Positions 1-64,000 of a stretch of 64,000 bases of DNA are shown piece by piece. A model generated the notes under the pieces. That model had not been told where the DNA came from. It made no database searches and saw nothing but the letters and a program-made list of their open reading frames with translations. Both the position numbers and the translations under genes were made by a program. The stretch's first letter is position 1. Every line of letters begins with the position of its first letter. The DNA lies in contig JAULBX010031370.1 in NCBI GenBank assembly GCA_032358255.1, forward strand, positions 248,001 to 312,000, written 5' to 3'. The stretch comes from Heterotrichella gracilis. Lineage: Eukaryota; Sar; Xanthophyceae; Tribonematales; Xanthonemataceae.

Positions 1-623
1 GTGGGTGGGTGGTGGAGGAGGGAACTACTTAGATATGAGCGGCATGGGGAGGGGTTGGATAGCTCACCCCAGCGCAGCGGAAGCGGGTCCTTGTTGCTGG
101 ATAGCTCAGCGCAGCACAATTCTACTGAAGGATTTTGTGGTAGGATGCAGCAGCCATGTAGCAGTGGAATATAGAGGGATTCAGGGACTTAAAGAGCTGA
201 CAGGTTCAATCCTTGCGGATCTCGTTTCGCGCATGCCCAGTATGCAAATGATGCACAAGGGCCATGCATGGAGCTCCATGCCTGCCCCGTACAATTCCTT
301 CATGCCCAACGTACCTCAAGGGACTCTGTTGCTTACAATGCACACAGTGTTTCTGGTTCGCGCTGCTCTCCAGCGACCTTTGTGTGTGCCCACTGGCGTT
401 TAGGTGGTCAGGTGGATTACCTTGAAGCGTTAAAAAATGAAGCAAACCCCAGGTTGCATGGGATACAGTACCCGAATTCCCCACCCGCATACATCTCAAA
501 GAGCACCCCTTACCACACTGTACTCGAATATTAAAACACACAGCACCACCCCTTCCTGCACAAGGGATAAGGCACAACCTGACAAACTCCTCAACTCTGA
601 TACCCCCCCCGTCCATTCTTTAC

Positions 624-2666
624 CTGTGTCAGCGGGTATCTCCAGCTCAATGAAGCCGCCATTGGTGGGGAGCGTGGGGGGGAGGGCTGCGGGGGTGCGG
701 GTGCCGGTGGCGGGCGCTTTGGCGGTGGGTGGGGTAGGCAGGGGCACCCTAATAAGGGGGAGTGGGTTGTGAGAGAAGTGCTTTGGGAGCAGGAGGTGGG
801 TGATGGAGATGCTGGCCAAGAGGGAGGCTCTTTGTACACAGAAAGTATGTATATATACTTGAGTATGACACACACCCAGCCCTCACCCTTCCACCCCTTC
901 AGCCCGCACCCTCATGGTACAGACTGCTTGGCGCTGCATGTGCTCGGCTGACTGCTGATCTGCCAGTACCGCAGAAGGCGCGAAACTACCCAACTTCCTT
1001 GCATTACTCGGGTTACGTCCCCCAGGCGGGCGTGCTGTGGCAGCACCCACTGGAGCCACTGCTGCTGGTTACCCTAAGGTATACAGCAATGATGACGCAC
1101 TCCAACCCCCCTTTCACACCTTCACCGTGCACCGTGCACCTCGCCCTTTCCCCCCGCACCATGCCATCCACCCTCCGCCCCTCCAGCACGCACCGTATTA
1201 CGTCCCCCAGTGAGGGCTGTGGCGGCAGCACCCTCTGCAGCTCAGTGAGGAACCATGCCGCGCTGCAGCCAGGTGGCAGCGCCTGGTTGGCAGGGCTGTG
1301 CAGCACGTCTGTGTACTGCAGCAGCTGGTCAACCACTGACAGAACCTGCGGGGGTGGAACAGGGGGTGGGGTGGGTGGCGGGGGCTGGCAGGGCCATTTA
1401 TCTGACAGGAGGGGTGCCTGGAGGTGGTGGTTTGTGGGATTGGGTGCAGGTGGTGGTGAGAGTGAGGGTGGCCGAGGTGGTGGGGAGATGGTGTGATGGG
1501 GGAATGGTGTGGGGGGATGGTGCGCTTCGCAGGTGTATAAAGGTCGGTGTGCTGTGCTTGAGGCTGTTGAGGAAGGAAGACGCAGCTGTTTTGGGTTATT
1601 GCGTTAACAAGCTGCTGACGCTGGGACTGGCTTGTGCAGCACTTGTTGGAAGGTGCTGTTGACAGCGGGGTTGTGCGGCACTGCTGCAGGGGGGTATGGT
1701 GTGCATACTGCGACCTGCAACTTCAGGGCCTCTCTTCTGGCCCCAGGGCTACCACCATGCAAGCCTGAGGCTCCTCCTACACAAGTTTTCCGATGGCAGA
1801 GGCTCTCCCTTCATCCTGCCACGAAGGTGCCCAGCACCACACCAACACCCTGGGTGGCTCCTTTCTGGGCCTCACCTTGTAGAAGAACGGGAACCAGGGA
1901 GCCCCGGAGATGATGCACGCCACCACAGGCCTGCGCGCTGCATCCTTGCCGGGTTGCCGTGGAGGCAGGAACCGCCTGCAAGCAGAGCAGGTTGAAAGGG
2001 CGTGGATGCAAGCCAGCCCACAATAACCCTAACAGAGCCGGGTTCCTGGTTAAACTTTCTGCAGCAGGTGTGTCAGGGGCACAAGCAAAGGAAACACAGA
2101 GGCAGAAACTTACCTGCATATGCCTTGCAGCCTGCTCCCATCCCCTCCTGTCAGCGTGAAAGTGTACTCCTGCACCCCAACACAAGCCTGCCAGTCAGCT
2201 GCAAGGCTCAACAGCCATCACTTAGCAAGCATCTGGATGAATGCAATGTGCTTGTGCTTCTGAGTTGTGTGCAACCGTGGGCTAGCATACAAGTTGCAAT
2301 CGGTGCAATTGGGGGTGCTGGTCCCAGCAAAACCCTGCCCACAAAGGAGCAACACCTGTGCAGCCCAAAGCAATCTCGGTACAACCGGTTCCCCCTTTCT
2401 GCCCTCAGTGACTATTCACTGTGTGAAAGCATGCTGTAAGTTTTCACCTCTGCGCTCATAAACTCCTTGGGCTTTATCGACTTGGCGCCGGAAGGAAAGC
2501 AAAAGTCGCCCAGGTTATCCACAGCCACGGTGACATGCTTGTTCCGGGACTGGGACTGGGGGGGCTCGAACTTGCAGAAGATCTTGACCTTGTCGGGCTG
2601 GTCTGGGGCTATGTGGGCGATGAAAAAGCTCTGAATCATCGTGGCTGCTGGGCCGGCAGAATCCAT
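624..2666 (-). CDS. DENN-domain protein (DENND1/2-like Rab GEF), 5' part only
   Basis: DENN proteins are exchange factors that activate Rab GTPases in membrane traffic. Exons read on the minus strand: 2666-2448 (start; an internal Met codon at 2639 is an alternative), 2169-2114, 1975-1876, 1345 to about 1202, and probably 686-624. The first exons give a uDENN pattern: FCFPSG, then EYTFTLTGGDGSRL, then VVACIISGAPWFPFFYK, the usual uDENN-to-cDENN transition, followed by a helical stretch (VLSVVDQLLQ) and later GGFIELEIPAD. Phases match for the first four exons. The fourth donor and its link to the 624-686 exon do not fit in phase, so an exon is missing from this model. The cDENN core and dDENN part would lie beyond the left edge. 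A degraded second copy of the exon-4 tail lies at about 1010-1070. The family is clear; the subfamily (DENND1/2 rather than SCD1 or AVL9) is inferred from spacing. Confidence 0.72.
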
Positions 2667-3493
2667 GGGGTGGTTTCACACCACAAGGGGAGCGGAGCTG
2701 TTGAAACAGCACTCAGCCGTTGGGCTCACATAGCCGCTGGTTGTGCCAGCACCAAATGGCTGCCCACCTCTATAACCCCGAGCCGCGCTTTATGGGCAGG
2801 TCTATTACAACCCAAGTGCGCAGTACAGGCGAGGTTGAGGGCAACCAGAAGCTTCTGTACGAGGAGTTGCGCTGTAATTCTCGAGAGTGAGCCCTGGGGG
2901 ATCCGTGGAGTGCGCGGGCGGTTGATCCTTTGTCCAAGATGAGCGTTTGCGTGCGTTTAACGTTTTGCCTACCGGGCGTGGGCTGTACCGGGTTTGCGCC
3001 TTGTGGGCAGTGGCTTTGGCTTTCCGTTCTCGGTGGTGGAGGAGGTATCTTTGTGCCTTGCTGCAATATTCCCGCGGAAAGGCGCGCCTGACGTCAGAAA
3101 CTCGATTGCCTATCGCCACGTGTCAGCAAGAGGAGAGCATCAGCCTGGATTGTTGCGTCATGCATGCGTCACATGGACCCCATTGCAAGGGTTTGGCAGA
3201 AAACCCTTGAACAAGGGGGAGATGTCATCATGATGCAATTTCTGCCTTCAGCTTCGTACATTTCGTAAGCAATCACATGGCCACCCTCCACGCCACTCAC
3301 GTGCAGCGTTAACACCCAAGCAGTGAACGCTGTGCAGTAAACAACGTTCACCTCTGCCATTCAATTGGGTTAGACGGTCCTTCATGCGTGCCTGTAAGCG
3401 CAGAGCCTGAAGGGCCAAACATCGCTCTCCCAGAGCTCACAGGGCGCTTGGAGTGGGATCGCCTCGGCCAGCGATCTGACCCATCCTGCAACG
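2667..3493. other. Divergent intergenic region, DENN gene / amine oxidase
   Basis: About 0.8 kb separates the starts of two divergent genes and presumably carries both promoters. No convincing TATA box or known motif was seen. A short inverted repeat (CAAGGGTTT ... AAAACCCTTG, about 3186-3209) could fold into a small hairpin. Confidence 0.5.
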
Positions 3494-6400
3494 ATGCCGT
3501 CCAACCGGAGCTCTGCTTTGTTCTTTGTGTGCTTCCTGGCGATATGCAGCTTGCAGATTGGGGTGCAAGGTGCGATGCATGTATATGCACTCGTTGGGAG
3601 AGTGCTCGCCACACAACTCTGCACAGACGCTTAACCAAACACCAGATGCCTGGCTGTTGCCCAGGTCAAGTGGGAATATATGACTGTTTTGTTGCCCACA
3701 AGTGCTTAAAGATGTTTGTGACTTGGGCGAGTCTGCGCGTAGATGCGTATCAGAGCACTTCAAAACGTGGGCACCCATGCCATACGACTATGACGCACTG
3801 GTTGAATGTTCACGCAACTCGTGTTCACATGACCTTCAGCAGGGAAGGCCGCAGCAGGGTCGGCGAGAAAGCTGGCTACTGCCGACGCGGGTACTGCGCA
3901 AGAGCGTTTGAAACTAGCAGCAGAGTGTGCCGTCATGGCACCCGAAAACCTGGTGTCTGAGCTACCAAAGTCGTCCATATTTGACGAGCTCTCCCTCCCG
4001 GAGGTGTATGAGGTGTTCTGTGTGATGGTGCGTCGTATTCTGCCTTTCAGGGCCTGTCATTAGTAGCGCTCGTTTCTGACATCCAGCGTGCCATGGCCAC
4101 CCTGACAAACATGCCGTGCTGTCCATCCCCAGGTGAAAGAGTACGGTTTCATCTTCCCTGCGGGCATCCCTGCTTCTGCTAACGCGCCCTGTGTGCTGGT
4201 GAGTACCTTACTGTAGCCAGAGCTAAGGCTATCACCATGGCCAGCACTAAAACCCTAAGGCACCAGCTGTAACCCTAAGGGTTGTAAACAGCCTCCAGAA
4301 TCCCACGCACCAGCCCTCCCTGTGAGCCTAAGCAGGTGGCTGGCACAGCAGTTGCTTGCTTATCCAAGTCATGCCTATACAGCTCAGCCACTTAACAACA
4401 AGAACGTGACACAAATGCTATCCCTGTGCACATGTACCCGACCTCCCCTGCCATTTTTACCCATGACCTTGAATCGCCCTTTTCCCCCTTGCAGGAGCCA
4501 ACCAGTGTGACCACACTGGACAACTACATGTACCGCGCAGAGCTCATCCCAGTGCCCAAAGCAGACGCGCTGGCCTATTTGGATGGCGACGCACCCGCGC
4601 CCGCCCGCTACGCCAAGGTCATTGTGTTCAGGGGAGCCGCCTCTCCCAGGGATGTCATGGAGTACAAGGTGGGGACCCTTGAAGATACCCAGCTTATAAA
4701 TCCACATTATTCACTCAGTGATTCGGCCCCTGGCGCACATGCAGTGAGCAATGGAAGCCCTAAGCATGCCGTAAAATCCTGACATTGAAATTTAGCCTCG
4801 CCACAATATCCAGTGCCCCAAGTGCTGTCTGCTGGCAACAAAGCCTCACAATCTGAAAGGGTTGATATATGATCGGCTAGGTGCCAGGACCTTTGCCTAC
4901 ACCTGAAAACCTACTGCTCGATGGTGGATATGTTCCCGCTTCTTGCAATACAGTGAGTGGATTTGATTGTCAGCCTTGGCATCCAGTGCGCCACGGTATT
5001 TCATCCCCTACACCATGCAGGTTGGGCCCCTTCCCCTGTCTTCCGAGGAGTATGAGATTGTTACGCTGCTGGATGACGGGGAGGTCAGCTACAACAGGCG
5101 GCCGGAGGATGCATATGAGTGGGGCTGGCAGGTGCGAATGTACCCGGTCACCACAAGAGAACTGCAGGATTTTGGTTCTCGGCCTACGCAGTATGTTATT
5201 CATCTACTGCACATATATTTTATTGTTGGTTTTTACTACCTCTTTCTGCAGTACATAGCAAAACTGCAAAAGTCTGCTTGACGACATCAACAGATAATGT
5301 TCTCATGTTTTGTAAAATAATCAACTTGGGAGGGCGCCCGTTGTGTGAAGCCAGCATGACCTTGTGTTGAACCCAAAAACTGCAGTCATCAAGTCATGTG
5401 CATTCACTTAGCCATGCGCAGTCATGTTGGCACCTGTGCATGCTGAGCTGGTAAAATCATGCCCTGGGCTGTGCAATTTTCGGGTGGTTGGCCAGTGCGC
5501 ATAAAACCACTACCCTGGGGTGTGGCCTGAACGCCTCCTGGCTGTGCAGTTTGTCCCCATCACCAAGACATCCAAGATGCTCAAGCAGATCTTCCTCAAC
5601 ATGACAGGTGAGCGCAAACTGGAACCCTAAGCAGTCGTGATGCCATCCAGTCGTACCAGGCGTGATCATGCGACCAACCCATAGTACGATTGCGTAGTGA
5701 AATTAGCTAGGACCAAAGGTGCCACATACGCAGACTGATGACATGCACAGATTGACATGGTCTTGCACTGCAGTGGGCACAGCCCTTGTTCCTGTGTATA
5801 GAAAGGTGGCAAGCAGATGCAGTAGTTCTGCCACCTTCCTTGACGTGTTGTTTCAACCGTTGATTGGGTGTGCGATGTCTTGTGACGGGTGGGTTGACTG
5901 GGCTATACTCCTTGTCAGGTTGCTTGGCTGCGATACGTCAAATGCTGTAATGAATCACTGCAGGTGATTGACTGTCGACTGTGCCCTTTTTTGTGATGGT
6001 TATATGTGGCCCTGCAGGTGGCAAGTATTGCTACGGTAACGACACAGAGCCTGATGAGAACGGGATCATGTGCGAGTATGAGCACTTCTTCACCATGAGC
6101 GGGCCTTCCCTGCTGGAAAAGGATGGAGTAAACAGGTGGGGCAATAGATACATTGTCATGTGTTGAGTACCAGAGGAGAGTATTTCCAACCCTAATGAAT
6201 TGTCAGTCTTGTGCAAAACTGACTGTTAATTTGGCTGTATTGCTGGAAAATATGTAACTAGTTCAAGAACCAACTATTGAACGTTGCAGGGTGCACATCC
6301 TGGCGAATCATTTTGTGCCTCAGGGCCTGGGAGGGTACGAGATGGACCTGCATGCGCTCCCCCTGTTCTACAAGATCAACGCCACCTCAACCGACATCAA

Positions 6401-9400
6401 TGAGTGGTACACCTTTGCCTTTGAGTACTGCCATCAGGTGAGCCCACCCATCATGCGCATGGACCTGCTGTTCATTACTTTACTTAACATGCGCCCTTGC
6501 AACTCACTGGACAAACAGTCATCCTTGCAAAGCTTGCGCTACCTAAATGCTCTTGATATGTCAGACCGTATACTGGCAGTTTCATGAATGCAATTGTTTG
6601 CATTTAAATTTTTCCTTAGCCCAACCTATTGGCTGGGCTATGAGCGTACAATCATACGAAAAACCTAAGGCTTCTCCCACCCCACCGACGGCAGCTAACC
6701 ACGCTCCACCACACACCACCCACACCCTCACACCATATCCCACCCCACCCCTGCAGTATTTTGACACAGCAGAGGACCTCCTAGCTGCCTGGGAGGCTGG
6801 CACCGTCAACCCATGCACCGCCAATGAGTTTGGCAACCCAGACTATAATGGGGACTGGGCCAGGACGGACGTACTGCCCCCTGCCCGCAAGGACAGCCTC
6901 AAGCCCGGCCCCCACATGTTCATGCCGGAAGGGAACAGGTTCAGGTTGGAGGGGACTGGGTCGCAGACGGGCAGGCGTTTCAGGTGGGTGGTACGGTGGA
7001 CTGGGATGAAATGAAATCAACTATTTTAGATGAAAATAATGGAATGGGTTCAGGCTGGGGGAGACTGGCTCGGAGACGGCAGGGATTAAAAATAACCGAC
7101 AATTGATATTTTTTCTGTATATTATTGTAGATTGTCTGTGTATGAATAGCAGAGAGTTATTGATGCAGACCTAAACAGAAGAACAGAACATGGATGTGAG
7201 TCCAGCGCAGTTGCTGCAATGCATGTTGCCCTGCCGCCCATTTTCCCCTCCCCTCCCCTCACCCCCCTCGTCCTCCCCTTGCAGCTGGATGGGGTGGGAG
7301 GGCCACATGTCCCTCAACGCCATGACCGGCCTGCGCATGTTTGACCTCACGTTCGAGGGCCAACGGATCGTGTACGAGCTGTCGCTGCAGGAGCAATACG
7401 TGGCCTACTCGGGTTACAGTGGCAGGGGGGCGGTGTACTATTATGACTCCCACTATGGCATTGGCACGTGGACACAGCCGCTGAGGTGGGTGTGGGGAAA
7501 CCCTAAACCCTAATTAATACTGGGAGCATTGCACTGGGAGGATTGTCCCTGATATTGGGTTGCAGTGCGGCAGCGCTGCATGCGATGCTGGCCAATAGGC
7601 GTTGGTGTGTCTACCATGCTGTGCTTGTGGTGGGCTCTGGCCAACCTGGTTTGTGTCAGGCTGGTGCAGAAACAAAGTAACCCCTTTTTTTGGTGCATTA
7701 ATCAGGCTGGTGCAAGAAATAAAGTAACCCCTTTTTTTGGCGCATTAATTAAATGTTATTTGCCTACCTTTGTCGTGCACTACTTTCACTGAGGGGTTGT
7801 GATTCTGGACAAGTCAATAAGTATTAATGCTACACCAGTGCAGGGATACGGTGAATGCCTCGTAAAGGTAGTAATGCTTCCTTTTTTTTATCTGTGCGCA
7901 GGAAGGGCATTGACTGCCCCGAGACTGCGCAGTATGTTGACATTGTGGTGAACGACTTCATGGGGGGATACGCGCTGAGGCGTAACGCAATCTGCATCTT
8001 TGAGGATGACCTGGCAACAACCACATGGAGGTGAAAGAAGCATAATATTCATCTGTGGATGGTAATTTCATCCAATCTGATCCAACACATATTAAAATTC
8101 CCCAGGCAAATTCCACACAATGACACATACATCATGTTTGCCCCTTTGCAGCAAATTCACATCCCTGCATCCACAATCCACAAGAGCCGCGCACACAACA
8201 ATAGTGAATCAATCAATACACAATGGTTATGTTTCCCTCCCCGCTGGAACCCTTAATAATCAACCTACTACATTTTCCCTCCCCGTTGCAGGCACACCCA
8301 CATCCCCGCATCCCCCTTCCACAAGGGCCGCCCGCACAACGACGGTGCCAGGGAGACTGACCTGGTGGTGCGCAGCGTGGCGCCTGTGGGCAACTACGAC
8401 TACGTGTATGACATCAGGTTCAAGCTGGATGCGTCGGTGGAGGTCAAGGTGTCCATGGCGGGCTACATGACAGCGGCCTACTACGATCCAAGTATGTATA
8501 TGGTTCACGGTTTAGGGTTTAGGGTGCAAGATTTGCCCTAGCACCATCAGCCATGTCCTGCAGCATAACATATGCCACAGATATGTATACATCATTCCAT
8601 GGCCCTTGCCACCTACACCCCCTGCCCCAGTTGATATGCAAGGTGTTGCCTGTATAGTGTACTCCACTCAATTACGCATGCATCATGGGATAATATCCAC
8701 TGGCATACATTATGCCATGGCAACGTATCTCTTTCCATTCCTAATTCGCTGTGGTGGGAGTCCCTTCGATATTTGCAATTTTAAATCAATTCAAAACAAA
8801 TTTGAACAACGCCTTTCTTTGCAGAGGGCACCACCTGGAAGGACACCCCCTACGGCACCCGCGTCCACAAGTACACCCTGGCCAACCTGCACGACCACCT
8901 GGCGGTGTGGAAGGTGGACCTGGACATCCTGGGCACAAACAACACCCTGGTGGCGCATTCAGTGCACTCCGGCACCTTTGAAGACGCGGGGCTGCCCACA
9001 CCCAAGTGGGCCGAGCCCCCCTTCACCTACAAGTACATCAAGAGCAGGACCATTGAGGAGGAGGTCAGGTTGAAGCTGAACGGGTCAGCGCCCAGCGTGT
9101 GGCAGTTTGTGAGCAACGAGGTGAACGCGGTGGGGCTGCCACGTGGCTATGCTATTGTCCACGGCTCCACCACCCAGCAGCTGATGCCCAATGACCACCC
9201 GTATGTCAAGTGAGTGATGAGGAATGCTCTTGCATCATCCCAGCGAACTGGGGGCATATGTAAAGATTGGGTCCATTGCAATATGCTTTCTTGGTATGCA
9301 TGGAGTGCGCATACATCCCACCCCGAGAGCATTTTGCTGGACTGGAGTGTGCAGTCAGAGGGCGCAATGCGTTGTCTGTCCTCCCATCATATCCATGGTT

Positions 9401-10128
9401 ACGTGCGCCTGATCAATAATGCTACCCTCACATGGGTTTGGGCTTATTAGGACTTTGAGCATGCATACCTGGCTTCACTGCTACCTTCCGTGTGTCCCCA
9501 CTCCCAGGGCAATGGCGTGGAGCAAAGCTCACATGACGGTGACCAAGAGGAAGGACGAGGAGAACCGCTGCCACAACTCCATCTACTCCTTCCACTCCAC
9601 CATGACCCCATACTACAGCTTTGATGAGGCAGTGAACGATGAGAACATTGTGGGAGAAGACTTGGTGGCCTGGGTGACCATGGGGGCACAGCACATTCCT
9701 CGTTCTGAGGTAGGAACACCACAGTGGCGTTCATGAACATTCAGCATGTGCCCTTGCCTAAACCAAATATCTCATCGATAGCATGATAGCCTCTGATGAC
9801 CAACAACCTTGTCGTATTTGCATGTGCAAAGAAAGTTGTGACTTTACATCAACAAATTCAACTTCTTTGTGATGTACTCAAATTGATGGTGACGCAGGAT
9901 GTTCCTCTCATCTCCAACTTTGGCACCTCTTTCCACATCAAGCCCTGGAACTACTTTGATGGCCTCAAGTCAATGGACATCTATGACAATGGCAACAACC
10001 AGAACTACAAGACATGCATCCCCAAGGTCGGATCAGCCTTTGATTACAGCTGGAGCACTTCAACACCTGTTGGGGATTATTCAGATTCCAAAGATGCCTT
10101 TGTCAGCCTGAAGTCCAAAGGGAAGTAG
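3494..10128 (+). CDS. Secreted copper amine oxidase, animal AOC-type
   Basis: Oxidises primary amines to aldehydes with release of H2O2 and NH3, using copper and a self-made topaquinone (TPQ). Fifteen exons join in phase to about 836 aa: 3494-3569, 3843-4027, 4133-4198, 4495-4668, 5021-5131, 5550-5607, 6018-6135, 6290-6437, 6757-6983, 7285-7485, 7902-8030, 8292-8491, 8825-9209, 9508-9709, 9898-10128. Exon 1 encodes a signal peptide (MPSNRSSALFFVCFLAICSL), so the enzyme should be secreted or vesicular. The TPQ motif NYDY is present (precursor Tyr codon 8395-8397). The copper His pair HDH is at 8890-8898, the third His at 9692-9694 (AQHIPRSED) and the catalytic Asp at 7445-7447 (YYYDSHYG). Phrases such as VGPLP, LVVRSVAPVGNYDYVYD and GEDLVAWVT match vertebrate AOC/VAP-1 more than plant or fungal enzymes. 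All catalytic residues are intact, so the gene looks functional. Confidence 0.93.
7657..7749. repeat. Tandem 46/47-bp duplication in amine oxidase intron
   Basis: Two adjacent copies (7657-7702 and 7703-7749) begin CAGGCTGGTGCA, contain AAAGTAACCCCTTTTTTTGG and end GCATTAAT. They differ at a few bases. Unlike most repeats here, they do not derive from an exon edge. They lie in the intron between the exons ending at 7485 and starting at 7902. Confidence 0.9.
8141..8206 (+). repeat. Decayed copy of amine oxidase exon 12 5' edge
   Basis: The intron sequence CCTTTGCAG followed by TTCACATCCCTGCATCC and CACAAGAGCCGCGCACACAAC mirrors the true acceptor and first codons at 8282-8340 (GTTGCAG, then CCACATCCCCGCATCC, CACAAGGGCCGCCCGCACAAC). 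It lies about 140 bp upstream and keeps an AG acceptor at 8150-8151, but it has diverged and its frame is not used. Confidence 0.8.
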
Positions 10129-11470
10129 CATGTTGGATCTGCTGCTCGCCCATGGATCCGACCTACTGAGTAGCGCCAGGCATGTAAAATAGGAGTTGCA
10201 GTGTGCATTGGGTAAATTGCAATTGCTGCTGGTCACTGACAGGGGTACATTGCAACATTTGCAATTGGTACCTGGTTGACGTCGTGCATTCCAAAGTGGT
10301 TGCAAATAATTGACATGGAATTATTGTCTATGCTGTTTTTTGAGGTATTTGCAAACACATTACTGCAGGGGATTGCTATCCTAGATTGACCCAACAGCGA
10401 TCGACCTAATTGCAGGTATAATTTGCCATTTCATATTATTATAATGAAGCCTTAGCTAGTAGCATACTAAGAGGTTTATACTGGGAAATTGGAAGGACAG
10501 GTTTTAACTCTGCAGTCCATTTGGGTCAGTTAGCAATTATTGCAGATAATTATTCTGTGATATTGTGTGTGTATGCGCTGCATGGAAGCCCCTGTGTACT
10601 ATGTGATTAATTGCTCTGCTACTTTTAGGTACATGCGGCTCCCGCAGTTAACGAGTAAATTATTCAATAAGTAGCAGTGCCTTCCTGAGGGACTGGATCG
10701 CATTGTTTCAAACAGTGTTGCTGTACGTACCGCCACTCGGTATACCACATTGAAAATTTAAAGACAATATATGGCGTGAATGTTAGACTTGGTAGTACCT
10801 TCCGGGAGCCTGCGGCTTGCTGTAACAGTTGGTCGAACGTATGTCAACCAGCATGATGCCAGAGGCTAGCCAGCTGCCAGTGAGGTCTTCCAAGGCATAA
10901 ATATCCTACCGTGGTTCCCAACGATGAACTTTGTGAACTTGCTGTATGCAAAGAAGGCAGCTGCAGCATGTCAATGACACCAATTTCAAATTAATAATTA
11001 TCAAATTGAATCTTACAACGTATTGATGTCTCATGTGTTGACTGATGTACTTTCAACTGCTGTGCACACTCAGCCAATGACTGCATAATAACCAGCAGTA
11101 CCATCCCATGCAGGCGCCCAAATTAAATTTCAATGTCATCAACAATTGCTGACTGCAAAGTTATTGCAAGTTGCCCAACAAAACACTGGCGGTCTGAGTC
11201 TGTATTCACGTACATAGCCAATTGCATTGCCCGAGGTTGCAAGTGCTGCAGTACAGATTTCCAACCTCGTAACTCCAACTAGAAATTGGTCAAATTGCCA
11301 ACCGCACTTAAACAAGCAGTGCCTGTAATTGCCTAATGTCTCAATGTCTGACCATTGATGCTGCCAATGGAATCCCAACGTCCCAACCCGTGCAGGGCCG
11401 CACGACACCAGAAATCCAGAAATAGCACAAACTGATAGGCACCTAAATTTGCAACCATGCAAAAATCCTT
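10129..11470. other. Convergent intergenic region downstream of amine oxidase
   Basis: About 1.3 kb between two convergent genes. It is AT-richer than the exons, with many short GCAATTG-like words. A TGTAA word at 10183-10187, 55 nt after the amine oxidase stop, fits the polyadenylation signal usual in green algae. No gene was recognised. Confidence 0.45.
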
Positions 11471-13293
11471 TCAAAGCACATGCTGGCCCCCTTGGAACCA
11501 AAACGGGTCCGCCACCTCACTGCCGCCCTCGTCGCACAGCACCACCGTGCGCATCTCGCAGTTCTCAAACCACCGGTGCAGGTGGCCCTGCACCGTCGTG
11601 GACATCTGGTGCCCAAAGTTGGTCAGCATGAAGTGCAGGAACGAGGAGTGGGTCACCACTGCAATGTGCCTCTCGGGCCTCGCCATGAGGAGCTGCATGA
11701 AGGCGAGGCCCCTGTCTCGGATCTGCTCCTTGGTCTCCCGCTCGTCCGCCTTCCACAGCACATCCTCATCCGTCTCGATCAGGGAGAAGTCCACCCCAGG
11801 ATAGGATTTGCTGACCTTGCTGATGATACTGCGCTTGTCGCACGGGTGCTGGCCAAGGTGCTCTCGGCAGCCCTGCAATGCACAACATTCAAACAGTGTC
11901 AGCAGACAGATAGGTGGCCACCTGAAGGACATGCTTGCATGAATATTGAGCCCTTTGCAGCAGTGGTGGATGATTTAAATTTAAATTGTTCGTGTGGTGC
12001 TGCCCGGCTGCGCACTTGCACCATTGCTCCATCCTAATCCAAGTACGAGTCCAATCTGTGCATCAGAAAGGGCATATGCTGTGGATCTAGATCTTCTTCT
12101 TACCTCAATTGCAACAAATGGTGGGCAGTTGCTGGAGGACACAGCCCCATGACCGATCCTCTTCCCCTGCATGAGAATTCCCAATCAATCAGATGAAGCA
12201 ACCCAAATCCATGGTACCCAGTGTGCACACTTGGGTCGGTGCGGCATGCTTGGATCACCGTACACCATGGAACCTGAAGACACGTTGGCATAGGGTTCTG
12301 GAGCCAGATCTTAGGGTTAATGGCGTACCGGCAGCTCTGTCTGTTCCACCATGAGGGGAGTGCCTGTGCTGCTGGCATCCCAGGCGGCCCCTCCAAATGC
12401 ACCGACTGCAGTCTCCAGTGTGCGCATCAGTGGGGAGACAATGACCACGTCGACTTGGAGTGGCTGCTTGAGCTGATGCACGTGAGCCTTCAGCGCTTCA
12501 GCCTGTCGAATAATACAAAAACAAAATAAAAAGAAAGTAATAACATGGTACATTTTTTGAAACACTTCCATACCTGCAATATACTGTGCTGGTATGTGTT
12601 GGTACAGGGTGCCAAGGCATGGACCGGATGGCACAGCTTGTGTAGAGTTGAATGCTGATCTGGCTGCCGCAACGCTTGTCAGTACTCTGCCAGCTTGCCC
12701 AAGTTTGGAACCTGCTGCAACCCTGCACGGACCTGTTTCCAGCCAGAAGTGGTCAGGTGCGCATCCTCGAACTCGTAGCTTAGGTATTGGGCGTGGTCCA
12801 GGTGGCCGGCAACGTTGTGGAAGCCTTCTCCATGCCTGACAAAGTGGATTACCTGTAAACAATATTGAGAATATTTTTGAAAGGTGCGATCTATGAGTCT
12901 GTACTGCATAACAACATTGTGATGCAGAGGCATAACACATATATTTTTGTTTATCAAAGTCCCTGGGCATTCCATGGAGTATCTGCTTGCAACAGGGAAC
13001 ATTTGTGCACCAATATGCATGCATATATAGCTTGATTTCAAAATATCCCTCGGTTCATAGTCCAAAACACACTGACAACACGGAAGTATCTTGTCTTGAA
13101 TTCACTGCACTCCTGCTGCTGCTGCTGACCCTTCAGCTTGCCTAACAGGGCGTACCTTGGTGTGACGATATGGCATGGCGTACAGACGGGGTTTGTACGC
13201 CTCTTGCATAGACCCGTCCGAGTGCACATGGAGTATTGCCGCAGACCCATTTTCCTGTGCCTTCTCCTCCACCGCTTGCGGCATATTGCTCAC
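11471..13293 (-). CDS. Histidine phosphatase (plant phosphoglycerate-mutase-like protein)
   Basis: Member of the histidine phosphatase superfamily, branch 1, resembling the plant PGM-like proteins (Arabidopsis At5g64460 type). These are thought to act as phosphatases, and their substrate is not settled. Five exons join in phase to 298 aa: 13293-13156 (a second Met is at 13284), 12852-12733, 12502-12329, 12166-12104, 11872-11471. The catalytic RHG motif is in FVRHGEGFHN, the next core motif is VSPLMRTLETA, and the second catalytic His is in VVTHSSFLH. ETDEDVLWK and CREHLGQHPCDKR are hallmarks of the plant-type group. No clear targeting peptide is present, so it is probably cytosolic. All key residues are present. 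Confidence 0.92.
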
Positions 13294-14693
13294 TCGCGGT
13301 TCTTCAGATCACTCGAAATAGTGAGGCACCAGTTGCTGCTGTATTGAGCTGTTTCAAAGGTTTGAAGCGCCCAAGGTAGTTACTGCCATCACATGCTGAG
13401 GGCACAGTGCAGTTGCTTTAGATGCACAAGGTGTGCCGTGTTAGGGCGAACTGCAAGCGGTTGGGGCCCACACAGCTTGAACAGGCAGTCGAGAGCAGCA
13501 ATACCCTAACCAATACCCTACCACAGGCCTCACAAACTTGGCTGGCAACTTGCCCAATCGCCACACAATTGAGGCACAAGGCCACTTCATGGCCTCATGA
13601 ACATGAACCCCATGAACATGAGCCTCGTAGCATAGACGCACCCCTGTCTTGCACGCAGAGGCATGGCATTGGAAGTTCACAACGGACTTGTGCCCTTTGG
13701 CAGTATCCCAGTCTTGGGGTACTTTCACGTCGTCCTGTTCCAATGAACTACACGCCAACGCTTACTGTTGACGATCAGAGAGTCTTGAAACCTCATATAG
13801 CACAGTATGCAACATCCCATGCGCTGTCCCTTATGGCAACTCTGCGCTATTCAAGCCAAACTGTGTTTGCGGCCCACGGTCTTGGGTTACATCCCAAGTG
13901 TTCAAAGAGAAATCAACTAATAACAGCGCCCCTGCATGGCACGCTTTACAATGCGCCATCAGGTGCTGAATTCCTGAGTCAGTACATGACAGCTGGCACC
14001 TACCAATAGCTCTAGCCTAGGCTCGCTAACCACAACTCCTCTGCCTACCCCAGGGCGCACTGCATAAACCCCGACAACTCTTTAAACAACCGCCAGTGCC
14101 ACTTGTCTGCTACTAGCCATCTTGGGCTGCAACGCAGTCTTGCAACTCTATCAAAAAGAGCCATAAAAGCCCACAAGGCAATATTTAAAAAATGCCCGAC
14201 AAATTTAGCCGAATACAAGGCGTTCTGCTTTGTAACGGCTATCCATTGCCCTGTTACCGGCATCATTGCATCCTCCAATGAGCCAACCGCCTCCCACATC
14301 AGAAAACGTATCCTCTGAGCATCCTCTGCTCTGAGGGCTGCTCACACATTGCACATTACACACCACCAGGTCCAGGTAGGATGAACATTAACACCAATGT
14401 GACCACCCTAATGGACACCAAAACATGCTCCACCAATGCTCACCTAAGCCGCCTTTTCACCCATGCAATCCACCACCCTTCAACCCATCAGCCCTTGAAG
14501 TTACTCGTGACGTGGTTCTCATGCACCTATCTTGCCAAAATATCCTATGCCACCTTTGGTACATGATCCCGGGACCCATAATCCCAATCCCAGCCATCCC
14601 GTGAAGCCATCCCCTGGAACCACCAGCCCTCAAACCCCAGCAATCCCGGCGTTGGCAGCGCCCATCCCTTGTAGCACCCTTGTAGTACCCTTG
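13294..14693. other. Intergenic region between PGM-like gene and GT90-A
   Basis: About 1.4 kb lies upstream of the PGM-like gene and downstream of GT90-A; both genes are on the minus strand. Open frames here look random in composition and match no family known to me. Nothing else was recognised. Confidence 0.5.
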
Positions 14694-17600
14694 TTAGCCC
14701 TCAAAGTTGCTCATGACGTGGTTCTCAAGCACCTTCTTGAGTGAGTGGGGCTGCACCTCCAGCCCCCGCTCGATCTCGCTCCTCAGGGTCCAGTGCTTGG
14801 GGAACTGGTCCAGCGTTGGGCGCCAGTCGCTGTGCAGCTTGCCCAGCTCCCGCAGCAGCTCCCGCCAGTAGCACAGCCGCCCGTCCTTGCGCAGGTGCCT
14901 GCAGGGTCCACGTGTGAGTGTTCCATTTGTTTCAGCATTTTATTATTTGACAGTTCTTACTGTACTATCTAGAACAAAAGCAGCATCGCTCCCCTTTTCG
15001 ACTAGATTAGGTGACCAAAAAAAATTGTATACAATTTTTGGTGAGGTGTCTAATGCGCCCAAAAGACGCACACAATAAAGGTGAAAATTGATCCTATTCT
15101 CTCCAGTATGGAGCCAACCCGGGCCTAATTTGCTTATTAGCCACAAAATATATACTTCCGTAGTTTTTTGCAACCTCCTGGCCTGCCTTGGCAATGCGCA
15201 GCGTCTCATCGTCGTTCTCCAGCAGGGTTTAGGGTTTAGGTTGAGGGTTTAGGGTTACACACTTTTTTGGCCTGCCTTGGCGATGCGCTTCGGCTCATTG
15301 TCATTCTCCAGCAGGGTTTAAAGTTTAGGTTAGGGTTTAGGGTTACAACCATTTTGCAAACTCCTGGCCTGCCTTGGCGATGCGCTGCGGCTCATTGTCG
15401 TTCCCCCGCAGGGTTTAGGGTTTAGGGTTTAGGGTTACACACCTTTTAGCAAACTCCTGTCCTGCCTTGGCGATGCGCTGCGCCTCATCATCATTCTCCT
15501 GCAGCCACTTGACGATGCCCAGGATGTCGTCGTCAGAGTTCCAACCGATGGGCACCTGTTGAGGAGTGCCAGCGTGTGTGAGAGGAAGAAGAAAGAAAGA
15601 AAGAAAAGGGACACACAGAGGCGGAGTGAAGGGGCCACTGGTTTGCATCAGGGCACCGACCAGCCAGAACGGCTGACCAAGTATAGGCCCTAGCCAATTT
15701 TAGTAGGCGTGAATTTCATTGAGATTACAATTTGAATTATATTTTTTGCAGTGACTGCGATCAACCAGTGCATACTAAATCACATGCAACATGTCACATT
15801 TTCCACATTATGCACTAGGATGATTGGATTCTAAGCTGAATTTAGCACCTTTGCACCTGACATCATGGAGAAAGTGTGGGACAGTACTGGGGTGAAAAGC
15901 AGATTGGTTACAAACAGCATGAATATCATACAGTATCCTACAAAGCACAATCAGTAGCTTAATTGCAAAGGGCATGATTATGTACTCAATCGGCCAAGAT
16001 GAGTGGTGAACAATGTTTCAGGAATGTCCCAATCAGCGATTCAAATTTGATGGTACCCAGCTTCAAGATCTTTACTGCTGAATCCACCGCATGTCAGCGA
16101 TGGAGCTCAAGCAATACTCAGCATTTATAGATGTTGCAGACGGGTATCACCAGATATGATGCGCTGAGGAGGATATTCCAAAACAGCGTTCACAACTTGT
16201 TTTGGACTAATTGAGTACACAGTCACGCCCTTCAGCCCTACAAATGCTCCAGGTTGCATGGTGACCGTCACGGATACAGACAAGTGCAAAAGCACGCTGC
16301 AGTTGCATAGACACTGGAAGCCTGCTCCAAGCCTCCAATGGGTGTGCATGCAGGCGTACAGTACAGCCATCTTTGCCTGCTTGCACGGGGCCCCATGGTG
16401 AAACTTCCACACGTGCATGTGGTGTGCCTTTCCACACAAGTTGCTCCAAGCATGGGCCATGGCAACAGGTGAAAGCGTGCACCAAAAAAAAAAAAAAAAA
16501 ACTACGCTCCTCATCTCAAGAATGAGAGCGTTGGTTGAGGAAGAGACAGAATGAGAGAGAGCCAGTCTCGGAGGCTGGTCATTCCCTCATGTGTCCCTAC
16601 CATACCAGAAAGCGTGCACATGGATGTGGTGCAGCCTAGTGGCAAGGCGTCTGCGGGCGCGCACAAGGCAATACAATACGCCGATGAAAACTGGGGATGC
16701 CTTTCTGTTTGTTTGTTTGTGGCAAGGTATCTGCCGTGGTGACAGGTGGGTGCACGCATGCAGTGTAGGCTACTCACAAAGTGCTCCCATGGCTGGATGG
16801 CACTGCGGAAGTACATGCGCATGGTCTGGTCGTTGTACAGCACAGTGCTCCCCATGGCCAGCAGCTTGTAGAACCTGCAGGATAAAGTACAAGTATGATT
16901 GCAAACTATGACATTACATAACTGGTGCTGCATGTTCAAGAACAATAAGTGGCGGCAAATAGGTGAGCAGCCTCACCCATATATAAGAAAGGGACATTTT
17001 TTATAATTAACTACTACTACTAACATTCCAGCAGCACCGCCAAATTGGCAGTGTACAAGTACCCCGTTGAATGCAAGCAGTGTCAACATGCGACATGGAG
17101 AGCTGGCTGGTGCAGGGCATGTAGACCATACTCTGATCTGACTGTATTGCTGACACAAGTACTGCCAGGTACACATCCCAACCTTGTTGAGCATCCAAAC
17201 CCGTCCATGACCGTTGTGTACTTGTACTTTGACATCTCTGCCAGGGGCATGAGGTCCTCGTGCACGCGTATGTCTAGGATGCCGGCGCTGCGGTTCTGCT
17301 TGCCAAGGGCGGCGTAGTGGGTGCGGGGGCACTTGATCACCTGCAGAATTGACAACAAAACTGAAGAGAAAAACCATATAAAGCAGTATGCTGTATGTCC
17401 TTGGCAAGCATTCAGGTACATTGTCACCAAGTCCTGCACTGCAGTGGCACGCAAGTCCTGCCAGGGGGGTATGGGAATGGGGGTGTTTGCAATCTGAAAC
17501 AGTGGAAACTTCCAAATTACCAGTCAAATATGTTGCATGGACCTGCAAGCCAATGTGGCATTGGTGATTGTGACCTGCAATCATAGGTCATTGCCAATTC

Positions 17601-19370
17601 TGCCACTAATGTTGTAACATCATCAGAAGCAGACACTGATCAGTCAACACCCGCAGCAACAGCTGCAGGCACCAAGCACCCTTCACATGATCACCATTCA
17701 GGTTTTGCAACACAAGATACCCATGTCACATGGCACGCGCTGTGCACACGTGGCGGCACGCTTTGACCCTCCCCACCCGCACACCTGCTCCTGCTTGGTC
17801 TTGAGCTGGTAGTATGGCAGGTCCACCCATGGGCATGCGTATCTGAACCTGCCGATTGCCTTGGCCTCCTTCTTTGGCCAGGGGTAGGGAGCCTCAGTGG
17901 TGAAACGCGCAACCAGGTCATCAAACCTGGGACCACAGAAACTGGGTTGGCACAGATGGCACCTTGAAAAATATAATAGGGACTTATAAATGACATAGAA
18001 ATATTTAACAGTACAAATGTACATGAAATGTATAAGCAAGGGTTCCACCAAGTTATGATAACATAGATCCTGAGAACAGACTTGGCACAATGCATTTAAA
18101 GTGACACAAAAAGCATTAATGTAAAAAGTAATTACCAAGGTCATTAGACGTGGGAAACGCACTGAAACCGTACAGCATGGCATTCAACCCCTCACCTGTG
18201 CAGCTCAAACATTCCATCCGGCACCGCTATGTCGTAGGTGCGGTGGCAGGTGCAGAACGACAGGTTGGGGCACAGGGAGCCGTTGTCATCGTAGTTCCAG
18301 ATGTCGGGCGTGTCACCATTGGTCGTCATGCTGAACATGATGTCAGGAATTTCTCCCTTGTACTTGTCAACAGCCTGCACGCACAGTCCAGATGGGCAGA
18401 CGTTACAAGGACCGTCAATGTGAGCTGAACAGCCCATGGGTGGAAGTTTGAACAGCTTGTACTGAACATATTGGGCAAGCCAGGCACCAAAGCTTGTCAA
18501 GCTCTCAGTTTGAAGCTGCAGGTTAAGCACTTTCAGTAGTTGTAGCAGTGACACACCCACAACCAGGTGTCCACGCAAGGGAATCCGGTCACATGACAAA
18601 ATATTCTGACGCCTGCCTCCTTCACTGGTATCACAGGAACACAAATAGCTAAAACCCTAGCCAAGCAACATGGCCAATCCCCCTGCGCCTGTCCATACCT
18701 CCTGCAGCTCTGCAAACTTGTAGAAGAACTGTCCCCACAGGTACTTTGTCTCGCTGATGGGCAGCTGCTTGTTCACAAGGTAGGCCTCGCCATCAACTAT
18801 CATGACCTGGGAGGGAGGGGAAGGTGATGATGCATGGATGAAGGATGCTGCAGCTAGTGGTTCAAGCTCACACGGGCTGGCCCAGGGGAGCAAGTTGCCA
18901 AGCTTGCATTTCAGCACTCAAGAGTTAAATCCTGTTGAGTGCCGCGGTAGTAACTAATCCTCGCTAGCCTAGTGCACTAGGCTATATAGGAGTGGCTATC
19001 TACATAACCAAAGTGGGTAAGCCGTTTGGGTTTAGGGTTTAGGGTTTTGAATAACCTGTTGGAAAATCCTGTGACTTACCCAGATGTGGTTGTCGTCTTG
19101 GGGGCACGCATAGATGTCGTCCTTCTTGATCCCCTTGCCAAACCACGGGGACAGGTCGCGCTTGATGGCAGCATACAGCGAGTCATGCGCCCTGCACTCC
19201 CCTTCCACGGTGGCGTTGGCTGGGTGGGTTGCTGTTTGGAGCACCCTGTAACCCACTGCATTTCCAGCCAGGGTGGCAAGGATAGTGCAGGCTAGCAATA
19301 GGCATGTGCACCAGGTCTTTCTGTGCGTCTGAAGCAGTGGTGAGGGGATCTCCGAGGTGAAGGACTGCAT
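14694..19370 (-). CDS. GT90 glycosyltransferase (CAP10/POGLUT-like), copy A
   Basis: GT90 enzymes move xylose or glucose in the secretory pathway (cryptococcal CAP10, animal POGLUT/KDELC). Eight exons join in phase to about 430 aa: 19370-19080, 18806-18699, 18374-18196, 17926-17785, 17340-17183, 16874-16778, 15555-15443, 14898-14694. The N-terminus carries a type II signal-anchor-like segment (CTCLLLACTILATLAG), which suggests a Golgi/ER lumenal enzyme. Family signatures follow: WGQFFYKFAELQE; LCPNLSFCTCHRTYDI; the donor-binding block YKYTTVMDGFGCSTRFYKLL with AMGSTVLYND; RSAIQPWEHF; and DDILGIVKWLQENDDEAQRIA. The upstream Met codon at 19505 is in frame but less likely. It is paralogous to copy B across its full length. 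The sugar donor and acceptor cannot be told from sequence. Confidence 0.9.
15165..15504 (-). repeat. Fourfold array of GT90-A exon 7 donor edge with telomere-like spacers
   Basis: The true exon 7 end (15443-15504) is followed, in gene direction, by three degraded copies at about 15351-15412, 15264-15315 and 15165-15226. All contain CCTGCCTTGGCGATGCGC-like sequence. Spacers are runs of TTTAGGG words (15221-15257, 15316-15345, 15413-15436). Period is about 90-100 bp. Confidence 0.92.
15583..15650. repeat. GAAA-rich dispersed repeat, copy 1
   Basis: A GAAGAAGAAAGAAAGAAAG run is followed by GGGACACACAGAGGCGGAGT. A close relative sits at 60271-60340 in an intron of the SOUL gene. Both lie in introns of minus-strand genes. 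The shared non-simple part (GGGACRCACARAGGCGGAGT) shows this is a real dispersed repeat and not only a microsatellite. Confidence 0.75.
16484..16501. repeat. Oligo(A) run of 18 in GT90-A intron
   Basis: An uninterrupted 18-A tract lies in the intron between GT90-A exons 6 and 7. It could be the tail of a short retroposed sequence, but no source element or target-site duplication was recognised. Confidence 0.6.
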
Positions 19371-21700
19371 GCTTGCAGTGGGCGAGGAGGGGGTCTGCAA
19401 CGCTCCTGAACTTCGACGGGACTGCCTTACGCTGTGCAGCCTGTGGAAAACAGCACAGATGCTGCTTTGGTGGTGCAGCTTTAGAGCTGGGCAGCCAGCT
19501 AGCACAACTGCTGTTCAGCCAAAGAATCTAACACACAGGAGTGTCATGCAGACATCACTCGGAGAGCAGGATCCATGCGCAGCCTCCAGTGGTCCACGCG
19601 CAGCCTCCAGCAAGGTCTTTATAAGGGATGCACAAGCATGCAAGCTCTCATTAAATACAAAATTCCTTGGTGTTATTGGACTAGCCCTGTGGGTTTAGTA
19701 CCCCACAGAACGTTCTGTGTCTTCAGAGCGCGCGCTAGCGTCTACCAGTCATTAGCGAGGGTCTTCTTGCGTTACCTAGAGTAGCCGGGAGGAGCACCAC
19801 TTGCCTGGGTGTGAACCAACTCCAACGCCATGTTCAAACTTTCACTTATTGAGTGCATGGCGTATTAGTGCACCTCAAGTTTCTGAATCAGCCACCAATT
19901 GGTACACCATGTGGGTTGGTTAGCCTAGCGGGGTACCTCCACAGTGACTTGGGTTCAGTCATACCAGGACCACAAATTCAGCCACTCTGTAACAAGAACA
20001 GTAGACCCTCTGTCGAGGCAGCTCAGCATGTGCATAAACATGAATGCTGACACGGTCTTGCTGTTAGAGCATTGGGCAGGACACTAGTTAGGCCAGTTCA
20101 CAAGACACAGGCAGTGAACCTACCTGTGCACACTGTGAGCCCGCTTGCCAACTGTCAGCCCTCTTGACAACCAGTGAACGAAATGGCAAGGCCTAGAGCA
20201 GGATGGCTATGCCAGGCGCGAAGTACGTCGTCTATTTGCACGACGTTGGGCGACTAAGAGAACTTGCCAGCTGACAGGCTCTGCAGCAGTGACTGTTGAC
20301 CTTGGCTGGTAGAAAGAATTCGATACCAAGGCTGTGTGTTCATGTGAACGGCACGTTGACCTCCTCCATGGTGTTGAGCAACAGGGCTGCATGGCTGAGC
20401 AAGAAACAACAGCGCCTGCTGCATGGGTATGGTGAACTTGGTGGTGTGTGCTCAGGCTGACCGTCGGTCGGTGGATCGCAAGTTCCAAGCAAGTGGGGTC
20501 CAGTGGCTAGTACTCGATTGCCAGTGGTCCAGTTGGCACCGCGCGGAATTTTCCTGCCAAGAAAATAGGTGTATCCAAAACCTCTTTATCAGGCGAGGCT
20601 GGGGTTGTTCATGAGTATTTGCATACGCTTCATGCTCTTCGTGCATGGTTGTGGGGAATTGGGCGTTTGCTGAGCAACTGCCTGCCTTGTGCTGAGCCTC
20701 CTTTTGTAGTACCTTACTCATCCACGTTCGCGGCACACCGGTCGCCCACCTAGGACAGACCTTCAAGGCAAGTTGCACTCAAGAGTGGCTGTGTGCAGGC
20801 TATTACAGAGCTTCCTAGTGGACTTTGACGCTCAGACCTTTGCCAGCGTGAAGCACGCCCCACATGCATGCAGCTTGCTGTGCACACCCGGTGAAACCCC
20901 ACTTGCGATTGCCCTCTCCCTACCTCTGTTGTTCAGCCTGAGAGCTGCTGTGAGGTCACTGCCAGTCTGCTGTAAGGTCACTTCAAGCCTGGGTACCGGA
21001 TAGGGACTGCCAGAGGAAGCTTTCACAGGCTCTTCCTGAGGCTAAAGGTGATGTGACAGGTGTACACCCCATGGAGGAGTCTCTCAGAGCTGCACACAAG
21101 TTCTCTCTCCACATCATGCGTAGCTCAATGCCTATTTTCAGCGCTATGCATATGTGAGGAGTTTAGTCACTTTTTGTGCAGGCATGTGTGCATGATGCCT
21201 ATAGCCTGGATAATAAGTGCCTACCTCCACACGCATGCATATGGCGCTTGAGATAAGTGTCAAGCTACGCATGCGCCCCCCCGCCCCCCGCCCCGCCCAT
21301 GGAGTCCAGTCAGAAGATTCTGAAATACGCTGTGTAGTCCCTCTCTGGATGAAGTTTGAAAGCAACAGCCAAAAGATCAGCACAATTGGACTGCAGATTG
21401 TTAAAACACTGTTGTGGTCCTTTGATCTCCTAGAGTCCACTGCCTGAGTTGCTGAAGTTGCAAGCGTACGCTATGCTTGCGTAGACTATAGACTAGCTAG
21501 GGTGTCCACAAGCGCACCCTAGGGTATCTACCTGCAGATGGAATGGTTACTGACAGTGACTGAATTTAATAATTTATCAAGCTTTACTACTGAATGCAGC
21601 TGCCACAAAGTCATGATGTGGCGTCCATAATCTGCAATTGGCAGCAACTACTGCGCAATGATTTACATGACAGTCTCGCACCATTGCAGGAGCTTGTCAC
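19371..21700. other. Divergent intergenic region between the two GT90 genes
   Basis: About 2.3 kb separates the starts of the divergent GT90 paralogues and must hold both promoters. Open frames inside are short and of random composition. No mobile element or known motif was seen. Confidence 0.5.
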
Positions 21701-24700
21701 ATGAAGCGCCACACCCCGGGAAGCACTACCAGCATGCACTTGTTGCGGCGTCAGGCTGGGTGCCTCTGCCTGCTGCTGGCGGGGTGCGCACTGTCAGCGA
21801 CGCACGCATTGCAGCGCAACACAGGGTCAAGGGGGACTGAGGCGCTGAAAGGTGACGCTGGTGCACATGCACAGATTAGGGTTTAGGGTAAAGTCACAAG
21901 GAAGGCTTTGTGCTTGCAAGCCCTTCCACTGGTCCTGCAGACAGAAGTCTGTAGCAGCCATTTGCCTGAAATTGGATGCCAGTCAGCTGTGAACATTGGC
22001 TGTTGCGGCGCATGCAAGTCCAAACTGAGCAAAGCCATGCAGCTGTTCCCTGTGTGACACATGTAGCACTGTCAACGGTCATTACAGGGTAAGTATACTG
22101 GTGGTGACAGTGCCGCTGCACCGCTGCCCAATGCAGGCCTCAGTGACTCGCAAGTGCAGGAGGCTGCTCTCAATCAAGAGGCGCTTGGAAGCCAAACCCT
22201 AGGTACGATGCAGAGCACACCCTAATCCCTAATAATCCGTGCAGAAAGTGATCTTTTATTTGGGTGCCAATGTAATAGTCGTTAGCAGGGATGAAGAGAC
22301 ACTGGATGCTATTTGACACGTAGATTGTGATGTATCTTGGGGAACAATTACATTAACAGATACCATGTTGAATAGTCCCTGCAATGTTTGTGTACCAATG
22401 TGATGGCCAGTTTTTAAGCTTCAGATTGCGTCCAGGGCATTAAACTGTAGGGCTGCTAGCAACCAACGTGGCTTCACAGGAATAAGCTGGGTGACAAAAG
22501 TTGTTGCGAAAAGCACAAACAGTTGCACAGCTGCCGTCACCCAGCTGATTTCTGCGAAGCCATGCTGGTTGCTAGCGACTCTTAATGCACTGAACGCAAT
22601 TTTCCATCTTGCTTACAACTGCCACCCGTTATCATGTGGAGAAGTTGCCATGCAATGAAGGCAAATGATCATCGCAAAGTACCTGGATTATCTAGTCCGC
22701 GCAGTCCCCTTAGCCATGGTTGTATCCGTGCCCGTGCTTCTGCAGCAAGTGAGGAGAAACCAAATGACCTCCACCGAAAGGCCCAGGTGGAGTCTGCTTC
22801 CGCCAACGGGCAGCGCAACGCCAGCGCGCTCTACGTCTGCGCAGCGCACGAGGTCCTCTACGCCAACATCCTCAAGGACCTCTCCCCCTGGTTTGGGCGG
22901 GGCATCTTCAAGAAGGACCTAGACAGCTGCCCCGATGACGACAAGCACATCAAGGTTGCTGTGATTAATGGCAAGGGCTATTTGATTGGAAAGCCGCTCC
23001 CTGTGGGCAAGGACACGCCCATGTGGGGCCAGTTCTTCTACAAGTTCTACGAGCTGCAGAAGACCCTGGAGAGCTACTCTATCCCGGACGTGATTTTCAG
23101 GTGACAGCTAACCCTAGGAGGATTGTTACAGACATCCAACACAACCAGAATGTCACGTGTGGATTGTAATAAAGTGAATTGATCCTGTGGAACGCAATTA
23201 ATAGCAACTCACCATGGATGAAGAGCCATTTCAAATTCTCCATGCTGAGCAGTGGAATACATCCTCTTCTACGTACAACTTTATTCCCCCTCCTGCAGCA
23301 TCACCACCAACCTGGACACGCCTGTTGTGTGGAGCTACGTGGATGATGGGCTGTGCCCCAACCTGTCGTTCTGCAACACGCCCAGGACGTATGACATCAC
23401 TGTGCCGGATGGCATGTTTGCGCTGCACAGGTGAGAATCGATTCATATTGATATATGATGAAATATGTGTTTTTTTGTGCTTCACAGGTCAGAATCGATT
23501 TATTCAATTTAATAAACAAGTGTTTGCGGGTCACATGCATATAGTTTGCGTTTCATTGGTGAGAATCGATCCTTTTAAATAGACAAAGAAATGAGTAAAT
23601 GCTGCGATTTACAGGCAAATAAGCGATCCATATAATGATATGCATTTGATGTGCTGCAGGCAATGCCAAAGGTTATATGTGCAGGGAAGACATGCATGCA
23701 ATATACTGGCTCTGTCATTCATTTTCCACCGCCTGCGTGTTAAAAACTAGCATGCAGTTACAATTGCATTTTAAATGCATGGATAAATTTAATGATTCAG
23801 ACACTGGCAAATAAATAACGGAGCCAATAGATTGATGTCCATCACTAGATTTTGTCTTGTTGACACTTTTATGCTTGCCCTCTGTTTGCAGTTTTGATGC
23901 ATTTGTGGAGACATTCATAAATCATGAACCGCATCCCTGGGAGAGCAAGATCCCGCGAGCCATAGGCAGATTCCGTCAAGCCTGCCCAGCAGACCTTGCA
24001 GCATACAGAACGCAGACAAAGACTGAGCAGGTATGTGACCACACCCACAAGAAAACCACAGGTGCATGTGCTGAGAGTGCACACTGTGGGAGCATCAGGT
24101 GCGTTAAGTTGACTTGAATTATGGAAATGCATCATATAGTCCCTAGCTTCAAAAGTGCATGGCATGACAGTGTGTTCAACGCTAGGGTCATTATGGAGTG
24201 CAATTATGGAGTACTACACCATAAGAACACAATTCCATATATGTGTGGAACCTCCCTAAACCCTAAACGCTACACACTACCTCCTCTTCTCCAACGCTGT
24301 TCAGGAAGTAGGTCTTTCTGTTTTATCGTGAATCTTGGGCGTTCACCCTGTGCAGGAGATACGGTGCCCTCGGGTTCACTACAGCATTCTGTCTGAAGAG
24401 GATCGTGCCAAGGAGCTGATTGACATCAAGGTCAACTACGAGCTCATGCCACTGCCCGAGATGTCCAAGTACAAGTATGTGGTCACCATGGATGGCTGGG
24501 GCTGCTCCACCAGGTACAGTTGCAACCATGCCAGTCCAGGTGTCAAACCAGTGAGTATATATGAGAATCTTATATCTGATATGAGATACCAACGTTGCGC
24601 AGCATATATTGTTTTCAAATGTGACCATGCTCAGTACTGCGTTCTTGTATCTGCTCAACACGCAGGCAAACATTTATGTAGACAACAATCTAGTCGGTAG

Positions 24701-26232
24701 CAACGGGAAGCATACTCGAGGCCTAGCTCATTATCTGAGCAGGCCTCAATGTATGCCAGCATGCAGCCTGCGTGCTGCCAGTTGGAATGCAACTTGTGAA
24801 CGCATCGCCTTGTGAAACCTTGGTAGCAGTTTGGAGCTACCCGTGCACATACAAAAGTGCTTCAGCTATGCTATGAGTCAGACGTTGCATGGCGCATTGA
24901 TTGCAACATACAATTTTTGGAAATGACAGGGTCAAGCAACTGCAGCATTTCTACATGCTGCACCCAATGGGGTCATTGCAAGAAACATGGATACATATAT
25001 GTTGCATATTTTTGAAATGTTCTGCAGGTTCTACAAGCTTCTGGCCATGGGGAGCACTGTGCTCCACAACGATCAAAACATGCACATGTACTTCCGCAGT
25101 GCCATCCAGCCATGGGAGCACTTTGTGCCAATAGGTATTGCGGTTGGAGCCTTGCTTATGTAGTTTTTGTGGCCCAGGAGTTGTGTGTTATGGCAATCAG
25201 GAAACAACCTGCTGCATGTGGGCCACTTTCAACCAGACTGCAGTGCTGGTGCAGGCCCTGAGATGTCGGGCCCCGAGTTTTTTATTGATGTTCACTCAAG
25301 CACTTCAGAGATTCCCTATGACAAAATTGTAAAATGGATATATGCATTGCTATGACATCGCTCAGTTCTTCTCGGTTGGTGGCTGGAATTTTGGCCAGTA
25401 CAGTGCATCATGCACCGTACCAGCCAATATGCCATGCCACACATCTCAAGAAGAACTGAGCAATGCCAGTATTCGTTGCATTACACGGCACCCACAACGC
25501 TCTGACAAACATTTCAGAGCGTTGTGGGTGCCATGTAATGGAAAGGTTGTTTGTGCTTAGTAGCATTCATTTTCCAGCTGCTGCCGGACTACATGTGGTG
25601 ACCCGATCATTGGGTTTAAAGTCCTCTTCCTTCCTACAGGAAAGAATTCAGACGATGATATTCTTGTCATTATTGAGTGGCTGCGCCAGAATGATGATGT
25701 GGCTCAACGCATTGCCAGGAATGGCCAGCAATTTGCAAAAAGGTGAGTGCGTGACATGTAGAGCTCCCATTGCCAGATGACATACTGAAGTCCCATATGC
25801 GCATTGTGATGTACTAGCCACTGCAGCGCTTGACACCAAGGCTTGGTGTCCTAACATGATGGAATCATGTCCTGCATGTGCCATCGTCTTTGGCCGATGC
25901 CGTTTTTAGTATTTACATTCAACATGGGGATCTGTGCATTGGGATCTGTTCCTATACTGTTTTGGTCAAGGTAGCCTGCATTATTTTCCCTGTGTGGCCG
26001 CCTTGCCCACACGTGTTCCCCTGCGCACAGGCACCTCACCGAGCCCGGCCGGCTGTGCTACTGGAGGACCCTCATGGAGCAGCTGAGCAAGCTGCTGGAG
26101 TGGAAGCTGCAGCTGTCTGACTTCCCCAAGCGCTACGAGCTGGGTGCTGAGGTGGCGCGCGCGCTGCGTGACCAGCCCGGGACCCTCAAGCGGGTGCTGG
26201 AGAACAAAGTGATGAGCAACTTCGAGGGTTGA
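21701..26232 (+). CDS. GT90 glycosyltransferase (CAP10/POGLUT-like), copy B
   Basis: Paralogue of copy A. Nine exons join in phase to about 470 aa: 21701-21851, 22137-22202, 22746-23100, 23299-23430, 23892-24030, 24356-24513, 25028-25134, 25640-25742, 26031-26232. Exon 1 gives a basic start and a hydrophobic signal or anchor (CLCLLLAGCALSATHA). Exon 2 is a low-complexity stem, and its acceptor is the least certain of the set. The catalytic domain has WGQFFYKFYELQK, LCPNLSFCNTPRTYDITV, KYKYVVTMDGWGCSTRFYKL, LAMGSTVLHND and SAIQPWEHFVPIG. It ends KRVLENKVMSNFEG, the same tail as copy A. Compared with A it lacks two introns in the N-terminal half, has one new intron in the IFS codon region, and has one intron displaced by 10 nt. 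Likely lumenal, in the secretory pathway. Confidence 0.9.
22425..22600. repeat. Long imperfect inverted repeat (foldback / MITE-like)
   Basis: The left arm 22425-22495 (ATTGCGTCCAGGGCATTAA, then GCTAGCAACC, ending AGCTGGGTGAC) pairs with the right arm 22536-22600 (GTCACCCAGCT, then GGTTGCTAGC, ending in CGCAAT) with a few mismatches and one small gap. The loop is about 40 nt. It lies in intron 2 of GT90-B. It may be a small foldback DNA element or a structured intron RNA. No target-site duplication was confirmed. Confidence 0.75.
23420..23575 (+). repeat. Triplicated donor edge of GT90-B exon 4
   Basis: The true donor context CTGCACAGGTGAGAATCGAT (about 23423-23442) recurs as TTCACAGGTCAGAATCGAT near 23481 and TTTCATTGGTGAGAATCGAT near 23551, a period of about 60-70 bp. 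The second copy has lost GT at the donor position and the third keeps it. Confidence 0.8.
25479..25540. repeat. 27-bp hairpin in GT90-B intron
   Basis: The left arm 25479-25505 (CATTACACGGCACCCACAACG...) is complementary to the right arm 25514-25540 at all but one position, with an 8-nt loop. A second, weaker palindrome lies nearby at about 25387-25420. Possible foldback element or small-RNA precursor. Confidence 0.88.
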
Positions 26233-27177
26233 ATGTGGACGGTTGTGGTGTTGTTGTTTGGGTTTTGCTGAGGAAATGCAGCTGCTGGATGGGCCATAGT
26301 TGACGTCATGTATATTAGGTTGATTGACTTGGTTGAAATCACTGAAATGTGTACGAGGATATTGCTGCTTGTCACCAAGCAAGAGCAATACCCAAGTAAA
26401 ACCCTAATTAAACCCTGCATTTCAGCCCTATATGAACTGGAAATGGTGGTGGGGATGGACTTTGCCAGCTTCATCCTGATTGCACATAAAGCGCAGCATT
26501 TTCCAGTGAATTTCCCACACCAGCCTGCAGTGCCGATGACCACCGTCAAGGTTTGGGGTACGGGTGCAAGTGACAAGTGCTATTGTGATGTTCTGCCCAT
26601 ACAAAAAGCTGATGGAATAGGGTGGTAGCCAGGGCTATGACGGCACCCTCGATCTCATCGCACTTTCCTGACCTCCCTCTCTCCAAGATTCTCCTCGAGT
26701 TCTGCAGCTGGTTCTTGCCGGTGGACGTCGGGAACAGCTGCAGGGTTGAAGGACAATTTGGGTGAGGGAGGTAGGAAATGTACAAGGAGATCTGGGGTCC
26801 GCCAACGCCCTGGCTGCCACCCCTGCCAGCAGAACCCACCATTGCCTCCCTTGCCACCCACGAAACAGCTAATTATTCTTGTACCAAGTCTGCTCTGTAT
26901 ATATTTCTGGTGTCGTGGTGAGATATCTGAGATGGAATTAATATCTCCCTGTGGTCCACCATAGTAGCTCAGACTACTATAGTATTATTAGCAATAAGAG
27001 GTTGTCCAGGAAAGCACCAGGCACATGTTTCAAAATCAAGGTGCACAGCACAGTGTGTGAAAGGTTTACTAGCTAACACACAAGGTTCTTCTTGTAACCA
27101 CACCTTGCGTTGCACGTGCTGTGACACAAAGCACGCTCTATGGCCCTTAGTATGGGTTGCTACTAAGCAGCCTGAAT
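26233..27177. other. Intergenic region, GT90-B to CCR4-like gene
   Basis: About 0.9 kb between two plus-strand genes. It should hold the GT90-B 3' end and the promoter of the next gene. No motif, RNA gene or coding frame of recognisable type was seen. Confidence 0.45.
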
Positions 27178-30100
27178 ATGGCCGACGGAAGGCCCGCCAG
27201 CATGGCATCATTCTGCAGGTTCTTCACCAAAACTGGTTCTTGCAAATACGGCGACAGCTGTCGGTACCGCCACGACCTCTCCACGCAGCCTTGCCTATCG
27301 AACGAGGACCGTGTGTGGAGCGAGAAGACGGTGTGTGACAAAATATGCATGCATGCATATGGCAGGCTCGGCCACTGTCCTCGTGGTTGGTCTGCACCAC
27401 TGCAGCCAGTTCTTTTTAACATTTGTATGGAGTCGATTGTGAGCCTTTTGCGTGTTGTCGAGTGGAAACCTTTGACATCTCCATATGTCAGCAGTGTCAA
27501 TATGCATGCATGTGTCAGGCTCCGGATAGGTGCTCGTGGTTGGTCTGCCCATTACATTTCTGGCCACACTGATAGCATACGCATGTGGAGGTGAGTCTGA
27601 GCTTGTGTTTGCAGTTTTTAACGGAAACCTTGAACATCTCCATATGCATGCATATGCCAGCAATGCCTTGTGTCCTTGACACTACTGTCCTGATCAACGC
27701 AGACAAGCACCAGCACGGCACAAGACGGGGATGCCAGTGATGCAGAAGGCTGGGAGATTCGATACATGACATACAACATCCTTGCTGATCAACTGGTGCG
27801 CCCCCCCGACACCACCGCCCACCACACATGTTCACAACCACCACCGCAATCCACGTTTAACACGCCGTGGAAGAAGATCACAGCCCTTAGCATATTCAAA
27901 TGGATTGCGCAACTAGTCTGCCTGCCCCCTGCACTCCACCACCACCCACCACTGCACACCGACACCCCCAAACCCATTGGGCCCGCACCACTTCCGAGAC
28001 CCACTACACCCCACATCCACCACCCGCACACCCACCCACTCCCTCTTCCTGCGCCAGGCCCAGGGGCACGCGCCGAGTGTACAGCACTGTGCCGTCAACC
28101 CGAAGTTCATAACCTAAAACCCTACACCGTAAACCCCAGGAGCACGCGCCTGAGTGGTACCGCGCGGTTGTCCTTACATTTTGACCTAAATCCTTACTCG
28201 CGCTGTGCCCTCAACTCTTTACCCTGACCCCCTTTCCAACCCCGCGCCAGGCCCAGGAGCACGCGCCCGAGCTGTACAGCGCTGTGCCCCGCTTCTGCCT
28301 GGACTGGCCCACCCGGCGGCGCGCGGTGATGCGCGAGGTGCTGCACTGGGCCCCCGCGGTGCTGTGCCTGCAGGAGGTGGACCACTGGGACTGGTTCAGG
28401 GAGCAGCTGGGCAGGGCAGGGTAGGTAGTTGTCTAGGGTTTCGGGAGGGAACGGGAGGTGGCGTTGTCTGCCCTAGGCTAGGGTTTTGTAAGGCTGCATG
28501 ATGTGGCTAATTCACCTGTGGTGGCTAAATGTTGCCTTTGTCATGTACAGGTATGAAGGCGCATTCAGCGCACGCACTGGAGGGCGACCCGATGGATGTG
28601 CCACCTTCTGGTACGAGCAGCATCTACGCCACCACCATCAATACTGCATTTTGCGGGGCATTACTAGTTCTAGCTAGCTAAAAAATCGTGCATGGCGGGT
28701 TTCAATCATGTGATGTGACTCGTTTAATAACGCGCACATGCTCCCATTGCATGGTAGGGTTTTTAGTAGGGTTGATTCTAACCTGTAAACTCTGACTGGT
28801 GGTTACAGAAGCACTGTGTGCATGTCCTACCAGCAAAGGGTAAATATACAGTGTCCACATGCTTTAATTTACACCTGGGCACCAGCTTCTGACCTGCGCT
28901 TCACCTCCCAGGGTGCAAGAGGGCGAATTAGGGTTTAGGGTCTAGGGTTATGAGTTTTTGCCTCCCCGGGTGCAGGAGGGCGTCTGAGTTCCAGGCCGCA
29001 CAGGTCGAGTGTGTGCAGATGGTGGAGTATGGGCTGCGCGACAACGCAGCGCTGGTGGTGCGGCTGAGGAGGAGAGGTGGGTGGCGGGGGTGGGGGTGGT
29101 GAGAGTGGGACATTGGTTTGCTGGCGCAGCTTTCGTGAGCTCTTCATTGAGCGCATTTCAAAATGCCACTGACCCATTCGCTCCGCCTGGGGAGCACCAT
29201 GTTACACACCCTCCCCCCCAGGTGCCAGCACCGGGGTTATTCCTCCCCACGTATTAGTTGGCGACATCCATGTGCAGTTCAACCCCAAGTAGGGAGTGGC
29301 GAAATTGTCAACGAAATCGTAGGGAGTAGAAATCGTCAAGCTGGCGTAGCGTCATTGGATGGCCATTGATTCCCGTTAACCTTCCCCACATGCCATGCCA
29401 CATTGGCGGGCCACCTCGCACCCTGCCACTCACTCCCAATACCCCACCCCTCCATCGCTAGGCACTCTCGCCCCTGACCTGGTGGTTGGCAACATCCACG
29501 TGCTGTTCAACCCAAAGCGGGGCGACGTCAAGCTGGCGCAGCTGCGCACCCTGGCCACACGCATGAGCGCTGCGCAAGGGCAAGCGGGGCGGCCCTGCCT
29601 GGCATTACTGTCTGGGGACTTTAACTCAACGCCCTTCAGCGCAATCTACCGGTGCGTGGAGCAGGAATGCTAGAATTATAAAGAGTGAATTGGAGGCAAA
29701 TACAAAGGAATCAATGTCTGTAAAGATTTGGGGGGAAATTGTATGATATCTGTGACTACAATGAGCGTGCAGGGCGCACCCTTCAGCACCATCAACCCTA
29801 GTTTTGCAACAGGTCATTCGGTCACATCAAGGTTTAACAGCAAGATGACAGCCTTGCATGCCCGCTCTTGCCTTATGACGCACGGTTCCCTCTACTGCGG
29901 GTTGGAGGACTGGCGCGACATATCGGGCCAGGTTGTTCAGGGTTTGTGTTTGCGCTGAAAACCCTAAACCCAATTGTAGGTTTATGCGTGACGGCTCCCT
30001 GGACTGCCTGTCTGAGGACCGGCGCGACATGTCTGGCCAGGTGGAGCTGAGGCGCCGCAACCTCATGCAGCCGGGCCACCCCTATGTGCCCGACCTGCGC

Positions 30101-32761
30101 CAGTCAATCAAGATGGGCGCGGTGCCGGGTACCTCCCCGACCGACGTGCGGCAGGTGAGGGAATGGATGGTTGCTATCTATTTTTGCAGTGTCTATATAC
30201 AATTGAGGGTTAACAAAGAAAACAGGGCAGGGTGGATGAAGGTATCGCATCTTAAGGGACAAAGGGGTTGCAAGGTGCAAAGTCGGACCAGGAACGCTTG
30301 TTTTACAAAACAATTTCTAGCAATACAGCCAGTCAATTACATCTGCGGCGCTATCCAGTTGGGTCGTGGGACTGGGTAGCCAATTATGGGCATTCAAACT
30401 GTGCAAAGATGGAGTGGGTGGAGTGGTGACCACTGGTGCTGGATGCAGCCCGCCTGGGTCACACTGTGGTTGTGTGAGTAGAAGTGGGTTTTGGGACACA
30501 CATGTGGTTGTAAATGTGATTGTGGCTGTGTGCCAGGTGGCGCCGCTGGGGGCCGATCTGAATCGGAGGGCCTCGTTCGAGCACACCATCATCAGGCAGA
30601 GTGGGACCGCACCGATCGCGGTGATGCGGCGGGATGGGGAGGGCACGGGGGCAGGGGGGAGTGGCGCGGGGGTGGTGGGGCGGGGCGGCTCTTGGGAAGA
30701 GCGGCGGGGGAATGGCATGGACAGCAGCATGGACAATGGGCAGGTGGGTGGGCGGAGGGGGCCCTGTCTCTGCGTCGAGCATGGCGTGCATGCCGTTGAA
30801 CCAAGGTGTTTGGCTCGAATCATGGCGCTGGTAGTCGTGGCATCGGATGTTCAAACTATCACATTGAATCAGGACCATGGCCCCTGTCGTACCCTGTGGA
30901 TTGTCGGTCACACCCTCGAGGCTATCAACACCATCCGTCCACCATGTATGCGAAGCTCACTAAACTCTGTAGCCTATACCCTTTAGGGCCCCTAGGCTGA
31001 CGACCCAACGCAGTACCCCAAACCCTGATCCTTCCTGGCCCTGTAGCCTCACAATCCATATCCTGTATCTTATACACTGTACCTAAACCCTCCTGACCCT
31101 ATAGGTTGATGACGACGAGCTTGAGGCCACCACCATCATCCTCCATTCATGTACCCTAACACCACCTGACCCTGTACCGTAAACCCTCCTGACCCTGTAC
31201 CAAAAAACCCTCCTGACCCTACAGGTTGACGATGACGAGCTGGAGGCCACCACCACCATCCTCCCGAACTACATCAAGAAGATGCCCGATGTGTGCCGCA
31301 GGGGGAGCTACTCATGTCCCCTTCCGCTGGACCCGGTGCCACCTGCCGCGCAGCCGCCGGCAAATGGTACGCGCACATGCACAGCCCTAAACCCTAAACC
31401 CCAAACATCTTGCAGGCGCATGGACTCACGCACACACAAAACAGCGGCGCGCTCTGCTGTGTCATGTCATGTAGTGTGAGGCAGTGGCAGCCCCCTGTCG
31501 CCAAGCAATTTCAGGCAATAGCATCGAGCAAGGGTTGGATTGAGACAATGGTGTCCCCTGTCGTTGGTGAAGGCAGTGGCATCTCTCTCTTCCTTCCCGA
31601 TGGCATGCTTCCCCTTTCTCAATGACATCCACCCCCTTTTGTTCCACAGCCTCTGCGGACGAGCGCATCCGCGCCCTGCAGCGCGTCATCTCCTCCCGCA
31701 AGTGGGACATGCCGCAGCTCCAGGTGGCAATCGGGACAGAGCACACACCCCAGCAGGACGCATACTTCACCCCCAGGTACGCCACTGCAATGTGCACTCC
31801 TGGGCTACATATTGCCAAGGGTGGTATGCTATAAAGGGGGAAAGCATAGGGTGAAATTCCCATTGTTTAATACATTCTTGACGTAGAAAAATGCACCCTG
31901 GGCCAGATCCTGCCAAAATTTATAAGATAAAGTAGGGATAGGCCTGTTGTTTTTATATCCTGTTAAACTTGACCCTGCTTTTGTTAAAATATCCAAGGTA
32001 CGAAATTGCACACTCCCATGCCCAGGTCCTACATTGCCACGCACCCCCTGCGGGGCCTGCGCAGCGCGTACGCACACATCCTGGGGGGCGAGCCGCTGTA
32101 CACCACCTGCCACGCCAAGTTCATCGGGAGCGTGGACTACATCTGGTACACACCAGGGACGATTGAGGGCCCCAGGGATGGCCAGGTAGGGTTTGGGGTT
32201 TTGAGAACCCTCATTTCATCAGCTATGGCAGATCATTCCTTCCCCCTGTTGCTCTTTGCTTGGTACTTTTGGTATTGCCCCAGTGTAATGCAATTGTGAC
32301 TGTTAACTATGCGTTTCGTGCTATGGAGCAAAATTGTCACATAAAGAGGAAACGCACATGGTTGGCGGGAGAGGAATGTGTAAAACAAATGATAAAAAAC
32401 ACTCAAAAAATCGACCTGTATCCTTGCGTGCCCCTTGCCCATCTCTTCATCCCCACAACCCCTTCCGCAGGCCCCACCGGCACAAATGGAGCCCATTCGG
32501 GTGCTTGAGCTGCCGCCCCTCACCTCCCTCCCCTGCGGCCTGCCCACCTCCGTGTGGCCCTCAGATCACATCTCCCTGGTGGCTGATTTCAGAATAACCC
32601 CCCTGGGCGCCGCCTCCGCACCCGCGACAGCAGCTGGAGCTGGTGCCGGTGGGGTGAAGGGCAAGGGGGGCAAGGGTGCAGGGGGTGGTGCAGCTGGGGG
32701 TTTGGGGTTGGGGTTAGGGTTTGGTGGCAGCAGCAGCAGCAAGAAGCTCAGGAGCGGGTGA
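27178..32761 (+). CDS. CCCH zinc finger fused to CCR4-type exonuclease/deadenylase (EEP family)
   Basis: EEP-family nucleases of the CCR4 group shorten mRNA poly(A) tails. Twelve exons join in phase to about 622 aa: 27178-27330, 27703-27795, 28251-28420, 28551-28610, 28976-29076, 29462-29651, 29980-30154, 30537-30743, 31225-31366, 31650-31776, 32026-32185, 32471-32761. Residues about 13-33 form a CCCH finger (CRFFTKTGSCKYGDSCRYRH, spacing C-X7-C-X5-C-X3-H), an RNA-binding module. The EEP domain follows: YMTYNILADQL, the magnesium Glu in CLQEVD, NIHVLFNPKRGDVK, SGDFNSTP, VDYIWYTPG and the catalytic SDH in WPSDHISLVADF. All catalytic residues are intact. A Gly/Arg-rich insert sits in exon 8. 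The C-terminal tail is Gly/Ser/Lys-rich, partly encoded by a telomere-like GGGTTTGG run. Closest in type to plant CCR4 homologues of the Angel/nocturnin branch; the finger fusion is unusual. Confidence 0.9.
27340..27660. repeat. About 155-bp tandem repeat with ATGCATGCAT palindromes in intron 1
   Basis: Units starting near 27343 and 27500, plus a partial third near 27640, each begin with a TATGCATGCAT palindrome. Each continues with a CAGGCTC and TCGTGGTTGGTCTGC block and ends with GGAAACC...GACATCTCCATATG-like sequence. The copies are diverged. Confidence 0.75.
28050..28175 (+). repeat. Two decayed copies of CCR4-like exon 3 5' edge
   Basis: GCGCCAGGCCCAGGGGCACGC (28050 onward) and CCCCAGGAGCACGCGCCTGAG (about 28135 onward) copy the true acceptor and start of exon 3 at 28245-28290 (GCGCCAGGCCCAGGAGCACGC). 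Both keep an AG acceptor. Confidence 0.85.
29220..29352 (+). repeat. Decayed copy of CCR4-like exon 6 5' edge
   Basis: The intron stretch with TTGGCGACATCCATGTGCAG, then TTCAACCCCAAG and later GTCAAGCTGGCG follows the order of exon 6 (29462-29545: TTGGCAACATCCACGTGCTG, TTCAACCCAAAG, GTCAAGCTGGCG). It carries insertions and starts after an AG at about 29221. Confidence 0.8.
29875..29935 (+). repeat. Decayed copy of CCR4-like exon 7 5' part
   Basis: The sequence ATGACGCACGGTTCCCTCTA...GGAGGACTGGCGCGACAT followed by GGCCAGGT matches exon 7 (29984-30042: ATGCGTGACGGCTCCCTGGA...GAGGACCGGCGCGACATG). It is about 106 bp upstream and is followed by AAACCCTAAACCC just before the real acceptor. Confidence 0.88.
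31017..31224 (+). repeat. Copy of CCR4-like exon 9 5' edge plus CCTGACCCT mini-repeats
   Basis: ATAGGTTGATGACGACGAGC (about 31101-31120) copies the true acceptor and exon 9 start (ACAGGTTGACGATGACGAGC, 31221 onward) 120 bp downstream. Between them lie several AAACCCTCCTGACCCTGTACC-like units that are themselves copies of the pre-acceptor tract. Confidence 0.88.
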
Positions 32762-33684
32762 AGGGTGCAGAGGTGAACTGCAATGTGCTTTATGGCTTGG
32801 CATTTTCCGGATTTAGGGTTAGGTTTAGGGTTCTGGATCAGGGTTTAGAAACTGATAGACAGGTCACCAGCACCTTGCCGACACCCTCACCAGGGTTTAC
32901 AAGTCATAGTATGCAGCGGGTGGTTGCCGGTCTGCAAGAACCTCAAGCAGCTGCAGCAGAGTTTAAAAATCTGTATTGACTTTAACTTTGACACCCGTGA
33001 AAGATGGCGCAGTGTTGGTCACCTGGTATTCATTGACAGGTGCCCGCAGTGTGTGATAAATGCATGCATGTGCATGCATGTGCCTGTCAAGGCTGGCACC
33101 AGCAGCGAACCACTCTGGGACCGAGTGCTTCCCTCAACGTGTGCTGCGAGGGTTGCATAGCCGTCGCCTGAACCAAACTCTCGTACGCTCGCTGCCATGG
33201 CAAGCAGGGTCGCTCACTGGGTGTGGCCATCTCTGTGGGGGCCCTGCACTTGCTGCCTGCACCTGACGCGTGGCACTGCGCGATGACTCACCTCAGCCGA
33301 GCTGAGCGTTTTGCGACGAAAGCATTCGTATAAAAAGCTGTGGCACACCCGGTGAACCCATCTATTTCTTCTCAGCGCACACACCCACTGACAAGCTTTC
33401 GCATCGCGTTTGGGTTGCTGCTACTCTAGAGATCTCTCACACGTCCTGCTACACCTGCTGCGTGCATGCAGCACGTTTGATTGGCACTGGTACTTACTTC
33501 CTGTCCGCTGCTTGCCAAACACGCTATCACCCGCCTACACCAAGTCCACTACACTGGTTGTTTTGTCGCGTTGGGTAGCACACGTTTTCCTCACCGATCG
33601 ACGTGCATTTGCGCTTTGGCTAGCCATCACGTTGGTTGCAGTTGCCTCACAGCAGAGCCGCAAGAACGCGTCTCAGAAGACAAG
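32762..33684. other. Intergenic region, CCR4-like gene to unknown gene
   Basis: About 0.9 kb. TTTAGGG-like words lie at 32813-32832. A candidate TATA element lies at 33329-33337. No coding frame of recognisable type was seen. Confidence 0.45.
33329..33337 (+). promoter_or_regulatory. Candidate TATA box
   Basis: TATAAAAAG lies about 350 nt before the proposed start codon at 33685. It is the best TATA-like match seen upstream of any gene here, but is unproven. Confidence 0.3.
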
Positions 33685-36680
33685 ATGCAGAACGTCAACA
33701 CGTCCACTTCCCTTCCCAAGAACAAGAAGGCCGCCAGGTGCGACGGTGTGCTGCGCTGCTATCCAGCTTCCTTTGTAGCGTTCGGCCCGTCCTAGGTCTG
33801 TTCACACGCCCACCACCACCCAACCAGATGCCTCTCTCTTGCTCCGAAAACGCATTTTAAACAACCCGTCACCCTCTTAAGACCTTCCCTTGACACCTTC
33901 AAGTTTATCATTCGCGGCACACTGTCTGTGGCTTGCTTTCCGACACACGTTTCGCTTGCGGTTGCGGCACAACCCATGGCCTTGGTCACATGACGCGTCA
34001 TGCGTGACCAACCCACGAGAGGCCGCCTTGACGTGAAACCCTGCACGCCACTACCGTACCAGCAGAGGCCTGTAATGAGGGCGACGTGTGAATGTAGCAT
34101 TGGCCAGTAAACGCGTGCACCGGTACCGGGTTCACTTTTGTCCACTGCGCCGGGCGTTCACACGTTCAACGACTGGGCGTTCGAATTCACACGCACGCAC
34201 AGCAAGCTCACACCTGCAACCGAACAGCTTGCGAGACCCCACTTTATACTTATTGACCTTACGATATTCATGTCTTGCAGGTCTAGGGACAGGCCCTCTA
34301 AGCCACTCTCTGAAGAAGCATACGAGCGGGCAATGGCCTGCCTCAAGAAAAACGGGATCCAGCCTACCGGAAGAACACTAGCGAAGGTGAGGTCTAGCTA
34401 GAACCCTTGGTCCTAGATCCAGATACTTTCCCTTGGAGTTCCCTCGTAGGGATGATGTTTCCCAGGTCGCCTCGTTGATCAACCATGGCCAGCGCCAGCA
34501 GCACCATTCCCATGCATGCATATGCCAAGAGAGCTGCTGTTTTGAAGTAACAACGCTTTCCTGCTGGGATTTCTCGTTAGTGGATATGTCTCCTAGTTGC
34601 CTTGGAGCCGTCCTAACATTCTTGTATAACAAGGGTTTTGAAACACTGATCACCCAGTTATGCATGTCCAAATGTCCAACACCTTTGAAAGCAGGTGTGC
34701 ATACAACCCTGCAGCTGTGTTGTGCGGGAACTGCCGTGGCCCGTTATTGCTCCCTCTCATTCCCCAACCCCCTCTATACATGTACCCTATGTTTCACAGC
34801 CACCATCCAGCCACCTGTTGTGCTCACCCGCCTGCTTGCTTGCCTTGCAGGCGCCTAAGGTTCCCAAGCCTATCGCGGGCATCCACTGCAAACAGTCTCA
34901 CCGCCACCGAAGTCCCCACCGCCACCGCCGCCTCCATCCCCACCGAGACCCCTGCAGACACCAACATCCCCACCCCCACCGCCACTGGAGTCCCCCACCG
35001 CCACTGCTGCCACAACCGCCACCTTCGCCTCCATCCACACTGAAACCGACTTCAGTGCCCCCACCCCTGCCGACTACACCCCCGCCGACACCAACACTGG
35101 CATCCTCACCGACATCACTGACGACATCACTGGTGTCTACACCCCTACTGACATCGTCATCACCCCCACCGCCACCGCCACCGGCGTCCCCACTGGCACC
35201 GACATAAAAACCAAGTCACCCCTGGCTACCACCACTGCCGCGCCCACACCAACATCAGTGGCCCCCTACCCCAGCGCTAGCGATGTCCTCATCCCCACCC
35301 CCATCCCCGCCCCTACCGAGCTCAAGGAAGCGATGCGCGAGGCAGAGCCACTGGTACGCACCTTGCCCTGATCCAGCAGCAATGACTCTTAGTAACCTGT
35401 ACAGGTCTAGTGAAGTGCTGCCAGCGCCTTCAACAAAAGAACAAGTTGACTCAACCTAATCTGGCTGTGCGCACTGTGCGCATATGCACCATCGTGCTGT
35501 GCGCCATGCCCTACATACCCTACAAGTTGCAATTGCCCCTGCTGATTCCCCAAACTGCTTGAAGTCCTGTGCAAGCTGTGTTGATACTGGCATCATTTAA
35601 TTTACATATTATAATGTATAAATTAACCATCAACATATGTTGATTAACCATCTACATAGGCTACGTGTACCTTGAGAAGCGTCCACTCCACTGTCTGCCA
35701 CAGTTCACCCCCTCTTACCCCCTCCGTCACCCCCTCCCTGTGCAGGGTAATGCCACTGAGCCCCTGGTGCTGGCCTTGGGCAAAGGGCCCCTGGTGGAGT
35801 GCATGGAGGTGGAGGTGGATGCGCGCAGCAGCAGCACCGGAGGGCTCATCAGGGCGCCCAGCGGCACCGCAGACGCCATCATCAGGTGGGTTAGGGGAAT
35901 TAAAAGGTGGCTGTATGTCTACTAGTTGGCAACAATGAAGCTGTGTGGCTCCATGTCTGTCACTGAGCACATGGTTTGATGCCTGTCTGTCACCAAGCTG
36001 GTGATGGTGCCAGAAGCTGCTTGATAACAGGTGTCCCTCCCCTCTTTCCTCACACCCTCTTTCCCCCTTGCAGCGCCGCCATGCCCGCCAGCCCCACCCG
36101 CTGCGCGCCCATCACCCTGGCACCCCTCTCAGACGAGGTGCTGCTCAACCAGACGGATGCCGGCACAGAAGCACCGCTCAACCCCAACACAGAGGCGGCT
36201 TTGATGGCCCAGGAGCTGGCGCCCCTCCCAGAAGAGGAGTCCATGGCTGCGGATGTGGGCACAGCGGCGGCCCTCAACCCCACCATGCAGGCGCTGCTCA
36301 GCCCCCACACGGAGGTGCTGGCCCAGGAAGTGGCGCACGTGGGTGGAGTGGAGGTGGGGGATGTCCCAGTGAGACCCAGTGGGGCTGAGGGCGGGGCTGC
36401 GGGCGTTCAGGCTGACCCCGCGCTGCCCAGCTCTGGAGCCTCCAGTGGAGGTGGTGCGAGGGGTGGAGCCGCTGGCGCAGTGGGGGATGCGAGGGAGGGG
36501 AAGGGGTGGAGAGAGCAGGCTGATGTGGGCGCTGCGCAAGGGGTGCTACGTGGCATCGCTGCTCGTGTGCCCCTGGCGGTGTGGGGCAGGGCAGGGCGGA
36601 TGGGACCAAGAGCTCTAGGATCCTCTAAAGATAGTCAGCATAGCAGCAATTGTTTTTCAGGCAATCTTCAGTATTCATAG
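33685..36680 (+). CDS. Unknown protein with Thr/Pro-rich middle and Ala/Glu-rich end
   Basis: No family was recognised. Proposed exons: 33685-33737, 34281-34386, 34851-35353, 35746-35885, 36074-36680. Exons 1 and 2 join in phase into a basic N-terminus (SLPKNKKAARSRDRPSKPLS, then EEAYERAMACLKKNGIQPTG). Exon 3 is CCACC-rich and encodes Thr/Pro/Ala repeats (such as PTPADYTPADTNTG), ending TELKEAMREAEPL. Exon 4 is acidic (GPLVECMEVEVDARSSSTGG) and exon 5 has imperfect LNPxTEA/AQE repeats. The exon 3 model does not hold: exon 2 ends in phase 0, but the Thr/Pro frame needs another phase, and within exon 3 that frame shifts at a C5 run (34992-34996). This may be a missed intron, an assembly error or a real frameshift. 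Reading of exon 5 to its stop at 36680 is also uncertain. Confidence 0.4.
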
Positions 36681-38050
36681 GAATAATGAAGTCGTTCCCT
36701 CGTTCGTATGTCCTCATGAATTTCCTATTTCAATTGATGGCTGTGTGGATGTGGGCAAGGGAGGCCGGGCCCAGGGTGCTGCTGGCCCAGGGACAAAGAG
36801 CTAGCTGAATCACAGAATAGTGTATAGCATGTAGACTTCATAGGGTGTAGTAGTTTTACGTCTACAAACTGATGCGATGGTGCCCTGGCTACCGCAAGTA
36901 GTACCAGACCATTATCTGCACTTCAGACGTATAGCAATTTTCTGCCGGGGGGGCCCTCCCCGCTTCGCCATCTGCGGCCTGGCGGAAGGGGTAGTGGGCC
37001 ACTACCCCTTCCACTTAGTAGTCTACTGCGTTTTTTCCTCCCAGGGATGGGTTCCCTGATTAACTTGACTTGGGGGCGTAGATGCTATGCCGCCTTCTTT
37101 ACGCCTTGGCATTGGCATTGGAATGGCGTATCTTTCTTGTATTTCCGCTTGTACAACATGTGCAATATAGTAGTATGCCGCACACGCCCTCCATGCTAGT
37201 ACAGTAGCATGCAGCAGATGCCTTGGAGGCGTGGAGTCCATGACTCTCTGGTCTGATATAGTAGTATGCAGCAAGTGTACGCGCCCTCCATGTACATGTC
37301 TGAACAAATTTCAGGGATCCTTAGGGCTGGGGCCCAGGTTGAGCTGGGGGCAACGCTGAGGGCACTGGGTGCAACATGCAAGACCGTCTTGGCGTTGCAA
37401 CGGCGTTGCAAGCCCTGGCTGGCCCTGGTTCTTTCCAGATGGTTTGAAATACCGTTGTCAACCTTTTTACAGGTTTGCAAGTATTTCCGACGTTGATGTT
37501 GCCTTCCAGGGTCCTGTGTCAGACTAATGGGACCTCACATACGCGTGTGACGGAAAATTCAAGCTGATGAGGGTTGATACATTTTGCATGATACGCCTAT
37601 TGCTGCACAATTGCAAGAGTTGCTTTCCCCAGCAGCCATGCAGTCCTGAAGGCACATTCAAGGGGTGCACGAAACCATGGACTGCCTGCAATATTGCAAC
37701 CCTGGGGTGATTGGCATTTGGAACCAGCCATTGCCAACATCCTTGTCCCAAGACTTTAAATCAGCGACAAGCAATGTTATTGTGACAATGACGCACGCGC
37801 GTGTGCACCCCGCGGAAAATTCCACCCCCACATCCTCCGCCATCCCCACCACCTCCACATCCGACAGCGCTCCCACCCCCCGGATACCCTACAGGCGCCC
37901 CCACCACCCACAATCTACAGTGCCCGCAGCCCCCCTCACACATCTTGTGGCTCCAAAGGCGCCCACATGGCATATCTTGTGGCCACTACAGCGCCCACGT
38001 GGCACATCTTGTGGCTCCAACAGCGGCCACGCGGGCACATCTTGTAGCTC
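36681..38050. other. Convergent intergenic region, unknown gene / GrpE
   Basis: About 1.4 kb. A loosely repeated block (TATAGTAGTATGC...CGCCCTCCATG) occurs near 37165 and 37257. Tandem copies of the GrpE 3' end occupy 37937-38050. No gene was recognised. Confidence 0.5.
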
Positions 38051-38070
38051 CTACGGCGCCCGCACCACCC
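37937..38070 (-). repeat. 32-34-bp tandem repeat covering the GrpE stop codon
   Basis: Four units begin CACATCTTGTGG or a close variant at 37937, 37971, 38003 and 38037 on the plus strand. The last overlaps the final codons and stop of GrpE (stop at 38053-38051), so the repeat looks like serial copying of the 3' coding end into the 3' flank. Confidence 0.88.
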
Positions 38071-41000
38071 CCACATCCGCTGGGCGCAGCACCCTGTCCA
38101 ACATGGTGTACCCCTCCTGCAACACAAGGATGGGGTCAGGTACATAAGGGGAGAGGCTACAGAGGCACATACGAGGTCAACAGCTACATAGGCGAGATAC
38201 CCTAGAGGGTCAAGCAGGGTGTGCGCATGTGTGCAATTTACATAGACACACAAACGATCTAGCTGTACCCTTGATATCTGCAACATTTATACCTACATTT
38301 ACAAAGGGGTACAAGCACATTTGGCTACACCCAGCTACGCATGTTGGCCCTCCTCGACCCACAGCCTTCAAACACTAAACCCTCAAACACCCTAAAGCCT
38401 CCAACCTTGACCCTCCCTAACCACCTCCACCACATGTGCCCCCCTCTCACAGCAGCTACATCCCCACAGGGTCCACAAAACACCCACTGCCATAAAAAAT
38501 AAAAAACCATATCTGGGTTAGGGTTTAGGGCTTAGGGTGGTGACTAGCGAGTCAAGCGCTGCTGCTATCCCCTGACAGATATGATACTCCCCTCCTTCCA
38601 AAACCCTAAACCCTCTGATCCTCCCCTCCCCTTCCCCAAAACCATGCCCCACTACTGCCGCAACACGCACCTTGACCACCACCGCCACAGTGCCTGGGGT
38701 TTGGCTAGGGTCTGGGATCTCAAACATGGCGTTGTGCCTGTTGGGGTCAAAGGCCTCTCCCAGGGATGGATACCTCTCCACTCCCGCCTGGCGCAGAACC
38801 TGGGGGGAGGGAGGGGGGACCATATTGCACCCATGCATTCCATGTGGGTATTTATCCATGCGGGGTGCAGGCTGGCCCTGTCATCTGGTACGCAGGCTTG
38901 CGTGCAATGGGTACATGTGGACTACCCATGGCATGTGCGAACATGCCCTAGCAAAGCCTAAGCAGGGTTGTACCCAAGCTCGTGCAAGACCATGCGATCA
39001 ATTGCTCCCCCACAGCCACCCCACACGTGAACACAACACCCCCATACACCCCCCTCCCATATCCCCACGTGCAGACCACCCACCTGCAGCATCGACTTTT
39101 CCGTGATCTCCACCCCCTCCAGCAGGCTCTTGAGTAGCGCCAGCGCCTTCTCCCCGTCCACCTGCTCCTCCCCCGACAGCACGCCACGTGGCACCGCGCC
39201 AGCCGCCCGCTGCAGGTTGTCAGCCACGTCCAGCACCTTCTTCACAAAACCCTACACAAGGGTAACGGGGTGCTTTCAGACGCCGTGAGGGATCTTGCGT
39301 GTTGTCCAGACTCTCACCACCCACCTGCCACCTAAACTGCCCACCGTGTAACGGGGAAGTCTTAACCATCGTCAAGGATCTTGCACAGCATCCACGGCAT
39401 TGCCGGCACCATCACCACCTCCCTGTCGCCTAAGCTTGCTGTGCGGCGCCCACCTCCCCCCCCACCACCCACATGCCATCTGTCCAACAACCACCACTTC
39501 CCCCCCATCCACCCGCAATCAAAATATCTGCACCTCGAGCTTCGGCGCATTGTCCACCTCCCACCCCGCACACCACCCACCCACAGCCTAGACTCCTGTG
39601 CATCGTGCACCAACCCTCCCCACCCACCTGCGCCCCAACCTCTGTGCAGTGTGCACCTCCCTTCTCCCCACACACCCACGGCAACAACCCTACCTCCTGT
39701 GCATCAGACACACACCCAACCTCCCCGCCCCTCCCCACCCACCTGTACCCCGAGCCTTTGTCCATTGTGCACCTCTCTTCTTCCCGCACACCCACTGCAA
39801 AAACCCTAACTTCTGTGCATCATACAACCACCCAATCCCCCCGTCCCCCCCCCACCCACCTGCACCCCAAACTTCTGTACGTTTTCCACCTCCCGCCGCG
39901 TGCGGTGCAGCAGGTTTTCCATGTCTGCTCGGGTGCGCAGCAGCTGCTCCCTCAGCTCGTCAACCTGCAGGGGGGAATCGGAGGCTATTTAGGGGTAATG
40001 AATGGGAAGGTGGAGAAGTGTGGGGGTGTGGGGGGGAAACGGAGACTGTTTATGGGAAGCTGGAGTAGCCTCCGATTCCCCCCTGCAGGAGTGGGGAGGT
40101 GGAGGCGTGTGCCAACCCAGCTTTGTCCTGTTCCATTGACGCCAGGCTCGCTCGTAGTCACTAATATGCAATGGGTCGGTTGTCGTCCCCATGGGCGGAC
40201 ATTGGGTCCGCTTGGTATCAGCAGTGGTCAAGCGACCACTGGATTGTCATTGGGTTTGACACTCCTTGTAAACCCGCCCCATGTATATATGAGGGGTGAA
40301 GCAATGAGGGATGAAGAAATGGGACCCCAAAAAAAATGAACTGCCGAGAGGGTTGGCGACAGACGCTTCTATTCCCGGGGCTGTCATGAGGCACATGCCG
40401 TGCACATGGGTGCATGCCCATGCGAATGAAAGTCACCCCCACCTTTTCGCTCTGCTCGGCGATCAGCGCCTCCTGCTCGTTCACCAGCACCTGCAGCGTC
40501 TCCAGGGTGGGCGGCTGCGCCCCAGCGTCCTCCCCCGATGAACCACTGGCAGCCGCATCCTGCTGGGGGGTCTCGGGGTCGATGCTGGGCTCGGACTCAG
40601 TGCTGGGTTCTGTGCTAGGCTCTGTACTGGGCTTTGCATTGGTCTCCACTGGAGTACCACCCTCTTGTTCGGGAGCGGGGGTTTTACCGGTGGCGTCTGT
40701 GGCGAAGCCTGCCCACCGGGGGGGAGTCTTGCCCTCATCGTGCCATGCTGGAGGGTGGTGGCGGACCACCTGGGAGAGGAGAGCAGGTGAAGGCAACGGG
40801 AGTTTGACAAGGATTCCCTGAGATAGGGTTTGCACGCATCCCGGTATAAACAGCTGGAACAGGAGGCAAGCAGGGTGCAGGTTTTGGATGTGGGCATCAC
40901 AACAGATGCTATGGTCCACACATCACAATGCAATCCTTGCGGCTGCACTACATCGAACCCGGTTCACATCCACCCACATTGGGGGCACCAAGTCCGTTGT

Positions 41001-41125
41001 TGGCGCACCTGTTGCACGGCTGATGCACACCTCACAACCTGTGGTTGCGACCTGTCTGCCGCCCTCAGGAGGGCCCCACCCACGCTGGAGTATCTGGCTG
41101 CTTTGGAAACCACCTGACGCAGCAT
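38051..41125 (-). CDS. Mitochondrial GrpE co-chaperone (Hsp70 nucleotide exchange factor)
   Basis: GrpE releases ADP from mitochondrial Hsp70 during protein import and folding. Six exons join in phase to 303 aa: 41125-41009, 40769-40443, 39964-39860, 39251-39084, 38799-38671, 38116-38051. Exon 1 encodes a classic mitochondrial presequence (MLRQVVSKAARYSSVGGALL, basic and amphipathic, no acids). Exon 2 has a low-complexity PSTEPSTEPSTE linker, then the start of the long coiled coil (ETLQVLVNEQEALIAEQSEK). Exon 3 continues it (VDELREQLLRTRADMENLLH). Exons 4-6 carry GrpE core motifs: GFVKKVLDVADNLQRA, ALLKSLLEGVEITEKSMLQV, FDPNRHNAMFEIPDPS, TPGTVAVVVK and the final beta segment EGYTMLDRVLRPADVGV. 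Complete and normal for the family, apart from the acidic linker. Confidence 0.95.
39520..39795 (-). repeat. Degenerate tandem copies of GrpE exon 3 donor edge
   Basis: The true edge on the plus strand (39851-39905: CCCACCCACCTGCACCCCAA...TTTTCCACCTCCCGCC) recurs at about 39729-39790, 39622-39690 and 39528-39560. Each copy has CACCTG-like donor context followed by TGTGCACCTC-type sequence. Period is about 100 bp, all within intron 3. Confidence 0.82.
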
Positions 41126-41710
41126 CGTTGCTTCCCAATCCCCCTAATTATGCCTGTTTCCAAGCCGCACCCACTCGAAATACAACACCAACTCTGCAGG
41201 TTGGTGGGTTATGCATGCATGCACCTCAGATGCGGCCAGTGATGCGATTCCTGAGATAGCGTCCAACAGTGGTGCGTGCTGTATCTTGGACGTAGTGTGC
41301 AGTTTACAAGATCAGCAGCCACACCAAAGTGCTGAAGGCTACTGGGATTGTACAACAAACGTGGCCAGCCAGTGGGTCTTCTCCCGCGCTTATTTTCTGG
41401 TTCCTCCCCGCAAATTTCCCCCTTGTCCCACCATGGTGTCCAATGAACAGTTAAAAACACAAGCAAGCGCCCAAGTGTCAAATTTGATAATATTAGGCTG
41501 GTGGTTCTGTGATGGGACTACCAGGATGAGATGTGGGTTATGCATGCATCCAATCACCACATGCGTGCATGCATCCACAGGCACTCACCTAAACGGTTAG
41601 AACCATTCTCAGTTGCGGTGCCTGTAGTCTTTCCGAACCGGTTGCCGGGATAGGAAGCCAACGTTGACAGGCTCTTGTCAGCAGACGATCGAGTTCACAC
41701 ATTTTGCAGT
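41126..41710. other. Divergent intergenic region, GrpE / PD-(D/E)XK-like gene
   Basis: About 0.6 kb shared upstream region. It contains ATGCATGCAT palindromes (41212-41222, and a pair around 41540-41577). No core promoter motif is clear. Confidence 0.5.
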
Positions 41711-43070
41711 ATGGATAATTCTGTTACCATGCTCGGCGAAGTGCAGAGCTTGTCATATAGCTTCAAACAGGCCCAACTGCTGTCTACCGGTGCGGCTATC
41801 GTACCCTTGGGCAAGGTTTCACAGCTGGCTTTCGATATTTTTGCCAAAAAGACCGAGAAGTTAGGCCTCATTGCTGTTCGTGAGCCTGGCTCTGAGCTGG
41901 TGACTGTGTGGTGGAACATAGACCCCATTCTCTGTCATGCGATGGTGGGCGGATATGTGAACAGCATGCTCCTCGTATCGATGCTCAAATACGTGGGTAT
42001 GTCAACTTGCTGACTCCGTCTGTACCGCCTGTCACCTTAAATCACTTAAGAGTGCGTCCACAACAGTGCGTCCACAACAGTGCATTCCCAAGAATGCTTT
42101 CACAGGTAGAGTAAGTAACCAGTGGGTAATGAGTACCTCTGCCACAGAAGACCCACTGGACCTCCTTATTGGTGTGGCCCACCCAAGGAGTCAGCTGGAA
42201 ACAGTCAATAAAGAGCCAGATTTCTGCTGGCTACCGTCCACTGGCTTGCACGAGGGCTCGCAGCCCACTGTAGTCCTTGAGACAGCAGTTTACAACGAGA
42301 CCATCCCCGAGTTGCTTGAGGAGGGGCGGCAGTGGCTGCAACTGCCAAGCGTGCAGGTAAGGAGTTTAGGGATCAGGGTTAGGGTTTTAGGGTTTAAGGG
42401 TTACTGACTGCCTTACATGCGTTCCAGCGATACTGCAGTATAAGCAGTCATTCCTACATGCCTTGCACCAACCAACCCTGTCCTGGCACTGCCTGGTATA
42501 AATAGTGCCAGGTAAGAGTTAGTACACACAACTTGCGCTTTTGGGCTCACTTTTACCAGGAGGATTTGAAGTTCTCCACAGGATATAGCCTATGACTGCC
42601 CAGGATTACACGGGTGTTGGTGTGCAGGCAGTGCTTTTATTCAAGGTGGAGGTGACCCAATCAACGGAACCAGACAATGATGCAGCCAAGATGTTTGTAT
42701 GGCTGCACAGGAAGGACCGTGCAGGAGAACTTGACACGGTGAGTGCCTCAGTTATTATCAATTGTTTTCCCAATGCACATTTTTTACCAGTGCCTGTGCA
42801 TGGTCCAGATTTGAATGTAAGTAATAAGAAAAGTAAGAAAAGGCATGCTAGATGTGAATTTGACTGGATATTGAACTGCGCAGGTGACTCGTGAGTTTGG
42901 CGATGGCAGTGAATGCACCCAAGCTGGTTTAGAGGACTTTAGAGGACTTCATTCTGAATATGCTGTTTTCAGCCTTTTTCCATGGCACACCATTGCCACC
43001 TCAGCTCAAGGACGAGTCTTTTTTCCTCGACTTGTTCAAGCTAAGAACAAGAATAGAGGCGACCATTTAG
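41711..43070 (+). CDS. PD-(D/E)XK-nuclease-like protein resembling a fungal family
   Basis: Five exons join in phase to 262 aa: 41711-41996, 42106-42356, 42628-42738, 42884-42926, 42973-43070. The middle reads EPDFCWLPS, then QPTVVLETAVYNETIPELLE, GRQWLQL and VQAVLLFKVEV. This spacing resembles PD-(D/E)XK-fold proteins of Uma2-like type and a family of short proteins common in basidiomycetes (PD..., then VVxE, then a WL block, then VxLxLLxxV). The third catalytic Lys expected after the Glu is not seen, so activity is doubtful. The end (FFHGTPLPPQLKDESFFLDL, then FKLRTRIEATI) also fits that family. The last intron is only 46 nt; without it the frame changes and runs through a different tail. 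A TGTAA word at 43156-43160 may be the poly(A) signal. The function is unknown, and the family call rests on motif memory only. Confidence 0.65.
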
Positions 43071-43890
43071 GTACGGAATTATGGTGCGAATGGTGTGATT
43101 GCTGTGGTTGGTACTGCACCGGGCGTGCCCGCCGGGTGAGGTGTTGATGCTGCGCTGTAAAAAGGCACTGATGTGTTCTTTCTTGTTGTAGATGCCTCCT
43201 GACGCGGAAGAGCAGTCTGGCACAGCGACGATTCCATATAATGCTTAAGCGAGTAGCTCAACAATTCTTCAGGATCTGAGAGTTTGTAGTACATAGTACA
43301 TCATATGAAGGACACGCCCGTTGGCAGCCAGAAACAACACACACAGTCAAAGAGTGAAAAATTTCAGAGTTCGCTTGGATAACAAGGATCGAGAATAAGA
43401 AGCATTATGTTTGTTATTATAACATAGATGCATTGCCTGCTGGTTTTTTAACACAATACCCTGAACAGCAACAAAGACTTTGGTGGGTATACGCGTGGTA
43501 AATGAGTTTACAATCTTGTGAATAAAGGGGTAGCTTGATCAGTTAGGGGGAGCAGCTTCATAAAATAATCTTAAGCAACTGGATTTATGCTACATGCAGT
43601 TGATTTGTGCACGGTGCTAGAAGTTTGCCAAGTCTGCCAGAGTGCAGGGACTTCATGCATGTCACTTTGTGTCATAAGAAACAGGAGACACCTCACTTTT
43701 ACAAACAATTACTTCAATTAATGTACTTGTCATCACTCACCACCCCAATCTCTACCCCGGAAACCACCGGCACAATGTTGAGTGCCCAATCTCCTCCCCA
43801 TCTGAGGGATCCTGTCACACGATACACCCCAAATCCCCCCCCCCAACACAACACGTACGCCAGTCCCCACCGCCGCCGCCACCCCACCCC
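43071..43890. other. Convergent intergenic region, PD-(D/E)XK-like gene / Arp2
   Basis: About 0.8 kb of AT-richer sequence containing both 3' ends. It has a TGTAA word for the plus gene (43156) and a reverse-complement TTACA near 43697 that could serve Arp2. Nothing else was recognised. Confidence 0.45.
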
Positions 43891-46800
43891 CTATGCCAGC
43901 CCCACCGCCGCCATCGCCCGGTGTGGGTCTTCTTCCCAGTCCTGGCGCGTGATCCAGAACTGTGCCCGTCCCCGCATGATCTCGGCAAGAGCAGCCGCGC
44001 CCACAAACACCATGTGCTTGCGCCGGGGGGGGTCCTGTACACCCAGGCGTAGCCGCCGCAGGCCGCTGCGATCGCCCTGCAAGGGTGGTGGTGGTGGTGA
44101 TATGGTGGTGGTGTGGTGGGTTTGTGTATATGTGGAGGGCATCGGGCTGAAATGCAGAATAGCTAGAAAAAACCAAGTAAAATGGTTTGGTGGAAGCTTC
44201 ATCGCCCCCAAGTACGGTCCACACATAAATATAATCTAAATCATGCCATATGGCGGCAGTTCATGCAAATCCGCAAGGGAAGCCCCCCTTCGGAAGGGTT
44301 GGGCGGGCTGCATGGCCGTTGGCCACTGGCTGATTAACGGTGCTGTAGCTGTGGCAAGCTCTCCATTCCAAGAAAGTTGTGAACCCTACCAAAACCATAT
44401 CCCAAACCCTCATTACGGTTCCCCAGCCCCCTACCTGCAGCACCTTGTCCAGGAACAGGTGCCTGAGCTCCCGCTCCATTCTGTTTGGCATCCCCGGGAA
44501 CATGGACGATCCCCCGCTGAGCACGATGTGGCTGTACAGGGACATGCGGCTGTCCATGTCAACATCCTGGGAGGAGCAGGAAAGGGGGGCTCAGGGCTGG
44601 TAAAAAATGGCTAGATTGGTGTCGGGGTGTAATGCTGCAGGCTCGTCTGCGTACAGCTGTGCGCCGTGCTGCCCCCTCACCCACCCACATGCATGCAGCC
44701 GTGCACGGCGGTGCGTCCACATGTGTGCAGCTTTGCATCGTCCATCCACACCCGCAGATGCACAGCCTCCCACTCCCCAATCAGATACACTCCTGCAAAC
44801 CCCACACCCCCACCCCTCCCTATACACAGCTGCGCCGCACCCTCCCCCCCGCCAAGCGCCCCCCACCCCCGGCCCCCCACCTGTATACAGCTGTGCACCG
44901 CCTCGGCAATCCCCTGCGCTTCCATACCCAGCAGCTTAGGGTCAAACAGCGCCTCGGGGGCCATGAAGCGCTCGCTGCCCACCCGGATCACGCGCCCGTC
45001 GGGGAGGGTGTAGGGGACCACGTGGTGGACGGTCTCACGCGCGATCTGGGGGTGGATGAGAGGAGGTGGGGAAGGGAGTGAGAGGATAGAATTGGGGGAA
45101 GTGGTGGTGGTGGTGGTGGTGGTCAAGGACAATGTGGTTTTGCTGGATGGCGGTGTGACACACGGCGGGGATCTAGGCAGGGGGATTAAGGCCCATGCCA
45201 TGATCACCGCCATATTCACAGCCATGACGACAGAAATGGTTACAGCAAGGAACACGCCCATGCGTGCACACATCACCCTTGAATGTGCATGTAAACCATG
45301 AGCGACTCCTGTGTGCGTGGTGTGCCCCTCCACCCCCCACCTTGAGCTCCTTCTGGTAGTCATACGCCACAAAGCAGGTGGCCTCCTTTAGCTGGCGGGC
45401 GGCATCCATGTCAGACATGCGGCTCAGGCTGGGGAAAGGGGGAGGAATTGGGGGTAAATGCGTTGAAATTGGTAAACGGTGGAGCTGATGCACCATATCA
45501 GTTATGCAGCTCAGGCTGGCAAACAGGTAGGTAGATGGGGTGCAGCTGCATGCATCCAGGACCCGGTTCAAGGAACGTTTGTTTTCAGCCCCCCCTTGCT
45601 CAGCTGGTTGATGTTTAGGGTTCAGGGTTTTAGGGTTGAACCCTCCCATTCCCACCTGTATCCCCTCCGCTGCCGCAGCTCCACCAGGTGGTTGGTGTTT
45701 AGAGTTTAGGGTTTTAGGGTATCAGGGTTGGACCCCCACCCACACCCACCTGTACCCTCTCCGCTGCAGCAGCTCCACCAAATGGTTGGTGATGTGGCGA
45801 CCCGCAACGTTCAGGCGCCGCGTGCAGTGGGGAAAGCAGAAGCCATCAACGACGGGAACCTGTGAAAGGGTGTGGGTGCAGTGGTGGGTGCAAAGTATGT
45901 TCCTAGCCACACTCACTGCATTACTGCATCCCCAAAGCGAAAGCCAGTCATTTGACATCCATCCACACCTGCTGCCCACCACGCATTAGAAGGCAACACC
46001 CTAGCCATGGGTTTTTAAGGGTTTTTTCCTAGGTCTCACCGTGTGCGTGCATCCATCCCCGCTGTCCACCACCATCCCAGTCAGCCGCCCTGCGCAAGCC
46101 AGGTGTCCCAACAGGCAGGTGAGTCACATCGGGTAAGCGGGAGCAATGCACGACTTGAGCACACAGCGCTGTTTTTGATGTGTTGGGCGGGGCGATGGCC
46201 AGGAAATGACCATGCCATGACCTTGTGATGACTGTGCGATGACAATGTCATTCATGTGCAATGACATTGCGATGACCATGTGACAACTGTGTGATGACCA
46301 TGTGATTAATGTGCGATGACATTGCAATGACATTGCAATGACCGTGTGAGGACTATGTGATTAATGTGCAATGACATTGCGATGACAGTGCGATAACTGT
46401 GTGATGACCTTGTGATGATCATACAGTGACCATGTAATGACCGTGCAATGACGCTGTAATGACCGTGCAATGACCGTGTAATGATCATGCGATGACCATA
46501 CGATGACCGTGCAATGACCGTGTGATGACCGTGTGATGATCATGTGATGACCGTGCGATGACCATGCGATGACCATGCAATGACCGCAGTGGTATGCCAC
46601 ATGCCGCATGTGCAATCCAGCTGCTGAGCCGTGGTAGGGTACGGAATTTTGCGGGGCGGGGCCCACGCAGTAAGGTATAATAGAATTATACGGGGGTTGT
46701 TATACGGGGGTTGTTACCTTGCGCGTACAGCGCCAGCACCGCCTGCACCTGGATGTATGCCGAGTGGAACTGTTAAAGGGTTTATGCTTAAAGATTTAGG

Positions 46801-48360
46801 GTTTACCTTGCGCGTACAGCGCCAGCACCGCCTGCACCTGGATGTATGCCGAGTGGAACTGTTAAAGGGTTTATGGTTAAAGATTTAGGGTTTACCTTGT
46901 GCGTACAGCGCCAGCACCGCCTGCACCTGGATATATGCCGAGTGGAACTGGTACTCCTCTAGCATCACCTCGAGCATCTGGGGATGAAGAGTGGGGATGG
47001 GGGGATGTTGGAGAAAGCAGGCAGAAGGCGTGGCTGCATGACCAAACCTTGCCACACCCTGAACCCTACCCGCACACGCATTGACATGCACAGGTGCAAG
47101 TCCACTTCCAGGTAAACCCCAAAACTCTAACCAGTTATTCAGTGAAAATTACCGATGCATATGAGTCAATAATGACCAAGAGGCAAACCCCTCAACCCTT
47201 AACGGGTGCCCTGCAACTGCCAGAGCCAAACCCCACTCCCCACCCCACCTTGTGCCTGTGCTTTGTAGAATTGAACAGCGGCTTATTGAGCAGCACCCTA
47301 CATGCCGTTGGGTCAACCGCCATCACTACAACATACAGGCTGCATGCCAACAACTTGGTAAACCCTAAACCCTAGACAAATCATAGCAAAAAGAGGAACC
47401 CCACCTTGTGCCTGTGCTTTGTGGGGTTGAGCGGCGGCTCAGTGAGCAGCACCCTACACGCCGTTGGGTCGCACTTGAGCTCCTGACAAAACACGTGGTC
47501 CCACACCGCCATCATGTCGTCCCAGCGCTGCACCACGCCATCCTGCACGGGGTAGCTCACCCGCACGTCCGCGCAGTGCCGCTGGCACTCCTCGCCCACA
47601 AGCAGCTGCGGGGCGGTGGGGTGGGGTGGGGGTGGTGCTGTGTGGGGTGTGGGGGTGGGGCAAGCAGATGAAGGGAGTGTGTGGGTTGTGGGTTGCTGAT
47701 TTTATTTGTGTGAGTTGTGGTGTTGGTTTGTCGAGCAGAGGGGTAGCTCACACGGACACTTCCGCTGGCACTTTGAATTACAAAGAGCTGCGGGGGGGAG
47801 GCACGGGGATGGGGAGGGGCGGTGGGTGCGCTCCCGATGTGTGGTGCAGTACTGTGGTTTCAGTGCGTGGCGGCAGGTGGGCTGGCTAAACCCTAAACCA
47901 TAATCCCTAAACCCTACCTGTTGGTTTGTGTTTGAGGTTGACTCGCTGGAGTGCCCCACCATGCACGGCACCACAGCCCGCGGGAACACATCCCCGGCAA
48001 ACCCAGCTTTGACGTACTGCAGTGGGGGGGAGCGGGTATGCGTGTTGTGAGCAGTGATGGTGTGGGAGTGCAATTGGGTTGCGAGCGGGGCATTACAATC
48101 CTTATTTGTGCGCATAGATAAAACTTTTACAATACATATGCGGGTGGTGCTGTACACAAGCTACACATCAAGATGGCGGTAAAACCCAAACACAGGTTCC
48201 AACTAACCATGTATATTGGTCACAATCCTTGGTCTTCCACATGTATATGCAACACAGCCCTATAGCCTCAGACTGCCACTGGGACTCCACTCACCCCGGT
48301 TCCACTGTCGCACACCACCACATTCTCCTGGGGCCAGTCCACCTCCTCAGGCGCGCTCAT
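43891..48360 (-). CDS. ARP2: Actin-related protein 2 (Arp2/3 complex subunit)
   Basis: Arp2 pairs with Arp3 to nucleate branched actin filaments. Ten exons join in phase to 392 aa, matching the usual length of about 394: 48360-48295, 48016-47918, 47605-47405, 46977-46896, 46089-46040, 45859-45750, 45428-45341, 45045-44881, 44566-44435, 44076-43891. Nucleotide-binding motifs are intact: phosphate-1 [18 protein letters not shown], phosphate-2 [13 protein letters not shown] and the adenosine loop [33 protein letters not shown] is conserved. The end, [21 protein letters not shown], separates Arp2 from actin, Arp1 and Arp3. Several introns hold copies of adjacent exon edges and one holds a minisatellite. 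Presence of Arp2 indicates an intact Arp2/3 system, which is patchy among green algae. Confidence 0.95.
45595..45720 (-). repeat. Decayed copies of Arp2 exon 6 donor edge
   Basis: CCACCTGTATCCCCTCCGCTGC followed by CAGCTCCACCAGGTGGTTGGTG (about 45653-45699) copies the true edge at 45747-45792 (CCACCTGTACCCTCTCCGCTGC, CAGCTCCACCAAATGGTTGGTG). A shorter remnant lies at 45597-45615. TTTAGGGTTTTAGGG words separate the copies. Confidence 0.88.
46195..46590. repeat. ATGACCRTG minisatellite in Arp2 intron
   Basis: About 390 bp is built from short degenerate units of roughly 9-11 bp around the core GATGACCATGTGATGACCGTGCAATGACC (core split: GATGACCATGT / GATGACCGTGC). It lies in the intron between Arp2 exons 4 and 5, far from both splice sites. 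Confidence 0.92.
46714..46977 (-). repeat. Exact-period 89-bp triplication of Arp2 exon 4 donor edge
   Basis: Copies start at 46714, 46803 and 46892. The first two are 89 bp long and differ by a single base. The third is the real exon 4 end and shares about the first 55 bp with two differences. On the minus strand each unit reads ...CTGTACGCGCAAG then a GT donor. The copy-2 and real donors run directly into GTAAACCCTAAA. Confidence 0.97.
47240..47325 (-). repeat. Decayed copy of Arp2 exon 3 donor edge
   Basis: CCCACCTTGTGCCTGTGCTTTGT then GAGCAGCACCCTACATGCCGTTGGGTC copies the real exon 3 end at 47400-47470 (split: CCCACCTTGTGCCTGTGCTT / GCACCCTACACGCCGTTGGG), about 160 bp away, and keeps a GT donor. 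Confidence 0.92.
47740..47800 (-). repeat. Decayed copy of Arp2 exon 3 acceptor edge
   Basis: GGGGTAGCTCACACGGACAC, CCGCTGGCACT and GAGCTGCGGGG repeat the order seen at 47550-47612 around the exon 3 acceptor (GGGGTAGCTCACCCGCACGT, CCGCTGGCACT, CAGCTGCGGGG). This copy is on the opposite side of exon 3 from the donor-edge copy at 47240. Confidence 0.85.
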
Positions 48361-49092
48361 ACTATGGCTTGAACCCCACACACTTGTGGTGTGTTACTGT
48401 ACAGTGCCAGCAGTACAGGCTGCTTGAGCCATGTGCAAGCCAGGGTTTAGGGTTGACACGGCCAAAAATGGTATTAAATGTGTTTATCTAGGTGTGCTTG
48501 ATTAAGTGTTGGCCACTCACAGGACAGGCTGAAACTTGAACGGGACTGTACAAGGTGGATACCAGAGTGCCTGGTGAAAGGCTGATAACGGCCAGGGCCG
48601 CAGTTTGCGCAGTCGAAACCCTAGACGATGCGAGTGGTGATATATGCATGCATATGGGCAAGCAGTGTCGAAGATGGTAGCACGGCGTCAACTACACAAG
48701 CTCAGTTGAACATGCGAACATCCGTGCTGCGAATAACTGTACTTTGTGTACTTATACTTATTGTACCAGCCCAACGAGCCTGCTCAAGATCTGTCGAATT
48801 TGGGTTCAATCGGTTCACTCCCGCTTCGCCCAAAATACACTACCCCTCGCTGCGGCTGCCCATGCATCACAGTACTTTAAACGAGCAAAACAAGTGGCTT
48901 TCAACCACCAGTTCGAGTGTTTGTGTGCTTGGATACTTTCTGATGCACCTGATTGTTTGCAAAAACGTTTATGCTGGTGCTCATCAAGCTAAACTGCGTA
49001 GGCAGCAACTGTAAACCAGCGCAAGGCAGCCATGGTGTGACCTTTATGCATATGGAGTGAGGTTGGGGCCTTGGTGCCTTTAACAGGCAGCC
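48361..49092. other. Divergent intergenic region, Arp2 / SF3B3
   Basis: About 0.7 kb. It contains an ATGCATGCAT palindrome (48644-48653) and an open frame (48628-49014) whose inner Met start begins with a hydrophobic stretch. Composition and position suggest it is untranslated or promoter sequence. Confidence 0.45.
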
Positions 49093-52000
49093 ATGTATCT
49101 CTACAACTTGACGCTCAACAGGGCCTCGGGCATCCAGGTGACCCCCCATCCCCACCCCTTATGCATGCATCATCACCCCCACCCCCATCACCCCACCCCC
49201 ATCACCTCCCCGCCTCCCCCGCCCCCCAGAGCGCCATCTATGGCAACTTCTCGGGGCCCAAGGCCCAGGAAATCATCGTCTCCCGCGGCAAGATCCTGGA
49301 GCTGCTCCGCGCGGACGAACATGGGCGTATGCAAACCATCTACTCCACAGACGTCTTCGGGGTCATCCGCTCCATTTCCCCTTTCAGACTCACGGGGGCG
49401 CAAACCGACTACCTGGTGGTGGGTTCGGACTCTGGCAGGATCGTGATCCTCAAGTACGCCAAGGACAAGAAGTGCTTCGTCAAGGTGCACCAGGAGACCT
49501 TTGGCAAGTCAGGGTGCAGGCGCATCGTCCCTGGCGAGTACATCGCCACCGACCCCAAGGGGCGAGCCTGCATAATCGGGGCGCTGGAGAAGCAGAAGTT
49601 CGTCTACGTGTTGAATAGGGACAGCGCGGCCAACCTGACCATCTCATCCCCCTTGGAAGCGCACAAGTCCCACACGCTCTGCTTCTCCATCTGCGGCCTG
49701 GACATGGGCTTTGACAACCCCGTGTTTGCTGCCATCGAGCTGGACTACTCGGATGCAGACCAGGTGCAGACCACCCCTTTGCGACACAGCCCCACGCACA
49801 GCGCAGCTGCTTGCATATCGCATCTGCATGCATATGTGATGCAACAGCCACCAGCCCGCCTCCCAACGCAGCGGCCACCCGCTATGGGCGCCAAACCATA
49901 TTTGGGAGTCTTTTGCACGGTCCTCAAAAAGCGTGCAAGCACCTCCATGCAGGCCACACACCTTCCTAACGCCACACCGCACAACCATCACACCCACCGC
50001 CATCCCCCCAACACCCACCCACCCACCGCATCAAACCCTCACCTCCCCGCTCCCCCCTCCCACCCACCCACCCACCCATCCCCCAGGACCCCACCGGGGA
50101 AGCCGCCTCGGAGGCCCAGAAGCACCTCACCCTCTACGAGCTCGACCTGGGCCTCAACCACGTGGCGCGCAAGTGGTCCGAGCCGGTAGACAACGGCGCC
50201 AACCTCCTGGTGCCGGTGCCGGGCGGGGGCGACGGGCCGGGCGGCGTGCTGGTCTGCGCCGAAAACTTCATCATTTACAAGAACCAGGACCACCCGGACG
50301 TGCGTGCGGTGATCCCGCGGCGCCGCAGCCTGCCGCCCGACCGGGGCGTGCTGATCGTGAGCGCCGCGGGGCACAAGATCAAGACCATGTTCTTCTTCAT
50401 TGTGCAGGTGGGGGAGCGGGCTGGGGTGTGGGGGTGGGAGGCGGCTGGGGTGGGGGTTTGGGGACGGGATGGGGAGGGGTGGAGGGGAGCGCGTTTCGCA
50501 TGGATAGGGCTGGCGGTGGGATGGATTGTGGAGGAGCTGGGTGTGCGGCGGAGATGTGGACGAGAAGAGCGAGGGGGGTATATTTGTTTTTAAAGAGAAA
50601 TGCTATATGGTTGCATATAGCTTGTTGTATAGAAGCGCCTGGTTTGTCCTGGTAGTCGGGTGGACGGGCCTGTGCACATACATGCTTGAGGTGGTACGTG
50701 CTTGTTACCAATTTGACAACCTCCACCCACACATACCCATCTCCCCTTACCCTCGCACCCTCGCCACCGCGACCTTTGCTCACCCCCCCCATCACCCCCA
50801 CGCTCAGAGCGAGTATGGCGACCTGTACCGGGTGACACTGGAGTACCAAGGGGAGGCGGTGTCCGAGGTGAAGGTCAAGTACTTTGACACCATCCCCCCC
50901 GCGGTGGCCATCTGCGTGCTCAAGAAGGGCTTCCTGTTTGCTGCCTCGGAGTTTGGCAACCACGCGCTGTACCAGTTCCAGGTGGGGCGCTGGGTGGAAC
51001 CCTGCAAACACCCTAATTATTCTCTCATTGTCTACAAATTTTTTCTATGGCACAACTGTTCCCGTTTGAAATTCCACAAAATACTGCGAGCCTCATTCAA
51101 ATATTTGAATATGCCTTGCATAAACTAAAGCTATGTGTCAAGACTGGGGACATGGACCCACATACTGGGACCGCAAGACCCTAGCATAACCCTTACCCTC
51201 CCTTTGATGCCCTCAAGAAGCTTTCAACCCGCCCTCAAAACGCCAGCAGGGCCTAAGATTTAAAAAACAAGCAATGTAAAAAACAAGCTGCTTGTGCGCA
51301 AAGCTATCCCCTTATAGCTATTGCTTAAAGCTGCCCTCCCTCCCCGCAGTCCATCGGCGACGACGATGAGGACGCCGTTGAGTCCAGCAGCGCCACCCTG
51401 ATGGAGACGGAGGAGGGGTTCCAGCCCGTGTTCTTCGACCCGCGCCCGCTGCGCAACGTAGGGGTGGTGGACGTCATGCAGAGCCTCATGCCAGTCATGG
51501 ACATGAAGGTGGGGGGCGGGGGCGGGGGTCATGGGGCTGAAAGGGGGGGTGGGTGGGGGGGTGGGGTGGAATTCTCGTGCCGGTCATTGGTGGGAGGTGA
51601 GGGGCAGAGTGGTGGGTTCGGTCATGGGTGCGATGGTGGTGGGAGCTGGGGTTGGTAGGGGCAGACCCTGCTGGTGATGGATGTGAAGATGGGCTGTTGG
51701 GGGTAGGGGAGGCACCACAGGCCTGGTGCATCCTCCCTCTCCACCATGCATGTGCAATTTTCTCAGCTGGGGATGACTGAGACCCCCGTCGACAGCGCCA
51801 CTGCACCTCCCCGCCATGCACACCCACCCATTTTCTTCCATCCCCACCCCCCCCACCCTCCTGGATCACATTACCACCACCCACCAGCATCACTGCACAT
51901 CAATAGGCACACACACGTTTCCTCCATCCCCAATGCATCTCCCCATCCCCAAACCCCATCCCGGGGCCACCCCGCGCACTGTGAGCAGCGTCAGAGCCCC

Positions 52001-55000
52001 CGTGGCTCAATCCCCATGGCGCTGCATGGGAAGAGGTTTTCTCGGCCCCCTCACGTGCGGAAAGTGGCCCCTACAGCATTCGTTTGGGATCATAGTACCG
52101 CTGGCTGGCCCCCAATCCCCACCGCCGGCTGTCTCCAATACCCACAACATGTCGCGCCACGCGGTGCATCGCATGTGCAGCATGTACAGCATCGCACGGC
52201 TCAATGTTCCATCAAGTTCCCAGCACCTAGTGTCACAGACGTTTCTGTGCCCTAGAATAGGGTATCGGTTCTGGGCATGGCATGGAACCATCAGGCATGG
52301 CATCTCCCCGCCACACCCAACCTGAACCCCCAAACCCTGAACATTATTCCCACGCCACACCCAATCCTAGGCCCTGCGCAGCAATTCCTTGCCATGCCCA
52401 GCCGTCCACCCTATTAATAATAACAATGCTAGTGATTTTTGTTCAAAATAAGTTTCAAAATAAGTTGAAAATATCTTGCAATTTACTTAAAAATCCCCCA
52501 ATACTCCACAGGTTGCGCAGCTCTTCAAGGAGGAGATCCCGCAGATCTACACCCTGTGCGGGCGGGGGGCGCGCTCAACCCTCCGGGTGCTCCGCCCAGG
52601 CCTGGCAGTCACCGAAATGGCGGTCTCCCCCTTGCCCGGCAACCCCACCGCCGTGTGGACCATCAAGAAGTCGGCCTCGGACGAGTTTGACGCCTACATC
52701 GTGGTGTCGTTCACCAATGCCACGCTGGTGCTGTCGATCGGGGAGACGGTGGAGGAGGTGCAGGACAGCGGGTTCCTGGCGGGGTCCAGCACGCTGCACG
52801 TGCAGCTGCTGGGGGACGACTCCATGCTGCAGGTAGGGTTTTGGTGGGGTTTGTGAGGGGAGGGGGTGGCGGCGTGCTGCATGCGCAGGTGTGGGGAAGG
52901 TTTAAGTAGGGTTTGGAACAGGTTTGGTAGGGTTTGGCTGTTGAGAACGTGCAGGACAGTGGATTTCTGGCTGGGTCTATCGCAAGTTGCATGTGCAGCT
53001 GCTGGGGGACGACTCCATGCTGCAGGTGTGGGGAAGGGTTTTAAATAGGGTTTTGGCGGGTTCACTGTTGGGTGTGTGGGCGGGATTGGTGTCGGGGCCA
53101 TGCAGGCTACAAGGCACATCCATTGCACACTTGTGACAAGGATTTGCAAGGGTTTCCGGGGTCACATCCTGACGAAATGCACCCGTAACACACCCGGGAC
53201 ATGTTCCTCACCGCACCCCACTCTTCCTGCCAAAAGCTGCCGCCCCATCCCATATCCCCCCTTGTGTCCAGATCCACCCCTTGGGCCTGCGCCACATCAT
53301 GCTTGGCAAGCGCATCAACGAATGGCGGGCGCCGGGCAAGCGCACAGTCACGCGCGCCACAACCAACGAGCGGCAGGTGGGTGGCAGCACCAAACCCTAG
53401 CGCAAACCCTGCAAAGCTTGTTCGGGTTGTATCAGGGGTGACTGCGTGCCGGGTGTGTGCATTTGCCTTGGTAGAGTGTCTGCACCGCATCCCCTGCACC
53501 GGCATTAACACTCCCAAATGGCGAGCCACGCTCTGAACCATTTGTATTTAAGTGTGCCGAAAGCAATACCCCCTGCCGGGCCGCTGCACCCCGCACCCAC
53601 CTGACCCCTGGTGGTGCGCACACAGCGCCTGGTGAAATTCCCTCCTTGTGGTGATATCATCATTTTTACCTGGTGAATCTAAAAAGGACCAAAACCCTGA
53701 CCTTCAACATGCCCTTGTGCCACCTGTCAGCGGTTGAAATCATCCATGATTAGCTTGAAATCATCCATGAGGGGAATGCTTTAAGCTAAAGCGTTGACCC
53801 CAAAAACCCCCACTCCACACCCTTTCCCCCAGGTGGTCATCTCCCTGTCTGGCAGCGAGGTCATCTCCTCTTAAACCCTAAACTTGAAACCCTAAACCCT
53901 CTCCCCCCACCCTCTCCCCCAGGTGGTCAACTCCCTGCCTGGCGGCGAGGTCATCTCCTTTAAACCAAGCCTACACTTACAGTTTACCCTATGCCCTCAA
54001 TACCCTTGTCCAGGTGGTCATCTCCCTGTCTGGCGGCGAGGTCATCTCATTTGAGCTCAACCAGGCGGGACAGCTGCTGGAGATGGCCAAGAAGGAGATG
54101 AGCGGGGACGTGGCGTGCCTGGATGTGGCGCCCATTCCCGAGGGCAGGCAGCGCTCCCGATTCCTGGTGGTGGGGTCAGCGGACAGCACTGTGCGGGTGC
54201 TGAGCTTGGATGCTGAGGACAACATGAAGGTCCTGGCGCTGCAGGTGCGCGGGGGGAGGAAAGCATTGCCTCTGGAACTGAAAACCCTATTCTAGGGTGT
54301 TAGGATTTGGGTGGGGTTTGGTATTGCGGGGTGTTGATGCAGAGGACAACATGAAGGTGCTAGCGCCACAGGTGCGCGCTGGGATGATTGCCCCTCTGGA
54401 GTTTGGTAAATTTACTATGGGGTAGGAGGGTTTGGGTGGGATTCAAGAGTTGACTAGGGAGGTGAAAGGTGGACATCAAACCCCAGCAGTAGGTTCTGAC
54501 CTGTGTAGAGCTGCAGACCGCACACACCCCCACCCGATTTCCCTCCTACTACCATCCCTCTTAACCCCCTTCACCCCCCTTGCAGGCCATCAGCGCTCCC
54601 CCTGAGAGCGTGCTGCTGCTGGACAGCCCTGCGCTGGGGGCTGGGGGGGCGGAGGAGGGGGCGGGCGCAGGGGCCCTGTTCCTGCACATAGGTGGGTGGG
54701 TGGAGGTGGTGGCGCGGTGGTGTGGTGTGTGTGTGGTGGGGTGGGGTGGTGGTGCAGGTTTTGCCTGTGGCTACCACGTGAGTCTTTGATGGAGTGTTAC
54801 TGCTGTGCTTGGCTGGTGGCATATGTTGCTGGCTTTGTGCATGACTGTCGCCCCCTCTTTGAGGGGAAACAGTCCAGTCCCCCCTTCCCCCGCCCATGTA
54901 CCATATTATGTAGATCGGTGTACTCCTTACAAACCCTAAACCCTAAACCCCCACTGCAGGCCTGAACAATGGCGTCCTGCTGCGCACCGAGGTGGATCGT

Positions 55001-58000
55001 GTCACCGGCCAGCTCACCGACACCCGCACCCGCTTCCTGGGCACCCGCCCCCCCAAGCTGTTTGCAGTGTCGGTGCGGGGGCAGCGATCCATGCTGGCGC
55101 TGTCCTCGCGGCCCTGGCTAGGGTACTCAGACATGGGGAGGTACAACCTGGCGCCGCTGTCGTACGACGCGCTGGACTATGCCTCAGGTGGGTATGGGTG
55201 GGTTACCCTTAGGGTTTGTTTTTAGTCTGGGGTGGGTCTGACATGGGGAGGTACAACCTGGCGCTGCTGTCATGTGATGCGCTGTTTTTGCCTCGGGTGG
55301 GTGGGTGGATTTACCTTTTCCTAGGGTTTGGTCTGTGATTGCTCCTCTGACATCGAGAAGTACAATTTGGCGCTGCTGTTGATGATGCGCTGCTTTATGC
55401 ATCAGGTGGGTGGGTGGGTGGGTGTGGGAAAGGGAGTTAGTCTTGCTGGGCGGCATGGGGATCCTGCTGGGTTGCAGGACTGCAATTTGGCGTGGTTGCG
55501 CCTTTCTGGTTTGTGCCTGTACCACTCACCCCTGAACACCACTCAATTACTCTCCCTTGCCCTAGGACGCACTCTTCACAATAATACATAAAACCCCCTG
55601 ACCTACACTTTACCCTTCCCTAGGGTTTGCCTCCGACCAGTGCCCCGAGGGCTTTGTGGCGGTCATGCGCAGCACCCTGTGCATCATCACAGTGGAACGG
55701 CTAGGGGACAACTTCAACCAGCAGCAGGTCAAGCTGCGATACACCCCCCGGAAATTTGCGATCCACCCGGAATTCAACACCCTGGTGGTGGCTGAGGCGG
55801 ACCATGCTGCGCTGCCATTGGCCGAGCGGGAGGACCTGGCGGATGGGGTGGCGGAGATGGCGGAGGGGTCGGAGGCAGGGGGCCAAATACAGGTGCGTTG
55901 CGTGGGGTGGTTTTGTGAAGGGGGCGTGGGAGGCATCGGTGGCTGCATTTGGTAGGGGGAATGGTTAGATGATATCATGTTGTGAGTCCATTGTATGCAT
56001 GATTCTTTCCTGAACAAACCAGTGGGTTATATTGGTGTGCATCGCCATGAAGAACTAAAACCCGCCCCTTTTCAATGCGAGTTGTTTGGCCCTAAAGCCT
56101 ATCACCCTTACTTGAACCCTAACCCAACCCCAAACCCTGCCCTAGGGTCCCGAGCTGGACGAGGAGCGGTCAGCCGCCGAGGAGCAGTTTGGCGCCCCCA
56201 AGGGCTCGGTGGGCCAATGGGCGTCCTGCATACGGGTGGTCGACCCTGCGTCGCTGGCCACCACGCATGTGCTCGAACTAGAGGACAACGAGGCTGCTTT
56301 GAGCATGTGCCTGGCGTCGTTTGGATCGCACCCCGAGTATGGGACGGTGCTGGTGGTGGGGACTGCGCAGGGGCTGACGTTCTACCCGCGGCATGCAGAA
56401 GGTGGGTAGAATGGAGGTGGTTTTGAAGGGCCTGGGTAGAATGTGTTCGGGAGGGGTGGAGAAGTGGTGTTGCGTCTGTGGATGACAAATAAGGCCACTT
56501 AGCATGCGCTTAAGGTACTTCTGAACACATGAAAATGGCTACTGGACTGGGACTCACCTTCTGCCCGCGGCATGTAGGAGCGTGGTGGGATGCAAGGGAG
56601 GTGCATGTCAAGCCTCACTCGGGGAGTTGTAGGTATATTGTAGGATATGGGAGAGTGGGTTTTACACCGACCCTGGAGACAAATGTAGCAGATTTAGGGT
56701 TGAACCCAAAACCCAAAACCCTAAGCAGGACCCTAACCCCCTAACCCTACACCCTCCAGGCGGCTTCCTGCGCGTGTACCGCTTCGCCGACTCGGGCCGC
56801 AAGCTGGAGCTGATCCACAAAACCCCAATCGAGGGTATCCCGGGGGCGCTGGCTGCCTTCAAGGGTCGCCTGCTTGCGGGCGTGGGCGCCAGCCTGCGCC
56901 TGTTTGACATGGGCAAGAAGAAGCTGCTGCGCAAGACGGAGTACCGCAAGCTGCCCAACCACGTGACCACGCTGCACACGCTGGGGGACAGGATCTACGC
57001 CGGGGATCTGCAGGTGGGGGTGGAAATTTTGGACCCTCAAGGTTGGGTGGGTGGGTGGTACAGCAGGTCACAGCCTCCCCTCACCACGCACATAGTACGC
57101 ACTTGTCCACAGTTGCTACGTGCACCCACCCCTTCACCCATGCAGTCACCCCTGCCAACCAGATCACCATGCTGCACACAAGGTTCAGACTTAGTGTGTG
57201 GGGGTTCCCAACGCCCATCCCTCCTACCTCGCTCACCCTTCCCTTCCCCCCCCTGCAGGAGTCCTTCTTCTACCTCAAGTACAAGAAGAGCGACAACAGC
57301 ATGTACGTGTTTGCAGACGACATGGTGCCGCGGTACCTCACCGCTGCGCTGCAGCTGGACTACGACACGATGGCGGGGGCGGACAAGTTTGGGAACGTGT
57401 TTGTGGCGCGGCTGCCGGCGGAGATCTCGGCGCAGGTGGGGGCAGTGGAGGGATGCTTGAAATGGGAGGTTGTAAAGGGGGAATGTGGCGCGTATGTCAG
57501 GGGAGATGTGGGTTGTGGTGGTCGGGGGGGTGGAGGTATTTTGGGTCCCAATCCAGGTGAGATGTGGGCTGTATATCAGGTGTAGGGTCCACAAAACCCT
57601 CAAACCCCCACAAACAACATCTCACATCCCCCCTCCCCCACCCTGCCTTCCAGGTTGAGGAGGACCCCACTGGCGGCAAGTTCTCCACCACCGGCGGCAC
57701 CCTCAACGCCGCCCCCAACAAGCTGGAGGACGTGATCCAGTTCCACGTGGGGGACACAGTGACCAGCCTGCAGCGGGCGGCGTTCCAGCCGGGGGGTACG
57801 CAGGTGGTGTGCTACAGCACGATGATGGGATCCATAGGTGAGCATGGGTGGTGTGGGGGTTGATGGTGGGGAGTGAGTGTAGATAGTTGGTCTGCTGGAG
57901 CACAATGATGGGGGCATGAGGTGCGCGCGGGGGTGGGGAGGGCAGGTGGTGCGCTGCAGCTTTGGTTCAAGCACACAGTGGCTGCTCAACCAGTGCCAGC

Positions 58001-58670
58001 CAAAGGCAAACCATCAGTCATATCAGCGAATGATTTCTTGAGAACACCACATTTCCAATCATCCTAGGACCTGGTACCTCGTAGCCCCCACCCTGACCCT
58101 CACCCCCACCCCCTCCTGCAGGCGCGCTGGTCCCCTTCACATCCCGGGAGGACGTTGACTTCTTCTCGCACCTGGAGATGCACCTGCGCCAGGAGGGGCC
58201 GCCACTGTGCGGGCGGGACCACGCGGCCTACAGGGGGTACTACTTCCCTGTCAAGGACGTGGTGGATGGGGACCTGTGCGAGCAGTTCAGCCAGGTGAGG
58301 AAGATGGAAGGGAGGGGAGGGGAGGGGGAGGGGTCCGATGTGAGCATCCATTGGATGGCCATGTGCATGTGTTGCCAATTGATTTGAGGCAATTCAATTC
58401 GTTGGGAGGTGTGTGGTGCAGTTTGTGTTGGGGCACTCAACCTGGCAGCCGTGCAGTCATGCTCACCAGAGAAGCTAAAACTGGGCTAAGTCATGACAGG
58501 ATCCCTCACCTGCCTATCCCGCCTGTGTGTCACCCACCTTGCCTCACCCCACCAACCCCCACCCCCTGCAGCTCCCCCCCGACAAGCAGCGCTCCATCTC
58601 CGAGGAGCTTGACCGCACACCTGGCGAGGTGCTCAAGAAGCTGGAGGACATGCGGAACAAGATTCTGTAG
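49093..58670 (+). CDS. SF3B3: Splicing factor 3B subunit 3 (SF3b130/SAP130)
   Basis: SF3B3 is the triple beta-propeller scaffold of the U2 snRNP SF3b complex. Seventeen exons join in phase to 1211 aa (usual length about 1217): 49093-49137, 49230-49763, 50087-50407, 50808-50981, 51350-51508, 52512-52832, 53272-53376, 54014-54244, 54586-54691, 54960-55187, 55624-55892, 56146-56401, 56760-57013, 57259-57435, 57654-57837, 58122-58294, 58572-58670. Recognisable all along: [161 protein letters not shown]. No lesions. Exon 8 is preceded by two decoy acceptors, and the introns before exons 11 and 12 end in CCCTAG. A TGTAA word lies at 58775. Confidence 0.97.
52936..53035 (+). repeat. Copy of SF3B3 exon 6 donor edge
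   Basis: GTGCAGGACAGTGGATTTCTGG, then GCATGTGCAGCTGCTGGGGG and ACGACTCCATGCTGCAGGT, matches exon 6 at 52758-52834. The block is about 195 bp downstream and again ends in a GT donor. Confidence 0.93.
53833..53965 (+). repeat. Two decoy copies of SF3B3 exon 8 acceptor edge
   Basis: CCCCCAG followed by GTGGTCATCTCCCTGTCTGG (53833) and GTGGTCAACTCCCTGCCTGG (53933) precede the real exon 8 (54014, GTGGTCATCTCCCTGTCTGG). Decoy 1 reads [13 protein letters not shown] then a stop, and decoy 2 diverges after [21 protein letters not shown] words lie between them. Confidence 0.96.
54335..54380 (+). repeat. Copy of SF3B3 exon 8 donor edge
   Basis: GATGCAGAGGACAACATGAA then GGTGCTAGCGCCACAGGTGCGCG copies the true end at 54211-54253 (GATGCTGAGGACAACATGAA, CAGGTGCGCG), about 120 bp downstream. 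A GT donor is retained. Confidence 0.92.
55231..55425 (+). repeat. Two copies of SF3B3 exon 10 donor edge
   Basis: CTGACATGGGGAGGTACAAC (about 55230) and CTGACATCGAGAAGTACAAT (about 55346) repeat the exon 10 end (CAGACATGGGGAGGTACAAC, 55128 onward). Each continues to a TCAGGTGGGTGG or TCGGGTGGGTGG donor context. Period is about 100-115 bp. Confidence 0.95.
56538..56582 (+). repeat. Copy of SF3B3 exon 12 donor edge
   Basis: GGACTGGGACTCACCTTCTG then CCCGCGGCATGTAGGAG copies the exon 12 end at 56361-56405 (GGACTGCGCAGGGGCTGACGTTCTACCCGCGGCATGCAGAAGG, in pieces), about 175 bp away. Confidence 0.75.
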
Positions 58671-59718
58671 AGTGCGCCGGGATTCGTGCTCACGGGGTCT
58701 ATGATCCATTGCTCTGGAAGGCCCTTGGGGTCCAATGGGAAGGGGCATTGGGGGCTTAACATGCGTGGAGATGCTGTAAGGGCTGCGAGCGGGGGGCGGG
58801 CAGGCGCAGAGCCCATGGATGTTGGACGACAGCTGGGGATTCGCCCAGGGATTGTATCGTCAGAGGATTGTGGGACAATGGCATGTGCCGTAGTCGTGGG
58901 AGGGTATTGCGAGACACGTGCTCCCGATCAGCCGGGCAGCGCTTGTGGGGGGCTTGCAGCATGACGCACTGTCCTTATGCATTAGCTTGCTCAAACCACC
59001 CCAGTGCTTGGTGCGTGGAACATGCTGCTCGCGTGAAGGGGCTCTAGGGTTTAGAGAGTTTGGGGATGGTTGCTGGAGCAGTTTGGCTGGTGGGGTCTAT
59101 CCTCGATTCATTTTTACATCGGCTTTGCATGTGGCTTTTCATGAGGTGACGCCACACTGTGGGTACTAGCATATGCGTTGCATGCAACCTGGATGGTCCA
59201 TCGTCAGCTGCTGTGATCTCGTTATATCCTTGGCAACAATAACACTGAATTCTACGCAATACCGTACTGTGACATCATTGCACAGTTTGCAACAAACCAA
59301 CAACAATTTGGCAAGTGCTGACTCAGAGTCAGACTGTACAAGGGTGTAATTTGCTACGTTTTTCTTGTATGCATAATGCCTACATATTCTGAGTCAACAG
59401 GAATGAATTGAAATAGGAAGTTCAAATGGCACTGCATTGAACTGATTTCCATGTGGCAGCCGCATTGATTTTTGAATCATATACATATTGATAAACTTGA
59501 GGTATTGAGGTGCTTAGGAGCTGCTGAAGAGCTGCTAAGCAAGGCTTGTGCCTATGGACACCTATAATACAACAATTGCCGTCTGACGTCTGAGTACCCA
59601 GTGGCACATGGCCCACCCGCCACCATGACGATGAATGATGACATCACCTTGCTGATCTTGATCTCATCCCGTAATGTATGAACCAAGGCAGCATGCCATG
59701 CCATGCTGTGGTTCCCCC
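58671..59718. other. Convergent intergenic region, SF3B3 / SOUL gene
   Basis: About 1.0 kb holding both 3' ends. The SF3B3 TGTAA word is at 58775-58779. One CTAGGGTTTAG word is at 59044. No gene was recognised. Confidence 0.45.
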
Positions 59719-61457
59719 TCACAGCGGCGTCAGCTTTGCCCCAGCTGCACTCGCCGCCCCAGGGATCATGACCTCGTTGTGGCGTCCCCACAGCCTCACC
59801 ATCGAATCATAGGTGCACATCATGGTCCAGGTGAGGTCCACCGCCCGCCCATCGCCCTCCACAGCCGCCAGCAGCTTGTCGTATTCGGTAGCGTACTTGG
59901 CGTCCGAGGGGAAGCCTCCGAACCCGCTCACGTAGGCGGTCCACTCTGGCAGCTGGATGAGGTGCATGTTGTCCTTGGTGGGCTGTGGAGCAGGGTTGCT
60001 CCCATCCTGCCAAAGTGGTCAACAAGGTTTGGTGAGGAAGCACACGCCAGTGGTGCATCAGCTGTTGGTGGTGCTGGTGTGTGTGCAAGCAATTGCAAGT
60101 CCAGCCACGGCACAGAGCAAATCACAGTCAATCAGATGTTCCAACAGCGAATGAACACCCAGTGGCACTGTTTGACCCCCTGCACTGGGTAGATGCAGCT
60201 TTGCGCAGGCTGTACATCTGAATCGTGATGTATCCAGCATGCAACTTGCAGCACGATGTCATGCTAGCATTGAAGAAGAAAGAAGAAAGAAAGAAAGGGG
60301 ACGCACAAAGGCGGAGTTGAAGCCAACTGATTCCCATGCACAGACATTTGGTAATCCCTTCCCCCAAAAATGCCAAGCAGATTCACTGAGCAGTACCCTG
60401 TTGATCAAGGGTATGACTATTTAGGGTGTAGGGGTTATACTGTACCTGCACCTGGTACTCCCATGGGAGATACATCATGATGGTTATGTTCTTTCCAGGA
60501 ACGTTAGATGCCATCACCGCTGGATTGCCTTGGTCAGCAGTCATGGTGGTAGCGTATGGCACAGTTCCTTTAATTGATTTGCCTTGATCATTGCTGCCAC
60601 TGAAGTACGCTGTGAGAACCTGCGCTGGTATGAACATACAGTCCGCACAAGAAATTTCAAAATGGTTGCCTTTATGGCGCATATTGGCAAGGGGTGATGC
60701 AGCCTTTGCATGTTACCCGGTGGTATCCAACATCAATAAATGAATTTATTATCATCATTTATCAACCCATGTCATTAACAAGCAATGAAGGAGCGTATAT
60801 ACCATAATGTTATCTGCATTTCTCCAGGTACCAATAGCGTACGATGGGATGATATACTCACAACCAAAATAGATGTATTTACACACCCTATATGGTTCAG
60901 CTCAGCCAGTGGACCAGACTGCCGCCGGCTGTGTGACTTACCGTGAATGCTTTGACAACGTCAGTGAAGTGAGACGTTGGCCCAAGGTTGATTGCCACCC
61001 ACAGTGCTGCAGAAGGGGACCAAGATGCGTTGTACTGAAGAGCTTCCAATGGTGTTGGCGCCCCTATCACATAGATGCCCTCTATCCATGCTGAGTGCAA
61101 CCTTATCAAAATGCTGTTTTTTGTTGGAATTCCTACACAAACCTCTGAGAAAACCTCCACATGCTTCTACTCACCAGATTCGTAGTTTCTAGCCTCGTAG
61201 TCCTGCTTCTTCTCAGTGACAGTGTACCTGGGGCAGTCATACCCATGGCAGAAAGCAGGAGTAATGAACTCGTTTTCAGATACCACCGGTACATTGTACA
61301 GTGCCACTGGCTTTCCTGTCAGCACCGCTTGCAAACGGCTGCCCTCCCAAAGTGACTTCATAGTGCGTGCCGTTGCAACCTGAGGCTGCTGAGCAATGAG
61401 GCAGAGAACTAACACTGGGCACACTACTGCCAGATGGGTAGATACAACACTGTGCAT
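59719..61457 (-). CDS. Secreted SOUL-family haem-binding protein
   Basis: SOUL/HEBP proteins bind haem or other tetrapyrroles. Four exons join in phase to 295 aa: 61457-61175, 61090-60942, 60619-60452, 60006-59719. Exon 1 starts with a signal peptide (MHSVVSTHLAVVCPVLVLCL) and continues to CPRYTVTEKKQDYEARNYES, the usual SOUL start (CPxYxVxxxxxxYExRxY). Exon 2 has FTDVVKAFT, exon 3 NITIMMYLPWEYQ (the central strand), and exon 4 LPEWTAYVSGFGGFPSDAKY and YDSMVRLWGRHNEVMI, the C-terminal SOUL signature. The acceptor of exon 2 was chosen at 61090 so the aromatic residue after the first block is kept. A haem His is not conserved in the family, so binding cannot be judged. Likely extracellular or in the secretory system; chloroplast entry through the signal peptide is a less likely option. 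Confidence 0.9.
60271..60340. repeat. GAAA-rich dispersed repeat, copy 2
   Basis: GAAGAAGAAAGAAGAAAGAA then GGGGACGCACAAAGGCGGAGT is related to 15583-15650. It lies in the SOUL intron between exons 3 and 4. Confidence 0.75.
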
Positions 61458-61913
61458 GGTCAGCGCGGGGAATGCGAAAGCCACGAGGCAGTACAGGTAA
61501 TTCAAATACGCTTCTTCCAAAACAAGCAAGTGGGCTGGCGAGCGTTGTCTACTCCCTAATGGTCTGTGCAGCAGCAGGTTTACGGAACCGCCGATTGGCA
61601 GACACAAGAACTTGCAAGTTCCACAGTGGTAAAAATACGTCTACGTGGTGGGTTTGCAATAAGCAAAGTGAGGTCCTAGGCTGTTCCACGTCGGTTTTCG
61701 GCACCCTTTTATGCGTACACTTCCAACTTCCACACAGCAAAACCCTACACCCTGAACCTGAACCCTAAACTCAACCCAATCTAAGCATTTTTGGGCGTCT
61801 TTAGTAGGCGGTGGGAACGCCACAGCACTCTTCATTTCCAAGTGACGTTTGCTAATGCAACTCTCCGGCGTCACCACTCTCATCCCTTTACTGGGTTGCG
61901 ACCAACCTGCAAA
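61458..61913. other. Divergent intergenic region, SOUL gene / exopolyphosphatase
   Basis: About 0.45 kb shared upstream region with CCCTACACCCTGAACCTGAA / CCCTAAAC words at 61741-61771. No core promoter element was identified. Confidence 0.45.
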
Positions 61914-64000
61914 ATGCACGCACGCTCCTTTTTTGCTAACCCCTCCACTTCCCAAGCCATCTGGTCAGCAAGGCAAACCAGGCGAATGTTATTACACTTA
62001 CACTTTGCCAGTACTGCAAAGGAACAAGACGAATGGGCGACTGTGTTGAGTTCCAAGTCGAACACTGAAAGCGTTGTGCCCCTGCCCACGACACAGGACA
62101 TATTTGCAAACAGCCACAGGTACGCAATAGTACTCCGTATCCTTCCATTCACCCAAAATATCAGTCACTGTTTCCTTATCTCACTGCCGATGGGTTGCAA
62201 CAGACTTTGAATAAGCATGCATCGCATGCATGCACACGCACATGCACATGCATGCATGCATTGCATATGCATCACAATTGCATATGCATCACACAGCTAT
62301 TTGCCAGGAAAGCCCCCAACCTTGCCTAACAACAGTAATACAGTTAACCAACTGCAAAGGGATTTGCTCAAAACCCTCACGAGGCCCTGTATTGCACCAT
62401 GTAAGGCCCAAAGTGCGCTGCATGCCGCAGGGGTGGCTTCACCAGCGCGAGAGAGAATAGCGACTGGAGCGAGGCTCTGGCGCCCCCGCCCACTGCACAA
62501 CCCCTGTACGCTGCCATCGACTGCGGGTCGCATGCGACAAGGCTGTTGATAAGCTCTGCAGATGGGGAGGTGCACAGGGCAGTGGTGGATACCCAGCTGG
62601 GGGAGGGGCTGACAGGAACCAACAGGGAGCTGAACCAAACGGCCATGGCCAGGACACTGGAAGTGCTGCAAGAATACCGTGCTCTCCTTGACCTCCTGGG
62701 TGGGTCCTCAACGCATGTTGCTTGACAACCCGCATCCTGATTGAGACATTACTGAGCAAGGCAGGGTGACACGCAAGACTACTCAGCAATAGCAAAAACA
62801 CTGGATATTTAATTGCACAACACCTAATTTCCTTCAGATCTGGTGAATACTGTCCACACACAAAACTGTTGTGCTGGCGCAAACTTGGCCTTCTTCAGAA
62901 TGGTTTTGTGGTGTCAGGCGTGCAAACAATAAAGGCAGTGGCCACTGCTGCGGTACGGAATGCAAGCAACCCGCACGACTTCCTGCAACCTGCGGAGCAA
63001 CTGCTTGGGGTTCCTGTGTCTGTCATTACAGGTAAGCGCAATCGTACCCCCGCGCTTTTTGTGGTTACAAGTTTAGGGTTAAGGGTTTCTTGGTTGTGAG
63101 GTGGTCAAGTGGGTCGCCATGCAGCCATTGCAGTGTGGCATTGCATGAGCATGGACATCCTACATGATGCCTCAAAGTGCAGCCAACGCCTTTTTTCATT
63201 GGTGATCACCACATGGATGGTGAATTGTGCTCCCACCGCCTGATTATGGTGAAGCTTGCATCGTGCTACCAGGTGTGCCATGCATGCAGTAGCCACACCC
63301 ATGGCCAGGTTCGAAAAAGGTTTCCAGGCCAACCCCAGCTCCCTTGCACTGTTAAGTTTAAGCCTAATGTCATCAACACCCTTCACTTCTTACCATGAAA
63401 TGACCCAATTCGCTGCCTGTCAGGTGCCGAGGAGGCGCAGCTTGCCTTCATAGGCGCAGCCTGCACAGGCACCAGAGGCAGGGCATTGCCGGGAGAAAGC
63501 ATTGCCGTAGTTGACCTGGGCGGCCAATCCACAGAGGTCGCCATCGGGTGCATTGGCCAGCCACCACGGGACGTGGTGTCGCTCCCAGTGGGGTGCATCT
63601 CCATTTCACACAGGCTTCACAGGGGGGGGGGCAATGAACCAGATGCACCATGTGTTGCTGAAGAAGAGGTGCGATGGCATGTGCGTTTTATCCATGATGG
63701 ATTGCAGCACAACAGTATGACTTGAGCAGCGCACAGCGTTGAAACCCTTGCATAGAAGTCAGGAAAAGGATTGTTTTTGCAGATTTGTGGGTACACTTCC
63801 TCGTCAGTGATACACACCCTTGCACAGTGTCATATCCGTCACATGGGCATGCAGGTGGCAGAGCCAGATGTACTGTCATCACAGGAAAGGCTGGTGGAGT
63901 CACTCGTAGCCACCCTGGCAGGGCACACCAGCCTGATGGAAGCGGTGAGCGCACAGCCTGTTGCCAGCTGCATAGCGGTGGGGGGCACCGCCACAACAGC
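61914..64000 (+). CDS. Ppx/GppA exopolyphosphatase, 3' end beyond the window
   Basis: Ppx/GppA phosphatases (ASKHA fold) cut phosphate from polyphosphate chains or hydrolyse pppGpp. Five exons join in phase: 61914-62119, 62431-62699, 62918-63031, 63424-63668, 63783 to the right edge. Exon 1 looks like an organelle transit peptide (basic, Ser/Arg-rich, ASQAIWSARQTRRMLLHLHF-like). The phosphate-1 motif is YAAIDCGSHATRLLI, where SH replaces the common SN. Next come QLGEGLTG, IKAVATAAVRNASNP, GVPVSVITGAEEAQLAFIG, phosphate-2 VVDLGGQSTEVAIG and, at the right edge, the adenosine-type VGGTATT motif. Plant-type Ppx/GppA proteins are few; here the enzyme is probably chloroplast or mitochondrial (inferred). 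The window ends just after VGGTATT. Confidence 0.9.
62213..62275. repeat. GCATGCAT-rich palindromic cluster in Ppx intron 1
   Basis: A run of overlapping GCATGC / ATGCAT palindromes (for example 62216-62234 and 62248-62262) lies in the first Ppx intron. It is the densest of many single ATGCATGCAT sites in the window. Confidence 0.8.

Follow-up and report, generated by a model that had tools for sequence, protein, structure and literature searches.

The window, a 64,000-nt stretch of the Heterotrichella gracilis genome, contains on its minus strand the gene GT90-A, whose protein matches the Pfam family Glyco_transf_90 (E = 2.6e-32); comparison with 5.8 billion proteins returned 939 candidates, none at E ≤ 1e-3. 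At 15165-15504 (minus strand), an exon edge of this gene is followed in the next intron by three copies of its donor end. The source copy (15443-15504, placed by the gene model, the Pfam match and the self-match of the array) is succeeded by copy 1 (15357-15411), copy 2 (15268-15314) and copy 3 (15165-15225), all on the minus strand, which have decayed to 48/55, 41/47 and 52/61 bases identical to the exon edge, respectively. Runs of CCCTAAA on the coding strand lie between them (coordinates on the plus strand): a 27-nt filler of exact period 7 between the exon edge and copy 1 (15410-15436), a degenerate one, read from the sequence, between copies 1 and 2 (15315-15346), and a third between copies 2 and 3 (15224-15256). 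The self-match offsets of 89, 186 and 279 bp bear out the original prediction of three decayed copies about 90-100 bp apart with telomere runs between them. The exact 27-nt telomere stretch adjoins a copy that has lost about 1 base in 8, and later renewal of the filler, e.g. by slippage, is therefore possible.

Further arrays lie across the window. Donor-edge arrays occur in a uDENN-domain gene (1013-1241, minus strand, 82% alike) and in a copper amine oxidase gene (6929-7083, plus strand, 81%; Pfam N2 domain, E = 9.8e-05), which also carries an acceptor-edge array (8141-8340, plus strand, 80%). The gene model at 21701-32758 has four acceptor-edge arrays on the plus strand: 28048-28288 (90%), 29257-29517 (88%), 29882-30042 (81%, telomere word in the spacer) and 31074-31264 (88%, telomere-like spacer). 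An array in a GrpE gene (39528-39894, minus strand, 75%) contains copies that muddle the gene model. Three donor-edge arrays are found in ARP2 (minus strand): 45601-45791 (79%, telomere-like spacers), 47242-47470 (89%, coding-strand TTTAGGG in the spacer), and 46714-46953, where three 89-bp units, each composed of the exon edge, GTAA and degenerate telomere DNA, are 97% alike; this last array is a recent event. SF3B3 (plus strand) holds an array at 52749-53027 (85%), an acceptor-edge array of three 90-bp units with telomere-like spacers at 53804-54052, and donor-edge arrays at 54209-54443 (73%) and 55127-55417 (77%, two copies in the intron). The first two of these were classed as mixed because the gene finder took a copy for an exon; copies were misread as exons at ARP2 46714-46953 and SF3B3 52749-53027. 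When a single copy is read, ARP2 aligns without gaps at 46714-46953 to solved ARP2, and SF3B3 does so at both of its mixed arrays to a solved relative. The arrays at 1013-1241, 46714-46953 and 52749-53027 were found by self-comparison and missed by the edge test described below, which supplied the others listed here, 53804-54052 aside.

In the edge test, we compared the alignment of each exon edge to its own intron with its alignments to 300 stretches, matched in length, from introns of other genes, and took p<0.01 as a pass (the smallest attainable p is 1/301). The sample of 264 kb comprised the 64-kb window and C2:1-200000; its gene models were self-trained predictions made without RNA evidence, and the test took in 387 of 430 introns, 43 being dropped for an exon side below 40 bp or a target below 30 bp. 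A copy of its own exon edge was present in 61 of the 387 introns. The donor edge was found in the following intron in 42/347 cases and the acceptor edge in the preceding intron in 27/346, exceeding the random-intron background, while controls gave 2/232 and 3/233 on the wrong side of the exon and 5/233 and 6/232 at mid-exon. In the window alone 18 of 94 introns pass, in six genes; with the three arrays added by self-comparison, the original count of at least twenty introns in seven genes is about right. The pervasiveness that had been claimed extends beyond the window, to 43 of 293 introns and 17 predicted genes in C2:1-200000. We confirm that the exon-edge copies are real and not confined to one locus.

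Strong copies that reach the junction (p<0.01, z>5) retain GT in 19 of 23 donor cases and AG in 13 of 19 acceptor cases, consistent with the earlier proposal that the copied unit spans the junction. The rule that donor copies follow the exon and acceptor copies precede it is real, as the wrong-side controls attest, but it is not evidence for a mechanism, because any junction-spanning tandem duplication with an intact exon must place the copies so. Copy-bearing introns lie slightly later in the gene (0.58 vs 0.48, p = 0.024) and are only slightly longer (median 322 vs 267.5, p = 0.07). At gene ends, edge copies were seen at 0/27 5' ends and 2/34 3' ends, numbers too small to establish by themselves that copies depend on a splice site.

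Self-comparison identified 83 tandem arrays, and block-shuffled sequence gave no repeat pairs at the same threshold. Fifty of the 83 are junction arrays, running from exon into intron (27.2 ± 4.5 with shifted annotation); 13 are intron-only, 5 intergenic, 11 mixed and 4 exon-exon. The copied unit has a median exon part of 47 bp and a median intron part of 11-12 bp in the 46 single-junction arrays, the four junction arrays with several junctions being left out. A spacer of at least 14 bp is present in 61 of the 83. Exon-edge-like arrays were also recognized by eye in 10/10 further loci, which had been selected for a telomere pattern recurring at close spacing.

The organism's own telomere repeat, of the TTTAGGG type, forms an array where contig C70 begins and also occurs as runs inside chromosomes; a three-unit pattern has 540 matches genome-wide, overlapping ones counted. 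On the coding strand, CCCTAAA/TTTAGGG words cover 28.3/17.4 bases per kb in copy-bearing introns, 10.4/9.0 in other introns and 2.7/3.4 in intergenic DNA. Both orientations peak 10-40 nt from donors, and CCCTAAA alone has a peak 10-60 nt from acceptors; with the exception of TTTAGGG before acceptors, the density of these words close to splice sites is about three times that of intron interiors. Introns without detectable copies also show the peaks near splice sites. After donors, all seven rotations of the repeat are enriched, indicating a repeat and not one motif; the strongest words there are in the C-rich orientation, and G-rich words are enriched too. Telomere DNA is also concentrated at the joints, as the enrichment proposed for copy boundaries requires: in junction and mixed arrays, coverage is 0.29 and 0.26 at spacer ends and 0.14-0.17 within the copies, and the value for introns as a whole is 0.10.

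We placed 27 perfect telomere triplets from other parts of the genome: 25 fall in predicted introns (intron share 0.49, p = 2e-6) and 13 of 27 lie within 60 nt of a junction; the loci were taken in listing order from the matches, leaving out L008, other overlapping matches and C26:131834, which is near one taken. The 25 introns chosen in this way include 7 with an edge copy, compared with 61/387 in general. On the acceptor side the link between telomere DNA and copies is weak (p = 0.10), and one C2 array, 96% alike, is without telomere DNA. Duplication is associated with telomere DNA but can be separated from it: the original link between them stands, but telomere DNA is not confined to copies. 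Pairing of opposite telomere words across intron ends was considered and rejected, a donor G-rich word being matched by an acceptor C-rich word in only 4 of 315 introns.

The explanation that we tentatively prefer is that introns have been lengthened in place by junction-spanning tandem duplications after breaks, often with telomeric filler added by telomerase. A break or a pair of nicks near a junction would be repaired, and the repair would recopy about 50 bp of exon edge with a few to a few tens of intron bases. The new joint would often be filled with telomeric DNA as telomerase extends a free 3' end. Since it is the intact outer junction that the spliceosome uses, the inner copy would become non-coding and decay. 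The cycle could recur, and sometimes a single unit of about 85-110 bp, made up of exon edge, splice site and filler, would be copied. Breaks near junctions that are repaired by short duplication would therefore lengthen existing introns. The breaks themselves, telomerase as the maker of the filler, and a preference of breakage for junctions are each what we infer from this pattern. A further claim, that splice junctions are recurrent break sites, tied to transcription or splicing, at which telomerase routinely acts to leave telomere DNA and junction duplications, we regard as possible but doubtful.

The registers of telomere runs bear on the role of telomerase. We compared G-strand runs in the 264 kb, which is unselected for telomere content, after removing runs of identical context. 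Among runs of at least 11 nt (n = 65), start registers are even (p = 0.50) and end registers uneven, with 24 runs ending at GGGTTT and 14 at GGGTT (p = 3e-6); the longest run at each of 48 loci gives p = 3.7e-5 for the end and p = 0.69 for the start. In one cut, runs of at least 9 nt, the start registers are uneven as well (p = 0.0016). The end preference in the 264 kb is such as telomerase might leave, and it is not clearly repeated at other loci: at the 27 triplet loci, with the selecting runs dropped, runs of at least 11 nt have no end preference (n = 32, p = 0.81) and runs of at least 9 nt a weaker one (n = 60, 19 at GGGTTT, p = 0.01). We rejected an apparent confirmation from these loci, which came from the selecting runs, because the search pattern itself ended in GGGTT. 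Priming by telomerase on the nearer copy would put G runs next to the left copy and C runs next to the right one; of 38 runs, 21 agree with this and 17 disagree. A telomerase RNA-binding domain was also found. The suggestion that telomere DNA was added during break repair thus gains from its density at spacer edges and from the end preference in the 264 kb, and loses from the behavior of the other loci.

Two known repair systems resemble this picture in part. Interstitial telomeric sequences at double-strand breaks (PMC2246262) are likewise short telomere runs at repair sites, and telomerase was proposed as their maker from the register on the primer side, whereas our register evidence concerns the 3' end of the run. 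Duplications accompany some of those insertions (4.6% of rodent and 16% of primate events in Table 1 of that report), but here the telomere DNA clusters beside splice junctions and serial junction duplications are common. In repair-mediated proximal duplications (PMC2671141), too, breaks that have been repaired carry copies of neighboring DNA and the joints contain filler, features that recur in our arrays. Few of them, however, combine exon and intron: partial exon/intron donors number only 4 of 824 in Table 2 of that paper, compared with our 50 exon-to-intron arrays of 83, and their filler is not described as telomeric in the available part of that account. Among the open-access papers listed for the terms searched, none was seen to describe telomere DNA or junction duplications clustering at splice sites.

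The leading alternative, which we consider rather unlikely, is neutral duplication anywhere, by slippage or paired nicks and with no telomerase; duplications within exons would be purged, and the telomere-like words would be a microsatellite that expands in introns. The intron-only and intergenic arrays, the telomere-free array and the end register not clearly repeated at other loci are all compatible with it, and coding constraint on one copy would keep junction arrays recognizable for longer. Among arrays whose copies are at least 88% alike, which unequal decay affects less, a junction excess remains, with 10 junction arrays to 4 intron-only or intergenic (p = 0.003 for a neutral share of 0.32, the 11 mixed and 4 exon-exon arrays being left out). 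At 95% or more the ratio is 3 to 1 for junction arrays (p = 0.10), too few to show a preference. Neutral duplication also fits poorly with intergenic telomere words near background, with the roughly threefold density near splice sites, and with a preferred end register beside a free start register in the 264 kb.

An improbable alternative is that the telomere words are selected telo-box-like elements (branch points, intronic enhancers, G-quadruplexes or protein-binding sites) and that the duplications are secondary. Before acceptors only CCCTAAA is enriched, at a place where TTTAGGG would introduce an AG; the enriched words there include CCCTAAC, G-rich words are enriched after donors, and G-quadruplex motifs are reported to be about threefold enriched near splice junctions (PMC9065059, in the part available). 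However, neither a branch point nor a G-run calls for the C-rich words that are strongest after donors, the enrichment extends to all rotations and to some multi-unit runs, telomere words are absent near both ends in 212 of 315 introns of at least 150 nt, and selection leaves the exon-edge copies unexplained. The telo boxes of plants, as described in the accessible part of PMC3022908, are likewise scattered single telomere units, for which telomerase acting on 3' ends opened in transcription was proposed, but their enrichment concerns 5' UTRs rather than introns and follows a gradient along transcription. In our sample the words lie near splice sites and are tied to duplications, no 5'-to-3' gradient along genes was detected (p = 0.78), and coverage before start codons is 5.0 bases per kb at 8-60 nt vs 5.6 farther out, UTRs not being annotated.

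Intron gain, in which the arrays would be new introns made from duplicated AGGT-containing exon DNA or from Introner-like elements, is very improbable. The units do contain AGGT, and some inner units, as at ARP2 46714-46953, could splice, but the copies carry the pre-existing donor or acceptor together with intron sequence. Tandem duplication with AGGT and splice sites is also the basis of known intron gain; in the part of the potato case available, an intron-exon structure was copied, and a duplication of 83 bp in that gene lies within an intron. In our genome, by comparison, it is existing introns that appear to grow, in large numbers and with telomere DNA playing a part. On the available evidence these events are lengthening and not gain: the duplication reading first offered holds for existing introns, but the new intron of the tandem genomic duplication model was not seen. 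Introners (PMC9860276) likewise change introns genome-wide; a word search of that paper's main text found neither "telomer" nor "tandem". The 25 strongest of 66 matches between different introns, from all 430, probably represent duplicated genes, local repeats, simple sequence and a telomere-free dispersed repeat; among them we saw no telomere-flanked dispersed element shared by different genes, no introner-like family of highly similar introns in unrelated genes and no flank resembling a telomerase RNA. An assembly or gene-model artefact is scarcely credible: there are runs of about 100 N within the arrays of two loci elsewhere (L030 and L033) and some copies were read as exons, but pair identities of 70-97% are not explained by assembly duplication, ARP2 and SF3B3 align gap-free with one copy, and the effect is present on many contigs.

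The preferred reading, lengthening by junction-spanning duplication, bears on the open question of how introns lengthen and why long ones persist in some compact algal genomes; for relatives of Chlamydomonas, the driver of intron length is considered likely ancient and is not named in the part of PMC8226300 available. Here the steps of intron growth can be read in the sequence, ordered by decay and tested. They suggest that splice junctions are foci of breakage, or at the least of repair, and that telomerase may be at work inside genes. The end register leads to a definite prediction for the template of the telomerase RNA. If telomerase were routine at junctions, the enzyme of chromosome ends would be a main driver of intron length genome-wide. 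Word counts over the whole genome, made on both strands and including overlapping and tandem matches that are not independent, are 1477 for AGGT followed by the CCCTAAA type vs 966 for TGGA in its place, and 2113 vs 1208 for the same words followed by the TTTAGGG type. In the sample, AGGT occurs a little less often than TGGA (2508 vs 2655). GCAGG follows the CCCTAAA type 1175 times and the TTTAGGG type 876 times.

Exon edges recur in the introns beside them. For GT90-A (a glycosyltransferase-90 gene on the minus strand), the original prediction described a donor edge followed by three decayed copies, and the edge at 15443-15504 is indeed followed, down to 15165 within the intron, by copies with identities of 48/55, 41/47, and 52/61. 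We also compared introns with their own exons: for every intron allowing it (387 tested), the 50 bp exon edge was aligned to its own intron, and the score was set against those from 300 intron stretches of matching length taken from other genes, with a cut-off of p<0.01. The donor edge was copied in the following intron in 42/347 cases and the acceptor edge in the preceding intron in 27/346, compared with 2/232 for exon ends against the preceding intron, 3/233 for exon starts against the following intron, and 5/233 and 6/232 for exon middles. An edge copy was present in 61/387 tested introns (18/94 in the window, 43/293 on C2, a second contig): the observation is confirmed, and it extends beyond the window. 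The stop-codon end of GT90-A, a gene end and not a splice site, is also copied ∼206 bp beyond (window 14490-14534 and 14696-14739, 87% identity).

These counts come from the window (positions 248001-312000 of contig C875, in an assembly of 68.5 Mb and 903 contigs) used alongside 200 kb of C2. Gene models were made by a small gene finder trained on this 264 kb itself; 49 genes were predicted and 430 introns used, with a median predicted intron of 265 bp, a donor consensus like CAG/GTGAG, and an acceptor consensus of GCAG/G. Pfam identified a copper amine oxidase (N2 domain, E=9.8e-05), a histidine phosphatase, GT90, GrpE, Ppx/GppA, and a uDENN-domain gene in the window; ARP2 and SF3B3 were recognized there by matches to solved relatives. 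With one copy kept per duplicated edge, ARP2 and SF3B3 align to these relatives without gaps at the positions of the arrays, and their extra copies are therefore taken as intronic. The window has a back-to-back pair of GT90-like genes, at 14697-19370 (−) and 21701-32758 (+); from a reading of the protein, the second model probably runs a GT90-like gene together with a separate nuclease-like gene.

Tandem arrays, detected in the 264 kb independently of gene models, numbered 83 in the real sequence and 0 in block-shuffled sequence. An exon-bearing copy was paired with an intron copy in 50/83 arrays, versus 27.2±4.5 with shifted annotation (maximum 42 in 500 shifts). The remainder were intron-only (13, expected 21.0), intergenic (5, expected 19.1), mixed (11, expected 8.7), and exon-exon (4, expected 7.0). 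Slower decay of the exon copy could be a partial source of the exon-to-intron excess. Measured against neutral placement, which gives a junction share of 0.32 (mixed and exon-exon arrays left out), the junction excess persists at identities of 88% or more (10 to 4, p=0.003) and of 90% or more (7 to 3, p=0.016), but arrays at least 95% alike are too few to show it (3 to 1, p=0.10). An 11-bp word (about TGCGATGACCA) forms a tandem array within longer periods in an ARP2 intron (window 46205-46586).

The copied unit spans the splice junction, as first supposed. In 46 single-junction arrays its median exon part is 47 bp and its intron part 11-12 bp, and stronger copies reaching the junction retain GT in 19/23 cases and AG in 13/19. 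Because the copies carry both parts and mostly keep GT or AG, the unit is an existing junction; each duplication thus lengthens an intron and creates none, in line with the earlier reading of lengthening and not gain. The side rule (donor copies after the exon, acceptor copies before it) follows from copying a junction unit, since the exon has to remain intact.

Telomere words are denser in the same introns. The assembly has plant-type TTTAGGG telomere repeats, and the genome contains a RuBisCO small-subunit gene and a telomerase RNA-binding domain, features that suggested a green alga as the probable source. On the coding strand, exact CCCTAAA and TTTAGGG words occupy 28.3 and 17.4 bases/kb of copy-bearing introns, compared with 10.4 and 9.0 in the remaining introns, 1.7 and 2.9 in exonic sequence, and 2.7 and 3.4 in intergenic DNA, a class defined by our own gene finder that could be biased by intron composition; 19 same-letter control words gave 0.7-7.0 bases/kb in copy-bearing introns. 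The gradient within introns does not depend on the intergenic class: downstream of donors, telomere words of either orientation are most frequent at 10-40 nt (all 7 rotations are enriched), whereas upstream of acceptors only CCCTAAA has a peak, at 10-60 nt. Introns in which no copy reaches p<0.05 still show the donor peak (19.1 and 22.9 per kb, versus 5.4 and 7.2 in the interior) and, before acceptors, 16.0 per kb for CCCTAAA and only 4.9 for TTTAGGG. With orientations summed, densities are 5.0 per kb near start codons and 10.2 near stop codons. Among 27 further stretches around perfect telomere triplets elsewhere in the genome (3 of them farther along C2), 25 triplets lie in predicted introns and 2 are intergenic; 13/27 are within 60 nt of a junction.

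A telomere word lies near a junction in 29/54 edge-copy introns versus 80/285 others (p=0.0004), with 16/38 versus 56/268 on the donor side (p=0.007) and 6/24 versus 34/283 on the acceptor side (p=0.10). Telomere coverage, counted with one mismatch allowed and without exon bases, was measured in junction and mixed arrays whose spacers reach 14 bp or more. It is 0.29 in the first 20 bp of the spacer and 0.26 in the last 20 bp, as against 0.17 and 0.14 within the copies and 0.10 for introns as a whole. Yet only 7/25 triplet-bearing introns have an edge copy, and one C2 array of 96% identity lacks telomere DNA. The two features are therefore associated, and neither requires the other.

How telomere runs end bears on their origin. 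Telomerase priming anywhere and stopping at its template end predicts a free start and a fixed end register, whereas base-specific decay or slippage should mark both ends. When exact runs of at least 11 nt from the unselected 264 kb are read along the G strand, their starts are spread almost evenly over the seven registers (n=65, p=0.50), but their ends prefer GGGTTT (24) and GGGTT (14), p=3e-6. This preference is seen both where the G strand is coding and where it is not. The preference holds for runs with a clean 3′ flank (n=46, p=0.0005) and for the longest run at each of 48 loci (end p=3.7e-5, start p=0.69), and is absent from simulated runs cut at random, mutated or not. Because the pattern that selected the 27 other loci ends in GGGTT, their apparent agreement is no test; with the selecting runs dropped, they show no end preference at 11 nt or more (n=32, p=0.81) and a weaker one at 9 nt or more (n=60, 19 at GGGTTT, p=0.01). 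Starts in the 264 kb are also uneven at 9 nt or more (p=0.0016), and runs adjoining the copy expected to have primed them show no clear excess (21 for, 17 against). The telomerase step is given lower confidence for these reasons.

The best-supported reading, to which we give slightly less than an even chance, is that a repair duplication would span a splice junction and its joint would be filled by telomerase-made telomere DNA. Published accounts describe telomere insertion at breaks in mammals, some with flanking duplications (PMC2246262), and proximal repair-mediated duplications with filler in vertebrates (PMC2671141); tandem duplication has also been proposed to give rise to new introns (PMC4974935, PMC3443670). 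For plant telo boxes, which lie in 5′ UTRs without intron enrichment, a model of telomerase action linked to transcription has been put forward (PMC3022908); the telomere words here lie in introns near splice sites. Among the open-access papers listed by our searches, none was seen to report what is combined here, where telomere DNA and serial duplications alike centre on splice junctions and roughly one intron in six carries an edge copy. Why such events would fall at splice junctions is the most interesting question here.

Ten extra stretches, chosen for a recurring telomere pattern in word listings (2 from the TGGA control listing), show, when read by eye, exon-edge-like units that recur and are linked to telomere DNA; having been selected for spacing, they are uninformative on frequency. 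Two of them, L030 and L033, have runs of ∼100 N inside telomere-filled arrays with nearly identical flanking copies, making copy number uncertain there, and no exon is predicted at the repeated unit of L033. L038 combines many exon-edge-like units and telomere words with repeated predicted mini-exons in one region, and could be a case of spliced copies. Several genes, on C2 as well as in the window, have introns with a dispersed repeat around ACATGCATTCCAGCAATACAGCC; it has no telomere DNA and is possibly a transposable element.
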